Below are positions 1 to 64,000 of a stretch of 64,000 nt of DNA, one piece after another. Each line of letters opens with the position of its first letter. Positions within the stretch are counted from its first letter, which is position 1. A program made the translations under genes and the position numbers. Source of the DNA: Bolinopsis microptera (taxonomy: Eukaryota > Ctenophora > Tentaculata > Lobata > Bolinopsidae); the NCBI RefSeq assembly GCF_026151205.1, contig NC_087072.1, forward strand, positions 25,447,799-25,511,798, written 5' to 3'. The notes beneath the pieces were generated by a model that saw only the letters and a list, made by a program, of their open reading frames with translations, was not told where the DNA came from and did no database searches.

Positions 1-2
1 GT

Positions 3-898
3 GCTAATATTGCTGTAAAGAAATCCACCTTTTGTACTGTCACCAAAACAACATTTCTGAGCAACAACAATAACAAAAAAGAACTGATCGACCTTATCTC
101 AAGCATTTTTACTGTAAATGGTATTGAAGGGATCAGAGCTTGTAACGATGCTGATACTTTAATTGCAAAGAAAACATTGGAAATGTCATTCCTTGGCGAT
201 GTTGAATTGAAGGCAGAGGATACCGATATAGTTCAAGTCTATTAGTACATCATTTCAACAGTGACCATCACAATGATATTTATCTAACAACGAAGAAGGG
301 TAAATATTCAATCAAAGAAATATCAAGTCATCTAGATCATAAAGAAAAGGAGATACTTCTTCTAATTCATAGTATTTCAGGTTGTGATAGCGTCAGTGGA
401 CTGTTTGGTTTTAGCAAGGTTAAAGTGCTAAAGAAAGCTCTCACCTTTGATGAGCAAGGTCAGTTGGCAACATTACTTTCGGTGAGAGAATCAAAAGAAA
501 AGATTATTGAGGCAGGCCTCTGTTTCTTGCAGTACATTTATGGTGACAAGAAAAAGACTCTTTCTGCTTTGAGATTCCTAGCATACAATAGGATGGTAGC
601 GAAAAAGAGTCTCAATCCGAATAGGCTACCTCCAACAATAGCTTCAGCAACGGAGCACATCCTTAGAGCTTACTTACAGTACCATAACTGAGTCATGCTT
701 AACGCTGACAGTCTGAATCCCCTTGACTACGGCTGGAAATTGGCTCCTGGTGGCACTTACGAACCAGTTGCACCAGAGTCTATTTTGAACCTTATATGTT
801 GTAACTGTTCTGTCGATGTGGAACAGGCCTGTTTGACTTTCAGATGTTCATGTAGGAAATATGGCTTCAATTGTTTGCCAGCTTGTTGTATGGTATGA
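3..898 (+). pseudogene. Broken ORF of a repetitive PIN-nuclease-like / Cys-rich C-terminal family
   Basis: The window opens inside this ORF. Frame 3 (3-238) carries acidic motifs (CNDADTLIAKK, AEDTDIV) typical of PIN/FEN-like nuclease folds. A one-base shift near 238-240 moves the reading to frame 2, which continues LLVHHFNSD and then SISGCDSVSGLFGFSK up to a TGA at 689-691. After that stop the same frame goes on with LNPLDYGWKLAPGG and a Cys-rich tail (CCNCSVDVEQACLTFRCSCRKYGFNC) to 898. The order (acidic nuclease-like motifs, GCDS motif, DYGW motif, Cys-rich tail) resembles an uncharacterised, often multicopy protein family of invertebrate genomes. The frameshift and in-frame TGA argue for a dead copy. 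The family assignment is from memory of its layout, and an intron cannot be excluded at the first break. Confidence 0.55.
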
Positions 899-2024
899 AC
901 TGCACAAACATTAGACATGATGAACCTGAAGAACAAGCGAATTTTGATTAATATTAACTGTGTATTAATAATTGTCATGGTACTTACTGAGAATACACAT
1001 TTTAGATTAACCGTATTTGTTATTTGTAGATAAGTTTTTAAATAGATTCGAAATAAGCGTAAAAAATAATTTTGTGTATTTTTTTCGAAATTTCAATAAA
1101 ATTGAGAAAAAATTCGAAAAATTCCATTTATTTCGAAAAATAAAGCTCCAATCGTTCTGAAACTATCATTCGCCTGCCATAATGTGGCCATTGCGGTCAT
1201 TTTGCACACCCTATGGAGATCTCAAGACCTTCGGGAGCCGAATAACCAATATTAGGGGTGGGGCGTATGGGTTCCTGGAGAAAAATGACTATAAAAATTT
1301 TTGCCCAAAAGTTTCAGCTGGACGGTTTTTTTTGGTGGTTCCTGGGACCATGGACAACACATTCCTGTAGACAAACCTTTGTTACGAATTTGTTCACAGA
1401 TTGACCCATAAACAGCAATTCTTGCCCTAACTATTTATTTACGTAACTTATCACATTTATATTTCCGCAAAAAGTACCATACGTTTTTAGTGTTGTAATT
1501 AATTTATGAACCATATTAAAATAAACACTTATTTATTATTTGTATGACGAAAATATTACTTTTAAGTATAACAATCACATGAGAATTATTTACATGAATA
1601 TGATACAGTCTGTACAAAATAACATCTTTTAAATTTGTCTAGTAACCCTGCTACTAGATAATATTTGTTTCTTAATACACAGGAGTAAAATAAACGATTA
1701 TAAAATCTCTGGTTATAAATTGAAATGAAGTTAAATAAATATAAGAATAAACACAATATACTAATATCACACTATATATATATATATATACTAATATCAT
1801 ATTTACACTATAATAATGTCTGTCTGAAATGTGACAAAATCCTGACTACTAGTATTATATGTAATATGTAATCGTTATCACTTTATCAGGGCGTTAAACT
1901 GTAAACAATCAGTTAGTTACACATCAGTTAGTAGTAGTGACTCATTAGTTAGTAGTAGTTACACATCAGTAAGTAGTAGTTACACTTTAATTAGTAGTAG
2001 TTACTCATTAACAGAAGCTAATTA
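899..2024. other. AT-rich intergenic DNA and DRC12 3' flank with short tandem repeats
   Basis: No coding region is supported. The right part is the 3' flank of the minus-strand DRC12 gene. It contains a degenerate tandem repeat at about 1910-2010 (TTAGTAGTAGTTACACATCA-like units, about 27 bp) and a short TA microsatellite near 1774-1790. Confidence 0.5.
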
Positions 2025-3661
2025 TTACAACTCTAGGTTGGGTAGCCCGAACTCCCTAAGCTTCCCAATGTTGCGCAGCTGTACCATCTCACAACTCTTC
2101 TGCCAGCGGGATTGTGCTTGCTCTAACTTGCCTGCTACCGCGTCCATAGCTTCTATCAGAATACTCTCATACTTCTTCTCCATATCACTCTGTAATAATA
2201 ATACATTACATACTACATTACATTACATACTACATTACATTACATACTACATTACATACTACATTACATACTACATTACATTAACTAGCCCGTAGCCGTG
2301 TTACTCTAAAGTGGTGTATAGAGAAAACAATGCTTATTTAATTTGTCAATTTTTTATTACCATTTCCCTTTCCATTTTCTCGACAGCATCATCGTACTTC
2401 TTCTGTAGATCTGATTTAGCTTTCTCTGTCTCATCTAATTTACTCTTAGTAGTATCCAGCTGAACCTGAAATCATGTACTGTTACTAGAGTGTGTATAGT
2501 AGTGTGTATAGTAGTGTGTATAGTAGAGAGTATAGTAGTGTGTATAGTAGTGTGTATAGTAGTGTGTATAGTAGAGAGTATAGTAGTGTGTATAGTAGAG
2601 AGTATAGTAGTGTGTATAGTAGTGTGTATAGTAGAGTGTATACTAATGTGTATAGTAGAGTGTATAGTATTGTGTTGTATTAATATTGTACATGTTATTT
2701 ACCTGCATGTGAGCGAGGCTTGTCTCCAGCAAATGTATCCGTAGCGCCATTGTACTCTGCATGGTTTTGTATTGCCTGACCATGTCCGCGGATATATCTA
2801 GCTTCTCCTCCTGCTCCTCCTTCACTACGTTCTCCCATTCTGATACCTGTAATGCAATAGTATGTACAATGTAATGTATGTACATTTGTACAATCACATC
2901 AATATCAACCTTAACGACACCTTCGTTTGGGAACCAACTTTGTTTACAATTTACTGGTTAATGTTAACTCAAGAATTTATACATACAATAATATACAATA
3001 ATTATATACCTAAATCTGCTGATATAAAACCAAAATAACTCCGTAATATGTATGTAAAGCTGTAGTACATACATATTTGATATTACATTGCGATGAAAAC
3101 TTGGAACATTTTTACCCCCCCCCCCCCCCCCCCCCCCCCTGCAATCAGTTTCATAGCTATTGTGTCAAAATTACATTAGCGTAATCATTTAGAACCCCCC
3201 CCCCCTCAGCTGATTACGTAATATGTAAAGGACCCCTTATCAAGGCGTACGTTTATAAAAGGCGCGGCATTTCATCTCAATGTAATATGTATGTACTACG
3301 GCTTAAGAATATACACCGCACGAAATTATGGACCTGGAAGTAAGATTAAATACTTCAGCTTAATACACAAATCAAAACAAAATTCTAGAAGACTGACAGT
3401 CTTGTATTGAAAGACGAATATGATTTAGAAGCTCAAGTTGATCTGAAATAATGATAACCTAAAAGTACGGGCTATGAATACCTTTAATTTAAGATCGTTT
3501 GCCTTGGCGTTATTTCTTCGGGCAAGTTCAGACCTTGTCTCGAGTTCGTGTTTCAAGGAATCCACTTCTTGTAAAGTTTTGTTGTACTTATCTTTTACTG
3601 TCAATTCGCCCGGTTCACCCTTCTTTCCTTTTTTCTTCCCCTTCTTCTTTTTTGGAGGCAT
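2025..3661 (-). CDS. DRC12: Dynein regulatory complex subunit 12-like coiled-coil protein (CCDC153), 4 exons
   Basis: Exons in transcription order are 3661-3482, 2846-2703, 2465-2361 and 2189-2025. All joins are phase 0 with GT...AG ends and give 197 residues plus stop, near the usual family size. The protein starts MPPKKKKGKKKGKKGEP, a Lys-rich head, and then is almost wholly heptad-like coiled coil. The last exon reads SDMEKKYESILIEAMDAVAGK and ends RNIGKLREFGLPNLEL, which resembles the C-terminal DMEAKYEEIL ... LRQFGLNPLDL block of CCDC153. DRC12 belongs to the nexin-dynein regulatory complex of motile axonemes; that role is from the family, not visible here. An upstream in-frame TTG at 3673 is not the start; the ATG at 3661 begins the conserved MPPKK. 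Introns 2 and 3 hold tandem repeats next to their acceptors. Confidence 0.82.
2203..2283. repeat. ACATTACATACT minisatellite at the last DRC12 acceptor
   Basis: Repeats of ACATTACATACT and ACATTACATT lie just upstream (in the transcript) of the final DRC12 acceptor at 2190. The array occupies the branch/polypyrimidine side of intron 3 and merges into the TAATAATAATAC stretch beside the AG. Confidence 0.75.
2490..2690. repeat. GTGTATAGTA 10-bp tandem array in DRC12 intron 2
   Basis: About 20 units of a 10-bp motif, GTGTATAGTA with GAGAGTATAGTA variants, fill most of the 237-nt intron between exon 2 (donor at 2702) and exon 3 (acceptor at 2466). ORFs across it are repeat artefacts. Confidence 0.85.
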
Positions 3662-3949
3662 CACGCTAGACAAGTTGTCAAGTTAAGTCCGCTAATAGTG
3701 TCGGTTGTGCTTAGATTTTAATAGAATATGATAAAAACTGGTGAGGCGAGAAATAAGAGTATGCCTTATCTTAAGAGATAAGAATTGAATTAAGGAGGAG
3801 GCTAATGTACTTTTCACACATCAGCTGATGTCACGTTCGGAAGAAAATGAACGACCGAATTTTCGCGCGAAAATTTTTCAGAGGTAGTGCTGACAGGAGT
3901 TAGTAATATTTTGGACGCGCGTTACAAATATTCCAGCCGTTTGGCCACG
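3662..3949 (-). promoter_or_regulatory. DRC12 5' flank, likely promoter region
   Basis: This is the stretch directly upstream of the DRC12 ATG and before the inverted satellite element. It has no ORF. A CGCGCGAAAATTTTTCAG stretch (about 3863-3881) resembles GC-rich motifs seen near 32290 and 45640. No TATA box or ciliary X-box could be recognised, so the promoter label rests on position only. Confidence 0.25.
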
Positions 3950-4139
3950 AAAGTTGGAGTGTCACAGAAGACGTTTCCCTGAATTTTGTAGTGGATTTTG
4001 TAGTGGATTTTGCGCGCCGCACGTACGTTACAATATTTATTATTGTAGAATCTACGACGGTAGAAGTCAGAAGTCTCAATAAACTGCTCGTACTTATACT
4101 TTTATATACACTTATAAGATATGAAAATCTAAGTAACAC

Positions 4140-6566
4140 ATCAACCCCACTCAGGCCGCCTATCCCAAATAGCTTGAAATCTGTGACAAATCCCTAAAAA
4201 TCCAGAATGAGAATCTTTACCCCTGGGCCCTGAAGGGGATTTGTGCTGCTGTATATTTGAAACATGATTGGTGGTTAAATAGGTAGTACATACCCCTAAC
4301 CATCACAAAGACTAAGTTTTAAGCTCTTGAACCACTCAAGCCACTCCCAGAGGCCATGCCAATCCCAAAATGACTGAAATCCTCGTAAAGTCCAGATCGA
4401 GAATCTTTACCCCTGTAGTGCTTTTATGTTCCGGGGTAGGTGGGACATGTTTTAGTTTAAAAATGGGTTCTACCTGTTCCAAACCATCATAAAAATCAAG
4501 TTTCGACCTCTCAACCCACTCAGGCCACTGCCAGGGGCCACGCCCATCCCAAAATTACCGAAATCCAGCTAAAAAGCTAAAATCCAGACTTTAAAATCTT
4601 TACCCCTGTAGTGCTTTTATGTTCCGGGGTAGGTGGGACATGTTTTAGTTTTAAAATGGGTTCTATCTGTCCCCAACCATCATAAAAATCAAGTTTCGAC
4701 CTCTTAACCCAATAAGGCCACTCCCAGGGGCCACGCCCATCCCAAAATTACCGAAATCCAGCTAAAATCCAGACTTTAAAATCTTTACCCCTGTAGTGCT
4801 TTTATGTTCCGGGGTAGGTGGGACATGTTTTAGTTTAAAAATGGGTTCTACCTGTTCCAAACCATCATAAAAATCAAGTTTTGACCTCTCAACCCACTCA
4901 GGCCACTCCCAGGGGCCACGCCCATCCCAAAATTACCGAAATCCAGCTAAAATCCAGACTTTAAAATCTTTACCCCTGTAGTGCTTTTATGTTCCAGGGT
5001 AGGTGGGACATGTTTTAGTTTTAAAATGGGTTCTACCTGTCCCAAACCATCATAAAAATCAAGTTTCGACCTCTCAACCCACTCAGGCCACTCCCAGGGG
5101 CCACGCCCATCCCAAAATTACCGAAATCCAGCTAAAATCCAGACTTTAAAATCTTTACCCCTGTAGTGCTTTTATGTTCCGGGGTAGGTGGGACATGTTT
5201 TAGTTTTAAAATGAGTTCTACCTGTCCCAAACCATCATAAAAATCAAGTTTCGACCTCTCAACCCAATCAGGCCACTCCCAGGGGCCACGCCCATCCCAA
5301 AATTACCGAAATCCAGCTAAAATCCAGACTTTAAAATCTTTACCCCTGTAGTGCTTTTATGTTCCGGGGTAGGTGGGACATGTTTTAGTTTAAAAATGGG
5401 TTCTACCTGTTCCAAACCATCATAAAAATCAAGTTTCGACCTCTCAACCCACTCAGGCCACTGCCAGGGGCCACGCCCATCCCAAAATTACCGAAATCCA
5501 GCTAAAATCCAGACTTTAAAATCTTTACCCCTGTAGTGCTTTTATGTTCCGGGGTAGGTGGGACATGTTTTAGTTTTAAAATGGGTTCTATCTGTCCCAA
5601 ACCATCATAAAAATCAAGTTTCGACCTCTTAACCCAATAATACCACTCCCAGGGGCCACGCCCATCCCAAAATTACCGAAATCCAGCTAAAATCCAGACT
5701 TTAAAATCTTTACCCCTGTAGTGCTTTTATGTTCCGGGGTAGGTGGGACATGTTTTAGTTTAAAAATGGGTTCTACCTGTTCCAAACCATCATAAAAATC
5801 AAGTTTTGACCTCTCAACCCACTCAGGCCACTCCCAGGGGCCACGCCCATCCCAAAATTACCGAAATCCAGCTAAAATCCAGACTTTAAAATCTTTACCC
5901 CTGTAGTGCTTTTATGTTCCGGGGTAGGTGGGACATGTTTTAGTTTAAAAATGGGTTCTACCTGTCCCAAACCATCATAAAAATCAAGTTTCGACCTCTC
6001 AACCAACTAAGGCCACTCCCAGGGGCCACGCCCATCCCAAAATTACCGAAATCCAGCTAAAATCCAGACTTTAAAATCTTTACCCCTGTAGTGCTTTTAT
6101 GTTCCGGGGTAGGTGGGACATGTTTTAGTTTAAAAATGGGTTCTACCTGTTCCAAACCATCATTAAAATCAAGTTTCGACCTCTCAACCCACTCAGGCCA
6201 CTGCCAGGGGCCACGCCCATCCCAAAATTACCGAAATCCAGCTAAAATCCAGACTTTAAAATCTTTACCCCTGTAGTGCTTTTATGTTCCGGGGTAGGTG
6301 GGACATGTTTTAGTTTTAAAATGGGTTCTATCTGTCCCAAACCATCATAAAAATCAAGTTTCGACCTCTTAACCCAATAAGGCCACTCCCAGGGGCCACG
6401 CCCATCCCAAAATTACCGAAATCCAGCTAAAATCCAGACTTTAAAATCTTTACCCCTGTAGTGCTTTTATGTTCCGGGCTAGGTGGGACATGTTTTAGTT
6501 TAAAAATGGGTTCTACCTGTTCCAAACCATCATAAAAATCAAGTTTTGACCTCTCAACCCACTCAG
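4140..6566 (+). repeat. 185-bp satellite array, forward arm
   Basis: The motif GTTCCGGGGTAGGTGGGACA recurs at 4428, 4621, 4806, 4991 and 5176, giving a 185-bp period; the first interval is 193 bp because of an AGCTAAAA duplication. Units left of about 4428 are clearly more diverged, as expected at a satellite edge. Every fourth unit shares private variants (the GCCACTGCCAGGGG and CTATCTGTCC variants recur about 740 bp apart), so there is a tetrameric higher-order repeat. Confidence 0.93.
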
Positions 6567-6572
6567 GCCTAT

Positions 6573-8479
6573 TTTGATTTACATTTTTAAACTAAAACAT
6601 GTCCCACCTACCCCGGAACATAAAAGCACTACAGGGGTAAAGATTTTAAAGTCTGGATTTAGCTGGATTTCGGTCATTTTGGGATGGGCGTGGCCCCTGG
6701 GAGTGGCCCGAGTGGGTTGAGAGGTCGAAACTTGATTTTTATGATGGTTTGGGACAGGCAGAACCCATTTTTAAACTAAAACATGTCCCACCTACCCCGG
6801 AACATAAAAGCACTACAGGGGTAAAGATTTTAAAGTCTGGATTTAGCTGGATTTCGGTCATTTTGGGATGGGTGTGGCCCCTGGGAGTGGCCCGAGTGGG
6901 TTGAGAGGTCGAAACTTGATTTTTATGATGGTTTGGGACAGGCAGAACCCATTTTTAAACTAAAACATGTCCCACCTACCCCGGAACATAAAAGCACTAC
7001 AGGGGTAAAGATTTTAAAGTCTGGATTTAGCTGGATTTCGGTCATTTTGGGATGGGCGTGGCCCCTGGGAGTGGCCCGAGTGGGTTGAGAGGTCGAAACT
7101 TGATTTTTATGATGGTTTGGGACAGGCAGAACCCATTTTTAAACTAAAACATGTCCCACCTACCCCGGAACATAAAAGCACTACAGGGGTAAAGATTTTA
7201 AAGTTTGGATTTAGCTGGATTTCGGTCATTTTGGGATGGTCGTGGCCCCTGGGAGTGGCCCGAGTGGGTTGAGAGGTCGAAACTTGATTTTTATGATGGT
7301 TTGGGACAGGCAGAACCCATTTTAAAACTAAAACATGTCCCACCTACCCCGGAACATAAAAGCACTACAGGGGTAAAGATTTTAAAGTCTGGATTTAGCT
7401 GGATTTCGGTCATTTTGGGATGGGCGTGGCCCCTGGGAGTGGCCCGTTTGGGTTGAGAGGTCGAAACTTGATTTTTATGATGGTTTGGGACAGGCAGAAC
7501 CCATTTTTAAACTAAAACATGTCCCACCTACCCCGGAACATAAAAGCACTACAGGGGTAAAGATTTTAAAGTCTGGATTTAGCTGGATTTCGGTCATTTT
7601 GGGATGGGCGTGGCCCCTGGGAGTGGCCCGAGTGGGTTGAGAGGTCGAAACTTGATTTTTATGATGGTTTGGGACAGGCAGAACCCATTTTTAAACTAAA
7701 ACATGTCCCACCTACCCCGGAACATAAAAGCACTACAGGGGTAAAGATTTTAAAGTCTGGATTTAGCTGGATTTCGGTCATTTTGGGATGGGCGTGGCCC
7801 CTGGGAGTGGCCCGAGTGGGTTGAGAGGTCGAAACTTGATTTTTATGATGGTTTGGGACAGGCAGAACCCATTTTTAAACTAAAACATGTCCCACCTACC
7901 CCGGAACATAAAAGCACTACAGGGGTAAAGATTTTAAAGTTTGGATTTAGCTGGATTTCGGTCATTTTGGGATGGTCGTGGCCCCTGGGAGTGGCCCGAG
8001 TGGGTTGAGAGGTCGAAACTTGATTTTTATGATGGTTTGGGACAGGCAGAACCCATTTTAAAACTAAAACATGTCCCACCTACCCCGGAACATAAAAGCA
8101 CTACAGGGGTAAAGATTTTAAAGTCTGGATTTAGCTGGATTTCGGTCATTTTGGGATGGGCGTGGCCCCTGGGAGTGGCCCGTTTGGGTTGAGAGGTCGA
8201 AACTTGATTTTTATGATGGTTTGGGACAGGCAGAACCCATTTTTAAACTAAAACATGTCCCACCTACCCCGGAACATAAAAGCACTACAGGGGTAAAGAT
8301 TTTAAAGTCTGGATTTAGCTGGATTTCGGTCATTTTGGGATGGGCGTGGCCCCTGGGAGTGGCCCGAGTGGGTTGAGAGGTCGAAACTTGATTTTTATGA
8401 TGGTTTGGGACAGGCAGAACCCATTTTTAAACTAAAACATGTCCCACCTACCCCGGAACATAAAAGCACTACAGGGGTG
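6573..8479 (-). repeat. 184-bp satellite array, reverse arm
   Basis: The same satellite runs in reverse complement with a 184-bp period (ACATGTCCCACCTACCCCGG recurs every 184 bp). Private variants such as GGGATGGTCGTGG and CCCGTTTGGG recur 736 bp apart, again four units. Units in this arm are more alike than in the forward arm, so it was homogenised separately or more recently. The ORFs of 78-83 codons in it are repeat translations. Confidence 0.93.
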
Positions 8480-8541
8480 AAAAGCACTACAAATCCACTA
8501 CAAAAATCAAGGAAACGTGCTCTCGAGTGTCAACTGGCAAG

Positions 8542-9021
8542 CACTGAATAAGACTTCATAAATAAGCAATAAAAGACGAGAATTCTATCCAATTCAAACT
8601 ACATATCAACACTTTTCAAAATAAGTTATTTAAAAGTTGTTATAAATTCATCAACGTTTTAAAAGACTCCAAAGATTCATAAAAAAGCTCAGGTCACACC
8701 ATATATGGTAGTATTACCACACACCATATATGGTAGTATTACCATGGTAACACCATATTAACCTTCCTCAGCCAAACCGCATATTTGAGTTATTTTGCTC
8801 CGCTGAAAAGAGCCTTATTTCAAATAACTTTATTTCATCAAATATATAGAATCTACAATAACTTTCATCACAAAATTCTTGGCTACAAAAAGAGTTGGAA
8901 AAGTTAAACCTCAACTTTCCATTTCACGAGGTGGAAGTTTGGTGAAACAAAATAGATGTTACGTAATAGTTGTCATGGTAACAAAAGTCTTATCAGAAGA
9001 GTAAAAACTAACAACACGTAT
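8542..9021 (-). other. IPO9 3' UTR/flank with candidate poly(A) signal
   Basis: No gene other than the IPO9 3' end is seen. On the minus strand an AATAAA lies at 8834-8829, about 190 nt after the IPO9 stop, and is a plausible cleavage signal. A short duplication, ACCATATATGGTAGTATTAC, occurs twice at about 8698-8742. Confidence 0.4.
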
Positions 9022-12000
9022 CTAACTACCGGACACTTGCAGAGAGCTCAGCACCGTACGCTCATTCTCAGTTAGCGCCTGTAATGGTGAAATAGTGAAA
9101 TATTGCAGAGAAATAGTGAAATATTGCAGAGAAATAGTGAAATATTGCAGATAAATAGGGAAATATTGCAGAGAAATAGCGAAATATTGCCGAGAAATAG
9201 TGAAATATTGCAGATAAATAGTGAAATTGACAGAGATTTAGCGAAATTTACAAATATTTGGTGAAATTTACAAAGATTTAGTGTAATTTACAAAGATTTG
9301 GTGTAATTTACAATGATTTGATGTAATTTACAAAGTGATGGTAGTGTCAACGGTGTTAAAGGTGATCCAGCAAGTGTTAAAGGTGTTAAAGGTGACCCAG
9401 CAAGTGTTAAAGGTGTTAAAGGTGATCCAGCAAGTGTTAAAGGTGATCCAGCAAGTGTTAAAGGTGTTAAAGGTGATCCAGCAAGGTGTTAAAGGTGATC
9501 CAGCAAGTGTTAAAGCTTTAAAGGTGTTAAAGGTGATCCAGCAAGTGTTAAAGCTTTAAAGGTGTTAAAGGTGATACAGCAAGTGTTAAAAGTGTTAAAG
9601 GTGTTAAAGGTGATACAGCAAGTGTTAAAGGTGTTAAAGGTGTAATAGAAGAAGTAACTACCAGACAGAGCTGATTGTAGGTGTTATGAGTGGACAGCTG
9701 AGTTAGGAACTGTTGGAGATGACTGTGTAGATCTACTTCGTTCAGTGGGTCGTCTTTAGTGTCTTCGTCCTGAATAATTTCATAAATATACACTAATATA
9801 CATATTAATAATTATACACATTAGTGTTGATGTATATTACACATTAGTGCTGATGTATATTACACATTAGTGTTGATGTACATTACACATTAGTATTAAT
9901 GTACATTATACATTAACGCTTACACGCCGATCAGTGACTTGTATATAACCAGTTAATTAATTAATCAGCTAATTGTTGATAATTAACGAGTTAGTAAACC
10001 TCATCATCGTCATCTCCCAACATATGAGCAAGTTGAGCGATAGAAACGAACTGAGTTTCCACATCCTCCTCCTCCTCATCATCCTCCTCGTCACTAATGT
10101 CTCCGTTCCTCTCTGCTTCTAATTCCTCCAGCACGTTACCTGTAATTAAGTACCTTACTGGACACTATTTCCTCGGATGTAACTGTAATGACTCGCTGTG
10201 TATCTGGTTAGTGCAGGTGCCTATAGGGGGTGTAGGGAACCCCCCCCCCCCCCAGCTCAGATGTATGATCTAGTGAAGTAGTAGGGAGTAGTGTAATTCA
10301 CCTGATCTCACGTAATGAGTACAGGTGGTATATCCTAAACAGGAAGAATTAAATAGAATTTAACCGATATTATATCCACAGATATCCGGTTTAAAGTAAT
10401 TTCCTAGCATATTATACTCTAGTAGCAGGGTGTAGTAGGATATTAGCTTCAGAATTTACGTGATGATCTAACTGATTTATCAACATCTAATTACGTTAAC
10501 TACTTCATCTAATGATATCATTATACCTAAACTTATCGGTATTCCAACTTATCATTACAACTTACATTTCAACTACACGACTCTGTGAACATTCCAGAGA
10601 GAAATGTAAAACTAGAATGTATTGAGAAATGTAAAACTAGTACAATGTATTTGTCAACAAAAATTAAATTGATTTAGAAAATAATATTTTGGTAAATTTT
10701 TTTGACCCCTTACCCCCCCCCCCCCCCCCCCTGGCCTTAACACTATACACACTACACTCACTACACACTTTAGATTTGTTTGGAGAGGCGAATCATTCAC
10801 AGTTTAGGCTCTTGAAATCTTCGAATTAAAAATCATCTTGAGAGAACCTCCTCAAATTATTTGTTATATAGTAGTGTTGAAAGTATTAAACACACTACAC
10901 ACTATATAGTACACTATATAGTACACCCCAGTAATTCTTCCCGCCATTTAAAGAAGCGGCAACCAGCTTAGTGATTTACACGGCTTACAGTGTAGCACTA
11001 TATTATATATACACGTAGAAATCAACAGTTGACATACGCCACTTCTAGCTTTCTATCTGCACATTAGAGGGAGAAATAACGCAGAGCAAGTTAGATACAG
11101 GGTGAGTGAAAAAAACACTACACTTTGTAATTTAATAATTTAAATTAGAAAGCTTATCTCAACCTTTCTGAAAATTTCTAGTCAATAAGTCTGGACCTTT
11201 TCCTGATAGTAGCCGAAGAGTTTTTAAGAATCGGCCAAATATTTTTTCCACAATCAGCAACCCCTTGGAATACCCATTTAGAAATCCTTGCATTTCTCAA
11301 TTTAACCCTAATATTCGGTTATCTAATTAGGACTCCAAATAAAAATATATGGTATTCTGAATGTCGATTTACCGCGCCCCAATTTACCACAAACCCCGAT
11401 AATCGATATACCGCGGTCATCTCCTTTCCCCTAAATAGGGCTTAACATGTATAATGTAAACAAACAAACCCCGATTTACCGCGGATGCATCGGATGTTTC
11501 CTTTCCCCCAAACCCCGCTGTAAATCGGGGTTTTACTGTACATGTCAATATGATATCTACTTGCAAAGTAACGGCTCATGATTGTGTAACATTAAAACTA
11601 ACCGAACTCCTGTACGAGTATCTTGAATATCTTGACAGTGATAGGTATCATAGTGGGACCCTGTTGAGCTTTAGTGGAACGTGTAATCCTCCCCCCTTCT
11701 AGCGATATCTCCTCATCAGATACCATTATGTGAGTGAGGGGTGAATCCTGGGCCAGGAGGTGGGGCAGGAACTTAGTGAGGGCTATTACTGCTACCTTAG
11801 TTTCATACTCCCCTGTAAACATCTCCTGGATCTCACACCTGGAAATAGATTTATATTATATTATAGTATTATATAAGTACTTTATATTACACCTGGCAGG
11901 GAAATAGTTTTATATTATATTATATAAGTACTTTATATTATACTAGAAAGCCCGTGATCACAGTTTACCTAATTTGTGGGCGGTCGTACATTATACATTT

Positions 12001-15000
12001 TTATACAGCAGAAATAATTTTTTCAGTTATAGTAGAGATTATATTTAAGTACTAAGTACTTTATATTATAATATTATATAAGTACTAAGTACTTTAAATA
12101 TTATATTAGCTGAATTTAAAATACACGTGTATAGTGTATACTTTATATTATAGTACTTTATATTATATTAGCTGAATTTAAAATACACGTGTATTTTAAA
12201 AGCTCCTGCTAAAACAAACTTTTCGTATCACTTATATGTATTTTTCTCCTGTATTTGCCGAATTTTTTCGAAAAATACGGGAAATGTTATAATTAATCTG
12301 TTTTAAAGCTAGGGTCCAACACTCGAAACTGCAAATGTAAGTAACCCTAACAAACCTAACAAAGTAACAAACCATGATTTTAGAACGAAGACGAGACCGT
12401 TTTCTCCAGATGGTGTGTTGATGGACTGAAGGAAGGACATGGAACCTTCTAGATCGTGGTTAAAGAGCTTAATAAATACTACTAACAGGCTCTGCTGGAT
12501 TGTAGGTGACTCACTGAAAGTTAACTATGATAAAGTGAAACAATAAACAATTCTAATAGTGAACAATTCAAACAGTGAACAATTGAAACAGTGAACAATT
12601 GAAACAGTGAACAATTGAAACAGTGAACAATTGAGACAGTGTCCAGTGAACAAGTAACAAATAATATGTCTGAACAAATAAGTGGTTATAACTGCTTACT
12701 GCGCGCGATCTCATTGAGAAGTGTTGAATATTACTATAGTATACAATAGTTAGTGTTAAATGTGCAGTTAGAATTGCTCAGTGCATAAAACAAGGTTACC
12801 AGTTTAAGGTTCTACACATGTCATCAATTATTTTCATAGTAGTAACCGTGTATTAGTAATTGTGATACATTTTTATCATCATTTTAACTTTTACTTAACG
12901 TTATATAAACGTCACATCTTACACTAAATTGATAAAATTAGGGTATTTAAATACAGTGATAAAATACCACAAAAAAATATACCAAAAAAAGTATCGAACA
13001 CATATTAGGATGCAGTATATTAACAATTAAATCCCCCCCCCCCGGCCCCCATATGTGACATATTAATTATTAAGGTAGATCCCCCCCCCATATAATGCGT
13101 GACATATTAACAATTAAGATCCCCCTTATGCGATTATGCGATAAACGTACCATTTAGTGAGTTTGTTAAGAACAGCTTGCAGGATCTTACCATTTAGTGA
13201 GTTTGTTAAGAACAGCTTGCAGGATCTTACCATTTAGTGAGTTTGTTAAGAACAGCTTGCAGGATCTTACCATTTAGTGAGTTTGTTAAGAACAGCTTGC
13301 AGGATCTTACCATTTAGTGAGTTTGTTAAGAACAGCTTGCAGGATCTTACCATTTAGTGAGTTTGTTAAGAACAGCTTGCAGGATCTTACCATTTAGTGA
13401 GTTTGTTAAGAACAGCTTGCAGGATCTTACCATTTAGTGAGTTTGTTAAGAACAGCTTGCAGGATCTGGTTGATGTTGAGAGCTGCTCCAGCGTGTTTAA
13501 TAAGACTGGATACCAATCTACCGGAGTAAAGAGCCCCATACTCGCTCATTTCCGGGTCTAACATCTTAGCAATGAGCTGCATAGTGTACTCCATACCAGT
13601 TATACCATTAATAGTTAGAGCGGTGACTTGCTGGAATCCCAGCGCGAGACACGCCCGCACACACTCCCCGCCACTCTGCAGGATAGCTGTACTGTCCTTC
13701 ACACACCCTATTGTAAGAGCCATCGCGGCCGGGAACACTTCCTTAATATACACCTGGGGGAGGGGACATTAGTGAGGTATACACCTGGGGGAGGGGAGAT
13801 TAGTGAGGTATACACCTGGGGGAGGGGAGATTAGTGAGGTATACACCTGGGGGAGGGGAGATTAGTGAGGTATACACCTGGGGGAGGGGAGATTAGTGAG
13901 GTATACACCTGGGGGAGGGGAGATTAGTGAGGTATACACCTGGGGGAGGGGAGATTAGTGAGGTATACACCTGGGGGAGGGGAGATTAGTGAGGTATACA
14001 CCTGGGGGAGGGGAGATTAGTGAGGTATACATCTGGGGGAGGGGAGATTAGTGAGGTATACACCTGGGGGAGGGGAGATTAGTGAGGTATACACCTGGGG
14101 GAGGGGAGATTAGTGAGGTATACACCTGGGGGAGGGGAGATTAGTGAGGTATACACCTGGGGGAGGGGAGATTAGTGAGGTATACACCTGGGGGAGGGGA
14201 GATTAGTGAGGTATACACCTGGGGGAGGGGAGATTAGTTAGGTATACACCTGGGGGAGGGGAGATTAGTGAGGTATACACCTGGGGGAGGGGAGATTAGT
14301 GAGGTATACACCTGGGGGAGGGGAGATTAGTGAGGTATACACCTGGGGGAGGGGAGATTAGTGAGGTATACACCTGGGGGAGGGGAGATTAGTGGGGTAT
14401 ACACCTGGGGGAGGGGAGATTAGTGAGGTATACACCTGGGGGAGGGGAGATTAGTGAGGTATACACCTGGGGGAGGGGAGATTAGTGAGGTATACACCTG
14501 GGGGAGGGGAGATTAGTGAGGTATACACCTGGGGGAGGGGAGATTAGTGAGGTATACACCTGGGGAGGGGAGATTAGTGAGGTATACACCTGGGGGAGGG
14601 GAGATTAGTGAGGTATACACCTGGGGGAGGGGAGATTAGTGAGGTATACACCTGGGGGAGGGGAGATTAGTTAGGTATACACCTGGGGGAGGGGAGATTA
14701 GTGAGGTATACACCTGGGGGAGGGGAGATTAGTGAGGTATACACCTGGGGGAGGGGAGATTAGTGAGGTATACACCTGGGGGAGGGGAGATTAGTGAGGT
14801 ATACACCTGGGGGAGGGGAGATTAGTGAGGTATACACCTGGGGGAGGGGAGATTAGTGGGGTATACACCTGGGGGAGGGGAGATTAGTGAGGTATACACC
14901 TGGGGGAGGGGAGATTAGTGAGGTATACACCTGGGGGAGGGGAGATCAGTGAGGTATACACCTGGGGGAGGGGAGATTAGTGAGGTATACACCTGGGGGC

Positions 15001-18000
15001 GGGGAGATTAGTGAGGTATACACCTGGGGGAGGGGAGATTAGTGAGGTATACACCTGGGGGAGATGTGAGATTAGTGAGGTATACACCTGGGGGAGGGGA
15101 GATTAGTGAGGTATACACCTGGGGGAGATGTGAGATTAGTGAGGTATACACCTGGGGGAGGGGAGATTAGTGAGGTATACACCTGGGGGAGGGGAGATTA
15201 GTGAGGTATACACCTGGGGGAGGGGAGATTAGTGAGGTATACACCTGGGGGAGATGTGAGATTAGTGAGGTATACACCTGGGGGAGGGGAGATTAGTGAG
15301 GTATACACCTGGGGGAGGGGAGATTAGTGAGGTATACACCTGGGGGAGGGGAGATTAGTGAGGTATACACCTGGGGGAGGGGAGATTAGTGAGGTATACA
15401 CCTGGGGGAGGGAAGATTAGTGAGGTATACACCTGGGGAGGGGAGATTAGTGAGGTATAAACCTGGGGGAGGGGACATTAGTGAGGTATACACCTGGGGG
15501 AGGGGAGATTAGTGAGGTATACACCTGGGGGAGGGGACATTAGTGAGGTATACACCTGGGGGAGGGGAGATTAGTGAGGTATACACCTGGGGGAGGGGAG
15601 ATTAGTGAGGTATACACCTGGGGGAGGGGAGATTAGTGAGGTATACACCTGGGGGAGGGGAGATTAGTAAGGTATACACCTGGGGGAGGGGAGATTAGTG
15701 AGGTATACACCTGGGGGAGGGGACATTAGTGAGGTATACACCTAGGGGAGGGGAGATTAGTGGGGTATACACCTGGGGGAGGGGAGATTAGTGAGGTATA
15801 CACCTGGGGGAGGGGACATTAGTGAGGTATACACCTGGGGGAGGGGAGATTAGTGAGGTATACACCTGGGGGAGGGGAGATTAGTGAGGTATACACCTGG
15901 GGGAGGGGAGATTAGTGAGGTATAAACCTGGGGGAGGGGACATTAGTGAGGTATACACCTGGGGGAGGGGAGATTAGTGAGGTATACACCTGGGGGAGGG
16001 GAGATTAGTGAGGTATACACCTGGGGGAGGGGAGATTAGTGAGGTATACACCTGGGGGAGGGGAGATTAGTGAGGTATACACCTGGTGGAGGGGAGATTA
16101 GTGAGGTATCAGGTATACACCTGGGGGAGGGGAGATTAGTGAGGTATACACCTGGGGGAGGGGAGATTAGTGAGGTATACACCTGGGGGAGGGGAGATTA
16201 GTGAGGTATACACCTGGGGGAGGGGAGATTAGTGAAGTATACACCTGGGGGAGGGGAGATTAGTGAAGTATACACCTGGGGGAGGGGAGATTAGTGAGGT
16301 ATACACCTGGTGGAGGGGAGATTAGTGAGGTATCAGGTATACACCTGGGGGAGGGGAGATTAGTGAGGTATACACCTGGGGGAGGGGAGATTAGTGAGGT
16401 ATACACCTGGGGGAGGGGAGATTAGTGAGGTATACACCTGGGGGAGGGGAGATTAGTGAAGTATACACCTGGGGGAGGGGAGATTAGTGAAGTATACACC
16501 TGGGGGAGGGGAGATTAGTGAGGTATACACCTGGGGGAGGGGAGATTAGTGAGGTATACACCTGGGGGAGGGGAGATTAGTGAGGTATACACCTGGGGGA
16601 GGGGAGATTAGTGAGGTATACACCTGGGGGAGGGGAGATTAGTGAGGTATACACCTGGGGGAGGGGAGATTAGTGAGGTATACACCTGGGGGAGGGGAGA
16701 TTAGTGAGGTATACACCTGGGGGAGGGGAGATTAGTGAGGTATACACCTGGGGGAGGGGAGATTAGTGAGGTATACACCTGGGGGAGGGGAGATTAGTGA
16801 GGTATACACCTGGTGGAGGGGAGATTAGTGAGGTATACACCTGGGGGAGGGGAGATTAGTGGGGTATACACCTGGGGGAGGGGAGATTAGTGAGGTATAC
16901 ACCTGGGGGAGGGGAGATTAGTGAGGTATACACCTGGGGGAGGGGAGATTAGTGAGGTATACACCTGGGGGAGGGGAGATTAGTGAGGTATACACCTGGT
17001 GGAGGGGAGATTAGTGAGGTATCAGGTATACACCTGGGGGAGGGGAGATTAGTGAGGTATACACCTGGGGGAGGGGAGATTAGTGAGGTATACACCTGGG
17101 GGAGGGGAGATTAGTGAGGTATACACCTGGGGGAGGGGAGATTAGTGAAGTATACACCTGGGGGAGGGGAGATTAGTGAAGTATACACCTGGGGGAGGGG
17201 AGATTAGTGAGGTATACACCTGGGGGAGGGGAGATTAGTGAGGTATACACCTGGTGGAGGGGAGATTAGTGAGGTATACACCTGGGGGAGGGGAGATTAG
17301 TGAGGTATACACCTGGGGGAGGGGAGATTAGTGAGGTATACACCTGGGGGAGGGGAGATTAGTGAGGTATACACCTGGTGGAGGGGAGATTAGTGAGGTA
17401 TACACCTGGGGGAGGGGAGATTAGTGGGGTATACACCTGGGGGAGGGGAGATTAGTGAGGTATACACCTGGGGGAGGGGAGATTAGTGAGGTATACACCT
17501 GGGGGAGGGGAGATTAGTGAGGTATACACCTGGGGGAGGGGAGATTAGTGAGGTATACACCTGGGGGAGGGGAGATTAGTGAGGTATACACCTGGGGGAG
17601 GGGAGATTAGTGAGGTATACACCTGGGGGAGGGGAGATTAGTGAAGTATACACCTGGGGGAGGGGAGATTAGTGAAGTATACACCTGGGGGAGGGGAGAT
17701 TAGTGAGGTATACACCTGGGGGAGGGGAGATTAGTGAGGTATACACCTGGGGGAGGGGAGATTAGTGAGGTATACACCTGGGGGAGGGGAGATTAGTGAG
17801 GTATACACCTGGGGGAGGGGAGATTAGTGAGGTATACACCTGGGGGAGGGGAGATTAGTGAGGTATACACCTGGGGGAGGGGAGATTAGTGAGGTATACA
17901 CCTGGTGGAGGGGAGATTAGTGAGGTATACACCTGGGGGAGGGGAGATTAGTGGGGTATACACCTGGGGGAGGGGAGATTAGTGAGGTATACACCTGGGG

Positions 18001-21000
18001 GAGGGGAGATTAGTGAGGTATACACCTGGGGGAGGGGAGATTAGTGAGGTATACACCTGGGGGAGGGGAGATTAGTGAGGTATACACCTGGTGGAGGGGA
18101 GATTAGTGAGGTATCAGGTATACACCTGGGGGAGGGGAGATTAGTGAGGTATACACCTGGGGGAGGGGAGATTAGTGAGGTATACACCTGGGGGAGGGGA
18201 GATTAGTGAGGTATACACCTGGGGGAGGGGAGATTAGTGAAGTATACACCTGGGGGAGGGGAGATTAGTGAAGTATACACCTGGGGGAGGGGAGATTAGT
18301 GAGGTATACACCTGGGGGAGGGGAGATTAGTGAGGTATACACCTGGTGGAGGGGAGATTAGTGAGGTATACACCTGGGGGAGGGGAGATTAGTGAGGTAT
18401 ACACCTGGGGGAGGGGAGATTAGTGAGGTATACACCTGGGGGAGGGGAGATTAGTGAGGTATACACCTGGTGGAGGGGAGATTAGTGAGGTATACACCTG
18501 GGGGAGGGGAGATTAGTGGGGTATACACCTGGGGGAGGGGAGATTAGTGAGGTATACACCTGGGGGAGGGGAGATTAGTGAGGTATACACCTGGGGGAGG
18601 GGAGATGTGAGGTATAACTAAAGACTGAAAACTAACATCAGGTAGAGGAGGAGGAGTTTTCCTGATGAAGGTAGTGAGGAGATCCAGGACCTCAGTTCTC
18701 ATGTCCTCCTCATCCTCCTCGCTCTGCTTCTTAGGAGAAGTAGCAGTGGGGGATCTTAGAATCTGGAGCAGGACGGGTACTACATTGTTCTGTATAGACC
18801 CTCTGCATTCCGGTATTTCAGCTAGAGTTATCAGCACGTCATTAACCTGAGAGTAAGAGGGTTAGGGACCAGATATAGGGGGGGTTAGGGACCATATATA
18901 GGGGGGTTAGGGACCAGATATAGGGGGGTTAGGGACCATATATAGGGGGGTAAGGGACCAGATATAGGGGGGTTAGGGACCAGATATAGGGGGTTAGGGA
19001 CCATTATATATAGGGGGTTATGGACCAGATATAGGGGGATTAGGGACCAGATATAGGGGGTTAGGGACCAGATATAGGGGGTTAGGGACCAGATATAGGG
19101 GGTTAGGGACCAGATATAGGGGGGTTAGGGACCAGATATAGGGGGGTTAGGGACCAGATATAAGGGGGTTAGGGACCAGATATAATAGGGGGTTAGGGAC
19201 CAGATATAGGGGGGTTAGGGACCAGATATAGGGGGGTTAGGGACCAGATATTGGGGGGTTAGGGACCAGATATAGGGGGGTTAGGGACCAGATATAGGGG
19301 GGTTAGGGACCAGATATAGGGGGGTTAGGGACCAGATATAGGGGGGTTAGAGACCAGATATAGGGGGGTTAGGGACCAGATATGATATAGGGGGTTAGGG
19401 ACCAGATATAGGGGGGTTAGGGACCATATTATATAGGGGGTTAGGGACCAGATATAGGGGGTTAGGGACCAGATATAGGGGGGTTAGGGACCAGATATAG
19501 GGGGGTAAGGGACCAGATATAGGACAGCAATAGCAGCAAATCTGGGGAAACTTTGAAATACACCACTTTGAAGCATTTGACCACCCCTTAAAAATCACAA
19601 ATTATGAATTCTAGTAATCTGAATATTTACATAGGTCCAAAAATGTCATAGCTTCATGATAGTGCAACGAAATAAATCCCAGAACATTTTGGTGCTGATG
19701 TTACAGTGTACGCGTGCGCGCGCGCGCGTACTTAACCATCTGTAGGCCAACATATTTAGTTTATGCTTAATTTCTTTATATATTATGTCACCACTAGAGT
19801 GCCCAATACTTTTAGTGAAGGTGTAATGTAAAACGGTTAACCACCAACTGTGGTATATCAAAAAAACCCCAAAAGTGTATGTGTGCGCGCGCGCGCGTAC
19901 TTAACCACCTGGAATGGCACAGCATTGAGATATCACCATAATTCCAAAAGCAGAGTACACCATCCAGGTGCCCAAAACTTTTGGCTATGGTCCCAATACC
20001 ATAAAACCTTAGATGTGGCCATAATGTGGTTAAAACATGTTGATTTTGGACCTTCGGTCAACAGAAGCCATCACAAATTAACCATTATTCAGCACAATCT
20101 GACCTTTTGGTGCCTTATTTTGTTTTGATATTTGATTATGAGAGATAGCTGAAGGATAATAAGTGATTTTAAAGATAATGCAACAAAACTTGTGGCCGTA
20201 TGGCGGTTAAAACGACCAAAAACACTAACTTTGGTCAATTTAAGACCTTTATTAACCATGATGGACGCAACATAGGACTCAGCAATGTTTCTGGTCATAT
20301 AAATGAGCAGGTAGTTATATCTAGATAATGTAGCATGGCCAGCTATAGCTTTACAAAGCTAATATGTGCTCTAACAAGAAATGCGGCCGCTTTTCTTTTG
20401 TGGATGGCCGCTCAATTTCCCGATCCGTGATGGAGTATTTGATCATATTCCATACCACCTGTGGACCCCAGTCTTTACTGTTTATAAGCATGCAGATATG
20501 GCGGAGTGACAGGCCGAGCGCCGCCCAGTTGATATAATTCCATATTTAATTTGAAAATCGTGTATATTTCTATGTAACCATATGTTTATTGTTTATGCAA
20601 CCTGACACGGATTTGTGCAAAATAGTAATACTAACTCAAAATAATAATAATATGCTATCAATTAGTCCCTAGCGGGATGCGTACATGATGAAATTAACAA
20701 TGTACTTGAACATTTCAGCACCGCGCGCCAACAATTGTTTAATTCAGATTTTCGCGCAAAATAACTTTGCGCAGGCAGACACGTGGGCAAAACGTACGCA
20801 GACACGCACGCTCGCACGCAGGTACGGTCGCAAAGCTACCATATCCCAAAAAAAACCTTGATCGCTAACCCTTGTCCTTGACTCTTTTGTGCCTTCGGCA
20901 CTTGAGTCATGGATCGGGAAAAAATGGTTAATTAGTGCAAATATAGGGTATTTTCGAGACATTTTAACCACCTTAGCTGCACATTGATCGGAATGCATGA

Positions 21001-24000
21001 ACTTGGGGTCAATTATGCATTTGCAAACAAATATACACTCATTTGGATAGCAAACCATTATCTGAAGTTCATATTGTGGTTAATTTTCACTTTAATAGAT
21101 GCCTTGTTCAACAGCCTAGCAAGTAATATAGCCCTTTTAACCACTTTTATGACAACATTTCTTGATAACTTTTATCAAGACCCTTCAAATGTCCTTTGTT
21201 GACCATAAAATGTTGACTAAAATCATTAATATTAATAATGTTTTGATTGGTGGTTAACAACAAATTTTGACATTTTAACCATCTTTTTAGCACTTTTTAC
21301 AAATATTAACCACCTCAAATCAACCATACTATTAAATTGCACATTTGTGATAAAAAATTATCATCCATGCACAAATGAACAACCACCACTATACATCTAT
21401 AATCAGAGCAATATTTATAGCTCACCGTTCATCTTCAATTTAACCACCATTAGGACCACAAAATGCCCCCCATGAGGTTTGAAAACTTTTGTGATAGTTG
21501 CACCATGATATGATCTCAATATAATGACTACTCAGTTCATAATATCATATCTCAAAATGGTGGTTAACCCTAAAACTGGTATTTTAACCACCATAGCATA
21601 GTGGCCACATAGATGACCCATTAACCACAATTATTCAACATAACCGTACTGCAGTGTTTTGTGCACCAGAAAAACATCACTCCAACATTGAGATTAACCA
21701 CAATGAGCTGCAACATAATGTTGAAGTCAACATACTCAAATTGTGTGAAAAAAAGTCAATGTCCACCAAGTTTCCCCAGATTTGCTGCTATTGCTGAGGA
21801 GGGTTAGGGTTAGGGACCAGATAAAGGGGGGTTAGGGACCAGATATAGGGGGGTTATGGACCAGGTATAGGGGGTTAGGGTTAGGGACCAGATATAGGGG
21901 GTTAGGGTTAGGGACCAGATATAGGGGGGTAAGGGACCAGATATAGGGGGTTAGGGACCAGATATAGGGGGGTTAGGGACCAGATATAGGGGCCAGGGCC
22001 GGGGGGTAAGGGATGAAATATTATACTGAGAGGGAGTTAGGGGATATGGACCATATAAATGGTTCGTTGTGGAAAAATTGAGTACTTTCAACCTGATTTA
22101 ATTAATTATTTAAGTTTCAACCTGATTTAATTGATTGTTTAAGTTTCAACCTGATTTAATTGATTGTTTAAGTTGCAACCTGACTGACGACGAAAGTGTC
22201 ACTAGCGTGTTTAACGAACAGCTCGACCAGGAACGTGTTGACTTTGTCTGCCTCTACAGCTACAATATCAGGTCTGAAGCCCACACTGACTCTGAGGGCG
22301 TCTAGACAGAGCATGAGGAGGTCTCCCTCCATATTACCTGCCAGGTCAAACAGAGAGGGGATTATAAGCTCCATTGACTTGTGCAATACCTGAAACAGTA
22401 CATACTTGTTTGTAATTTTCTACGTAAAGTTTGCAGTGGTGATATCAAATTCCCACTGAAATGCGAAACCGTATAATAAAAATGGCGGTGTAGAATAAAA
22501 AAGTATTACCAGTTTCTCTTCTGGCTCAGTGAGCTCAGCACACATAGCGTAGACCCCCTTCATAGCACCTATCATAACTGCAGCAGGAGTGCCTGGTTTG
22601 AGAGCAGTGCAGGTGTGTTCTAGCAGCGTGTTTAGAGACTCTTCCGAGGGGAGGCGCTTAATGTAGCTCCCTGTCATCCATATTAGTCTCCCTCGTAGAT
22701 AAGGCTTATCTACATTTAGTCCGGGCAACACAACCGTGTTGTAGAAAGCTCCAAAGTTGAAATCCACCTTCTTAGCTTCCAAACACTCCTCCACCACGTC
22801 TCCACTGATGTTCATAGCTGTTGCACACGCTTCATATAACTTCCAGTTATACCCCTCCGCGATATTCCCGCAGGAGGAGATGTGCCGCGTGATGGCGTTC
22901 ATGAGCGCTTCTACGTAGGACGTCTTCAGTTCAGTAGCCAGATCCATGAGCAGCTCCATAGCTCCTGTTCGTACTGTGTAGTTCATGCTATCCTCGTCAT
23001 CATCCTCCACGTACTTCTCTGGGTCTTCATTCCACAACTCCATCTAGCAGAGTTACCATAACGTTAACAATTACTGTACAATCTAACTCCATCTAGCAGA
23101 GTTACCATAACGTTAACAATTACTGTACAATCTAACTCCATCTAGCAGGTATACCATAACGTTAACAATTACTGTACAATCTAACTCCATCTAGCAGGTA
23201 TACCATAACGTTAACAATTACTGTACAATCTAACTCCATCTAGCAGAGTTACCATAACGTTAACAATTACTGTACAATCTAACTCCATCTAGCGGGTATA
23301 CCATAACGTTAACAATTACTGTACAATCTAACTCCATCTAGCAGGTATACCATAACGTTAACAATTACTGTACATTCCACAACTCCATCTAGCAGGTATA
23401 CCATAACGTTAACAATTACTGTACATTCCACAACTCCATCTAGCAGGTATACCATAACGTTAACAATTACTGTACAATCTAACTCCATCTAGCAGGTATA
23501 CCATAACGTTAACAATTACTGTACAATCTAACTCCATCTAGCAGGTATACCATAACGTTAACAATTACTGTACAATCTAACTCCATCTAGCAGGTATACC
23601 ATAACGTTAACAATTACTGTACAATCTAACTCCATCTAGCAGAGTTACCATAACGTTAACAATTACTGTACAATCTAACTCCATCTAGCAGGTATACCAT
23701 AACGTTAACAATTACTGTACAATCTAACTCCATCTAGCAGGTATACCATAACGTTAACAATTACTGTACAATCTAACTCCATCTAGCAGGTATACCATAA
23801 CGTTAACAATTACTGTACAATCTAACTCCATCTAGCAGGTGTACCATAACGTTAACAATTACTGTACATTCCACAACTCCATCTAGCAGAGTTACCATAA
23901 CGTTAACAATTACTGTACAATCTAACTCCATCTAGCAGGTATACCATAACGTTAACAATTACTGTACAATCTAACTCCATCTAGCAGGTATACCATAACG

Positions 24001-27000
24001 TTAACAATTACTGTACAATCTAACTCCATCTAGCAGAGTTACCATAACGTTAACAATTACTGTACAATCTAACTCCATCTAGCAGGTATACCATAACGTT
24101 AACAATTACTGTACAATCTAACTCCATCTAGCAGAGTTACCATAACGTTAACAATTACTGTACAATCTAACTCCATCTAGCAGGTATACCATAACGTTAA
24201 CAATTACTGTACAATCTAACTCCATGTAGCAGGTATACCATAACGTTAACAATTACTGTACAATCTAACTCCATCTAGCAGGTATACCATAACGTTAACA
24301 ATTACTGTACAATCTAACTCCATCTAGCAGGTATACCATAACGTTAACAATTACTGTACAATCTAACTCCATCTAGCAGGTATACCATAACGTTAACAAT
24401 TACTGTACAATCTAACTCCATCTAGCAGAGTTACCATAACGTTAACAATTACTGTACAATCTAACTCCATCTAGCAGAGTTACCATAACGTTAACAATTA
24501 CTGTACAATCTAACTCCATCTAGCAGGTATACCATAACGTTAACAATTACTGTACAATCTAACTCCATCTAGCAGGTATACCATAACGTTAACAATTACT
24601 GTACATTCCACAACTCCATCTAGCAGGTATACCATAACGTTAACAATTACTGTACAATCTAACTCCATCTAGCAGGTATACCATAACGTTAACAATTACT
24701 GTACAATCTAACTCCATCTAGCGGGTATACCATAACGTTAACAATTACTGTACAATCTAACTCCATCTAGCAGGTATACCATAACGTTAACAATTACTGT
24801 ACAATCTAACTCCATCTAGCAGAGTTACCATAACGTTAACAATTACTGTACAATCTAACTCCATCTAGCGGGTATACCATAACGTTAACAATTACTGTAC
24901 AATCTAACTCCATCTAGCAGGTATACCATAACGTTAACAATTACTGTACATTCCACAACTCCATCTAGCAGGTATACCATAACGTTAACAATTACTGTAC
25001 AATCTAACTCCATCTAGCAGGTATACCATAACGTTAACAATTACTGTACAATCTAACTCCATCTAGCGGGTATACCATAACGTTAACAATTACTGTACAA
25101 TCTAACTCCATCTAGCAGGTATACCATAACGTTAACAATTACTGTACAATCTAACTCCATCTAGCAGGTATACCATAACGTTAACAATTACTGTACAATC
25201 TAACTCCATCTAGCAGGTATACCATAACGTTAACAATTACTGTACAATCTAACTCCATCTAGCAGGTATACCATAACGTTAACAATTACTGTACATTCCA
25301 CAACTCCATCTAGCAGGTATACCATAACGTTAACAATTACTGTACATTCCACAACTCCATCTAGCAGGTATACCATAACGTTAACAATTACTGTACATTC
25401 CACAACTCCATCTAGCAGGTATACCATAACGTTAACAATTACTGTACAATCTAACTCCATCTAGCAGGTATACCATAACGTTAACAATTACTGTACAATC
25501 TAACTCCATCTAGCAGGTATACCATAACGTTAACAATTACTGTACAATCTAACTCCATGTAGCAGGTATACCATAACGTTAACAATTACTGTACAATCTA
25601 ACTCCATCTAGCAGGTATACCATAACGTTAACAATTACTGTACAATCTAACTCCATCTAGCAGGTATACCATAACGTTAACAATTACTGTACAATCTAAC
25701 TCCATGTAGCAGGTATACCATAACGTTAACAATTACTGTACAATCTAACTCCATCTAGCAGGTATACCATAACGTTAACAATTACTGTACAATCTAACTC
25801 CATCTAGCAGGTATACCATAACGTTAACAATTACTGTACAATCTAACTCCATCTAGCAGGTATACCATAACGTTAACAATTACTGTACAATCTAAATTCT
25901 AGCAGGTATACCATAACGTTAACAATTACTGTACAATCTAACTCCATCTAGCAGGTATACCATAACGTTAACAATTACTGTACAATCTAACTCCATCTAG
26001 CAGGTATACCATAACGTTAACAATTACTGTACAATCTAACTCCATCTAGCAGGTATACCATAACGTTAACAATTACTGTACAATCTAACTCCATCTAGCA
26101 GGTATACCATAACGTTAACAATTACTGTACAATCTAACTCCATCTAGCAGAGTTACCATAACGTTAACAATTACTGTACAATCTAACTCCATCTAGCAGG
26201 TATACCATATAAATAAATATTATTAAATACCGATACCTATTTTGAAATCGGAGGGAATAATAGGTATTTATAGGTATTTTACCAAAGATCGTCTAGGGCA
26301 GCTAAAAGTTACTTTTTTGGACGTTCCAGAAGATTGTGAGCAACATTAATTTTTGAAATTTTAGGTGAAAAATGAAAATTTCATTAAAAGATTTTTACTT
26401 GAGAATATTTTTAATTGTTGTTTAATTGTTGTTCAAAATGTTCAGAAACTTCTATATTGAAGAGATAGAAAAGTAAATAACGGGGGGTAATACCTGGTAT
26501 TCAGGTATAGACAGGTAGGTGATGGGATAGAAAAGTAAATAACGGGGGTAATACCTGGTATTCAGGTATAGACAGGTAGGTGATGAGATAGAAAAGAACG
26601 TCAGGTAACACTTTCCTTATCATAGCCTTGTATTTCTTACGTTCCGTTAAAGCCTGTATAAACTCGAATATGGCCTGTACCAGACTCCCGAACCCCATCT
26701 CAGATCCGTCACTATCCACCTGAACATGTGAATAGTTTAGGGATTAGATATAGAGGGTGTCAAATGTCAATAGTTTAAGATTTTAGGAGAAGGCTATAGT
26801 GAAACCAAAAGACAATTGAAGTGAAATGTAAAATAGCTAACATCGTCCTCTACATAGTCAGGGTTGTTAACAACTGTAGTGATGTGATTCTCTGCATTCT
26901 TGGTGAGAAGGGTCCACAGCACTGGGAGAGCACTCGATACCTGTAGAAGTTGGTTGATATTTGACCAATTTATGGGCCAAAATCGATCAAATTTGGTGAG

Positions 27001-30000
27001 TATGCCCAAATATGGGCATATAGTTTTTAGCTCATAACTCAGTCCAATCTTAATGAAAATTCATATATTAGGACGCAATGAAACTACCGGACCACGATGT
27101 ATGGGGACTTGCCACCCCATGGCAACATTAAAATATATCGACTCAGTTACATCGTGATGTACGAGTTTAGGGCACCACTAGCCCTAAAGGGGGGGGCACA
27201 ATAGAGCATACTGACTACTAGATAGTACTCACCTTATCTCCCATCTGTTTAGGGAAAGTTTGTACGAGTTTAGATAGGAAGTTAACACACTCAGTCTGTA
27301 GTTTGTAATCCTGTCTGACAGAAACAGTAGCTCCTATCAGGGATATAGTGGTGTCCACCAGACCTGGCAGTATGGGGAACAGTAGGTTCTCATTAGCAGC
27401 GTGGTCCACTGTGTCCATGTGGCTGATTAGAGTGGTAAACACTCCGAATATGGAGAGGACGCGGGCACGTGTAGCTGGCCCGAACGTCTCCGTTTGGAAG
27501 AGTTGGATAAGCCGGGGGAAGAGGACTGGGGCCACTGTGTAGACCTGAAGAGTTAATAGTACTTAACCATCTGAGGTACCGAGAATGATAGATTACAAGT
27601 ACTCGGCAATAAACTACAGTACCTACCGAAGTAAAAAATATCGCATAATTTTTGTGTTTCGAGCTAGGAAGGATGTAGAAACTTTTCCAATGTTGGAAAA
27701 TGTTCGCAATGACCAAATTTATATATAACTATAACCCTTATAGTTATAACTATAAGGCTTATGATTCATAATATGCTCGTAAATGCTTAAAACTTGAACT
27801 TGAAAAACTTTATCGATAACTATTGTGGTCATATTTGGAATTCGATATTTGCATAATATATTTAAGTACCATTTTCGGGCTTTAGTATTGACGATATATT
27901 TTCAAGCATATGTTATTTTTTAGCTCAGTATTCATGATATTTTCTGGGATGACTAGTTCAAACACTGCTGAGTATAAGATTTATCTTAAAAGCGGTGTTA
28001 TTAAATTTCAATTTATTATTATTATTATTATTTTTACACACAGCGTGGTTCACATTACCTGACTGTCAGTAATGTCACTAGCCAGCTCAGAGAGAACCTT
28101 CATAACTCCATGCACTTGGTTAGGGTCCCCAGTTCCCATCATACTCAGCAGCTGGTCAAACAGACCCGTCCAGTTGTCCGGGAAATCTACACAAGCTATC
28201 TCTGATACTACAGCTGCCACAGAGCTCCTGAAACCAAAACTCAGTCATTAACCTCGTTACTATCTCACATTACATACCAAAATACTCATGACACCCCGCC
28301 CCCCCCCCCCCCACATATCAGGGCAGCATGTGCCCCCCCCCCCCCCAGATATACGCCCCCCCCCCCCCCGCAGATATACGCATCAGGGCAGCATGTGTCC
28401 CCCCCCCCCCCCAGTATCAAGGCAGCATGTGTCCCCCCCCCCCCCCAGCATGTTTCCCCCCCCCCCCAGATATCAGGGCAGCATGTGTCACACGCCCCCT
28501 CCCCCCCCCCAAATATACGCCCCCCCCCCCCCCCAGATATATGTATAATCAGGGCAGCATGTGTCCCCCCCCCCAGTATCAGGGCAGCATGTGTCCCCCC
28601 CCCAGTATCAGGGCAGCATGTGTCCCCCCCCCCAGTATCAGGGCAGCATGTGTCCCCCCCCCCCCAGTATCAGGGCAGCATGTGTCCCCCCCCCAGTATC
28701 AGGGCAGCATGTGTCCCCCCCCCCCAGTATCAGGGCAGCATGTGTCCCCCCCCCCAGTATCAGGGCAGCATGTGTCCCCCCCCCCCAGTATCAGGGCAGC
28801 ATGTGTCCCCCCCCCAGTATCAGGGCAGCATGTGCCCCCCCCCCCCCCCAGTATCAGGGCAGCATGTGTCCCCCCCCCCAGTATCAGGGCAGCATGTGTC
28901 CCCCCCCCCCCAGTATCAGGGCAGCATGTGTCCCCCCCCCCCCCCCAGTATCAGGGCAGCATGTGTCCCCCCCCCCCAGTATCAGGGCAGCATGTGTCCC
29001 CCCCCCCCAGTATCAGGGCAGCATGTGTCCCCCCCAGTATCAGGGCAGCATGTGTCCCCCCCCCCCAGTATCAGGGCAGCATGTGTCCCCCCCCCAGTAT
29101 CAGGGCAGCATGTGTCCCCCCCCCCAGTATCAGGGCAGCATGTGTCCCCCCCCCCCCAGTATCAGGGCAGCATGTGTCCCCCCCCCAGTATCAGGGCAGC
29201 ATGTGTCCCCCCCCCCCAGTATCAGGGCAGCATGTGTCCCCCCCCCCCCCAGTATCAGGGCAGCATGTGTCCCCCCCCCCCAGTATCAGGGCAGCATGTG
29301 CCCTCCCCCCCCCAGATATCAGGGCAGCATGTCACATGTGTCCACAGACCACAGTTAGCTTTGCTTCAACACGAGCTGACAATGCATTCCAGTGGATAGT
29401 ATGTGAGCAACTCCTCTAACCTGATTTTACTAAGCCCCCCCCCCCCCCCCCCCCCCCCCCCCAGATATACTGTATAGTATCTGAGCAACTCCTCTAACCT
29501 GATTTTACTAAGCCCCCCCCCCCACCCCCCCCCCCCCCACCCCCCCCCCCCCCCCCCCCCCCCCAGATATCAGGGCAGCATGTCACATGTGTCCACAGAC
29601 CACAGTTAGCTTTGCTTCAACACGAGCTGACAATGCATTCCAGTGGATAGTATCTGAGCAACTCCTCTAACCTGATTTTACTAAGCCCCCCCCCCCACCC
29701 CCCCCCCCCCCCCCCACCCCCCCCCCCCCCCCCCCCCCCCCCCCAGATATCAGGGCAGCATGTCACATGTGTCCACAGACCACAGTTAGCTTTGCTTCAA
29801 CACGAGCTGACAATGCATTCCAGTGGTTACTGGATAGTATCTGAGCAACTCCTCTAACCTGATTTTACTAAGCCCCCCCCCCCCCCCCCCCCCCCCTCCA
29901 GATATACTGGATAGTATCTGAGCAACTTCTCTAACCTGATTTTACTAAGGCTGTCACCCAGACCTGGGAGAATGTTATTCTTGACGACCTCTTTTGTAGC

Positions 30001-30349
30001 TGTGTGTGGACAGTCCTGCCAGGAACTGTCTGCAAACTGTTTGAGTAGTACACCTGCCATCTGACGCACTGATAGAGGGGCGTCCTGAAGTTATCAAGTA
30101 TAAATGAGATGTCTTGAGAAGGAACAAATTTCAATTGTCTTAAGATATATTTCCCTTGACGAGATTAGAAAAATAAAGAAATACAAAAACTGACTAACCT
30201 GTCGGAGTAGAATTGACAGAAGGCTGGTGGCATAGTCTGGATGCGGTTTGAAGACATTGAGTTGCTCCTGGGCTGCATCTTGTTCACTTTTATTAGCCGA
30301 GAGGGCCTGAGATATGAGGGGAGCTATTTGCTCAACAGACATGCTGCTA
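9022..30349 (-). CDS. IPO9: Importin-9, complete 15-coding-exon gene
   Basis: Coding exons: 30349-30199 (ATG 30342), 30084-29936, 28227-28059, 27544-27233, 26940-26842, 26719-26555, 23043-22510, 22389-22180, 18846-18637, 13753-13431, 12513-12373, 11838-11603, 10139-10000, 9769-9662, 9078-9022. Every intron is GT...AG, phases agree and the sum is 998 codons plus TAG; human IPO9 is of similar length. Recognisable blocks in order: GLGDSLSKIRSSVAAVVSEI, the acidic VDSDGSEMGFGSLVQAIFEF, DPEKYVEDDDEDSMNYTVRT, LQSGGECVRACLALGF, DPEMSEYGALYSGRLVSSLI, GRITRSTKAQ, a Glu/Asp-rich stretch (EEDDEEEEED) and the tail ALTENERTVL. Importin-9 is a karyopherin-beta built of HEAT repeats; it carries histones, actin and ribosomal proteins into the nucleus and is controlled by Ran-GTP. 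Introns are swollen by minisatellites (4.9, 3.5, 3.3 and 1.7 kb), but the coding frame is intact. The 18-residue last exon is short and easily missed. Confidence 0.95.
9086..9661. repeat. Three successive minisatellites filling the last IPO9 intron
   Basis: The 583-nt intron between exons 14 and 15 is almost entirely tandem repeat. At 9086-9230 the unit is 21 bp (GTGAAATATTGCAGAGAAATA). At 9232-9335 it is about 24 bp around GAAATTTACAAAGATTT. At 9340-9650 it is 21 bp (GTGTTAAAGGTGATCCAGCA). The first array abuts the acceptor at 9079. Read through from exon 14, the third array would give a Pro/Leu/Thr-rich artefact tail; splicing to exon 15 restores the conserved C terminus. Confidence 0.88.
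10850..10890. repeat. 41-bp dispersed repeat, identical to 54294-54334
   Basis: A 41-base block beginning CCTCAAATTATTTGTTATAT and ending GTTGAAAGTATTAAA occurs here in an IPO9 intron and again, identical and same orientation, upstream of the LINE-B ORFs. Outside it the two loci differ. It is probably a fragment of a mobile element 5' region. Confidence 0.7.
11380..11545. mobile_element. Remnant of a Tc1/mariner-pogo-like element end
   Basis: The block ends TCGGGGTTTTACTGTA, and the reverse complement starts TACAGTAAAACCCCGATTTA, the look of a pogo/Tigger-type terminal repeat next to a TA. Partial copies of CCCCGATTTACCGCGG precede it. No matching opposite terminus was found, so this is probably truncated. 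Confidence 0.35.
11836..11945 (-). repeat. Duplicated acceptor region of IPO9 exon 12
   Basis: The segment CACCTGGAAATAG...TTTATATTATATTATA...AAGTACTTTATATTA occurs twice in tandem. On the transcript strand each copy ends in CTATTTCC(CTGC)CAGGTGT, so the 3' splice site with the first exon bases (GTGT) is present in two copies about 60 nt apart. Confidence 0.65.
12540..12640. repeat. 18-bp tandem repeat upstream of the IPO9 exon 11 acceptor
   Basis: Five to six copies of AACAATTGAAACAGTG lie about 30 nt upstream, in the transcript, of the acceptor at 12514. They occupy the branch-point side of the intron. The AG itself is not duplicated. Confidence 0.75.
13149..13468 (-). repeat. 40-bp tandem array of exon-end plus 5' splice site (IPO9 exon 10)
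   Basis: Eight copies of a 40-bp unit start at 13149, 13189, 13229, 13269, 13309, 13349, 13389 and 13429; the last is the genuine end of exon 10. On the transcript strand each unit reads as the last 31 exon bases, ending CAAACTCACTAAATG, followed by GTA. Seven extra donors therefore follow the real one at 40-nt spacing. Internal units read ATG|GTAAGATCC; the most distal reads ATG|GTACGTTT, probably the original intron start. Copies are essentially identical, so the expansion is young. Confidence 0.92.
13754..18608 (-). repeat. 31-bp minisatellite, about 155 copies, each a copy of the exon 10 3' splice site
   Basis: The plus-strand unit starts GGTATACACCTGGGGGAGGG and ends GAGATTAGTGA. On the transcript strand each copy reads CTCACTAAT (branch-point-like), then CTCCCCTCCCCCAG, then GTGTATA, which equals the real acceptor plus the first seven bases of exon 10 (GTGTATATTAAGG at 13753). 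The array fills nearly all of the 4.9-kb intron. Rare variants (GGTATCAGGTATACACC at about 16109, 16332, 17026 and 18114; GGTGGAGG units) recur in the same order about 1.09 kb apart, so large segments have been duplicated within it. Confidence 0.95.
18857..19524. repeat. 22-bp minisatellite with TTAGGG core, part 1
   Basis: About 30 copies of GGTTAGGGACCAGATATAGG (plus two or three G) begin 10 nt upstream, in the transcript, of the exon 9 acceptor at 18847. The transcript-strand unit (CCCTAACCCCCCTATATCTGG) supplies a branch-like CCCTAAC and a pyrimidine run. The array is cut at 19524 by a TIR element and resumes at 21797. Confidence 0.92.
19525..21796. mobile_element. 2.27-kb non-autonomous TIR DNA element inside the 22-bp array
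   Basis: The ends are a near-perfect inverted repeat of about 29 bp: CAGCAATAGCAGCAAATCTG then GGGAAACTT at 19525, and its complement ending CAGATTTGCTGCTATTGCTG at 21796 (first base of that copy is the last C of TTTCCCC). The flanks AGGA/AGGA suggest a 4-bp target duplication. The interior is rich in TTAACCAC / GTGGTTAA motifs in both orientations, which look like subterminal binding repeats, and in two GCGCGCGCG blocks about 170 bp apart. No transposase ORF is visible. Pieces of the same family recur at 56283-56455 and 58224-58275. Confidence 0.8.
21797..22010. repeat. 22-bp minisatellite with TTAGGG core, part 2
   Basis: This continues the array interrupted at 19524, with several GGGTTAGGGTTAGGGACC variants holding two TTAGGG units in a row. 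It degenerates toward exon 8. Confidence 0.9.
22085..22183 (-). repeat. About 30-bp tandem copies of the exon 8 donor
   Basis: The exon 8 end reads GTCAG|GTTGCAACTTAAAC on the transcript strand. Directly downstream are three more TCAG|GTTGAAACTT copies in units of about 29-30 bp (plus-strand core TTTCAACCTGATTTAATT). Each keeps CAG|GTTG, so it is a donor-like sequence. Confidence 0.8.
23044..26205 (-). repeat. 49-bp minisatellite, about 64 copies, each carrying the exon 7 acceptor
   Basis: The plus-strand unit contains CTCCATCTAGCAGGTATACC then ATAACGTTAACAATTACTGTACAAT. On the transcript strand each copy reads TACCTGCTAG|ATGGAGTT, matching the genuine junction CTCTGCTAG|ATGGAGTTGTGGAATG at 23043. 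A minority of 51-bp units (for example near 23365, 23860, 24600 and 25290) keep 16 exon bases (ATGGAGTTGTGGAATG). The array fills the 3.5-kb intron 6. Minus-strand ORFs across it are artefacts. Confidence 0.95.
26494..26615 (-). repeat. 61-bp tandem duplication of the exon 6 end and donor
   Basis: On the transcript strand the end of exon 6 (CTGTCTATACCTGAATACCAG) plus GTATTACCCCC is present twice, with donors after 26555 and 26494. The upstream donor gives the conserved SIPEYQ end and correct phase. Use of the downstream donor would add 61 nt and shift the frame. Confidence 0.88.
28288..29290 (-). repeat. C-tract minisatellite (about 29-bp units) in IPO9 intron 2
   Basis: About 30 units alternate a run of 6-16 C with AGTATCAGGGCAGCATGTGT. 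The transcript strand is therefore G-rich, with G runs of 6-16 every 29 nt. The long plus-strand Pro-rich ORFs (up to 363 codons, open in three frames) are repeat translations, not genes. Run length varies from unit to unit. Confidence 0.93.
29291..29935 (-). repeat. Longer tandem units with four copies of the exon 2 donor
   Basis: Next to exon 2 the repeat changes to units of about 80-180 bp made of a C tract, an AGATATCAGGGCAGCATGTC segment and TATCTGAGCAACTCCTCTAA. Each ends with plus-strand CTCTAACCTGATTTTACTAA (near 29414, 29492, 29664, 29852), which on the transcript strand is TTAGTAAAATCAG|GTTAGAG, the genuine exon 2 end and donor (29936/29935). Four additional donor copies therefore follow the real one. 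Confidence 0.88.
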
Positions 30350-30478
30350 CTGAAATGTATAAAGGTCAGGTGACATGCTGCTACTGAAATGTATAAATGT
30401 CAGGTGACATGCTGCTACTGAAATGTATAAAGGTCAGGTGACATGCTGCTACTGAAATGTAAAAAGGCCAGGTGACAG
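30350..30478 (-). repeat. 34-bp tandem copies of the first coding exon acceptor and ATG
   Basis: The acceptor TACATTTCAG|TAGCAGCATGTC at 30350/30349 is followed upstream in the transcript by three more copies at 34-bp spacing (GACATG at 30338, 30372, 30406 and 30440). Every copy includes branch side, AG, five leader bases and an initiator-like ATG. A non-coding 5' exon must lie further upstream; I could not locate it. Confidence 0.85.
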
Positions 30479-32900
30479 GTTGAGGCCGAATTTAGTGCTG
30501 ATCAGAGCTTATGAGTAATTGCATTCCACCATTTCAAATTCCACAGTTTCCTCTTCTCCCTGGAATATGCTACCCTGATCATTATGAGCCGAAATCATTG
30601 TTACGATATCCGGCCACGTACCTTTCAAACTACTTCTTTAGCAGCCGGATTAAATGGGGGGGGGGGGGGGGGGGGGGCAATGGCATAATATGGACAATTT
30701 TATGCCATTTTAAAATTTAAAATGTAAAAAACCCACAATTTTTTACAAAATTTTAACCTAGTTAAGATTTAAGTTAAGGACGAAATAATTTAAATCAAAT
30801 ATTCATCTAGAATCTAAATAACATTTCGAACACCTAATAGACAATTTTTGCCCTTTTATTGTATTTCGACCTTCAACAATTTTCGAGCTCGAACACAAGG
30901 GTCCGACCTTGTATGTTTTGTAAAATTTTTAAAAAAAATGTATTTTAAATTATATCTTAAATTTGGTACCAAACGTTTTGCCTTTCCAAGCTGAAAATAA
31001 TCCAGTAAAAATAAGTTTTCTACCCCGATATGGGGCAGGCCTCCCCTATAATGCAATAGGAGTTCGGAAGCGGGGAGACTGCCTTTCAATGTATGTATCG
31101 AGAATGACTCGGGCCGAAAATTTTCTAAGCAAAAAATTTTTAAAATTTTCCTGGAAACTACTTTTCCCCAAAGTTCATGTCACCCTGATCATTATTAGCC
31201 GAAAATATTTTTCAGGACCTAGCCCTCGAGAATTTTTCCTGGAAATTAATGAAATTTCTGATTGATATCCCGCCAATTACCTTCTAAACTGTTGGGCTCC
31301 GTGCAGACCACCCTACCTGTGGCTAAAGCTCTAATATACAAAAACAATACATAGCTGGGTGAGAAGTGTGTGGCGTTTCCTTAGCCCTGTGGACCACATA
31401 AAGGCTAGCTTATATTTAACATCTGAACCGAAATTTACAGTACTTTCTTGACGAATACAGGAAAGAAAAAATTTTTTTTAGGAAAGAAAAATTTTTATTT
31501 ACCACAAAACAATCAATACATAATGTTATATTCATAAATAAATTCAAATTTCAATTTCAAACACATATACAGTACGCCGCGCACACAGCCACAATTTTCA
31601 ATTGTTCAGAAATTCGTAGGTCAGCTGTAGTCGCTGCGCACAGGATCTATTTAATTGTTATCTTACAATTACATGTCGCATTTCTTAATTACTAGAGCCA
31701 AAATTTCAGAAGCAAAATAATTTAAAACATATTTCTGTCGTTCACGCAGTACAGGCCGTGAGCACTGCGATCTAATTAATAGATAGGATATAAAATAGTA
31801 TAGTGAAATATCTACAAACTTTACATAAACAAATCTAGGAGAACTCAAAGCTCGTCTTCTGAGGAATGTAGGAATGAGATTGAAGGAAACGTTTTCAGTT
31901 TTGCAGTTTTTAAGTTCAAGATGCTGGTAAATTGTAACCCAATTTTTTTAAAGATTAGATTAGATTAAGAATAATGAAATAAAAATCATCACTAGTTTAA
32001 ACATTCTTCCTGATTTCTTCATTTTTAGAACTGTAAAAATTTTACAGCCTTCGTCATTAAAAAAAACAAAATTTTTTAACATAATTGTGTAACAGTCGTC
32101 AACCAGGCCACTAAAATGAATTGCTATATAATAGGCGTATAGTTTATGTATATTGTGTAATAATCCCTCCGATTTTGATAAATTTTGTACCAAAAGGTGT
32201 CTAAAAATGTAAATATAACAATTTCATATTTAAGCAGAAATTCACTAAAAATGCTTTTTGCGGCGCTTGGTCACTGCGCGCACTTTTTCCGCGCAAATTT
32301 TTCAGTTTTTATAGCTTTTGGCTACAACGTCCACAGTTTTAGTAAATATTCAATATTTGGACCTGTGAATTTTTGAAACATTTTTGAAAAACTTGCTCCA
32401 GCTCCTTCAGATATTATAATTTTGGTACAAAAAGTTGCGTTTGACCAAGTTTATTACAATCCTGTACAAATTATTTCAAAAAATTTGATATTTTAGAAGT
32501 TATAGGTATTTTAAGCAAAACAATTATTCATTTTTCGTCCTTTTTACACACTTGCAATGCACAGGATAGGAGACCCACATAACAGGATAGGAGGCCCACA
32601 TTCAGTTTATATATTGCCATTTCTTAAAATTTAACAGTACTTTTATTCTATTTGCTAACGATACCAATATCTTCACCCGCGCAATATTTGCGTGGGTATC
32701 TATAGCGAGCACGTACGTTTATTCTTGGCCGATAATCTTTCATCCGACCCGTGACATAACCAATAACGCTACAAAAGGTATATGATACAGGATCAAGGCC
32801 TCCACACATGCGACGGACATCCCTTTGAACTGAGTGATCGATCTTTCTTCGAAGACTCCGAAATTTCACTCCATTCCGTTCAATCAGCGATTAAAGACGC
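30479..32900. other. AT-rich DNA without a recognisable gene; probably holds the IPO9 5' exon/promoter
   Basis: No ORF here looks like a known protein. There is a G run at about 30656-30677. A diverged direct repeat occurs at about 30570-30635 and 31180-31275 (CCCTGATCATTAT(G/T)AGCCGAAA), probably old transposon DNA. The right end is the 5' region of LINE-A, whose exact start I cannot place. Confidence 0.4.
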
Positions 32901-33074
32901 TCTTCGGGAAGCTAAGTTTCCCCAGAAATCACACCAGGTCAATCCATATCAAGCTGCACTGAACTGTTTTGGCGCCCCAGTGTTATTAGATCACTGTGCA
33001 ATGACCTCAAATCTGGTCTGCAACCAAAAACATCCAGCCCTAGCAACCCTGAAGACAAAAACTTTCTGAAAGCC

Positions 33075-34487
33075 TTGCTCGCAGTCATCAACACCCGCTT
33101 AGGAGCATTAGGAAACAAAAACCTCCTGTTCAACGGCCTCAGAATTGTCTACTCATTTGACAGGACCTCCAGAATGCCGCTGAAGAACACACACAAAGAC
33201 GATGATATGCCTCTTGTTATCCTCCATATCGGAAAGCCTAGAGACCTCAGCATCACCCCACTCAGATTTAACCCAGCCATAGAGGCCACCGAAGTCTGTG
33301 ATGTGAGCCTAGGCAACTTCAGCCTAGTTACGCTGTCCCCTGAGTCAACTAAACACCTTCACTGCTACTTCCCTCCCGAGACTAAAAGAGGCGATAGCGG
33401 AGATGAACAAGTCCTGATCATTCCATATGTCGAAGATGTACCAGAAGTCAGAGATGACTCAGCAACCTCACTGACAACGAAATCGCAGCTCAACATCAGC
33501 GACATTGAACCCCCCACTCCTGATATAACACCACCAGTATCTACCACTGAAACGTCTGCTAGCCTACTCATAACTACGATCGAGACGTCGCTTCCGATCC
33601 CTACTGGCTCGACTACCGCTCCTGATGCCTACTGCACCAAACACGACATTACAAGTGTCGACCATTCCCTTGAATCAAGAAGCACAACTGATAAACCACA
33701 CAGTGAAAACTCAGTTAATGTCATAGAGGGAGAAGAGATCAACTATGAAATACCTAATGTGAACAACATCGATCCTATTGTGTTTAGATACATTACACTT
33801 GATCTATTTAAAAACGCAGTGAATTCGCACAAAAAGAACGCCTTGATGTCCTTAATGTCAACCCTTGGATTAAAGGGCTCTAACAACGTCACTGCGAATA
33901 AGAAGAAGGTCTGCGATATTCTTGAAACGTGCAAGACCACTGGTAGTACGGAAACAATGAAACTGGTCACACATCTAACCAACAAACTCGGAGACTCGGT
34001 GATTAAATTGGAGCTCCTCGCAAACAATCTCCCCCTGAGTAACTCCGCCCGAGAAAGAAAAAACGACCTTGTTGCATTCTGCAAAAGCCAACACGGGTGT
34101 CATGTAACAACTCGACTCGTTTTTGACCGTCTAGACGAGAAACTACATGGGAACTTACTCTATGACAATACTATCCAGTCACAGAACACCGAATTTCCCG
34201 TAAATGAGCCAAATTCCGATAATCTTGGTGACCACACAACGCCAGATGGACACCCGGCCAGCAGCCCGGATACTAAACCCCACTCCACACCATCCCAGAT
34301 GCAATCTTTTACTGAGAGCTCGAAAAGTAAAAAGTTGAAGAGCAAAAAGAAGAAAAAGCGGGATAAAGACTCTACTGGTTCAGGTGATGCTAGGATCTCT
34401 CTACAAATTGATGAGCAAATCACTCATGATAACAATGATGAAAACAGACAAAACCTGGGTGCTAACCCCGAGGACCACCTAGCCTGA
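33075..34487 (+). CDS. LINE-A ORF1a, Ser/Thr/Pro-rich protein of unknown function
   Basis: The frame is open from 32916, but the codon at 33075 is TTG; the first in-frame ATG is at 33174 (MPLKNTHKDDD). The middle is rich in Thr, Ser and Pro. A helical-looking part follows (FRYITLDLFKNAVNSHKKNA ... TANKKKVCDILETC). The C-terminal part has a strongly basic stretch (KSKKLKSKKKKKRDKD), a plausible nucleic-acid-binding or nuclear-targeting segment. No known domain is recognised. The next ORF starts 42 nt downstream in another frame, and the two frames overlap at 34466-34487, so ORF1a and ORF1b may once have been one ORF or be joined by frameshifting. Confidence 0.6.
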   Translation: MLAVINTRLGALGNKNLLFNGLRIVYSFDRTSRMPLKNTHKDDDMPLVILHIGKPRDLSITPLRFNPAIEATEVCDVSLGNFSLVTLSPESTKHLHCYFPPETKRGDSGDEQVLIIPYVEDVPEVRDDSATSLTTKSQLNISDIEPPTPDITPPVSTTETSASLLITTIETSLPIPTGSTTAPDAYCTKHDITSVDHSLESRSTTDKPHSENSVNVIEGEEINYEIPNVNNIDPIVFRYITLDLFKNAVNSHKKNALMSLMSTLGLKGSNNVTANKKKVCDILETCKTTGSTETMKLVTHLTNKLGDSVIKLELLANNLPLSNSARERKNDLVAFCKSQHGCHVTTRLVFDRLDEKLHGNLLYDNTIQSQNTEFPVNEPNSDNLGDHTTPDGHPASSPDTKPHSTPSQMQSFTESSKSKKLKSKKKKKRDKDSTGSGDARISLQIDEQITHDNNDENRQNLGANPEDHLA

Positions 34488-34528
34488 CACAGTCCAGTTG
34501 CAATAACTGCTCAGAGCTGAAACGGTCC

Positions 34529-35989
34529 ATGTCGGTGCTTCAGGATAGCTTGCTTGAACTCAAAGATGAGATGCTACAACAAAAAGCAATCTCTGACCTC
34601 ATTATATCATCGCCAACCACATCGGATAAAAGCATGTCAATTGCCATTAAAAACAAATTAGGCCCAATTGACACCAAACTGAATGGAATTAGGGATGATC
34701 TTGAGAAACTTCGAGCAGCAGTAGATGAGCAGAACATGATATTAGAGAAATTGACCAACTCCAAAGCCCAGTTGTCAGATAAACTAAACACTATGCAAAG
34801 TTTCACTCTTAAAGATATGAAAACAACCAATTCTGCAAACAAAATGAGAATCGAGACCCTTGAAATTGGCCATGAAAACTTAACAAAAGCCACAAAGGCA
34901 ATTGCCAAGTCTACTCTCAACCAAACACACGAGTCAATTTTAGAATTGAAACATGAGCTTCGCCCTACCGTCGAGGCGAATGAAACCACAAGTGCCTCAA
35001 ACAGGACGAGGATAGAGGTTCTCGAGTTAAATGTAGAGGAGACATTACAAGCACTGAGTAGCAGCAACCAATCCTTAGCTGACATCAAAGTAACTGCCCA
35101 TAGTCCTCCTACAACCAACTCCAGGCCAACACTCAGCCATGGCAAACTGAGTACGCTTCGTGACAGCCCAACTAATGCCACAGTGGGTACGCCTCAGACA
35201 ACAGCCCAGTTATGGTCAGAGGTTGCTAAAAAAGACGACAACAAAAGATTCACCGTAGCAAACAAGCATAACACCAAGAATCACCGTGAACAGGACAGAC
35301 TTGGTAACAATGGCCATCGCAACCACGTACTGCTGCGGGAGAACAACAGCAATACAAGCTCCTCCATCAATGACAGGAAAAGCTACAGGCGACACACGGT
35401 ACTCCTGATCCACGATGAGAACTTTGATGAGTTCGATCCAAGACGCTTTAACAGTCAGTTCAATGTTCACTGCTTTAAAGCAACTAGCTACTCTGACTTG
35501 GGAAAGAACTCAAAACAACTTAACAAAACCTTAAAGCGACTCAAACCAGAGTGCATATATATCCACACGGGGATTAATGACTTTCTCTACAAGAAAACGG
35601 GTCTTGTAGGCCACGTGAAGGAACTTTACTTACATCTGCTTAACACCACAGCAGCACAGATATGCTTCTCAGCGCTGATACCCTCCTCTAATGACTCTTA
35701 TATCAATGACAGGTTACGTATCATCAACGAGGAGATCAGAAACCATATAACTTGGCTCCACAACCACAAGCCGGAAGTCAAAGATAGGATCTTCACCTTC
35801 ACAAATGAGAAGATTGGCGACCAAAGCACTTATTCGCCCAGCACAGGCTTCAAACTCAGTCAGAGAGGCCAAAACATGCTCTGGCTTCGCCTCAGGGAAG
35901 GTCTGAGGAAGACATTACGCCTCCCCCGATTAAGTTACCACGAGGGCAACAAAGCAAGACGCAGCACTAACAGGTATAGCGATGACTAA
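34529..35989 (+). CDS. LINE-A ORF1b: coiled coil plus SGNH/esterase-like domain
   Basis: ATG at 34529; the frame is open upstream to 34466, where it encodes SCNNCSELKRS, a CxxC pair like the CNNC motif of LINE-B. Residues about 1-190 are heptad-rich coiled coil. From about 290 an SGNH-hydrolase-like fold is suggested by HTVLLIHDENFDEFDPRRF (block I position), CIYIHTGINDF (block III, with Asn) and STGFKLSQRGQNMLWLRL (block V position). The block I Ser is replaced (HDEN instead of GDS-like) and the block V His is replaced by Lys, so this is probably a non-catalytic, RNA- or lipid-binding version. Esterase-type ORF1 domains are known in CR1-like elements. Its stop overlaps the ORF2 start (ATGACTAA at 35982-35989). 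Confidence 0.7.
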   Translation: MSVLQDSLLELKDEMLQQKAISDLIISSPTTSDKSMSIAIKNKLGPIDTKLNGIRDDLEKLRAAVDEQNMILEKLTNSKAQLSDKLNTMQSFTLKDMKTTNSANKMRIETLEIGHENLTKATKAIAKSTLNQTHESILELKHELRPTVEANETTSASNRTRIEVLELNVEETLQALSSSNQSLADIKVTAHSPPTTNSRPTLSHGKLSTLRDSPTNATVGTPQTTAQLWSEVAKKDDNKRFTVANKHNTKNHREQDRLGNNGHRNHVLLRENNSNTSSSINDRKSYRRHTVLLIHDENFDEFDPRRFNSQFNVHCFKATSYSDLGKNSKQLNKTLKRLKPECIYIHTGINDFLYKKTGLVGHVKELYLHLLNTTAAQICFSALIPSSNDSYINDRLRIINEEIRNHITWLHNHKPEVKDRIFTFTNEKIGDQSTYSPSTGFKLSQRGQNMLWLRLREGLRKTLRLPRLSYHEGNKARRSTNRYSDD

Positions 35990-37258
35990 ATCTACATCAA
36001 AGAGGTCCCGGCACTCCCTTAGGTTCCTGTGTTGGAACATCAACCACTCTCGGGACAAAACTGAAGGACCTAAAGTCGACATACCCGAAATCCAAGATCT
36101 CTTCAAAAGCCACGATATCTTTGCACTGCAAGAAACTAAAGGGGAGATTAACTTTAGTAACTACTGCTGCTTTAACTCAAACCGAAAGGGGTCAAATTCT
36201 GGTGGTGTCTGTATTGGAGTCCATAAAAGCCTACAAGCCGGTGTAACTCATGTCCAGATGAACGCCTCGGAGGACATCGTTGTAGTTAAGCTGAAAGCCA
36301 ACTATTTTGATCTTGAGAGGAACACCTATTTAGTTAATTTGTATACGACTCTCCAACCAATGGTTCTTTCAAGAAGCGGAGGAGAGATATAGAAACTGAA
36401 GTCAGCAACTCAACTCTAGAACACCTCCAAGAATTCCTGGCAGATATACCGCTCAGCGAGGATGTCATTCTTCTCGGTGACTTTAACGCTAGAACTGGCA
36501 CAATGGATGACATGATGTCTGACAATAGACACCTGAAAGACTACGAACTTAACGCCCATTACTGCAAACAGCTGACGAAACGCAACAACTCGGACCTTAA
36601 GCTGAACACAAACGGGCGACCCTTCATCGAACTCCTACAAACAACTGGTCTAGTCATTCTCAATGGTAGGACCCTGGGTGACATTTTTGGTGCACCCACT
36701 TGTATTCAACGCCACGGTGTTAGCACTGTTGACTATATCTGCGTATCCACGAGTCTCCACGATAAAATTCGCCAACTCAAAATCGAGAGCATATCCCAGT
36801 ACTCCGATCACAGGCCACTCTCTATGACTATCTCTACCAATCACCTAAAGAGGATCTCTATCAGTAATGACACTAAAGACATCCAGGATGCACCCAAATC
36901 CTTCAAATGGAACAGATCAGAGAATCTCTCTGCCGACTCAGCAACCCAGTTTCGCTCGGCACAGAATGATCAGACATTTAAGGACAAAATAGAACACCTC
37001 CTTAACCAACCAGCGAACTCAGCAGACGAAGCAACACGGCTCAATAGAGATTTGGTCGCAACATATCACAACCTTGCGAATTCAGTTACTACAACCAAAC
37101 GTGGAACACGTACTAACAAGAAAAAATGGTTTGATCTTAACTGCAGGCGTGCGAAAAGTGCGGCTAGTAGAGCTGACAGGAATGCAAATCGCAACCCACA
37201 CAGCAATTTCCTTCGCAATCAGCACTTTCTCAAAAAAAAAGGAGTACCGGGCTATTAA
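35982..37258 (+). pseudogene. LINE-A ORF2, endonuclease part (frameshifted)
   Basis: ORF2 starts with ATG at 35982, overlapping the ORF1b stop by 8 nt, which suggests termination-reinitiation. Endonuclease motifs in order: LRFLCWNINHSRD, DIFALQETKGE, VILLGDFNARTG, STVDYICVS and ISQYSDHRPLSM, so the catalytic Asn, Glu, Asp-x-Asn and Ser-Asp-His are all present. A one-step frameshift near 36350 separates the first 120 codons from the rest: the frame 36360-37231 continues NGSFKKRRRDIETEVS and then runs through the ATG at 36503. A second shift occurs at the A9 run 37232-37240. Without these two changes the product would be continuous into the RT. Homopolymer sequencing error is a possible cause of the second. 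Confidence 0.75.
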
Positions 37259-38272
37259 GAGCACGAAAAAGGGGAAATATCTGTTCGAGATGAATCAAAA
37301 GATAAACGAAAGTGGTAATGTTAACTGGGCGGCGCTCAAGCAACTGTCCGAACAACACAAAGATGAAGAGCCATTTGACATTTATGATCTTCTCCTCTTT
37401 CATAAATTTTTTAACGACCTTTACAACCGTAAGTGTAGTAAGAATCACCACGCAGATGATGACGTCGTCTCTACTCCCACAACCGACGAGCTGCAGAACA
37501 CTAAAAACCTAGTCGACACTTTGAATCGAGACTTCACCTTACAGGAGACAAAAGATGCGATCAAGAAACTGAAGAACAACAAGAGTGTGTCCGATGACCT
37601 GATATCAAACGAGATGCTGAAAAACTCCAACGAGCAACTCCAACTTGTTCTAGTTAAGCTTTTTAATGCCTGTCTTCAGTGCGGAACCTACCCTTGGAAC
37701 AACTCTATCACCACTCCACTCCATAAAAAGGGTGACCGTCAGAACCCCGATAACTATCGGGCCATTATCATTGGCAGCTGTCTTGGCAAGCTATTTTCGA
37801 ACTTGCTCCTTAAACGGCTGATAGAATTTAGGGAAATAGCTTGTCCCGACCGACCGTATCAACTGGGATTCAGGAGTGGAGCACAATGTAATGACCACTT
37901 GCTCACCCTGAACACTATCATAGAGAAATATGTCAAAAAAGAGAAGAAGCGACTATTTGCCTGCTTCGTCGATTATCGGAAGGCGTTTGACAGTGTATGC
38001 AGGGATGCACTTCTGTTCAAACTGGGCAACATGGGTCTCTCAGGCAATTTCTTCACTTGCATCAGCCACATGTATAACAACTCGTCAACCCGAGTTAAGC
38101 TGATCCAAAAGCTCTCCGCTGCTATCGACGTTACCATCGGCACAGAACAAGGGCACCCGATGTCCCCTGAGCTCTTCAAAGTTTATATCCACGAACTTTC
38201 CATCAGACTGGAACAAATCGAAGAGTTGAATGTCCCAATTTTAAACGGCATCAAAGTAAGCCACCTCCTATG
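37242..38272 (+). pseudogene. LINE-A ORF2, reverse transcriptase N-terminal part
   Basis: This continues ORF2 after the A9 frameshift with KEYRAIKSTKKGKYLFEMNQ. RT motifs: ITTPLHKKGDRQNPDNYRAI (motif 1-2 region), RPYQLGFRSGAQCNDHL, the catalytic motif A FACFVDYRKAFDSV, and motif B GTEQGHPMSPELFKVYIHEL. The reading is cut at GIKVSHLL by the LTR retrotransposon at 38273; the remaining codons there (CVYCSDVC...) are LTR sequence. Confidence 0.8.
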
Positions 38273-38525
38273 TGTTTATTGCTCTGATGTATGCAATGAA
38301 ATCACGATGGTTGTTATCTATCTATCTGAAAACGTATATAATTTGTAATGCAATACATTATAGAATAAATACAAGTAGAAATATCAATAACAGTTCCTAT
38401 CTTACTAGAAAGATTAACTGAAAACTATACTAGGAAAAGCTAAGCACAGTTACAAAGTGTAACACTCTACTCACCACAGTAGAGTTCAGGGTGATCTTGC
38501 TAAAGGGGAAAGATTGGTTAGAACA
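38273..38525 (-). repeat. LTR (3' LTR in element orientation)
   Basis: 253 bp, TG...CA, identical by eye to 41833-42085. It interrupts LINE-A ORF2 immediately after the CTATG target copy. Confidence 0.93.
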
Positions 38526-38995
38526 ATCTCCACCCTATCTAAGTCTAAAATATAAAAGTTAAAACCCCAGAGGTATGGAACTACTAACTGTGATAGATAA
38601 ATCAATTCAAAAGTCTAAAACAACAACAACATCGATTCAAAAGTATAAAAGGCTTGTTAAAAAAAACAACTTAGAAGAATAAGCTAAATATTGAATAAAT
38701 TAATAATTTAACAATGTCCATTAAAATGTTATAAAAGTTTGTTCATTACAATGTTAAAAGGCATTCTGAAGTATGGTGAGTTCTCAAGTCTCAAGAGCCA
38801 ACTCCGTTGGGTCCAGGTCAGTTTGTAGTAAACTGCAAACCTTTGATATCTGTAGCCTAATTTCTCAATCCTCAGTCCTCACAAAGGAAGCTTTCATCCT
38901 TAATCCTATACTTCTCTCTAAACAGACTGCCCAGACAAAATATAGAGAAACACTCAAGATAGACCGTAGAACTTAACACATTCAGAAATACCAGT

Positions 38996-40404
38996 CTAGT
39001 TGTAGTATGTGCTTGGCACTGTTCTCAGGACAAAAACTTCTTCAGACATCATCTCGGCAAACTTGATACTCTCTTCATTTCCATTGGGTTCAACTATGGG
39101 AGGAGGTTTAGGAGGGTCTTTCTTAAGTAGCCAGTCTACTTTGTCTAAATTGACCCCGGAAAAACTTCCGTCTTTTGAAATGACATTCCAGTAGTTCTTG
39201 TTCATGCTGTTGACAGTGTATCCTCTAGACTTAAGCTGCACTTTGTGCCATGTATCCGAACCAGGTTCTTGGAATACCACTGTGTCTCCTTCACTTACTG
39301 CAGTTATCAAGCCTTCATTTTTCTTCATAGGTTTCCTTGCCTTTGGAGGTTTCTTTGTTTGATCCACTTCTTCGGTAGTTCTCTCAATAGTTGTTTCTGG
39401 AGTGTCTTTAACTTCAAATATTGTAGGCTCTGCAGTTCCACCAGGTAGGTTGTTTGTTGTTTCCTGTGGTTCTTCTTGATCTGTCGTTCTAGTAATGGTT
39501 TGGATCTCAGGTTTTACTTGAGCACTTATCTCTTCAGGATCAAGATTTGGAATGTTGAAGTCTCTTAAAGTAGAATTATGATCAAAGTTTGTTTCTTGAG
39601 CTCTGGCGTGAGATCTCTCTTCACTATTCATCTGCTCATCTGCTTCTTGTTTTGGAACCATCATGTTTTCTTCCTGGATTGGGATCGTATAGTGACCTGA
39701 TTGAGTCAACTCTAGCTTGTAATCTTCTCCACGGATGGTAATGGTGTCTGTCTCGAAATTAAGTTGCACTCCCATGTACTTCATTGATTTCAAAGATAAT
39801 AGAAGAGGTATGTCACTGTTAACGATGTGTACTTCAAGCAGAATTTTGTGGGTACAAATTGTGACTGGGATAATCACTTTCTTAGAAGATTCTAGGGTTC
39901 CTACTCCAAATCTAAAGATGATTTCTGCTGGGAATTCTTTAACAGTGCTTCTTGTCTCGTCATCTAGAGAATCTAGAAAGCACGAATACCAGTTTTCCCC
40001 TGCTACTGTTCTACTTGCTCCTGAGTCTGACAAAGCTTTATTGACAGTTTCTCCAACTAGAAAAACAGCTTCTTCTTCTTGACGGACGTTCCATTGGAAG
40101 AATATGGGTTTCGCTGTAGGCATAGGTTTTTCATAGTATTCTTGGTTGTATCCGTAAAACTCTTCATTGTTGGGAATCATGTCTGATAGATAATAAGGAG
40201 TCTGCTGGTTGTAATAGGCTGGGTTGGGCGATCCTTGTCTGTAGCCTGAGTGTTGGTCATAAGGCATGGTGTGTTGTTGGTAAGGCGGCCTTTGGAAGTT
40301 CATTGGCTGTCTGAAAGGAGCTCTAAGAGGGCAGTCTCTGATCCAGTGTCCTGGAGAGTAGCATCCGTAGCAAACCTGTCTGTTGTCATTTCTCTGGCCG
40401 AAAG
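38996..40404 (-). CDS. Gag zinc knuckle, protease-like domain and linker of the LTR element, C-terminal part
   Basis: After the MITE the reading continues FGQRNDNRQ, then the zinc knuckle CYGCYSPGHWIRDC (C-x2-C-x4-H-x4-C), a Tyr/Pro/Gln-rich segment, and an aspartic-protease-like region with ALSDSGASRTVAGE (DSGA active-site motif). Next come a hydrophilic Thr/Glu-rich linker and a small domain (VSEGDTVVFQEPGSDTWHKV ... NYWNVISKDGS) resembling the piece found between protease and later Pol domains in some copia-like elements. MITE (605 bp) plus one duplication (8 bp) equals 613, exactly the frame offset between the two parts. The stop at 38996 precedes any RT. Confidence 0.75.
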
Positions 40405-41009
40405 CCCAGGTCAATATCATTACATATTTCGCATATTAATATACGACATATTTCGAAGGAAAACCACGACATAACAAAATTATTGTTAAATTTTGTTACA
40501 AATTAATTTAATTTCAGAAATAGTTGATTACAGAATTCCTTTAAAAAAAATTTTTCGAATAAATTTCTTGAAAAAATTTTGCGAATATTTTGATATTTTC
40601 ATGACATCCGAAATCATGACATCCGAAATCTTGACATCATGTCATGATTTACAAATATCTGAGAAAGTTCACGCATATTTTTACCTGCATTTTACAGGCA
40701 AAACTTGACATGAAAAACGTCCCCGCATATTTGATCAGATGAGCGCATATTTGACATGGATCTAAATATCTGACGGGGGATATCATATAAAAAATATCCT
40801 TGTGTTTGAAAAATTATATCAAAAAAGTTAAGAATTTTTTAATAAATTTTTCTAGGACTCGCCTGTAGCAGGCTTTGTCCCCCTGGATCGGGCTCTGCCA
40901 ATTTGGATCATTTTGGGGCCCAAAAATTCCCCATCGGGTGATAAAAACCATGACATATTTCACCCAGATATAATAATATACGACATATTTTTAATGATAT
41001 TGACCTGGG
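40405..41009. mobile_element. 605-bp MITE with 8-bp target-site duplication
   Basis: The ends are inverted repeats CCCAGGTCAATATCATTA (40405) and TAATGATATTGACCTGGG (ending 41009), continuing with weaker similarity around ATATACGACATATTT. It is flanked by GCCGAAAG at 40397-40404 and 41010-41017. The 8-bp duplication fits hAT-like or other 8-bp superfamilies. No coding capacity. It splits the gag ORF of the surrounding LTR element. Confidence 0.9.
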
Positions 41010-41744
41010 GCCGAAAGCTCTCTGTTTTCCTCTAACATTGTTTCCAGGTCTGTTCCTATTGAACATTATTTGCTCTTCTGGGAGAGTATTTGAGTCTATT
41101 GTCTCTTTTTTACCAGCTTCTGTTGGAAGTTGTCCATCGTCTAAAGCTAGATAGCATGGCTCTGCTTTCACTTTAATAGGAAGACCATCAGATTCTTCTG
41201 ATTTGGACTTATTGAGTTGGGAATCAGCCAATCTCATGAGTGATTTCTTCATATCTTCCATTGTCATAGCTGTGCAGGTGGCTCTAGCTAACTTCTCATC
41301 TGCATTGGACAGATTTGCAGCTTTTAGTAATTTATAGGCCAGCACTAGTTCAGGAAGTGTCACTCCTTCTGTCTTCAGTTCTCGTTCTAGACTCTCGAAT
41401 ATCAGGATAAACTCAGTCATTCTCTGTTCTGAGTTTCTTCTTAAATTTTCAAATCTTTCATATTTTCCAAGAGTATCATCACTCTCTAGGTAAATCTCAT
41501 CTAACTTGGCTATAAGTAGCTCAACACCGACTTTAGTCTCAGTTGTCTCAGCATCAGCCTTCTTGGTCTTAAGAAGTGCTTCATCTATGGTTAGAGCAAT
41601 GTCTAATGCTTTGTCTTTGAGAAACATGATCAGCGTCATTGCTTTGTGTTCCTCTGATACCGTTGATACAGTTGCCCATATCTTAGCAAGCTGGCGGTAC
41701 CGTTTATAACCAGTCCCATTAAATGATGGTGTGTCCTTTGACAT
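41010..41744 (-). CDS. Gag-like capsid region of the LTR element, N-terminal part
   Basis: ATG at 41744 (MSKDTPSFNGTGYKRYRQ). The protein resembles retrotransposon Gag of the UBN2/copia-like kind: FKDKALDIALT, LLIAKLDEIYLESDDTLGKY, YERFENLRRNSEQRMTEFIL, LPELVLAYKLLKAANLSNAD and MKKSLMRLAD. The frame runs to RGKQRAFG, where a 605-bp MITE with its 8-bp target duplication is inserted; residues after that to a stop at 40908 are MITE sequence. Confidence 0.75.
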
Positions 41745-41832
41745 CTTCACAGTAGTTGACGTAGTTGTAGTTGATGTAGTTTGAGTTTTAGTTGACGTCG
41801 TTGTAGTTTGAGCTTGCGCTTGCTGCTACCAC

Positions 41833-42085
41833 TGTTTATTGCTCTGATGTATGCAATGAAATCACGATGGTTGTTATCTATCTATCTGAAAACGTATATA
41901 ATTTGTAATGCAATACATTATAGAATAAATACAAGTAGAAATATCAATAACAGTTCCTATCTTACTAGAAAGATTAACTGAAAACTATACTAGGAAAAGC
42001 TAAGCACAGTTACAAAGTGTAACACTCTACTCACCACAGTAGAGTTCAGGGTGATCTTGCTAAAGGGGAAAGATTGGTTAGAACA
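41833..42085 (-). repeat. LTR (5' LTR in element orientation)
   Basis: 253 bp, TG...CA, followed on the plus strand by CTATG and the resumed LINE-A RT frame. The minus-strand primer-binding site lies at 41831-41823. Confidence 0.93.
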
Positions 42086-42090
42086 CTATG

Positions 42091-43381
42091 GGCTGACGAC
42101 TTAGTCCTCCTAGCACTTGACGCGTTCAGCCTACAATCGTTGCTGAATTGCTTGCACGACTATGCAGAAAAATGGGAGTTATCAGTTAACATCGACAAAA
42201 CCAGTGTGATGGTCTTCAATACAAGTTCACGAACACTTAAATGTTCTTATGGCTTTAAACTAGGAAGCCTGGACATTATACCAGTAAAAAGATACTGCTA
42301 TCTCGGAATCCAATTCTCTCTGAATGGATCGTTTAAGCAAGCTATCGACGAACTTAGGAAGAAAGCTCTACGCTCATTCTTCTCAATGAGGCGAATTATC
42401 AACACGAAAGCGCTCACTACCAGCACGATGCTTAAACTCATCGATAGTCTAGTAAAGCCTGTAGCGACCTATGCATGTCCCGTCTGGCTCTCATCAACAA
42501 ACATCGTAAAGGCTATCCTGTCGAAAAAAGAAGAAGTGAGCCTGCCTAAATCTGCAGCTAAAGATCCGCTCGAAACAACTCATCTGAAGATTCTCAAATG
42601 GATACTAGGCGTTCACAAGAAAGCTAATAACAACTTCTGCTATGGTGACACTGGTAGAACCCCCTGGACAGTTACCGTCATTCCCCAATGTTTAGCTTAC
42701 TTCCATCGGGCATCCCTGGCGGTAGAAGGTAACGTGAACACTCTTTTGCACCACACCTTTCAAGAGCAAAAGCTACTGAATCTAACCTGGTATGATGCGT
42801 GGTCAACTATTGCCAAGATGAGTACAGTCTCCAAGCCGCAGTTATCACCCACCCTAGACGCTTGTGAGTACATACATGAGACATTTGTTGACCATTGGAA
42901 GAGAGATCTCCTCAACCAGCCCAAAATGTCTTTCTACACAGCGGTTAAATTCGAGTTTGGCGAAGAACCCTATTTACAGCTCCCCTGCCGGCTTAAAAGG
43001 GTCAATATTGCTAAACTCCGATCTAGCAGTCACGATCTTAGGATAGAAAAAGGTCGCTACACCAAAGATCAACTCAACACAGCTCTTAAAACGTGTCGCT
43101 TCTGCTGCTCCTCAGAAACGGATGTCATACGTTTTTTAGAGGAGCTCCCCTTCTTTGAAACTCCTATTCTAGAAACCGAAGACCACGTCCTAACTGAGTG
43201 CCCCTACTACCATCAACTCAGGTCCAACCTCTCTGACAACCTCAAAAGCCTGTTGATGCTAAAAGAATATGGAGCAATAATGAACTCACCCCATATAAAA
43301 GAGTTCGGGAAGTACCTTACAGACTCCTCAAATCTACGTAATCCTCCTAAAACGTCCCTTAACCCTCGCAAACAGATGTAG
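42091..43381 (+). pseudogene. LINE-A ORF2, reverse transcriptase C-terminal part
   Basis: Directly after the right target-site duplication the RT resumes with WADDLVLLA, the motif C catalytic Asp pair (the usual Tyr/Phe position is Trp), then KTSVMVFNT and YCYLGIQFSLNGSF (motifs D/E), a thumb/connection region, and a C-terminal Cys-His cluster (CRFCCSSE ... EDHVLTECPYYH). Removing the inserted element and one CTATG copy joins HLL to WADD in frame. The apparent start inside the LTR at 42074 is not real. Confidence 0.8.
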
Positions 43382-43535
43382 TACTCGAACTTTATTTACT
43401 GTATTACCTTAAATTATTATAGACGATCTTCTTTTATTTTCGTGAAATTGTAAACGGTTAAATTTTACTATTTTTAAATGATTCAGTTTTGATAATTCTA
43501 TTTATTCATTTATTCATTTATTCATTTATTCATTC

Positions 43536-46011
43536 TTGTATAGCCAAGACGAGTCCGTTAGTGTTCTCTCTGGTAATTTCATGTTTAATCCTGTTTAATC
43601 CTGTTTAATCCTATGGGCGGTGACTGTAATTTTCTACAACAACTACTAAATCATCCATCCATAAAAGTGATTTACAAAATTAAATAACACCTAAACCTCG
43701 TGTCTCGGTGTTCACTTAAACGGTACTTGGCGGTTGAACTGTGATGTTTAACGTTTGCAGCTGGATTGGAGTCTGATTTGCTCTAACCAGAGCCCTTTCG
43801 CTTGCAGTAGCGCGCGACCGCCGAAGGTGAAACAAGCGCCTCACGCAGTACGCGTATACACATGGCTATGTGAAGACTCTGATATTAGTAAACATGTATA
43901 ACTTTTAAATATTGAACATACTCTTCAACCTGGTAGCGCGGCTGACACTTGTACAAAAATTTTGGCCTGGCTCCCTGCGGTTTCTACGCGTTCGCGACTA
44001 TACCCGTTTGCGATGCCACTGTGTGGACGTAGCTGTGATAAATCTTACATCCTCTTAAAGTACATGCTCTAACTCGGACATCGCAAGCTTAATCAGTTCT
44101 GGGGACTGTTCCTGGGTAGAGTTATGAAGGTTTAAAGCTTTCGTGCCGCGCAATCGCCCCAAAATGGCTAAAAATTTGCACCGTCGAAGAGTAACTTTGC
44201 GCAGGGAATGCGCAAGGTCTACAATATGGTATTTAATATTGATTTTCGACCTCCAGCAGGATAGCCTAGTTCGCTAAGCAGGCGATTGGCTGTGGTAGCT
44301 GAGGGTTCAAATCCCTGTCTAGACTTTAATTTTGTTTTAACTGAAACAAGTTTTCAACAAAAACTTTCTAGTGTTTGGTTAATATTGATTAGTTAATTAT
44401 ATTAAAAGTTATACTCTAGGATGAAATTCATAATTAGAAATGGCAAAGCAGCTATAACTATAAGTATAATACGCAGAGCATCATTATACTAGAATTTTAT
44501 AGAAATAACATTGTCTGTCTCTGATTATTTTTAAATACAAGTAACAGACGTGACCAGTATTGCATCTGCATCGATTAGTATTCAGTTCGGAGTCGTCGAT
44601 ATCAGCTATTACATAATTTTAAATTGCTGCTATAGCTGCAGATATGATTATGAGCAGTTTTTATCAGTCTGATTTGGTCCGTTTTGGGCTGGGCCCAGTT
44701 TGCTAAGGATTCTGTTTCTATCTGGTATAAAACTTGGTATGCTGCGAAAAGAACATTCTGAAGGCAGAAAGCTCTGGATTGGTCTTTAAGTGCCTCTCTC
44801 AACGACAATCCCTCTTTAGCAGTTACTAATACTTGATAGCTCTATTAATTCTGCCTGTCACGGTGGGAAAGGAAGGTCGAGACTGCTTGTTTTAAAACTT
44901 TTTGTAGGGACTATTGACATGTAGTGTTTGGAGAAGGAGGGTAACGAAGGAGCACTTCTTAGTTGTCCAGTGGGCATTACTGTCCACATCTGAAACAGAT
45001 TTTAATAAAAGGAACTAAATAATAATACGGTTGAGTAAAATCAAATCTGAGACTTGAGTGGCGAGTGCAGTAGGGAAAGAAAATCTATAAGTGCATCTCA
45101 AACTGCCAAACTTACTGTTGAAAAATACTGTTTGACAAATACTGTTTGACTACACTTCAATCCACCAGCCTCTCATCATTTTCGATGTGTGAAGCAGCTG
45201 GCGTGAGTTTCGTGGAATTCGTGAAAATCTTCGATAATCCCAGCCTCCAGGAGTTGCTTTTATTTTAGGGTCCTCTCAGAGCTTTAGAGGTTATCGATAT
45301 TCCAGATTATGTCTGCTTTGTTGTCTGTACTTCCGGGGGTTGTATAAACCTGAGAAATTGAACAGTTCAATACCAGAGAGAATGCTGAAGACTTTGAAAG
45401 TTCTGCCAAAATGTTTATTTTCTGTACACAAATCCGAATTTGTCTCTTTAGTGGCGATTTTAGACAAAATTGACCTTCTTTCGGACTAAACTTTGAAACT
45501 GAATTGAAGTTTAAACGATTACCTCTAGAATGGTATTAATGAATTAACAAATTTATCATCAGAAGTCAAGTTATGGTCGATTTTGGAAGCTTGGATATGC
45601 TAAAATTATTAATTACATATTATTATGCGCGGCTCGGTTATATTGCGCGCGCGTGGTCGCTAGGCGCTAGCGCAAAAATTGCTTACATTTTTTTTTTCCG
45701 TTCGGCAGAAAGACAATCGTGACTGACAAACATGTAGAAAACTCACCCAGAACTTCTAGCATATTCTTTAGGGCGGGAAATACTTTGTATGCAGGGTCTG
45801 TGATTATCCCGCTAAATCCGAATTTCTTCCTAATAACACATCACAAAGGCGCGTTCACAATTTTTGCGCGTTATAAACAGCTAGATTCCTTTTAAGTCGT
45901 TCTATAGTTAATCTCACTAGTTCAAAAGGGGGAGACTGATTGGAGAAGAATTGAACCTTTGGTTTCTTCACAAGTAGAAGCACTAAGAAAACACCCAAGT
46001 TGTCCATGATA
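43536..46011. other. No gene recognised between LINE-A and LINE-B
   Basis: AT-rich DNA with scattered GC-rich words (GCGCGCGCG near 45640, CGCGCGACCG near 43811). Apart from a tRNA-like block (44259-44330) no RNA gene or coding region is supported. Confidence 0.4.
44259..44330 (+). other. tRNA-like sequence, possible SINE head or decayed tRNA
   Basis: A near-consensus B box, GGGTTCAAATCCC (44303-44315), lies 40 nt after an A-box-like TAGCCTAGTTCGCTAAGCAG with a possible GCC/GGC D stem. The acceptor stem does not pair and the anticodon loop lacks U33, so it is not a functional tRNA. A T-rich tail follows. Confidence 0.35.
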
Positions 46012-46626
46012 GAAATAAATAAATAAATAAATAAAGTCAATTTTTACAGCACAGCAATATATATCTAAATATCAGATCCTCTGTAATCATAATGTATAAA
46101 AAAAGGAGCTTTTCTCTGTGCTGAAGGATGAATCAAGGCAGATCATGGTTCTGTTAGCAGGCCACCCTAGTTATGGACAATACATATATATAAAATAATT
46201 AAATTATAATTTTAAAATTGTGTCAAGATTGAACTAAAACATAACTCAGGGTAAAATAGACGTATTCCCTTCGTCAAATTAACTATTTACAATACTAAAC
46301 TTAAACGAACTCTGGGTAAAATAAACGTAATCCCTTTGTCAAACTTGCTATTTACAATAAGTTAATAAATTAATACGGTTGAAAATTATTTCATATTCAA
46401 TAACAATGTAGCATCAATATAATTGATACAAATGAGGAGCATACAGTGAGAATTGCACATAACAGGAGGACTGGAGGTATGGAGCAATAATGATTGACAG
46501 TGCACCTTTCCACTGATGTTCCTAATTTCCTGTAATAGCTTAATAGGCATGGAAATACTTTGATTGCAGGGGATAGATTGGATTCACTTATGTACTGAGA
46601 TAACTTAACCGAAATAACATAACTGT

Positions 46627-48632
46627 CTAGATACATTGGCTAGTGTTGGGTGGGATCATGAATTTATCGTAAGAGTTATCCCCTTGGTAATTCTCATCAG
46701 TTAGCAACATATTCATAAGAGTTTCTTTGTATAACTTAGAAAATTTCTTAACGTCGTCACACTCTCTAAGGGACTTTGGTAATATGTTCCAGGCCTTAGT
46801 TCCTAGATAGTTAAACTCCTTGTGAGATCTTGATTTAGGAGTAAAAAGATTGCAGTTTTCTGCCTCACGTGATCCACCAGAAATATACGAGAATTTCCCG
46901 ATAAAATGCTTTGGACATGTTTCATTGATTATACGGTACATATATGAGCTAAGATGAACCTGTCGTCTCAAATGGAGAGGAAGCCATCCCATATTTTTGT
47001 ATACATTAACCGACCTCTCTCTGATGTTTACATCTAGGGCTATTTTAGCAACCTTTTTGTACATGATATCTAACTCTCCTAGTCGTTTTTTATATGTTCT
47101 TGACCAGATGGTGTCTAAGTAGTCAAAATGTGGCAACATAAGTGCATTAGCAAACATCTTCCTGAACTTAAGAGGGAGAAGTTTTTTTGATCTATACATA
47201 GCACCAATTCTTTTGGATATCTTTTTCTTAATGTTATCAATATGTTCATTAAATGTCAATCTGCTGTCAACTATAAGTCCAAGGTACTTATGGGATTTAG
47301 TTTCACAGATTACCAAAGTAAGGTCATCACAAATTTCAACAAGGATGGCATCAAGGTTAGGCTTAGAGTCAAGGATCATTAGTTTTGTTTTTTCATTATT
47401 CAGGGATAGTTTATTAGCCTGAAGCCATCTGATAACTAATTTCAACTCTTGTTTGATGTTACCATAGTTTCCTCTAGATATATTGTCAAAATATAATGCA
47501 CCGTCATCAGCAAATAGATAAGGTTTAGAAAATAGGCATGCATTAGGCAGGTCATTGATAAAAATGCTGAATAGAATTGGTCCTAATATACTTCCTTGAG
47601 GCACTCCAGAGTTCAATGAATGTAAACTGCTTATCCTACTCCCAACTCTAGTTTGCTGTAATCTATCTGTGAGGAAGCTCCTAAACCAGCTCAATGCAGT
47701 ATCTTTTATTCCATAATGTTTCAGCTTTTGAATGAGAATATCATGGTTAACAGTATCAAATGCCTTTCTGATGTCCAGGAAGATAATTGCAGGATGCTTG
47801 GCACTGTTCTTAGCAGTAAATATACGATCAAACAGATCTAACATGAGATAAGTTGTAGAGTGATCTTTACGGAAACCATATTGATGCTCTGAAAGTATTC
47901 CCTTTTCATCAAGATATTGAGTCAGTTGGGAGTTCACACAAAATTCGATGCACTTTCCAAGAATCGGTAAAATTGAGATTGGTCGATAATTACTAGGATT
48001 CTCAGTATCACCATCCTTATGGATTGGGGTGACTTTTGCAACCTTGCAGCTGTTTGGCATGATGCCACTGGATAAACTCAAATTTACAAGATGTGTTAAT
48101 GGAGCAATAAATGCAGGTAAAATTTGTCTAAACACTCTCAATGGTATATGATCATTAGTGGATTTGCTACAAGGGATACTTGCCACATAGTCTAAGATAT
48201 TGGACTCAGTTATTTCAGTAAAGCTATTCAAGCTGGTCTCGTTGTCAATCTGCTCATTTTGTAGATAAGATAGAAATTCATTTTCATTTTCCAGCTGCAC
48301 TTCTGCTTGGATCTTTGGACCTATTTCAGCAAAATATTTATTGGTGGTTTCAGCATCAAGATTGTTATTGATATTGTTAGCTTTAACAGGCAGATTTGAT
48401 GCTGTCTTTATCGTTTTCCATACACCCTTTAGATCATTCATGGCACACTTGGCTTTCAGTTCTGTTGCTAAGTTAGTCTTCCTATTAATTCTAGACAAAT
48501 AGGTTGAATAGTTTCTCTGCCGTTTATATGCCATCCATAATGAGTCACATTTATTACAGTGTATAAGACCATTTGGATGTATACGTCTGTTCTTGTTGTG
48601 TGTTAAAAATTTACGGTAAAGTTTCCCTTTCA
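46627..48632 (-). CDS. LINE-B ORF2, reverse transcriptase part
   Basis: An open frame of about 668 codons continues the endonuclease across the inserted element (2409 + 7 bp removed restores phase). Motifs: VTPIHKDGDTENPSNYRPIS (motif 1-2), YGFRKDHSTTYLML, IIFLDIRKAFDTVNHDI (motif A), SGVPQGSILGPILFSIFIND (motif B), KPYLFADDGALYF (motif C, catalytic Asp pair), TKLMILDSK and KYLGLIVDSRLTFNEHI (motif E). All catalytic residues are intact and there is no stop. The apparent TTG start at 48633 is only where the insertion cuts the ORF. The tail ends PPNTSQCI without an obvious zinc cluster. Sequence flavour is CR1/jockey-like. Confidence 0.88.
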
Positions 48633-48639
48633 ATTTCTT

Positions 48640-51048
48640 GGGGGGGGGTCAACCTCATTTTACCTCATTTTACCTCATCCCAATTTTGCCTTTTTTGGCT
48701 GGCCTCGTGAGGTAAAATGAGGTAAATCTCGGCAAAAATTTTAACAGGTAAAATTCTCTAAATCGTCAATTTAGTCACGAAGGAGTATGGAAGGAGTTCT
48801 AAATGTGTGCTCCTCTAATATAAACAGTAAGAAATGGTTAACTTTAGTCGAGGTCTCAGGTCTCTACAATGTCGGGAAGTTCCTGCAGGAATTTGCACAT
48901 TGCGCTTGAAGCGCAAGATTCACAGCGCCAAAAGCGAAGGTCGTAGAGACATGAGACCTTGACTAAAGTTAACCATTTCATACCATTGCTATAAGAGTAT
49001 GCCACTTTCAGAGTCCTGAACACACTCCCATATCTCTTAATCGTCAATTATATGAATTTTACCTGTTAAAATATATCATCTTTTACTGATATCATTTTAG
49101 TTTAACACTGTTAGTTTTAAAAAAGAAAATAATACTTCACACCAAACTAACACACTATATGAGAATATAAAAAGGAAGGTTTTCTTGGAGACCTGGATCG
49201 AGCATCAAAATAGTGTACATTGCTACTGTCATTGTCAAGACTCAAGAATAAGAGGGTCTAGTTGTGGGATTATGCTGGATAACAGATATGATAAGTGGTA
49301 GCATCCTACAAAAGAATGTTAGCTTACTAAGGAATTTTCCTCTTACCGAATCATACAAGAAGTTAACTAAGCTCCTCCTGGTCCTAAGCATTATCTTGTT
49401 TCAGAGGGAATGAGTGATTTAAAAAGATGAGGCCGAAGAGTTAGTTGTGAAGAAAGCATTTGTACTCTGTAATTTCTAAGCTAATTTTTTTCGATATTTT
49501 TAGCTATTTACTGATCTTGTCTTGACGTATCAGTAAGAGATCACTGGACCTCGTTCGCGTTAGTTGTTAGTCATGTTATGCCGATCCAGTTAGTGACGAG
49601 CCATGAAGTAATCATTCGACCTCATTTAATACTGATCCTATCAATGACGAGCTATGTCTACCTTAATTGGAACTTGCTGACTGCATTGGAAAATGGAGAA
49701 CAATCGAGAAATGATAATCAGTGCCAGGATATAATCAAAGTTGAATTTGGAATCCAAGGAAAACCTTCCTTTTTTATATTATCATATTGTGCGTTAGTTT
49801 GGTGTGAAGTATTATGTTGAAAACAAAAATTAACAGTGTTAAACTAAATTGATATCAGTTAAAGATGATATATTTTAACAGGTAAAATTCATATACATGT
49901 AATTGACGATTAAGAGCTGTAGGAGTGTGTTCAGGACTCTGAAAGTGGCATACTCTTATAGCAATGGTAAGAAATGGTTAACTTTAGTCAAGGTCTCATG
50001 TCTCTACGACCTTCGCTTTTGGCGCTGTGAATCTTGCGCTTCAGCGCAATGCGCAAATTCCTGCAGGAACTTCCCGACATTGTAGAGACCTGAAACCTCG
50101 ACTAAAGTTAACCATTTCCTACTGTTTATATTAGAGGAGCACACATTTAAAACTCCTTCCATACTCCTTTGTGACTAAATTGACGATTTAAAAAATTTTA
50201 CCTGTTAAAAATTGGTGAAAAATATGGGCGTGGCCCAAGTCAGTATTATACGAAACCGTAGAGACACAAAAAAATTTTTGGTTGTTCCCGACCCTATAGA
50301 GCAACTAATTAGAGGTGATATCTAATTATTTAAACGAAATGTGGTTTTGTGAACCGCCCTTTATTCTACAGCGAATCATGAACATTGAACATGTACATAA
50401 GAACTTAGAATTGTATGAAGTATGAGTTTATATGTGTAATTTATTATAAAATTACCTTTCACTATGCAATTTCGACATGCAAATTCATGTAGATATCCAA
50501 TCCAGTTCCATGCACAACTGTTGTTTACATTTGGTCTAGTTAGACACAATTTGTTTCAGAGTGACTCGATAATCGCAATATCAAATTAAGATATTATTTA
50601 AATGGTCCATGTCATGCAATGCAGAAATATCCCCATAAATTGGCAACTGCCAAAGTGACACTAAAGTTATTGCTAATTCCTTTACAAAACTTAGCAAGTG
50701 CTATTTACAATATCCTAATGGATCATGGAAATTGAAATGTTCAATTTTCTTTTCATAAATAATAATTATAATGCGAAGTTTTATTTACCCCAAGTTTGGA
50801 GAGTAAGTAGGTTAAACTGGGAAATGCCCCTTCCCAGGGACCACATCACCCCTAATAAAACATTAAATATCATGGGAGACCATGCACAGCCTCGAATTAT
50901 AGTATAATGACTTCGAATAAACCTTTTTTGTCTCTAAAAAAGGCTTAGAAAACTAGATTTATTTACCTCATTTTACCTCATTTTACCTCATCCCAATTTT
51001 GCCTTTTTTGGCTGGCCTCGTGAGGTAAAATGAGGTTGACCCCCCCCC
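48640..51048. mobile_element. 2.4-kb TIR element with poly-G termini, inserted in LINE-B ORF2
   Basis: It starts with nine G then TCAACCTCATTTTACCTCA and ends with the exact inverse (TGAGGTAAAATGAGGTTGA then nine C). It is flanked by ATTTCTT at 48633-48639 and 51049-51055, a 7-bp target duplication. About 70 bp at each end (CCTCATTTTACCTCATCCCA ... GGCCTCGTGAGGTAAAATGA) are present in the same orientation and are themselves partly palindromic. No ORF above 80 codons looks real, so it is non-autonomous. Superfamily not recognised; a 7-bp duplication with G-run termini is unusual. Confidence 0.85.
48739..50210. repeat. 1.47-kb palindromic element nested in the TIR element
   Basis: The ends are TTTTAACAGGTAAAATT and its inverse AATTTTACCTGTTAAAA. 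The arms (about 48739-49190 and 49750-50210) are inverted copies around a loop of about 560 bp. Each arm contains a second smaller palindrome: GGTTAACTTTAGTC ... GACTAAAGTTAACC enclosing GAGGTCTCA ... GTCTCTAC and a GCGCTTGAAGCGC core. So palindromes are nested within palindromes. Whether it inserted separately or is the core of the outer element is unclear. Confidence 0.8.
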
Positions 51049-51055
51049 ATTTCTT

Positions 51056-52063
51056 ACTTTCTAAAAATTCTGGAGATGGCTTATGGATGTAATCACTATG
51101 GCACTTAATTTGTTTAATTGGACAGAAGTGATCATAGTAGTGATCAATATGTTCGTTTAAACCATCAACTGCATCATTCAGACTAGTTGAATCTATTATT
51201 GGTCTATAATCACAGGTTTCCAAAAATTCTTTAAGAGCAGTAACATTCATTTTGCTGTGATCTCTTATTAGTAACTTCTTGAATTTTGAGGCCTTATGCA
51301 CATTGAAATCGACAATGAACTTTACGACCTGATGATCTCCTATACAATCATCAAGGACTTTGCAGTCAAGAAACTTGGAGTAAGTGTTTGTTATGACAAC
51401 ATCGATTGTGGTCTTTGTGATTCTGTTTCCTAGTTTAGCAATGCGGGTAATATCCTGAACTACCTGTACCATTCCAAACATTTTCATTGTAATGTCTAAT
51501 TTCTTATAGTTCATACTGCTGATGTTGTTCTGGTCTACATTTACATCACCCAGCCAAATAACATTCTTACTTCCTATACTCATCATGCAGTCTGTCATAT
51601 AATCTAAAAATTTGTCAAGAGGACTAAACAACTCAGATCTGTAGAAACAGCAGATGAAAATATTGCAATCTGTAAGATGGATCCAAATAGCCTCGATTTG
51701 GTCATATTGCAAAACTAAGTTTAGTTGAATCATTTTAAACTTTATGTGCTCACTGATGAGAATGCCACATCCCCCATGACCATTGTCGTTAGGACGGTCT
51801 TTGCGGATAAAAGTAAAATTCTTGGGTAGGTTTAGACTGGCTGAGTCAATATCCGACTTAAGATTTGTTTCATTCAGGCATAAAACATCTAATTTCTCTT
51901 TCCAGATTAGATCTTGGATTTCAAGACATTTTGGCATACCTGTTAGTCCTCCCTGCATGTTGCAATGTCCCACTGCAAGCTTTTTGGCATGGTATGAAAC
52001 TGTGATTTTACTAATGCACGGGTTAATGCAAGAACTGCTGTGAGAGCATGAAAATTTTTCCAA
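51056..52063 (-). CDS. LINE-B ORF2, endonuclease part
   Basis: Endonuclease/exonuclease/phosphatase-type domain: KKLAVGHCNMQGGL (Asn), LCLNETNLKSD (Glu), NGHGGCGILISEH, WLGDVNVDQN (Asp-x-Asn), TTIDVVITNTY and CIGDHQVVKF (Asp-His), all present. The frame is open only from 52072. The codon at 52063 is TTG, and the first ATG lies inside the first motif (CNMQGG), so the true start is lost, depends on reinitiation or lies upstream in another frame. Reading ends at SPEFLESKK, where the TIR element begins; codons after that are insert. Confidence 0.85.
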
Positions 52064-52229
52064 TTTATGCTGCTATAAACTTGTCAGAATAAGATAAATT
52101 GCAGAACTGGCAAATTTGTATGAGATAATAACAAAACTTTCTAAAACTTCAATAAACATGAGGAACAATGTGTAATTATCCCTTATCTAGAATCTAGATG
52201 AAATAAATGTTAACAATCTTTCTGAAAAT

Positions 52230-53471
52230 TCAAACTTGCTTATGGGCCCAATACTTCAGAAATTTAGCAAGTCGAATAACACCGCTTGTATTGAGGTGAC
52301 AGTTATCAGATATTTTTGCAGATGGTCTGGCAAAATAAAATTCTTTCCTGAATCCACTTCTATTATAGTTAAATAAATTATGGGTGCTAATGTAATTAAA
52401 ACAAGAATCTTTGCTACACATATCCTTAATAACCTTATTCAGCTCTGCCACAACATCATTGCGGCCTTTTGTACTCCTGGGAAGAATATTGAGAACATTA
52501 ATTGTTGCATTCGGATACACTGACTTGAGATAATTTAAGAGATTACTAATGTCACCCGCTGCATCCTTCAGTGACTTTGAGCCAAAATAGACTGTGTTCA
52601 CATTATTAGTTCCTGTCATAATATAAATAATAGATGGGGATGGAACGGAGTGTAGGTCAGTTTTTAGTTTATTTAACATTACTTTGGCATCAGCCCCAGG
52701 ATAAAACAGTTTACTAGCACTAACAGTGGACGATGATAACTTGTCCGCATCAAGAAACCTGAACATAGAGCTGCTTATGAATAGGACAGACTTTTGTGAA
52801 GCTTTGGCTGGCTGTTTGCAAACTGAGAGTGCAGGTGAAGAAGAGTCTGTCAGTTTGTGTCCTGAATGAGGGATGGGTGGGGGCGGTGAACGCAGACCAA
52901 ACTCAGTTGACTGAGTGATCCTAGGGGGCTTCATCAGTCTTAGGGTGATGCTGATCCGGGGTTCATCACACATTTCGTCTGGCAGTATCTCATGTTGAAA
53001 GTCAGCCTGAGACAATTTGGACATGATGAAGACATCTCCATGCTGAAGCTGCACAGAGCCCACAACTTCATTGCTGCCGTTTGATCTAATTTGCAGTGTT
53101 CTCGTCGCACCAAGTGAAATGGTTACAATATCAGAGTGTTCTACAATACATGATTCAGAATCGCTATGAGCTGGCATGAACTCTGCTCCAGTTTCATATA
53201 GATTGACGAGAATACTATTGTGTCTGAAATTGGGTAATATCACATTAATGTAGGAGCTGAGTTTAGCAAGGTAGGAATCATTGTGTACACTTTTTGGGTC
53301 ATGTGTTGCACCTGAATACTCATAGGGAAAGTCACCAAAATAAACTGATTTCCTGTTTTTAAAACCGTGACTGAACTCAAGTTCTTCCATTAATAGATCA
53401 AGTGAAAATTTAGAGAATGGACCATCATCTAGTAGGGTAACTGGTTTCACTGGTGTAGTGATGGGGAACAA
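52230..53471 (-). CDS. LINE-B AlkB-like dioxygenase fused to SGNH-hydrolase-like domain
   Basis: Counting from the codon at 53471 (413 codons): residues about 40-182 form an AlkB-type 2OG/Fe(II) dioxygenase. NLYETG (N90, Y92), the metal ligands H102 and D104 in PAHSDSE, the third ligand H160 in FQHEILPD, and R172/R178 in RISITLR (the R-x5-R 2OG-binding pair) are all present. Residues about 228-413 form an SGNH-like domain: VLFISSSMFRF (S233-235), YIMTGTNNV (block III Asn) and SDNCHLNTSG (D389, H392). The start codon at 53471 is TTG; the frame is open further upstream and overlaps the preceding ORF, and the first ATG (53390) is just before the AlkB domain. A frameshift-joined protein with the upstream coiled-coil ORF is likely. 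AlkB enzymes demethylate nucleic acids; the substrate here is unknown. Confidence 0.85.
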   Translation of the reverse strand: MFPITTPVKPVTLLDDGPFSKFSLDLLMEELEFSHGFKNRKSVYFGDFPYEYSGATHDPKSVHNDSYLAKLSSYINVILPNFRHNSILVNLYETGAEFMPAHSDSESCIVEHSDIVTISLGATRTLQIRSNGSNEVVGSVQLQHGDVFIMSKLSQADFQHEILPDEMCDEPRISITLRLMKPPRITQSTEFGLRSPPPPIPHSGHKLTDSSSPALSVCKQPAKASQKSVLFISSSMFRFLDADKLSSSTVSASKLFYPGADAKVMLNKLKTDLHSVPSPSIIYIMTGTNNVNTVYFGSKSLKDAAGDISNLLNYLKSVYPNATINVLNILPRSTKGRNDVVAELNKVIKDMCSKDSCFNYISTHNLFNYNRSGFRKEFYFARPSAKISDNCHLNTSGVIRLAKFLKYWAHKQV

Positions 53472-54109
53472 GTTACAGATATATTCATTGGCCCCGGTGT
53501 TATAGGATCGTAGACAGGGGCAGGGACCAAGTTTGGATATTTGTCTCTGGGCTTAGGGGTGTTGATCCGTGATTCACCAGTAGCAGTAGATACAGGGAGA
53601 TCAGACACATCATCCTCGTCTGCCATAACCTCGTTAACAACAATCTCACTGATAACAATCTCGTTTCCAACAACCTCCTGTGGAACAACCTTGTCCACGA
53701 CATCGTTGTCAACAAACAAACTGTCCGATACAACATCTTCCACAACAATGTCATCTACATCAAACGCTTCTACTTGATTGATAACAACGTGTGACTGAGG
53801 GGTAATGGTTATGATCTCACATTCAATCTCCTCTGATAAGTTCGGCAGCAAATTTTCACACTTAAAACTCTGTTCTTGTATTTGAGTTTGATCTGATATG
53901 AGACTATCATTGTACTGAGCAATGAGATCACTAGTTCTGATAATTTCATTCAATAAAGACAACTTTTTTTCTAAAAAGTCAATCTTGATGTCTTTTGACA
54001 GACAATTGTTACAGTTCTCTGATTTTTCAGACTGGAATGAAAAGTTCAAATGTTCTAAAGGGCGCTCACAAAAGTGGAGACTAATGTCTGAGCTCTGATT
54101 ATTTGACAT
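53447..54109 (-). CDS. LINE-B N-terminal ORF with CxxC motif and coiled coil
   Basis: 220 codons from the ATG at 54109. It contains SENCNNCLSKDIKIDFLEKK, a CxxC pair followed by a heptad-like helix, then a Val/Asp/Glu-rich region (VDDIVVEDVVSDSLFVDNDV) and a Pro-rich end. The CNNC-plus-coil layout matches the upstream part of LINE-A ORF1b, so it likely mediates multimerisation of the ORF1 protein. It overlaps the AlkB/SGNH frame by 25 nt in the -1/+2 register, the arrangement expected if the two are joined by ribosomal frameshifting or were separated by a mutation. Confidence 0.65.
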   Translation of the reverse strand: MSNNQSSDISLHFCERPLEHLNFSFQSEKSENCNNCLSKDIKIDFLEKKLSLLNEIIRTSDLIAQYNDSLISDQTQIQEQSFKCENLLPNLSEEIECEIITITPQSHVVINQVEAFDVDDIVVEDVVSDSLFVDNDVVDKVVPQEVVGNEIVISEIVVNEVMADEDDVSDLPVSTATGESRINTPKPRDKYPNLVPAPVYDPITPGPMNISVTCSPSLHQ

Positions 54110-54293
54110 AGTTATATTATCAAGAGTTCAATGTTCAGAAGCACAATAAACACTGTAAACGCAATACCTTCAGTCCAGATAGTAGTTTTGATGAGAATAG
54201 TTTTGATGAGAAGGAGGAGGATGAGTAATCTTCAAGTACACTCACAGCAGTCCTTTGCACGTCAACACTTACGCTCGTCTATCATATCTCATA

Positions 54294-54334
54294 CCTCAAA
54301 TTATTTGTTATATAGTAGTGTTGAAAGTATTAAA
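54294..54334. repeat. 41-bp dispersed repeat, identical to 10850-10890
   Basis: This is the second copy of the block that starts CCTCAAATTATTTGTTATAT. Here it lies about 185 bp upstream of the LINE-B N-terminal ORF, so it may belong to that element's 5' UTR. Confidence 0.7.
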
Positions 54335-55626
54335 AGACAAGAAACAAACTTTGCAAAGCAAACTAAACATGCTGACAGCAAATATAACTGAGAAGGAACC
54401 ACTGATCACCAAGAACAAACCCAGGGTAACATATTGGTAATGTCGAACTAGAAGGACCAGCTGTTTCACTACTATCTAAAGACCCTAAATTTGCGTTGCT
54501 AGACAACAGGGGGGGGGGGGTTCAACTACATTTTTGTACATGTACATTTGGCAAAAATCTTATGGCCATGTACATAAATGTACAAAAAATCGGAAATCCC
54601 TGGAAACGGATTGAAAAATTTCCAAAACGTGTTTAAAATGCTAACAATGCTAGTACATTATGCAAAAACAAAGCTCGGGCTAGGGTATCAAGTGGCTAGG
54701 GTACTTAGTGGCTAGGGTACTAAGGGCTGCAACAACTAAGCAATTGTGGTCAGGATAAACTAAGGACTTCATCCCTCAATTATATATAAAGGCTGTAGTC
54801 ATGTGCAGTTAATACTAACAAATAAGCAATAGGTGTGTGTGTGTGTGTACTTTATTTGTGGCATGTGTGTGAACCAAAACACAATAAATTCAGTCAAACA
54901 CTGCACTGTACAAAATAATAGTTCATCTGAATACTGTATAACAAATAACAAATAATTTGAGGTGTACTATGGTAGTCCGATAGACGTAAACCTGACATTA
55001 GGCTATCGGTGAACACAGGGACCACATCATACGTGTGCCCTGCTGAACAAATCAAATAAATAAAATCGAGTATCTTATTGGGTTATTAAAATAAGATATC
55101 TTTTGCTAGAATTTTAAAGTTTAAGCCATAGAGCAATCTTCTCAGTTTTAAAATTTAAAAATAACATTTTACCCTAACTATGATGTGGTGGCATTTCATA
55201 CTTAACTAAAATTCAACTTTGAAAGTCAATAGATTATTAGTCACAACAAAATTATAGTTTAAGACATCCATTTTGCATTGTGTTTCCAATATTAGAATTT
55301 ATGATATGTATTGATTGAATAATTGGTAATAAATTTAACTTTTGTTTTATTAACTTTTGTTTTATTAAACTAACTTGCGTTAAACTTCACTAAAATTTTA
55401 TAATCCAAGGGTATTTAGGGTATCAACATGAATAATAACAGGATTACTGTTTCATCTGGTTTAAAATGTTAGATCAGCACAAATTTCTAATTAATTAACG
55501 TTTTTATATCTCTCAAGCTATATTTATCACAAACAGAAGTGAGTAACTGTTTTATGCTGTTAAATCTGATATAGACACTAGTACACTAAACTTCCTCTGA
55601 ACTTTTTAAGGTGTGATAGACCTCAT
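54335..55626. other. AT-rich DNA without a recognisable gene
   Basis: It contains a G run followed by TTCAACTACATTTTTGTACA at about 54509-54540, vaguely like the poly-G terminus of the 48640 element but with no partner end, a (GT)n stretch at about 54833-54848, and a tandem GTTTTATTAACTTTT duplication near 55340-55370. Confidence 0.4.
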
Positions 55627-56110
55627 GATAAGGGAAGAGGGGGATGTGGTATATTGATTAACCAAAGTGTCAATTACAACTTACTCAACTTAGATATAAC
55701 ATACTCTGATGTATAGAATACTTTGTTAACCAAAAACTTACCCATTATGTTGAAACAAATAAACTACTAACCAACCATCAGTATGGATTTAGGAAAGACC
55801 ATTCAACCACTTTCCTTATGCTTAATCTATTTGTCAAAATATTTATGTCTAAGGAATCGTCGAAGAAACCTGCAATTGCATTCTTGGACATAAAAAGGCT
55901 TTTGACACACTAAGCCATAATATTGTATTGAGAAAAATTTAAGTATTATGGCGTGGATGGCTTTGTCATTAAGTGGTTTTAAAGCTACCTTGGAGGCAGA
56001 AAACAGTGCACCAAAATACGTGGTTATGTAAGTAAACTGCTTCCTGTAAACACAGGTGTGCCACAGGGCAGTATATTAAGTCTATTCATAAACGATCTAA
56101 TTTATTACCT
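55627..56110 (+). pseudogene. Decayed LINE-B-like retrotransposon fragment (EN and RT pieces)
   Basis: At 55627-55715 the frame reads DKGRGGCGILINQSVNYNLL, matching the GHGGCGILI endonuclease block of LINE-B. From 55747 it reads TNKLLTNHQYGFRKDHSTTF and KKPAIAFLDIK, the RT block before and at motif A, then loses frame. GVPQGSIL-like codons (GTGTGCCACAGGGCAGTATA) appear near 56056. Most of the EN-RT interval is deleted. The element is on the opposite strand to LINE-B. Confidence 0.8.
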
Positions 56111-56282
56111 ACTATATGTTTTGATTCTATGTCCTTAGAAGGGTATTCTTCTAACAGTTTTTGACTGACTTGAATGTACTGCACAGCATCTTGAAGCTTC
56201 TTTAAATTATTTTTATCCTTCTTGAATTTCTATGTAAATTTCCCAAATTTAATTCTAATTCTAATTCTAATTGTAAACAATT

Positions 56283-56455
56283 CTCAGAAGTTCATATTGT
56301 GGTTAATTTTTTCCCACTGTTTTCACTGCCTTGTTCAACAGCCTAGCAAGTCATATATCCCTTTTAACCAATTTTATGACAACATTTCTCGATAACTTTT
56401 ATCAAAACCCTTGAAGTGTCCTTTATTGTTGACAATAAAATGTTCAAGACTAAAA
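56283..56455. repeat. Diverged fragment of the 19525-21796 TIR element family
   Basis: The stretch AGAAGTTCATATTGTGGTTA ... CCTTGTTCAACAGCCTAGCA ... TATGACAACATTTCTCGATA aligns collinearly with 21060-21225 inside the TIR element, with scattered differences. The termini of that family are not present here. Confidence 0.75.
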
Positions 56456-58223
56456 CCATGGAAACATGTGCGAACTTTAAATAAGGCTTAAATGCAAATT
56501 TGTATGTAACTGTAAGTTGTAACAGAGCTTTTCATAGATCGAAGTAACGAAATATAATTATAAGTTATAACTGATTAGTAAATACCTCATATTTGTAAAA
56601 TAATCTGAAGAGTAAGGGCTATCTGCTGATGTATGTTGAGGTTGCCTTTCACCGTGTTGAGTGCCGATCTTTTTTTCATTCTTATTGAAGATCTATTGAT
56701 TTTGCAGTGAATTAAAATAACTTAAGTTTTCATGCCACGTTAATCTTAATTAAATGTGTTTAACAAGGACATGAATGTATTTAAATCCCAAAACTGAGTT
56801 GATCCTGTAAATCAACACCCAACGGTTCTCAACTTATCATAACCAGCTGCACACATACATTTTTGAATTCTGTAATTTCGATATTCAGAAGTAAATTTAT
56901 GACCCGTCGAAAAATTTTGATTTCATCATAAAATACACATAAAATTTCTTGACACCCTGCTGTACATGGTCTGAAGATAAAGGAAATAAAATTAAAGAAT
57001 GTGTAACAATCCTTCGACAGATTATAACTTTGTTTTACTGATGAAATATAAATTAAAATCCGTTTTAACTGGATTTAAATAACTGAAGCTGCAAAGACTT
57101 TACATCCCAAACTAACGAAAGATGACTACATTCATTTCAGCGGACTCTAAAAAAATTAAATCACGATTTGCAATTTCAGCTACAGCTGATTTAGAGAGTG
57201 AAGTTTGTGGCAATAGTTTAAATTCGGACCATCTAAAGTCATTCCAAAGGCCCTGTAGCAATACTTGACAATTTTCATGAAACCGAAATCAAACTATCGT
57301 TTTGACTCGCCAAGTCAATTGAAATAATTATTGAAGAAGAAACAACTTAGTTAAAATGAATTTAATCAAATTTGTGTTTGACAAAACAGGTTTTAAATTC
57401 GTTGGTACTACACAGCTACCAACACAATTTTGTAACTTCGAAGCCAAAGTTATGCGGAGGGTAGTCTTCAACGGTTGCAGATTGTAAAATCTAGCAAAAC
57501 ACGCGCCCCTCTGAAAATAAAAAACCCATCTTGGACTAAAATTCAACGAATGATACATGCAGTTAATATCAAATCATTATTTCACAAAAGTTATGTTCAA
57601 TACTAATTATAAGAAAAATGAACTGGGTAGAATTTATGGCATTTAAAAGGTTGTTATAATGACGAAATGCCGTACAAATCGGCGCGTGGCTCTGTGTTTT
57701 CAGTTTACTGATTTATACATTATAACTTAAATATGATCGCAGAAAGAATATTTGCTACCTCCCTTTTGATGCAAAACAATTGAACCATATTGCATATATT
57801 TATATAATTATAATGTAATGTAAGAATGATACTTGTATCAAATATATATTATATTACTACCATATTTATCAACACACAACACTGAATTGAACGCCGCGCG
57901 TATTTGACGGTAACAAATAACATTAACATAAACTATTATTACTAATTAATTCTAATTATAAATTGCTCATCATACAAAATAATCTAACAACACAATATAA
58001 TATTAAGTTGTAAGTGTTGACACATAATGGATCGCTATTCTATTTATATTTCGCGCGGCGCAAGCGACCGTCCGTTAACACACTCGCTGCTTATAATGCA
58101 TGCGTCTATTGCATCATTAATGGAAGGCGCGCCAGTGAAATTTTTGCGCGCGAATTTACGATTTAAACGAAAAGAAACTGCAGGGCTTTTGCATGACTTA
58201 CCTGGGGACCTCAGGCTATCATG
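56456..58223. other. AT-rich DNA without a recognisable gene
   Basis: No ORF here has a recognisable domain. A GC-rich patch with TCGCGCGGCGCAAGCGACCG (about 58051-58070) and GCGCGCCAGTG stands out but has no assignable role. Confidence 0.35.
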
Positions 58224-58275
58224 TTCATAAACATAGAGATTCGGCGGAATGACAGGCTGAGCGCGGCCCAGTAAG
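58224..58275. repeat. Short fragment similar to the interior of the 19525 TIR element
   Basis: CATAAACATAGAGATTCGGC ... GGAATGACAGGCTGAGCGCG matches 20477-20530 (GGCGGAGTGACAGGCCGAGC) with a few changes, so a second piece of that family lies here. Confidence 0.6.
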
Positions 58276-58335
58276 TCAAAATATTGTTACGTACACTTCA
58301 AACCGAAAGCTAGTAAATCAGTATAAACACCAAAT

Positions 58336-58720
58336 TTGCTTCAGCTCCATATATATGTGATATGGCTTCCCGATGAAAAACAAACCGAAGCTACTAAGTT
58401 TCTTGGAGTACTAATCGACGAGAAATTTTCTTGGGGGCCTCATATAACAACACTTAGACGGAAGTTGAACTATGCCTCTGTACCTATAGAGGACTCCACG
58501 CTGATCTTTACCACACAATATTTGAACCCAATCTCACGTACTGTTTATCGGTGTGGGGTGATGCAGCACTGTTTAAGACAGCAAGTATCTGGCTGGCCAA
58601 AAAGCATTGCATACGAGTCCTTTTTGGTGATAAAGTAGCATATTTAGTTCATGACATGTGCAAGAGTAAGAGAATATGATAAGGCGCAGGTTATATCTCC
58701 ACCGAAAGCACATCCAATTT
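58336..58720 (+). pseudogene. LINE reverse transcriptase 3' fragment
   Basis: The frame contains TKFLGVLIDEKFSWGPHITT, the YLGxxxD-type motif E region of LINE RTs, followed after small shifts by KSIA/KKHCIRVLFGDKVAYL, typical of the region beyond it. Stops and shifts interrupt it, and it ends at the palindromic element starting at 58745. Confidence 0.7.
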
Positions 58721-58744
58721 GATATTAGTCTGAGACGAAACGGA

Positions 58745-61700
58745 ATCTCGTTAGCTTTTCGTGTTAAAAGCGATTTCTCAACGGTTATCACCTCTCTAGA
58801 TGATTCTTAAAACATTTGGACTTTATTGCATTTTTGAAATAAATGCAATAAGGGCGTTTTCGGCCACACCCTTTTTCAGGGTTTCGCGGTCACTCGAATT
58901 TTTGTATTTCAGTCCAGGAAGGTCTTGAAGACTATTCCGATACACCAAAATGTGCCTAATAGCCACATTTATATACAACTTTTGAAGCAACATATACCTT
59001 AAAATGCTTCGTTTCGAAAATATGGCCGAAAAACGGTTTTTGGCTTGACGCAGTTCAAATTTCCGTGATTTTTGGCATTTCCGCCTAGGAAGGTCGTAGA
59101 GACTATTCCGATACACCAAAATGTGCCTAATAGCCACATTTATATACAACTCATGAAGCAACATATACCCTAAAAGGCTTATTTTCGGAAAAGTGGCTTA
59201 AAACTTTAAAAACGGATTTTCGCCGAGCAAACAATGACAATATTCACAAATGGGCTATTGGACTGTTAACTAGAACGGTCTTAAAAACTCATGAGCAACA
59301 TAGCATTGAGTCACTTTGTGTCCAGAAACACCTATTTTATTGGCCATCTCTCTTGGGTCAGGCCAGAAGCATATTTGTGTCTTACGAAAGGGCGATTTTT
59401 CAAAATTACGGTTTCTCTAGTAAAGGTTCAGTTGCTAACAGACAACAGTAAATTGTTTGGAATTGCCGACTCATGCACATCATATACCTGCTCAAAAACG
59501 CTCACTTTAGGATTGATTAGTAAATAAGTTTAACTACTGCATGATTTGTGAAAACTCCAACAATTTTTTATTGGCACCAATTTAGCCAAAATGTAATGAC
59601 CAAAATTCAACTTTCTATTTGTTCATGCCATGAAACTTAACCATGATATGTACTAAGAATACCGCACCTAAAATAATTCGGCACTGTTTCCGGGCCAGAT
59701 TGTTGCTTGACCACTGACCAGTACTGACCAGTACTTCAGAATGACCCCATATCCTTTTTTTCAGTCGCATAGATTTTCCCATCGTATGATAATGCGTGTC
59801 ATTGACTGGCTAGTTCTTCTGTTATTACAGCAGTGAGCTGCCTCGAGATCTTATCTGGGGCATTAGCACAAATACTAGAACATTAAAACTGTAATTATAG
59901 AACCTCAGATAAAGGTTACTTGGCAGAATAGCATTAGCAGGGTCCGAGATTTGACTGAGGGCATCCAGGTAACATACCAGGTCCATATCACCAGTTGACG
60001 TGAATCTTAATTTCGGCATGCAATGCCTTATAAGTTATAAGCTTATAGTAGGATCAAGGGGTTTATATAATAGAAGGTCTCGAGATGCTGATTTGGCTAT
60101 TTAATTTTCACATGTGAACTTTTTCCAGCTGTGGGTAAAGTGGATTTTAGAGCGGGGAGGGGGTCTTAATGATCACAATCTGAACGATCTCTTACTAACG
60201 GGATACTACGGGACCAGGGACGGATCTCGGGCCTAATAGCTGGAGTCTGCACCTAGATGGTCAACGTGAGGATAGCATGAGTATTTGGGATGCTCTGCCT
60301 GCCTTTCAATTTCATAAGGTCTTGTAACCCCGAAAGCTGGTATATCTTATCTAAATTAACCTTGGTTACATCCCGTGCTGTTTCGAATATATTAGATGAA
60401 TTATATGATTAGATTTATAGGTACAATATCAAGCAAAAAGTCTGATCTCCGGTACTGATGTTACACTAACATGATCGAATCTCCGACGCGAGGATCTCCG
60501 AACTCCGATCTTAAAGTTGAATCTCAGAGCCAAAAAGAGGAACCTAAGCCTCGGTTCCTCTTTTTGAGAGTCAAACAGGAAATTCGGTATTATCAACTCA
60601 AAGTCGGATTCGTAGCACAATTGAAAACCAAAGAATAAAAATCTTAATGAATTCCTGACATCCAAATTAATATCAGGTCGTATTCGATTTAGTGGCCCAA
60701 ACTCCAGTAGGTTGCAAGACTAATATATATATAAAGTTCAAGTCGAGGAACACTTTGATTAAGCATCATCCTTGTGACAAGGCTTGTCTAGTTGGAATTT
60801 TCGCATATCATGCAGTAGTTATCTACTAATCACTCCTAAACTGAGCTTTTTAGAGTCGAATCTCGAACCCTACCATTCGGCCAAGTAATCTTAATCTGAA
60901 GTTCTAGAATTATAGTTATAATGTTCTAGTACTAATGTATTAGTGCCCTAGATAAGATGTCGAGGCAGCTGTAATAACAAAAGAGCTAGCCAGTAACCAT
61001 TTGATTAAAAACGAGGAAATGACACACATTATCATACGATGGTAAAATCTATGCGAACCAAACCACTGCAGTATTATTAAACTGCGGCCAACAGATCTCA
61101 AACCAGGGATTACAGACCAGTATTGGTCGAGACAGCGAAATCAATCATAATTTTTAAGTGGGGTACTGGTCAGCGGTCAAGTAACAATCTGGACCGGATC
61201 CAGTGCCGATTTATTTTAGGTCCGGTATAGTATTCTTGGTACATATATCATGATTTCATGGCATAAATAAATATAAAGTTTGAAGTTGACTTTTGGTCTG
61301 GCACATATTATATTTAAAAATTAAATTGGTGCCAAGGAAAAATTGTTGGAGTTTTCACAAATCATGTAGTAGTTATTTACTAATAACTCCTAAAGTGAGC
61401 GTTTTTGTGTACATGACGTGCATGAGTGGCCAACTGTGACCAATTCGCTGTTAGCTGCCGACCCTTTGATCTTAAGAAACCGTAATTTTGAAAAATCGCC
61501 CTTTCGTAAGACACAAATATGCTGCTGGCCTGGCCCATTAAGAGAGATGCCCAATAAAGTAGATCATTATAAAAATTTTGTAGGTGTTTCTGGACACAAA
61601 GTGACTCATCTTACATCTTTTGACAAATGCTATGTTGCTCATGAGTCTTTAAGACCGTTCTAGTTAACAGTCCAATAGCCCATTTGCATTTGTGAATATT

Positions 61701-62186
61701 GTCATTGTTTGCTCGGCAAAAATCCGTTTTTCAGCCACATTTCCGAAAATAAGCCTTTTAGGGTATATGTTGCTTCATGAGTTGTATATAAATGTGGCTA
61801 TTAGGCACATTTTGGTGTATCGGAATAGTCTCTACGACCTTCCTAGGCGGAAATGCCAAAAATCACGGAAATTTGAACTGCGTCAAGCCAAAAACCGTTT
61901 TTCGGCCATATTTTCGAAACGAAGCATTTTAAGGTATATGTTGCTTCAAAAGTTGTATATAAATGTGGCTATTAGGCACATTTTGGTGTATCGGAATAGT
62001 CTTCAAGACCTTCCTGGACTGAAATACAAAAATTCGAGTGACCGCGAAACCCTGAAAAAGGGTGTGGCCGAAAACGCCCTTATTGCATTTATTTCAAAAA
62101 TGCAATAAAGTCCAAATGTTTTAAGAATCATCTAGAGAGGTGATAACCGTTGAGAAATCGCTTTTAACACGAAAAGCTAACGAGAT
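58745..62186. mobile_element. 3.44-kb near-perfect palindromic (foldback) element
   Basis: The left end ATCTCGTTAGCTTTTCGTGT and the right end ACACGAAAAGCTAACGAGAT are exact inverses, and the two halves match along most of their length. For example 58823-59164 and 61767-62108 (inverted) encode the same 113-codon translation. Inner parts (59560-60040 versus 60780-61380) are clearly more diverged. Each arm contains a duplicated block of about 190 bp around AAATGTGGCTATTAGGCACA. The symmetry centre is near 60548. No transposase and no target duplication are recognised. The ORFs in the arms are not credible proteins. Confidence 0.85.
60532..60565. repeat. 13-bp perfect hairpin at the apex of the palindrome
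   Basis: AAAAAGAGGAACC and GGTTCCTCTTTTT are separated by eight bases (TAAGCCTC). The hairpin lies within about 80 bp of the geometric centre of the 58745-62186 palindrome, so it is the natural turn of the fold. Confidence 0.8.
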
Positions 62187-62963
62187 AGCCTTTTAGAACG
62201 GTTGGGATCCGACTATATGTATGAAATATGTCTATAACTTGCTTGATTCTGCATTAAGTTGATGCTCTCCAACCAAAATTGAACGGGGAATCGTTTAAGA
62301 TCACTTTTGAGGCACCTCGACAAAAGCTACTCACGCTATTGTACTTTTTATGGAGAAATACGTCAGTAGCTTTTTTGGGCTTGTTATCCTCTTTCAAAAG
62401 TATTCCAAGTGATTTGTATATTTCATATATTAATTATGAATACATTGCAAAAGATTTTTTCTTGATTCATGAAGTTTGAAAGAAGTTACTGCAATACGCA
62501 CCATTTGGGCAGTGTGCTTTTGGTGGAGATATTATTTGATTATAATTATAATTCTAATAACCTGGGCCATATGATAACCACACATTCTTCCAACTAGAGC
62601 ACTGCAAACCACTCTTCAAGCAACAAAACATGCTGGCCTTTAAGGATCTATACACATACTGTAGGCCTGTAGGCTGGGGCAATGATACACAACTGAGTAT
62701 AATGAAAGTGTGTTTAAGTATTATCACAGGAACATGTAGATAACAATATATATATACAACTGAAACAAATTTTAAGGTGCTGGAGTTTTTGTCGGGTGGA
62801 AAGGCCACCTGCATTATATGACCTTATCAAATCAAATAAGTTTTAAAACTGAATCCTTTAATCCTATTTAAACTTATTTTCAGAAGTATAGAACTTTAAA
62901 CATATCCTTATTCGTTCCCACTTGTTATCATTGCCATTTTATTATTGTTCTATACTTCTATGT
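62187..62963. other. AT-rich DNA without a recognisable gene
   Basis: No coding or RNA feature is supported in this stretch. Confidence 0.35.
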
Positions 62964-62971
62964 GTATAACT

Positions 62972-63260
62972 CAGTGGCGTAACGAAAGGCCCTGCTGACC
63001 CCGCTGTGCAGGGGGGCGCCGTCTTAGGGGGGCGCCAAATCGTCGTTTGAATGTGGGACAATTTCGAAAACTTAACTAAAGTACTAGCAAAACTGCGCGT
63101 TTTGCTCTAGATACACACTTTTTTAGAGATTTTACCGGCGTATTCTTTAAAATCACCTAATTTGTTTAATTTTAGGGAGGGGCACCAAAAGGGGAGGGGG
63201 CGCCAACAGGGGGGCGCTTTTTTCGGCAGGGGGGCGCCAACAGGCAACGTTACGCCACTG
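62972..63260. mobile_element. 289-bp hAT-type MITE
   Basis: The ends CAGTGGCGTAACG (62972) and CGTTACGCCACTG (ending 63260) are perfect inverted repeats, flanked by the exact 8-bp duplication GTATAACT (62964-62971 and 63261-63268). CAGTGGCGTA termini and 8-bp duplications are hallmarks of hAT MITEs. The interior is G-rich with repeated GGGGGGCGCC boxes. Confidence 0.95.
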
Positions 63261-63268
63261 GTATAACT

Positions 63269-64000
63269 GTAAATAATATTTCTAACGAAATTCCAAAGTG
63301 GGCATCTATGTAATTTTCAACTTAAATTGTTACCTTCATGCCCACAGTTCACTGTTAAATCATATCTTATTTTATCACTCATTAATTCATTACTTATGAT
63401 GTTTTACATGCAATATTTTTACAGAAAATATTGTAGCCACAAGTTATTATCCTTCACTATAATGAACTGCTAACTTTTAATACCCAGGATATGCTGGTCA
63501 CACACATGTCAGCGAAATTCCCCTAGTCTAGTGTTTTCCAAGTCTTGTTCTGTGAGTAAAGTATGTGTGAGAAAGTCTTTAATAAAATGAATGTATATTT
63601 TTGAATTTTTAATATTTAATTTGATAATGCAGTATAACGAAATTTTTAATTAGCACTGTATAGTTTAAGATATTTATAGCTTATTATAACCATTGATACA
63701 AAGACCATAATTTTTCACCAGCTCTCCAATATCCATCTTAAAGTTGCATTTTATATCCTCAAACTACACAATTTAAACTTAGGCATATTATATAGTGTAG
63801 ACTTTCTGTCACAACAAGACTGTAACCCATAGTAACAAACATAAACAGAACCCCTAACGTCTGCTAACAATTTTCTTCTGATCCTCATATGAGCCCTGTC
63901 TCTAAAAACTCAACTGAACTAGCGTTTTGGTGTGTGCAAAAGCTTTCAGGCACGCACATTCCCTGCCCCGTTAGTTACCTGTCCCTTCAAAATCAAACTA
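63269..64000. other. AT-rich DNA without a recognisable gene to the window end
   Basis: No ORF, exon or repeat could be supported in this terminal stretch. Confidence 0.35.

Follow-up and report, generated by a model that had tools for sequence, protein, structure and literature searches.

Junction-spanning minisatellites in the importin-9 gene of the ctenophore Bolinopsis microptera

Splice junctions of IPO9 recur in adjacent tandem repeats

The window, a stretch of 64,000 nucleotides from Bolinopsis microptera, carries on its minus strand a complete IPO9 gene of 998 codons, whose 15 exons join to one frame (coding region 9022..30342). The gene model is based on this spliced frame and on the match to human importin-9, with which the window IPO9 is colinear over residues 11-993 (E=7.6e-180); all introns follow the GT..AG pattern (14/14). 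From high to low coordinates, exons 1-5 are located at 30342-30199, 30084-29936, 28227-28059, 27544-27233 and 26940-26842, exons 6-10 at 26719-26555, 23043-22510, 22389-22180, 18846-18637 and 13753-13431, and exons 11-15 at 12513-12373, 11838-11603, 10139-10000, 9769-9662 and 9078-9022. All features given below lie on the same strand. Tandem repeats with a period of at least 9 make up 27% of the window and 0-85% of 22 other stretches.

We searched for copies of each junction in the surrounding 6 kb, using a 20-base word centred on it (10 exon and 10 intron bases) and allowing at most 2 mismatches. By this measure 5/28 splice junctions of IPO9 recur, namely the donors of exon 2 (4 recurrences), exon 6 (1) and exon 10 (6) and the acceptors of exon 7 (10) and exon 10 (10). 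For the latter, the nearest copy of the word lies 2.5 kb off, because most units have only 7 exon bases in common. The first-pass annotation had reported eight exon edges at which the adjoining repeat contains the junction itself; these five are clear, whereas those of exons 8, 12 and 1 are weaker.

On the donor side, the exon 2 array (29414..29949) comprises the real site within 29929-29949 and the four extra copies claimed before (29852-29872, 29665-29685, 29492-29512 and 29414-29434), with poly-C between the copies. At exon 6, a 61-bp unit with 42 exon bases is repeated 2.3 times (26458..26596), and two units are also present in a second copy of the gene. The exon 10 donor is found in eight identical 40-bp units (13148..13467), each consisting of 37 exon bases followed by GTA. 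A repeat also exists at the donor of exon 8 (29 bp, 3.4 units with 3 extra copies; 22086..22183), but its unit contains just 4 exon bases, and the assignment as boundary-spanning was made by reading. Together with the acceptors of exons 7 and 10, these four donors place boundary-spanning arrays at both intron ends. Besides that, the donor of exon 11 shows a 9-bp repeat of 3.2 units starting 1 base inside the exon (12346..12373), which is absent from the earlier list.

The acceptor arrays are far longer. At exon 7, a 49-bp unit is repeated 64.5 times (23036..26209); it usually carries 8 exon bases, although certain units carry 16. The exon 10 array, 156 units of 31 bp (13747..18616) made of a pyrimidine tract, CAG and 7 exon bases, occupies all of intron 9 except its first 20 bases. 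Of the 153 acceptor sites considered there, all but the real one (152) would break the frame or bring in a stop codon if used. The single duplication reported at the exon 12 acceptor (11838/11839) is present (11835..11919, copy starting at about 11889), but it is imperfect and AT-rich.

At the 5' end of the gene, a 34-bp array of 4.1 units (30338..30477) contains an acceptor-like TTTCAG as well as the start codon. The repeat itself thus stands, but the claimed splice acceptor is unproven: the sequence could be an acceptor or 5' UTR, and the ATG edge of exon 1 yielded 0 copies in the same word test with the same limits. The candidate acceptor scores 3.64, within the range of the 14 IPO9 acceptors (3.03-10.06). 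Since the ATGs repeated in this array open short frames, an intronic place appears likelier than a 5' UTR.

The units of the individual arrays are unrelated. Comparison of seven of them (exon 12 was left out) gave 21 pairwise scores of 5-13, within the range of shuffled sequences (mean 6.9, maximum 20), so the arrays represent separate expansions, as the first-pass annotation had proposed.

A second gene copy differs in array length

A second IPO9 copy, 1-4% diverged, is located 286-291 kb away on the same contig. The two copies are alleles or paralogues and may be two haplotypes that were both kept in the assembly. The 5' array and the repeats at the junctions of exons 6, 7, 8 and 10 occur in both genes, and in most cases the number of units is unequal. 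The exon 10 donor has 8 units in the window and 2 in the second copy; both genes read GTAAGA at the first unit, and in both the last unit continues into GTACGT. The 5' array counts 4 versus 16 units, and intron 9 about 156 versus an estimated 330 (by probe distance). Copy number is also unequal at the exon 8 donor and, by probe distance, in intron 6. As the arrays are common to both genes and their numbers are unequal, this comparison indicates that duplication came first and array expansion later. Exact copy numbers may be wrong in the assembly.

Arrays show no clear preference for splice junctions

Within IPO9, 20-mers with a nearby copy were found at 4/14 donor and 2/14 acceptor junctions, at 0/14 positions 60 bases inside exons, and at 4-6 of 9-14 (donor side) and 3-8 of 9-14 (acceptor side) positions 40-150 bases into the intron. 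Tandem copies in IPO9 therefore do not peak at the junctions, where their rate is above that of the exon interior and at or below that of the intron interior.

In addition, the positions of arrays were compared with splice junctions in 48 introns of 10 genes containing 37 arrays, assuming random placement and three alternative intron lengths. For this analysis, the third MCM5 intron (wrong AG) and a 98-bp row belonging to a transposon-split 22-bp array were dropped, and the transposon length was subtracted from intron 8. In the MCM genes, predicted exons outside the conserved parts were left out of the counts, as was a 24-base exon prediction in MCM3 judged to be spurious. TRF places the start of the exon 2 donor array 35 bases into the intron, so this array was assigned manually to the spanning class. 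Junction-spanning arrays numbered 7/37, compared with 4.78 expected if all arrays are collapsed in their introns (P=0.17), 3.16 if just the array in question is collapsed (P=0.022) and 1.94 at present intron length (P=0.0018). For arrays scoring at least 90, 7/21 span a junction (P=0.086, 0.0095 and 0.0004, respectively). An excess is thus present, but it hangs on the length assumption. IPO9 is the sole gene of the ten with more than one junction-spanning array; in the nine others, 1/12 intronic arrays spans a junction, with 0.7-0.84 expected (0.84 for collapsed introns). This result and the missing peak in IPO9 speak against a process acting on intron ends, which had been one of two explanations put forward earlier. 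A modest or weak junction bias of array births is possible.

As a further candidate measure, we counted CAGGTAAG occurring twice within 18-48 bases across the genome (1187 pairs versus 38 for the reversed control). Taken at face value, this would favour a hot spot at donors; however, a single array (C1, 6.658-6.666 Mb) accounts for every match listed after the first two, and the raw count was dropped because it is therefore no gauge of array starts at donors.

Origin of the arrays

The arrays probably represent minisatellites that began as random, harmless small duplications and expanded later. Where a genome readily undergoes short tandem duplication and some introns were short before array growth, a randomly placed duplication of 30-60 bp would often straddle a splice junction. 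Such a duplication would survive because the copy nearest the exon still works and the others are removed along with the intron. Some arrays could then reach hundreds of copies through slippage or unequal exchange. On this reading, the exon-proximal site would be the one spliced. The other earlier explanation, that selection tolerates duplication only when the splice signal is preserved, is supported insofar as duplications keeping the exon-proximal site are evidently tolerated.

A stronger reading would have tandem duplications arise more often at splice junctions than elsewhere, whether from lesions coupled to transcription or splicing or from AG|GT micro-repeats. The excess seen with two of the three intron lengths and the several arrays within a single gene would agree with it. 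However, the lack of a junction peak of tandem copies in IPO9, the near-expected count in the nine other genes and the choice of IPO9 for showing the feature make it unlikely. We regard as similarly unlikely the combined proposal that the spliceosome reliably singles out the acceptor closest to the exon from more than 150 equivalent ones and that junctions are over-represented as duplication birthplaces through a transcription- or splicing-linked event. It is very unlikely that selection maintains the copies as spare or decoy sites tuning IPO9 splicing. Although none of the intron 9 units, about 156 in number, has lost its AG, and the array acceptors score higher than the real one (9.14 versus 8.77), 17/31 unit positions in intron 9 and 40/49 in intron 6 are likewise free of mismatches. 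Moreover, 3 of the about 64 intron 6 units have lost the G, in the second gene copy AA replaces AG in one of the four units adjoining exon 10, and copy number swings from 2 to 8 at the exon 10 donor and from 4 to 16 in the 5' array.

Still less probable is a birth of the introns themselves by tandem duplication of an AG|GT segment, with the arrays as remnants. Intron gain of this kind is on record and shares with IPO9 the duplication of a segment with a splice signal; it predicts, however, one unit at both ends of an intron, whereas in intron 6, the one of 14 introns tested, the unit at the donor is unrelated to that at the acceptor, and the acceptor and donor units of exon 10 are unrelated as well. 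In IPO9, existing junctions were copied. Assembly errors are the least probable source: the eight identical 40-bp units in one gene copy and the potential retention of two haplotypes on one contig would be compatible with them, but the separately assembled second copy carries the same junction duplications with substitutions of its own and other unit numbers.

Relation to amphioxus mirages

Returning to random duplication and later growth, such arrays have a precedent. The first-pass annotation was aware of no named phenomenon that fits, yet the "mirages" of amphioxus do. As reported, these are tandem repeats over exon-intron boundaries, on the donor as well as the acceptor side, and many of their units contain splice signals. 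They are known in Adh3, the globin genes BflGb6 and BflGb9, TnC and PGBD5, with unit lengths of 10-72, 60, 108 and 150-160 bp and copy numbers unequal between haplotypes (6 versus 3 units in BflGb6). The IPO9 arrays share the boundary-spanning position, the occurrence at both intron ends and the splice signals within units; their copy numbers differ between the two gene copies rather than between established haplotypes. The criteria for a mirage also include normal mRNA despite the repeats and somatic variation in array length; the former is addressed in IPO9 by the frame argument for intron 9. They belong to this known type, with unusually long acceptor-copy arrays. In contrast to the reported amphioxus cases, they occur in a ctenophore, with at least five arrays in one gene and up to about 156 units. 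Minisatellite-sized units at exon-intron boundaries also link them to the internal tandem repeats of about 30 bp in human segmental-duplication genes (PMC2812944); for these, new introns or alternative transcripts are proposed, whereas IPO9 is without sign of intron birth.

The mirage phenomenon is hereby carried beyond amphioxus, to ctenophores, and the arrays illustrate that intron length can change fast without protein change. The null result is of importance as well, since no process directed at junctions is required to explain arrays at intron ends if the introns were still short when array growth began. Finally, intron 9 would provide an extreme natural case: nearly its whole length is made up of its own acceptor, repeated about 156 times, and the last copy alone is predicted to keep the frame. 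This bears on how the spliceosome chooses among equal 3' sites, by exon definition or by scanning.

Tandem repeats at the splice junctions of IPO9

The complete coding region of the importin-9 gene IPO9 (9022-30342, minus strand) comprises 15 exons and 998 codons. All 14 introns of the exon model joined on this strand have GT..AG ends, and human importin-9 aligns over residues 11-993 of the predicted protein (E=7.6e-180). The predicted borders are thereby firm enough for judging the claim of the first-pass annotation that eight junctions are copied in adjacent arrays. Exon 1 is excepted, and no exon was identified upstream of it.

Arrays were detected with Tandem Repeats Finder, and junction copies with a 20-base word (10 exon and 10 intron bases; at most 2 mismatches, within 6 kb). 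This word was repeated at 5/28 splice junctions, namely the donors of exon 2 (4 copies), exon 6 (1 copy) and exon 10 (6 copies) and the acceptors of exons 7 and 10 (10 copies each). Five of the eight junctions were thus recovered; on reading the sequence, the exon part of the exon 8 donor unit is TCAG only, the exon 12 acceptor has a single imperfect copy, and the array at exon 1 carries copies of the start codon and of a TTTCAG that resembles an acceptor. In addition, a 9-bp repeat touches the exon 11 donor. The seven junction-array units compared are indeed mutually unrelated, as had been proposed: their 21 pairs gave local scores of 5-13, compared with a mean of 6.9 and a maximum of 20 after shuffling.

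The exon 10 donor unit (40 bp) consists of 37 exon bases plus GTA and occurs as eight identical units. At the last unit the sequence continues as GTACGT, presumably the pre-duplication donor, and the first unit now reads GTAAGA because its GTA continues into exon sequence; a small splice-site matrix scores them 4.63 and 5.54, respectively. The exon 10 acceptor unit, a pyrimidine tract followed by CAG and seven exon bases, is present in about 156 copies and fills intron 9 except for its first 20 bases; with the array collapsed, this intron would measure ~51 bp. At exon 7, the 49-bp acceptor unit includes CTAG and 8 exon bases (16 in some units). The AG is kept in every intron 9 unit, and its G is lost in 3 of ~64 intron 6 units. 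Homogenisation is enough to account for this retention, since 17/31 unit positions in intron 9 and 40/49 in intron 6 are free of any mismatch. Intron 2 is rich in runs of 9-59 C (within 28298-29896), solitary or within 23-180-bp repeats.

Counting the real site, exon 10 has 153 acceptor-like sites, of which 152 would lead to a broken frame or a stop; only the exon-proximal acceptor keeps the reading frame. For exon 7, 62 such sites were found, and among the nearest 12, which were checked, all 11 besides the real one lead to a stop. The model therefore requires the exon-proximal choice, and we infer from the sequence that this copy is the site used in IPO9. In amphioxus, by comparison, RT-PCR evidence is reported for intact splicing across tandem repeats at exon-intron boundaries, which were named "mirages" in Adh3 and also described in globin, TnC and PGBD5 genes (PMC3087553, PMC3902484). 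Human internal repeats at such boundaries are likewise on record (PMC2812944), and no ctenophore report was among the papers listed by a limited literature search, which is thin evidence of absence. The IPO9 arrays are mirage minisatellites, real, known in kind and extreme in degree, and the statement that no named phenomenon fits them has to be withdrawn.

A second IPO9 copy

With exon probes, another copy of IPO9 was located 286-291 kb away on this contig (G000:C1, contig 1 of the assembly, about 25746700-25767000), with the same orientation. Over the pieces compared, the copies differ at 3/299 exon bases, at 4/96 bases at the head of intron 8 and, in intron 10, at 9/492 aligned positions, with 14 further gaps. 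The two may be paralogues, or haplotypes both retained in the assembly. Some retained haplotypes would fit an assembly (264.65 Mb; Bolinopsis microptera is reported to have 265 Mb in 13 chromosomes, PMC11797021) that exceeds the k-mer size of about 254 Mb reported for this species (PMC10232365).

Acceptor arrays at exons 7 and 10 are found in both copies, and each copy has two units at the exon 6 donor. Unit numbers in the window and the second copy differ at the exon 10 donor (8 vs 2), the exon 8 donor (3 vs 2 extra units) and the 5' array (4 vs 16). The exon 10-exon 9 probe interval is 5181 vs 10580 bases, and we therefore estimate ~330 intron 9 units in the second copy; the exact 31-mer of intron 9 has 110 matches in the window and 283 genome-wide (positions listed for the first 100). 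The exon 7-exon 6 interval (3740 vs 2681) corresponds to ~22 units fewer in the second copy, where the exon 2 donor word has one match, 614 bases from the 5' array (415 in the window), and AA replaces AG in one of the four units closest to exon 10. Since arrays are shared and unit numbers differ, most duplications predate the separation of the two copies, and the number changes came after it.

In the window, the 22-bp GGGTTAGGGACCAGATATAGGG array in intron 8 is interrupted by an element of 2272 bp (19525-21796) whose inverted ends are 29 bases long. The exon 9-exon 7 interval is 1827 bases shorter in the second copy, which fits absence of the element there. Across the genome, exact matches to the element's 29-base end number 62 in forward and 64 in reverse orientation, and many of the pairs listed lie ~1.9 kb apart.

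Placement of arrays relative to splice junctions

We sampled 270 kb, covering 48 introns between conserved coding sequence in 10 genes: IPO9, MCM2 to MCM7, NOP56, a gelsolin-like and an inositol-kinase-like gene. The identities of MCM3, 4, 5 and 6 were compared with solved structures; the remaining five names besides IPO9 are those we presume. With period at least 9 and score at least 40, 7/37 arrays span a junction, one call being assigned by hand. Random placement predicts 4.78 (P=0.17) with every array of the intron collapsed, 3.16 (P=0.022) with only the array in question collapsed, and 1.94 (P=0.0018) at present intron length. The collapsed lengths are fairer, because array birth comes before array growth. 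In the same order, P was 0.14, 0.019 and 0.0013 at score at least 50 (7/29 spanning) and 0.086, 0.0095 and 0.0004 at score at least 90 (7/21); slightly different rules gave 6/38 vs 4.69 expected (P=0.31). IPO9 alone contributes 6/25 (expected 3.94, 2.34 and 1.22), an excess inflated by its selection for showing the feature. The nine other genes have 1/12 (expected 0.84, 0.82 and 0.72). A degenerate 31-bp x2.6 array crosses the MCM4 exon 6 acceptor (3339-3420, reverse strand of L032, another stretch of this genome) and is a mirage in a second gene.

We also profiled the share of 20-mers with a copy at most 300 bases away (at most 3 mismatches) from exon to intron. On the IPO9 donor side, the values were 0/14, 2/14 and 2/14 at 60, 40 and 20 bases into the exon, 4/14 at the junction, and 3/14, 4/14, 6/14, 5/13, 4/11, 4/11 and 4/9 at successive intron positions. 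The acceptor side gave 0/14 at each of three exon positions, 2/14 at the junction, and 3/14, 5/14, 6/14, 7/13, 8/11, 7/11 and 3/9 in the intron. Neither side has a junction peak in this profile. In the nine other genes, this test, which is stricter and leaves the MCM4 array uncounted, found 0/34 donors, 0/34 acceptors and 0 or 1 at each remaining distance, exon included.

The process acting on intron ends suggested by the first-pass annotation is disfavored by the missing IPO9 peak and the near-expected count in the other genes. The simplest explanation of the IPO9 mirages is that randomly placed tandem duplications happened to straddle junctions, were tolerated, and then expanded. A modest junction bias in array origin may exist.

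Other repeats in the window

A 184-185-bp satellite at 4332-8478 forms two adjoining arrays of opposite orientation; the unit of the first scores 152 against the second as reverse complement and 13 forward. Three open frames (36993-38348, plus; 46627-48648 and 50978-52072, both minus) resemble those of non-LTR retrotransposons: there are two matches to reverse transcriptase (E=5.8e-18; E=3.5e-37), and a match to endonuclease, slightly below the cut-off, is weak (E=2.8e-05).
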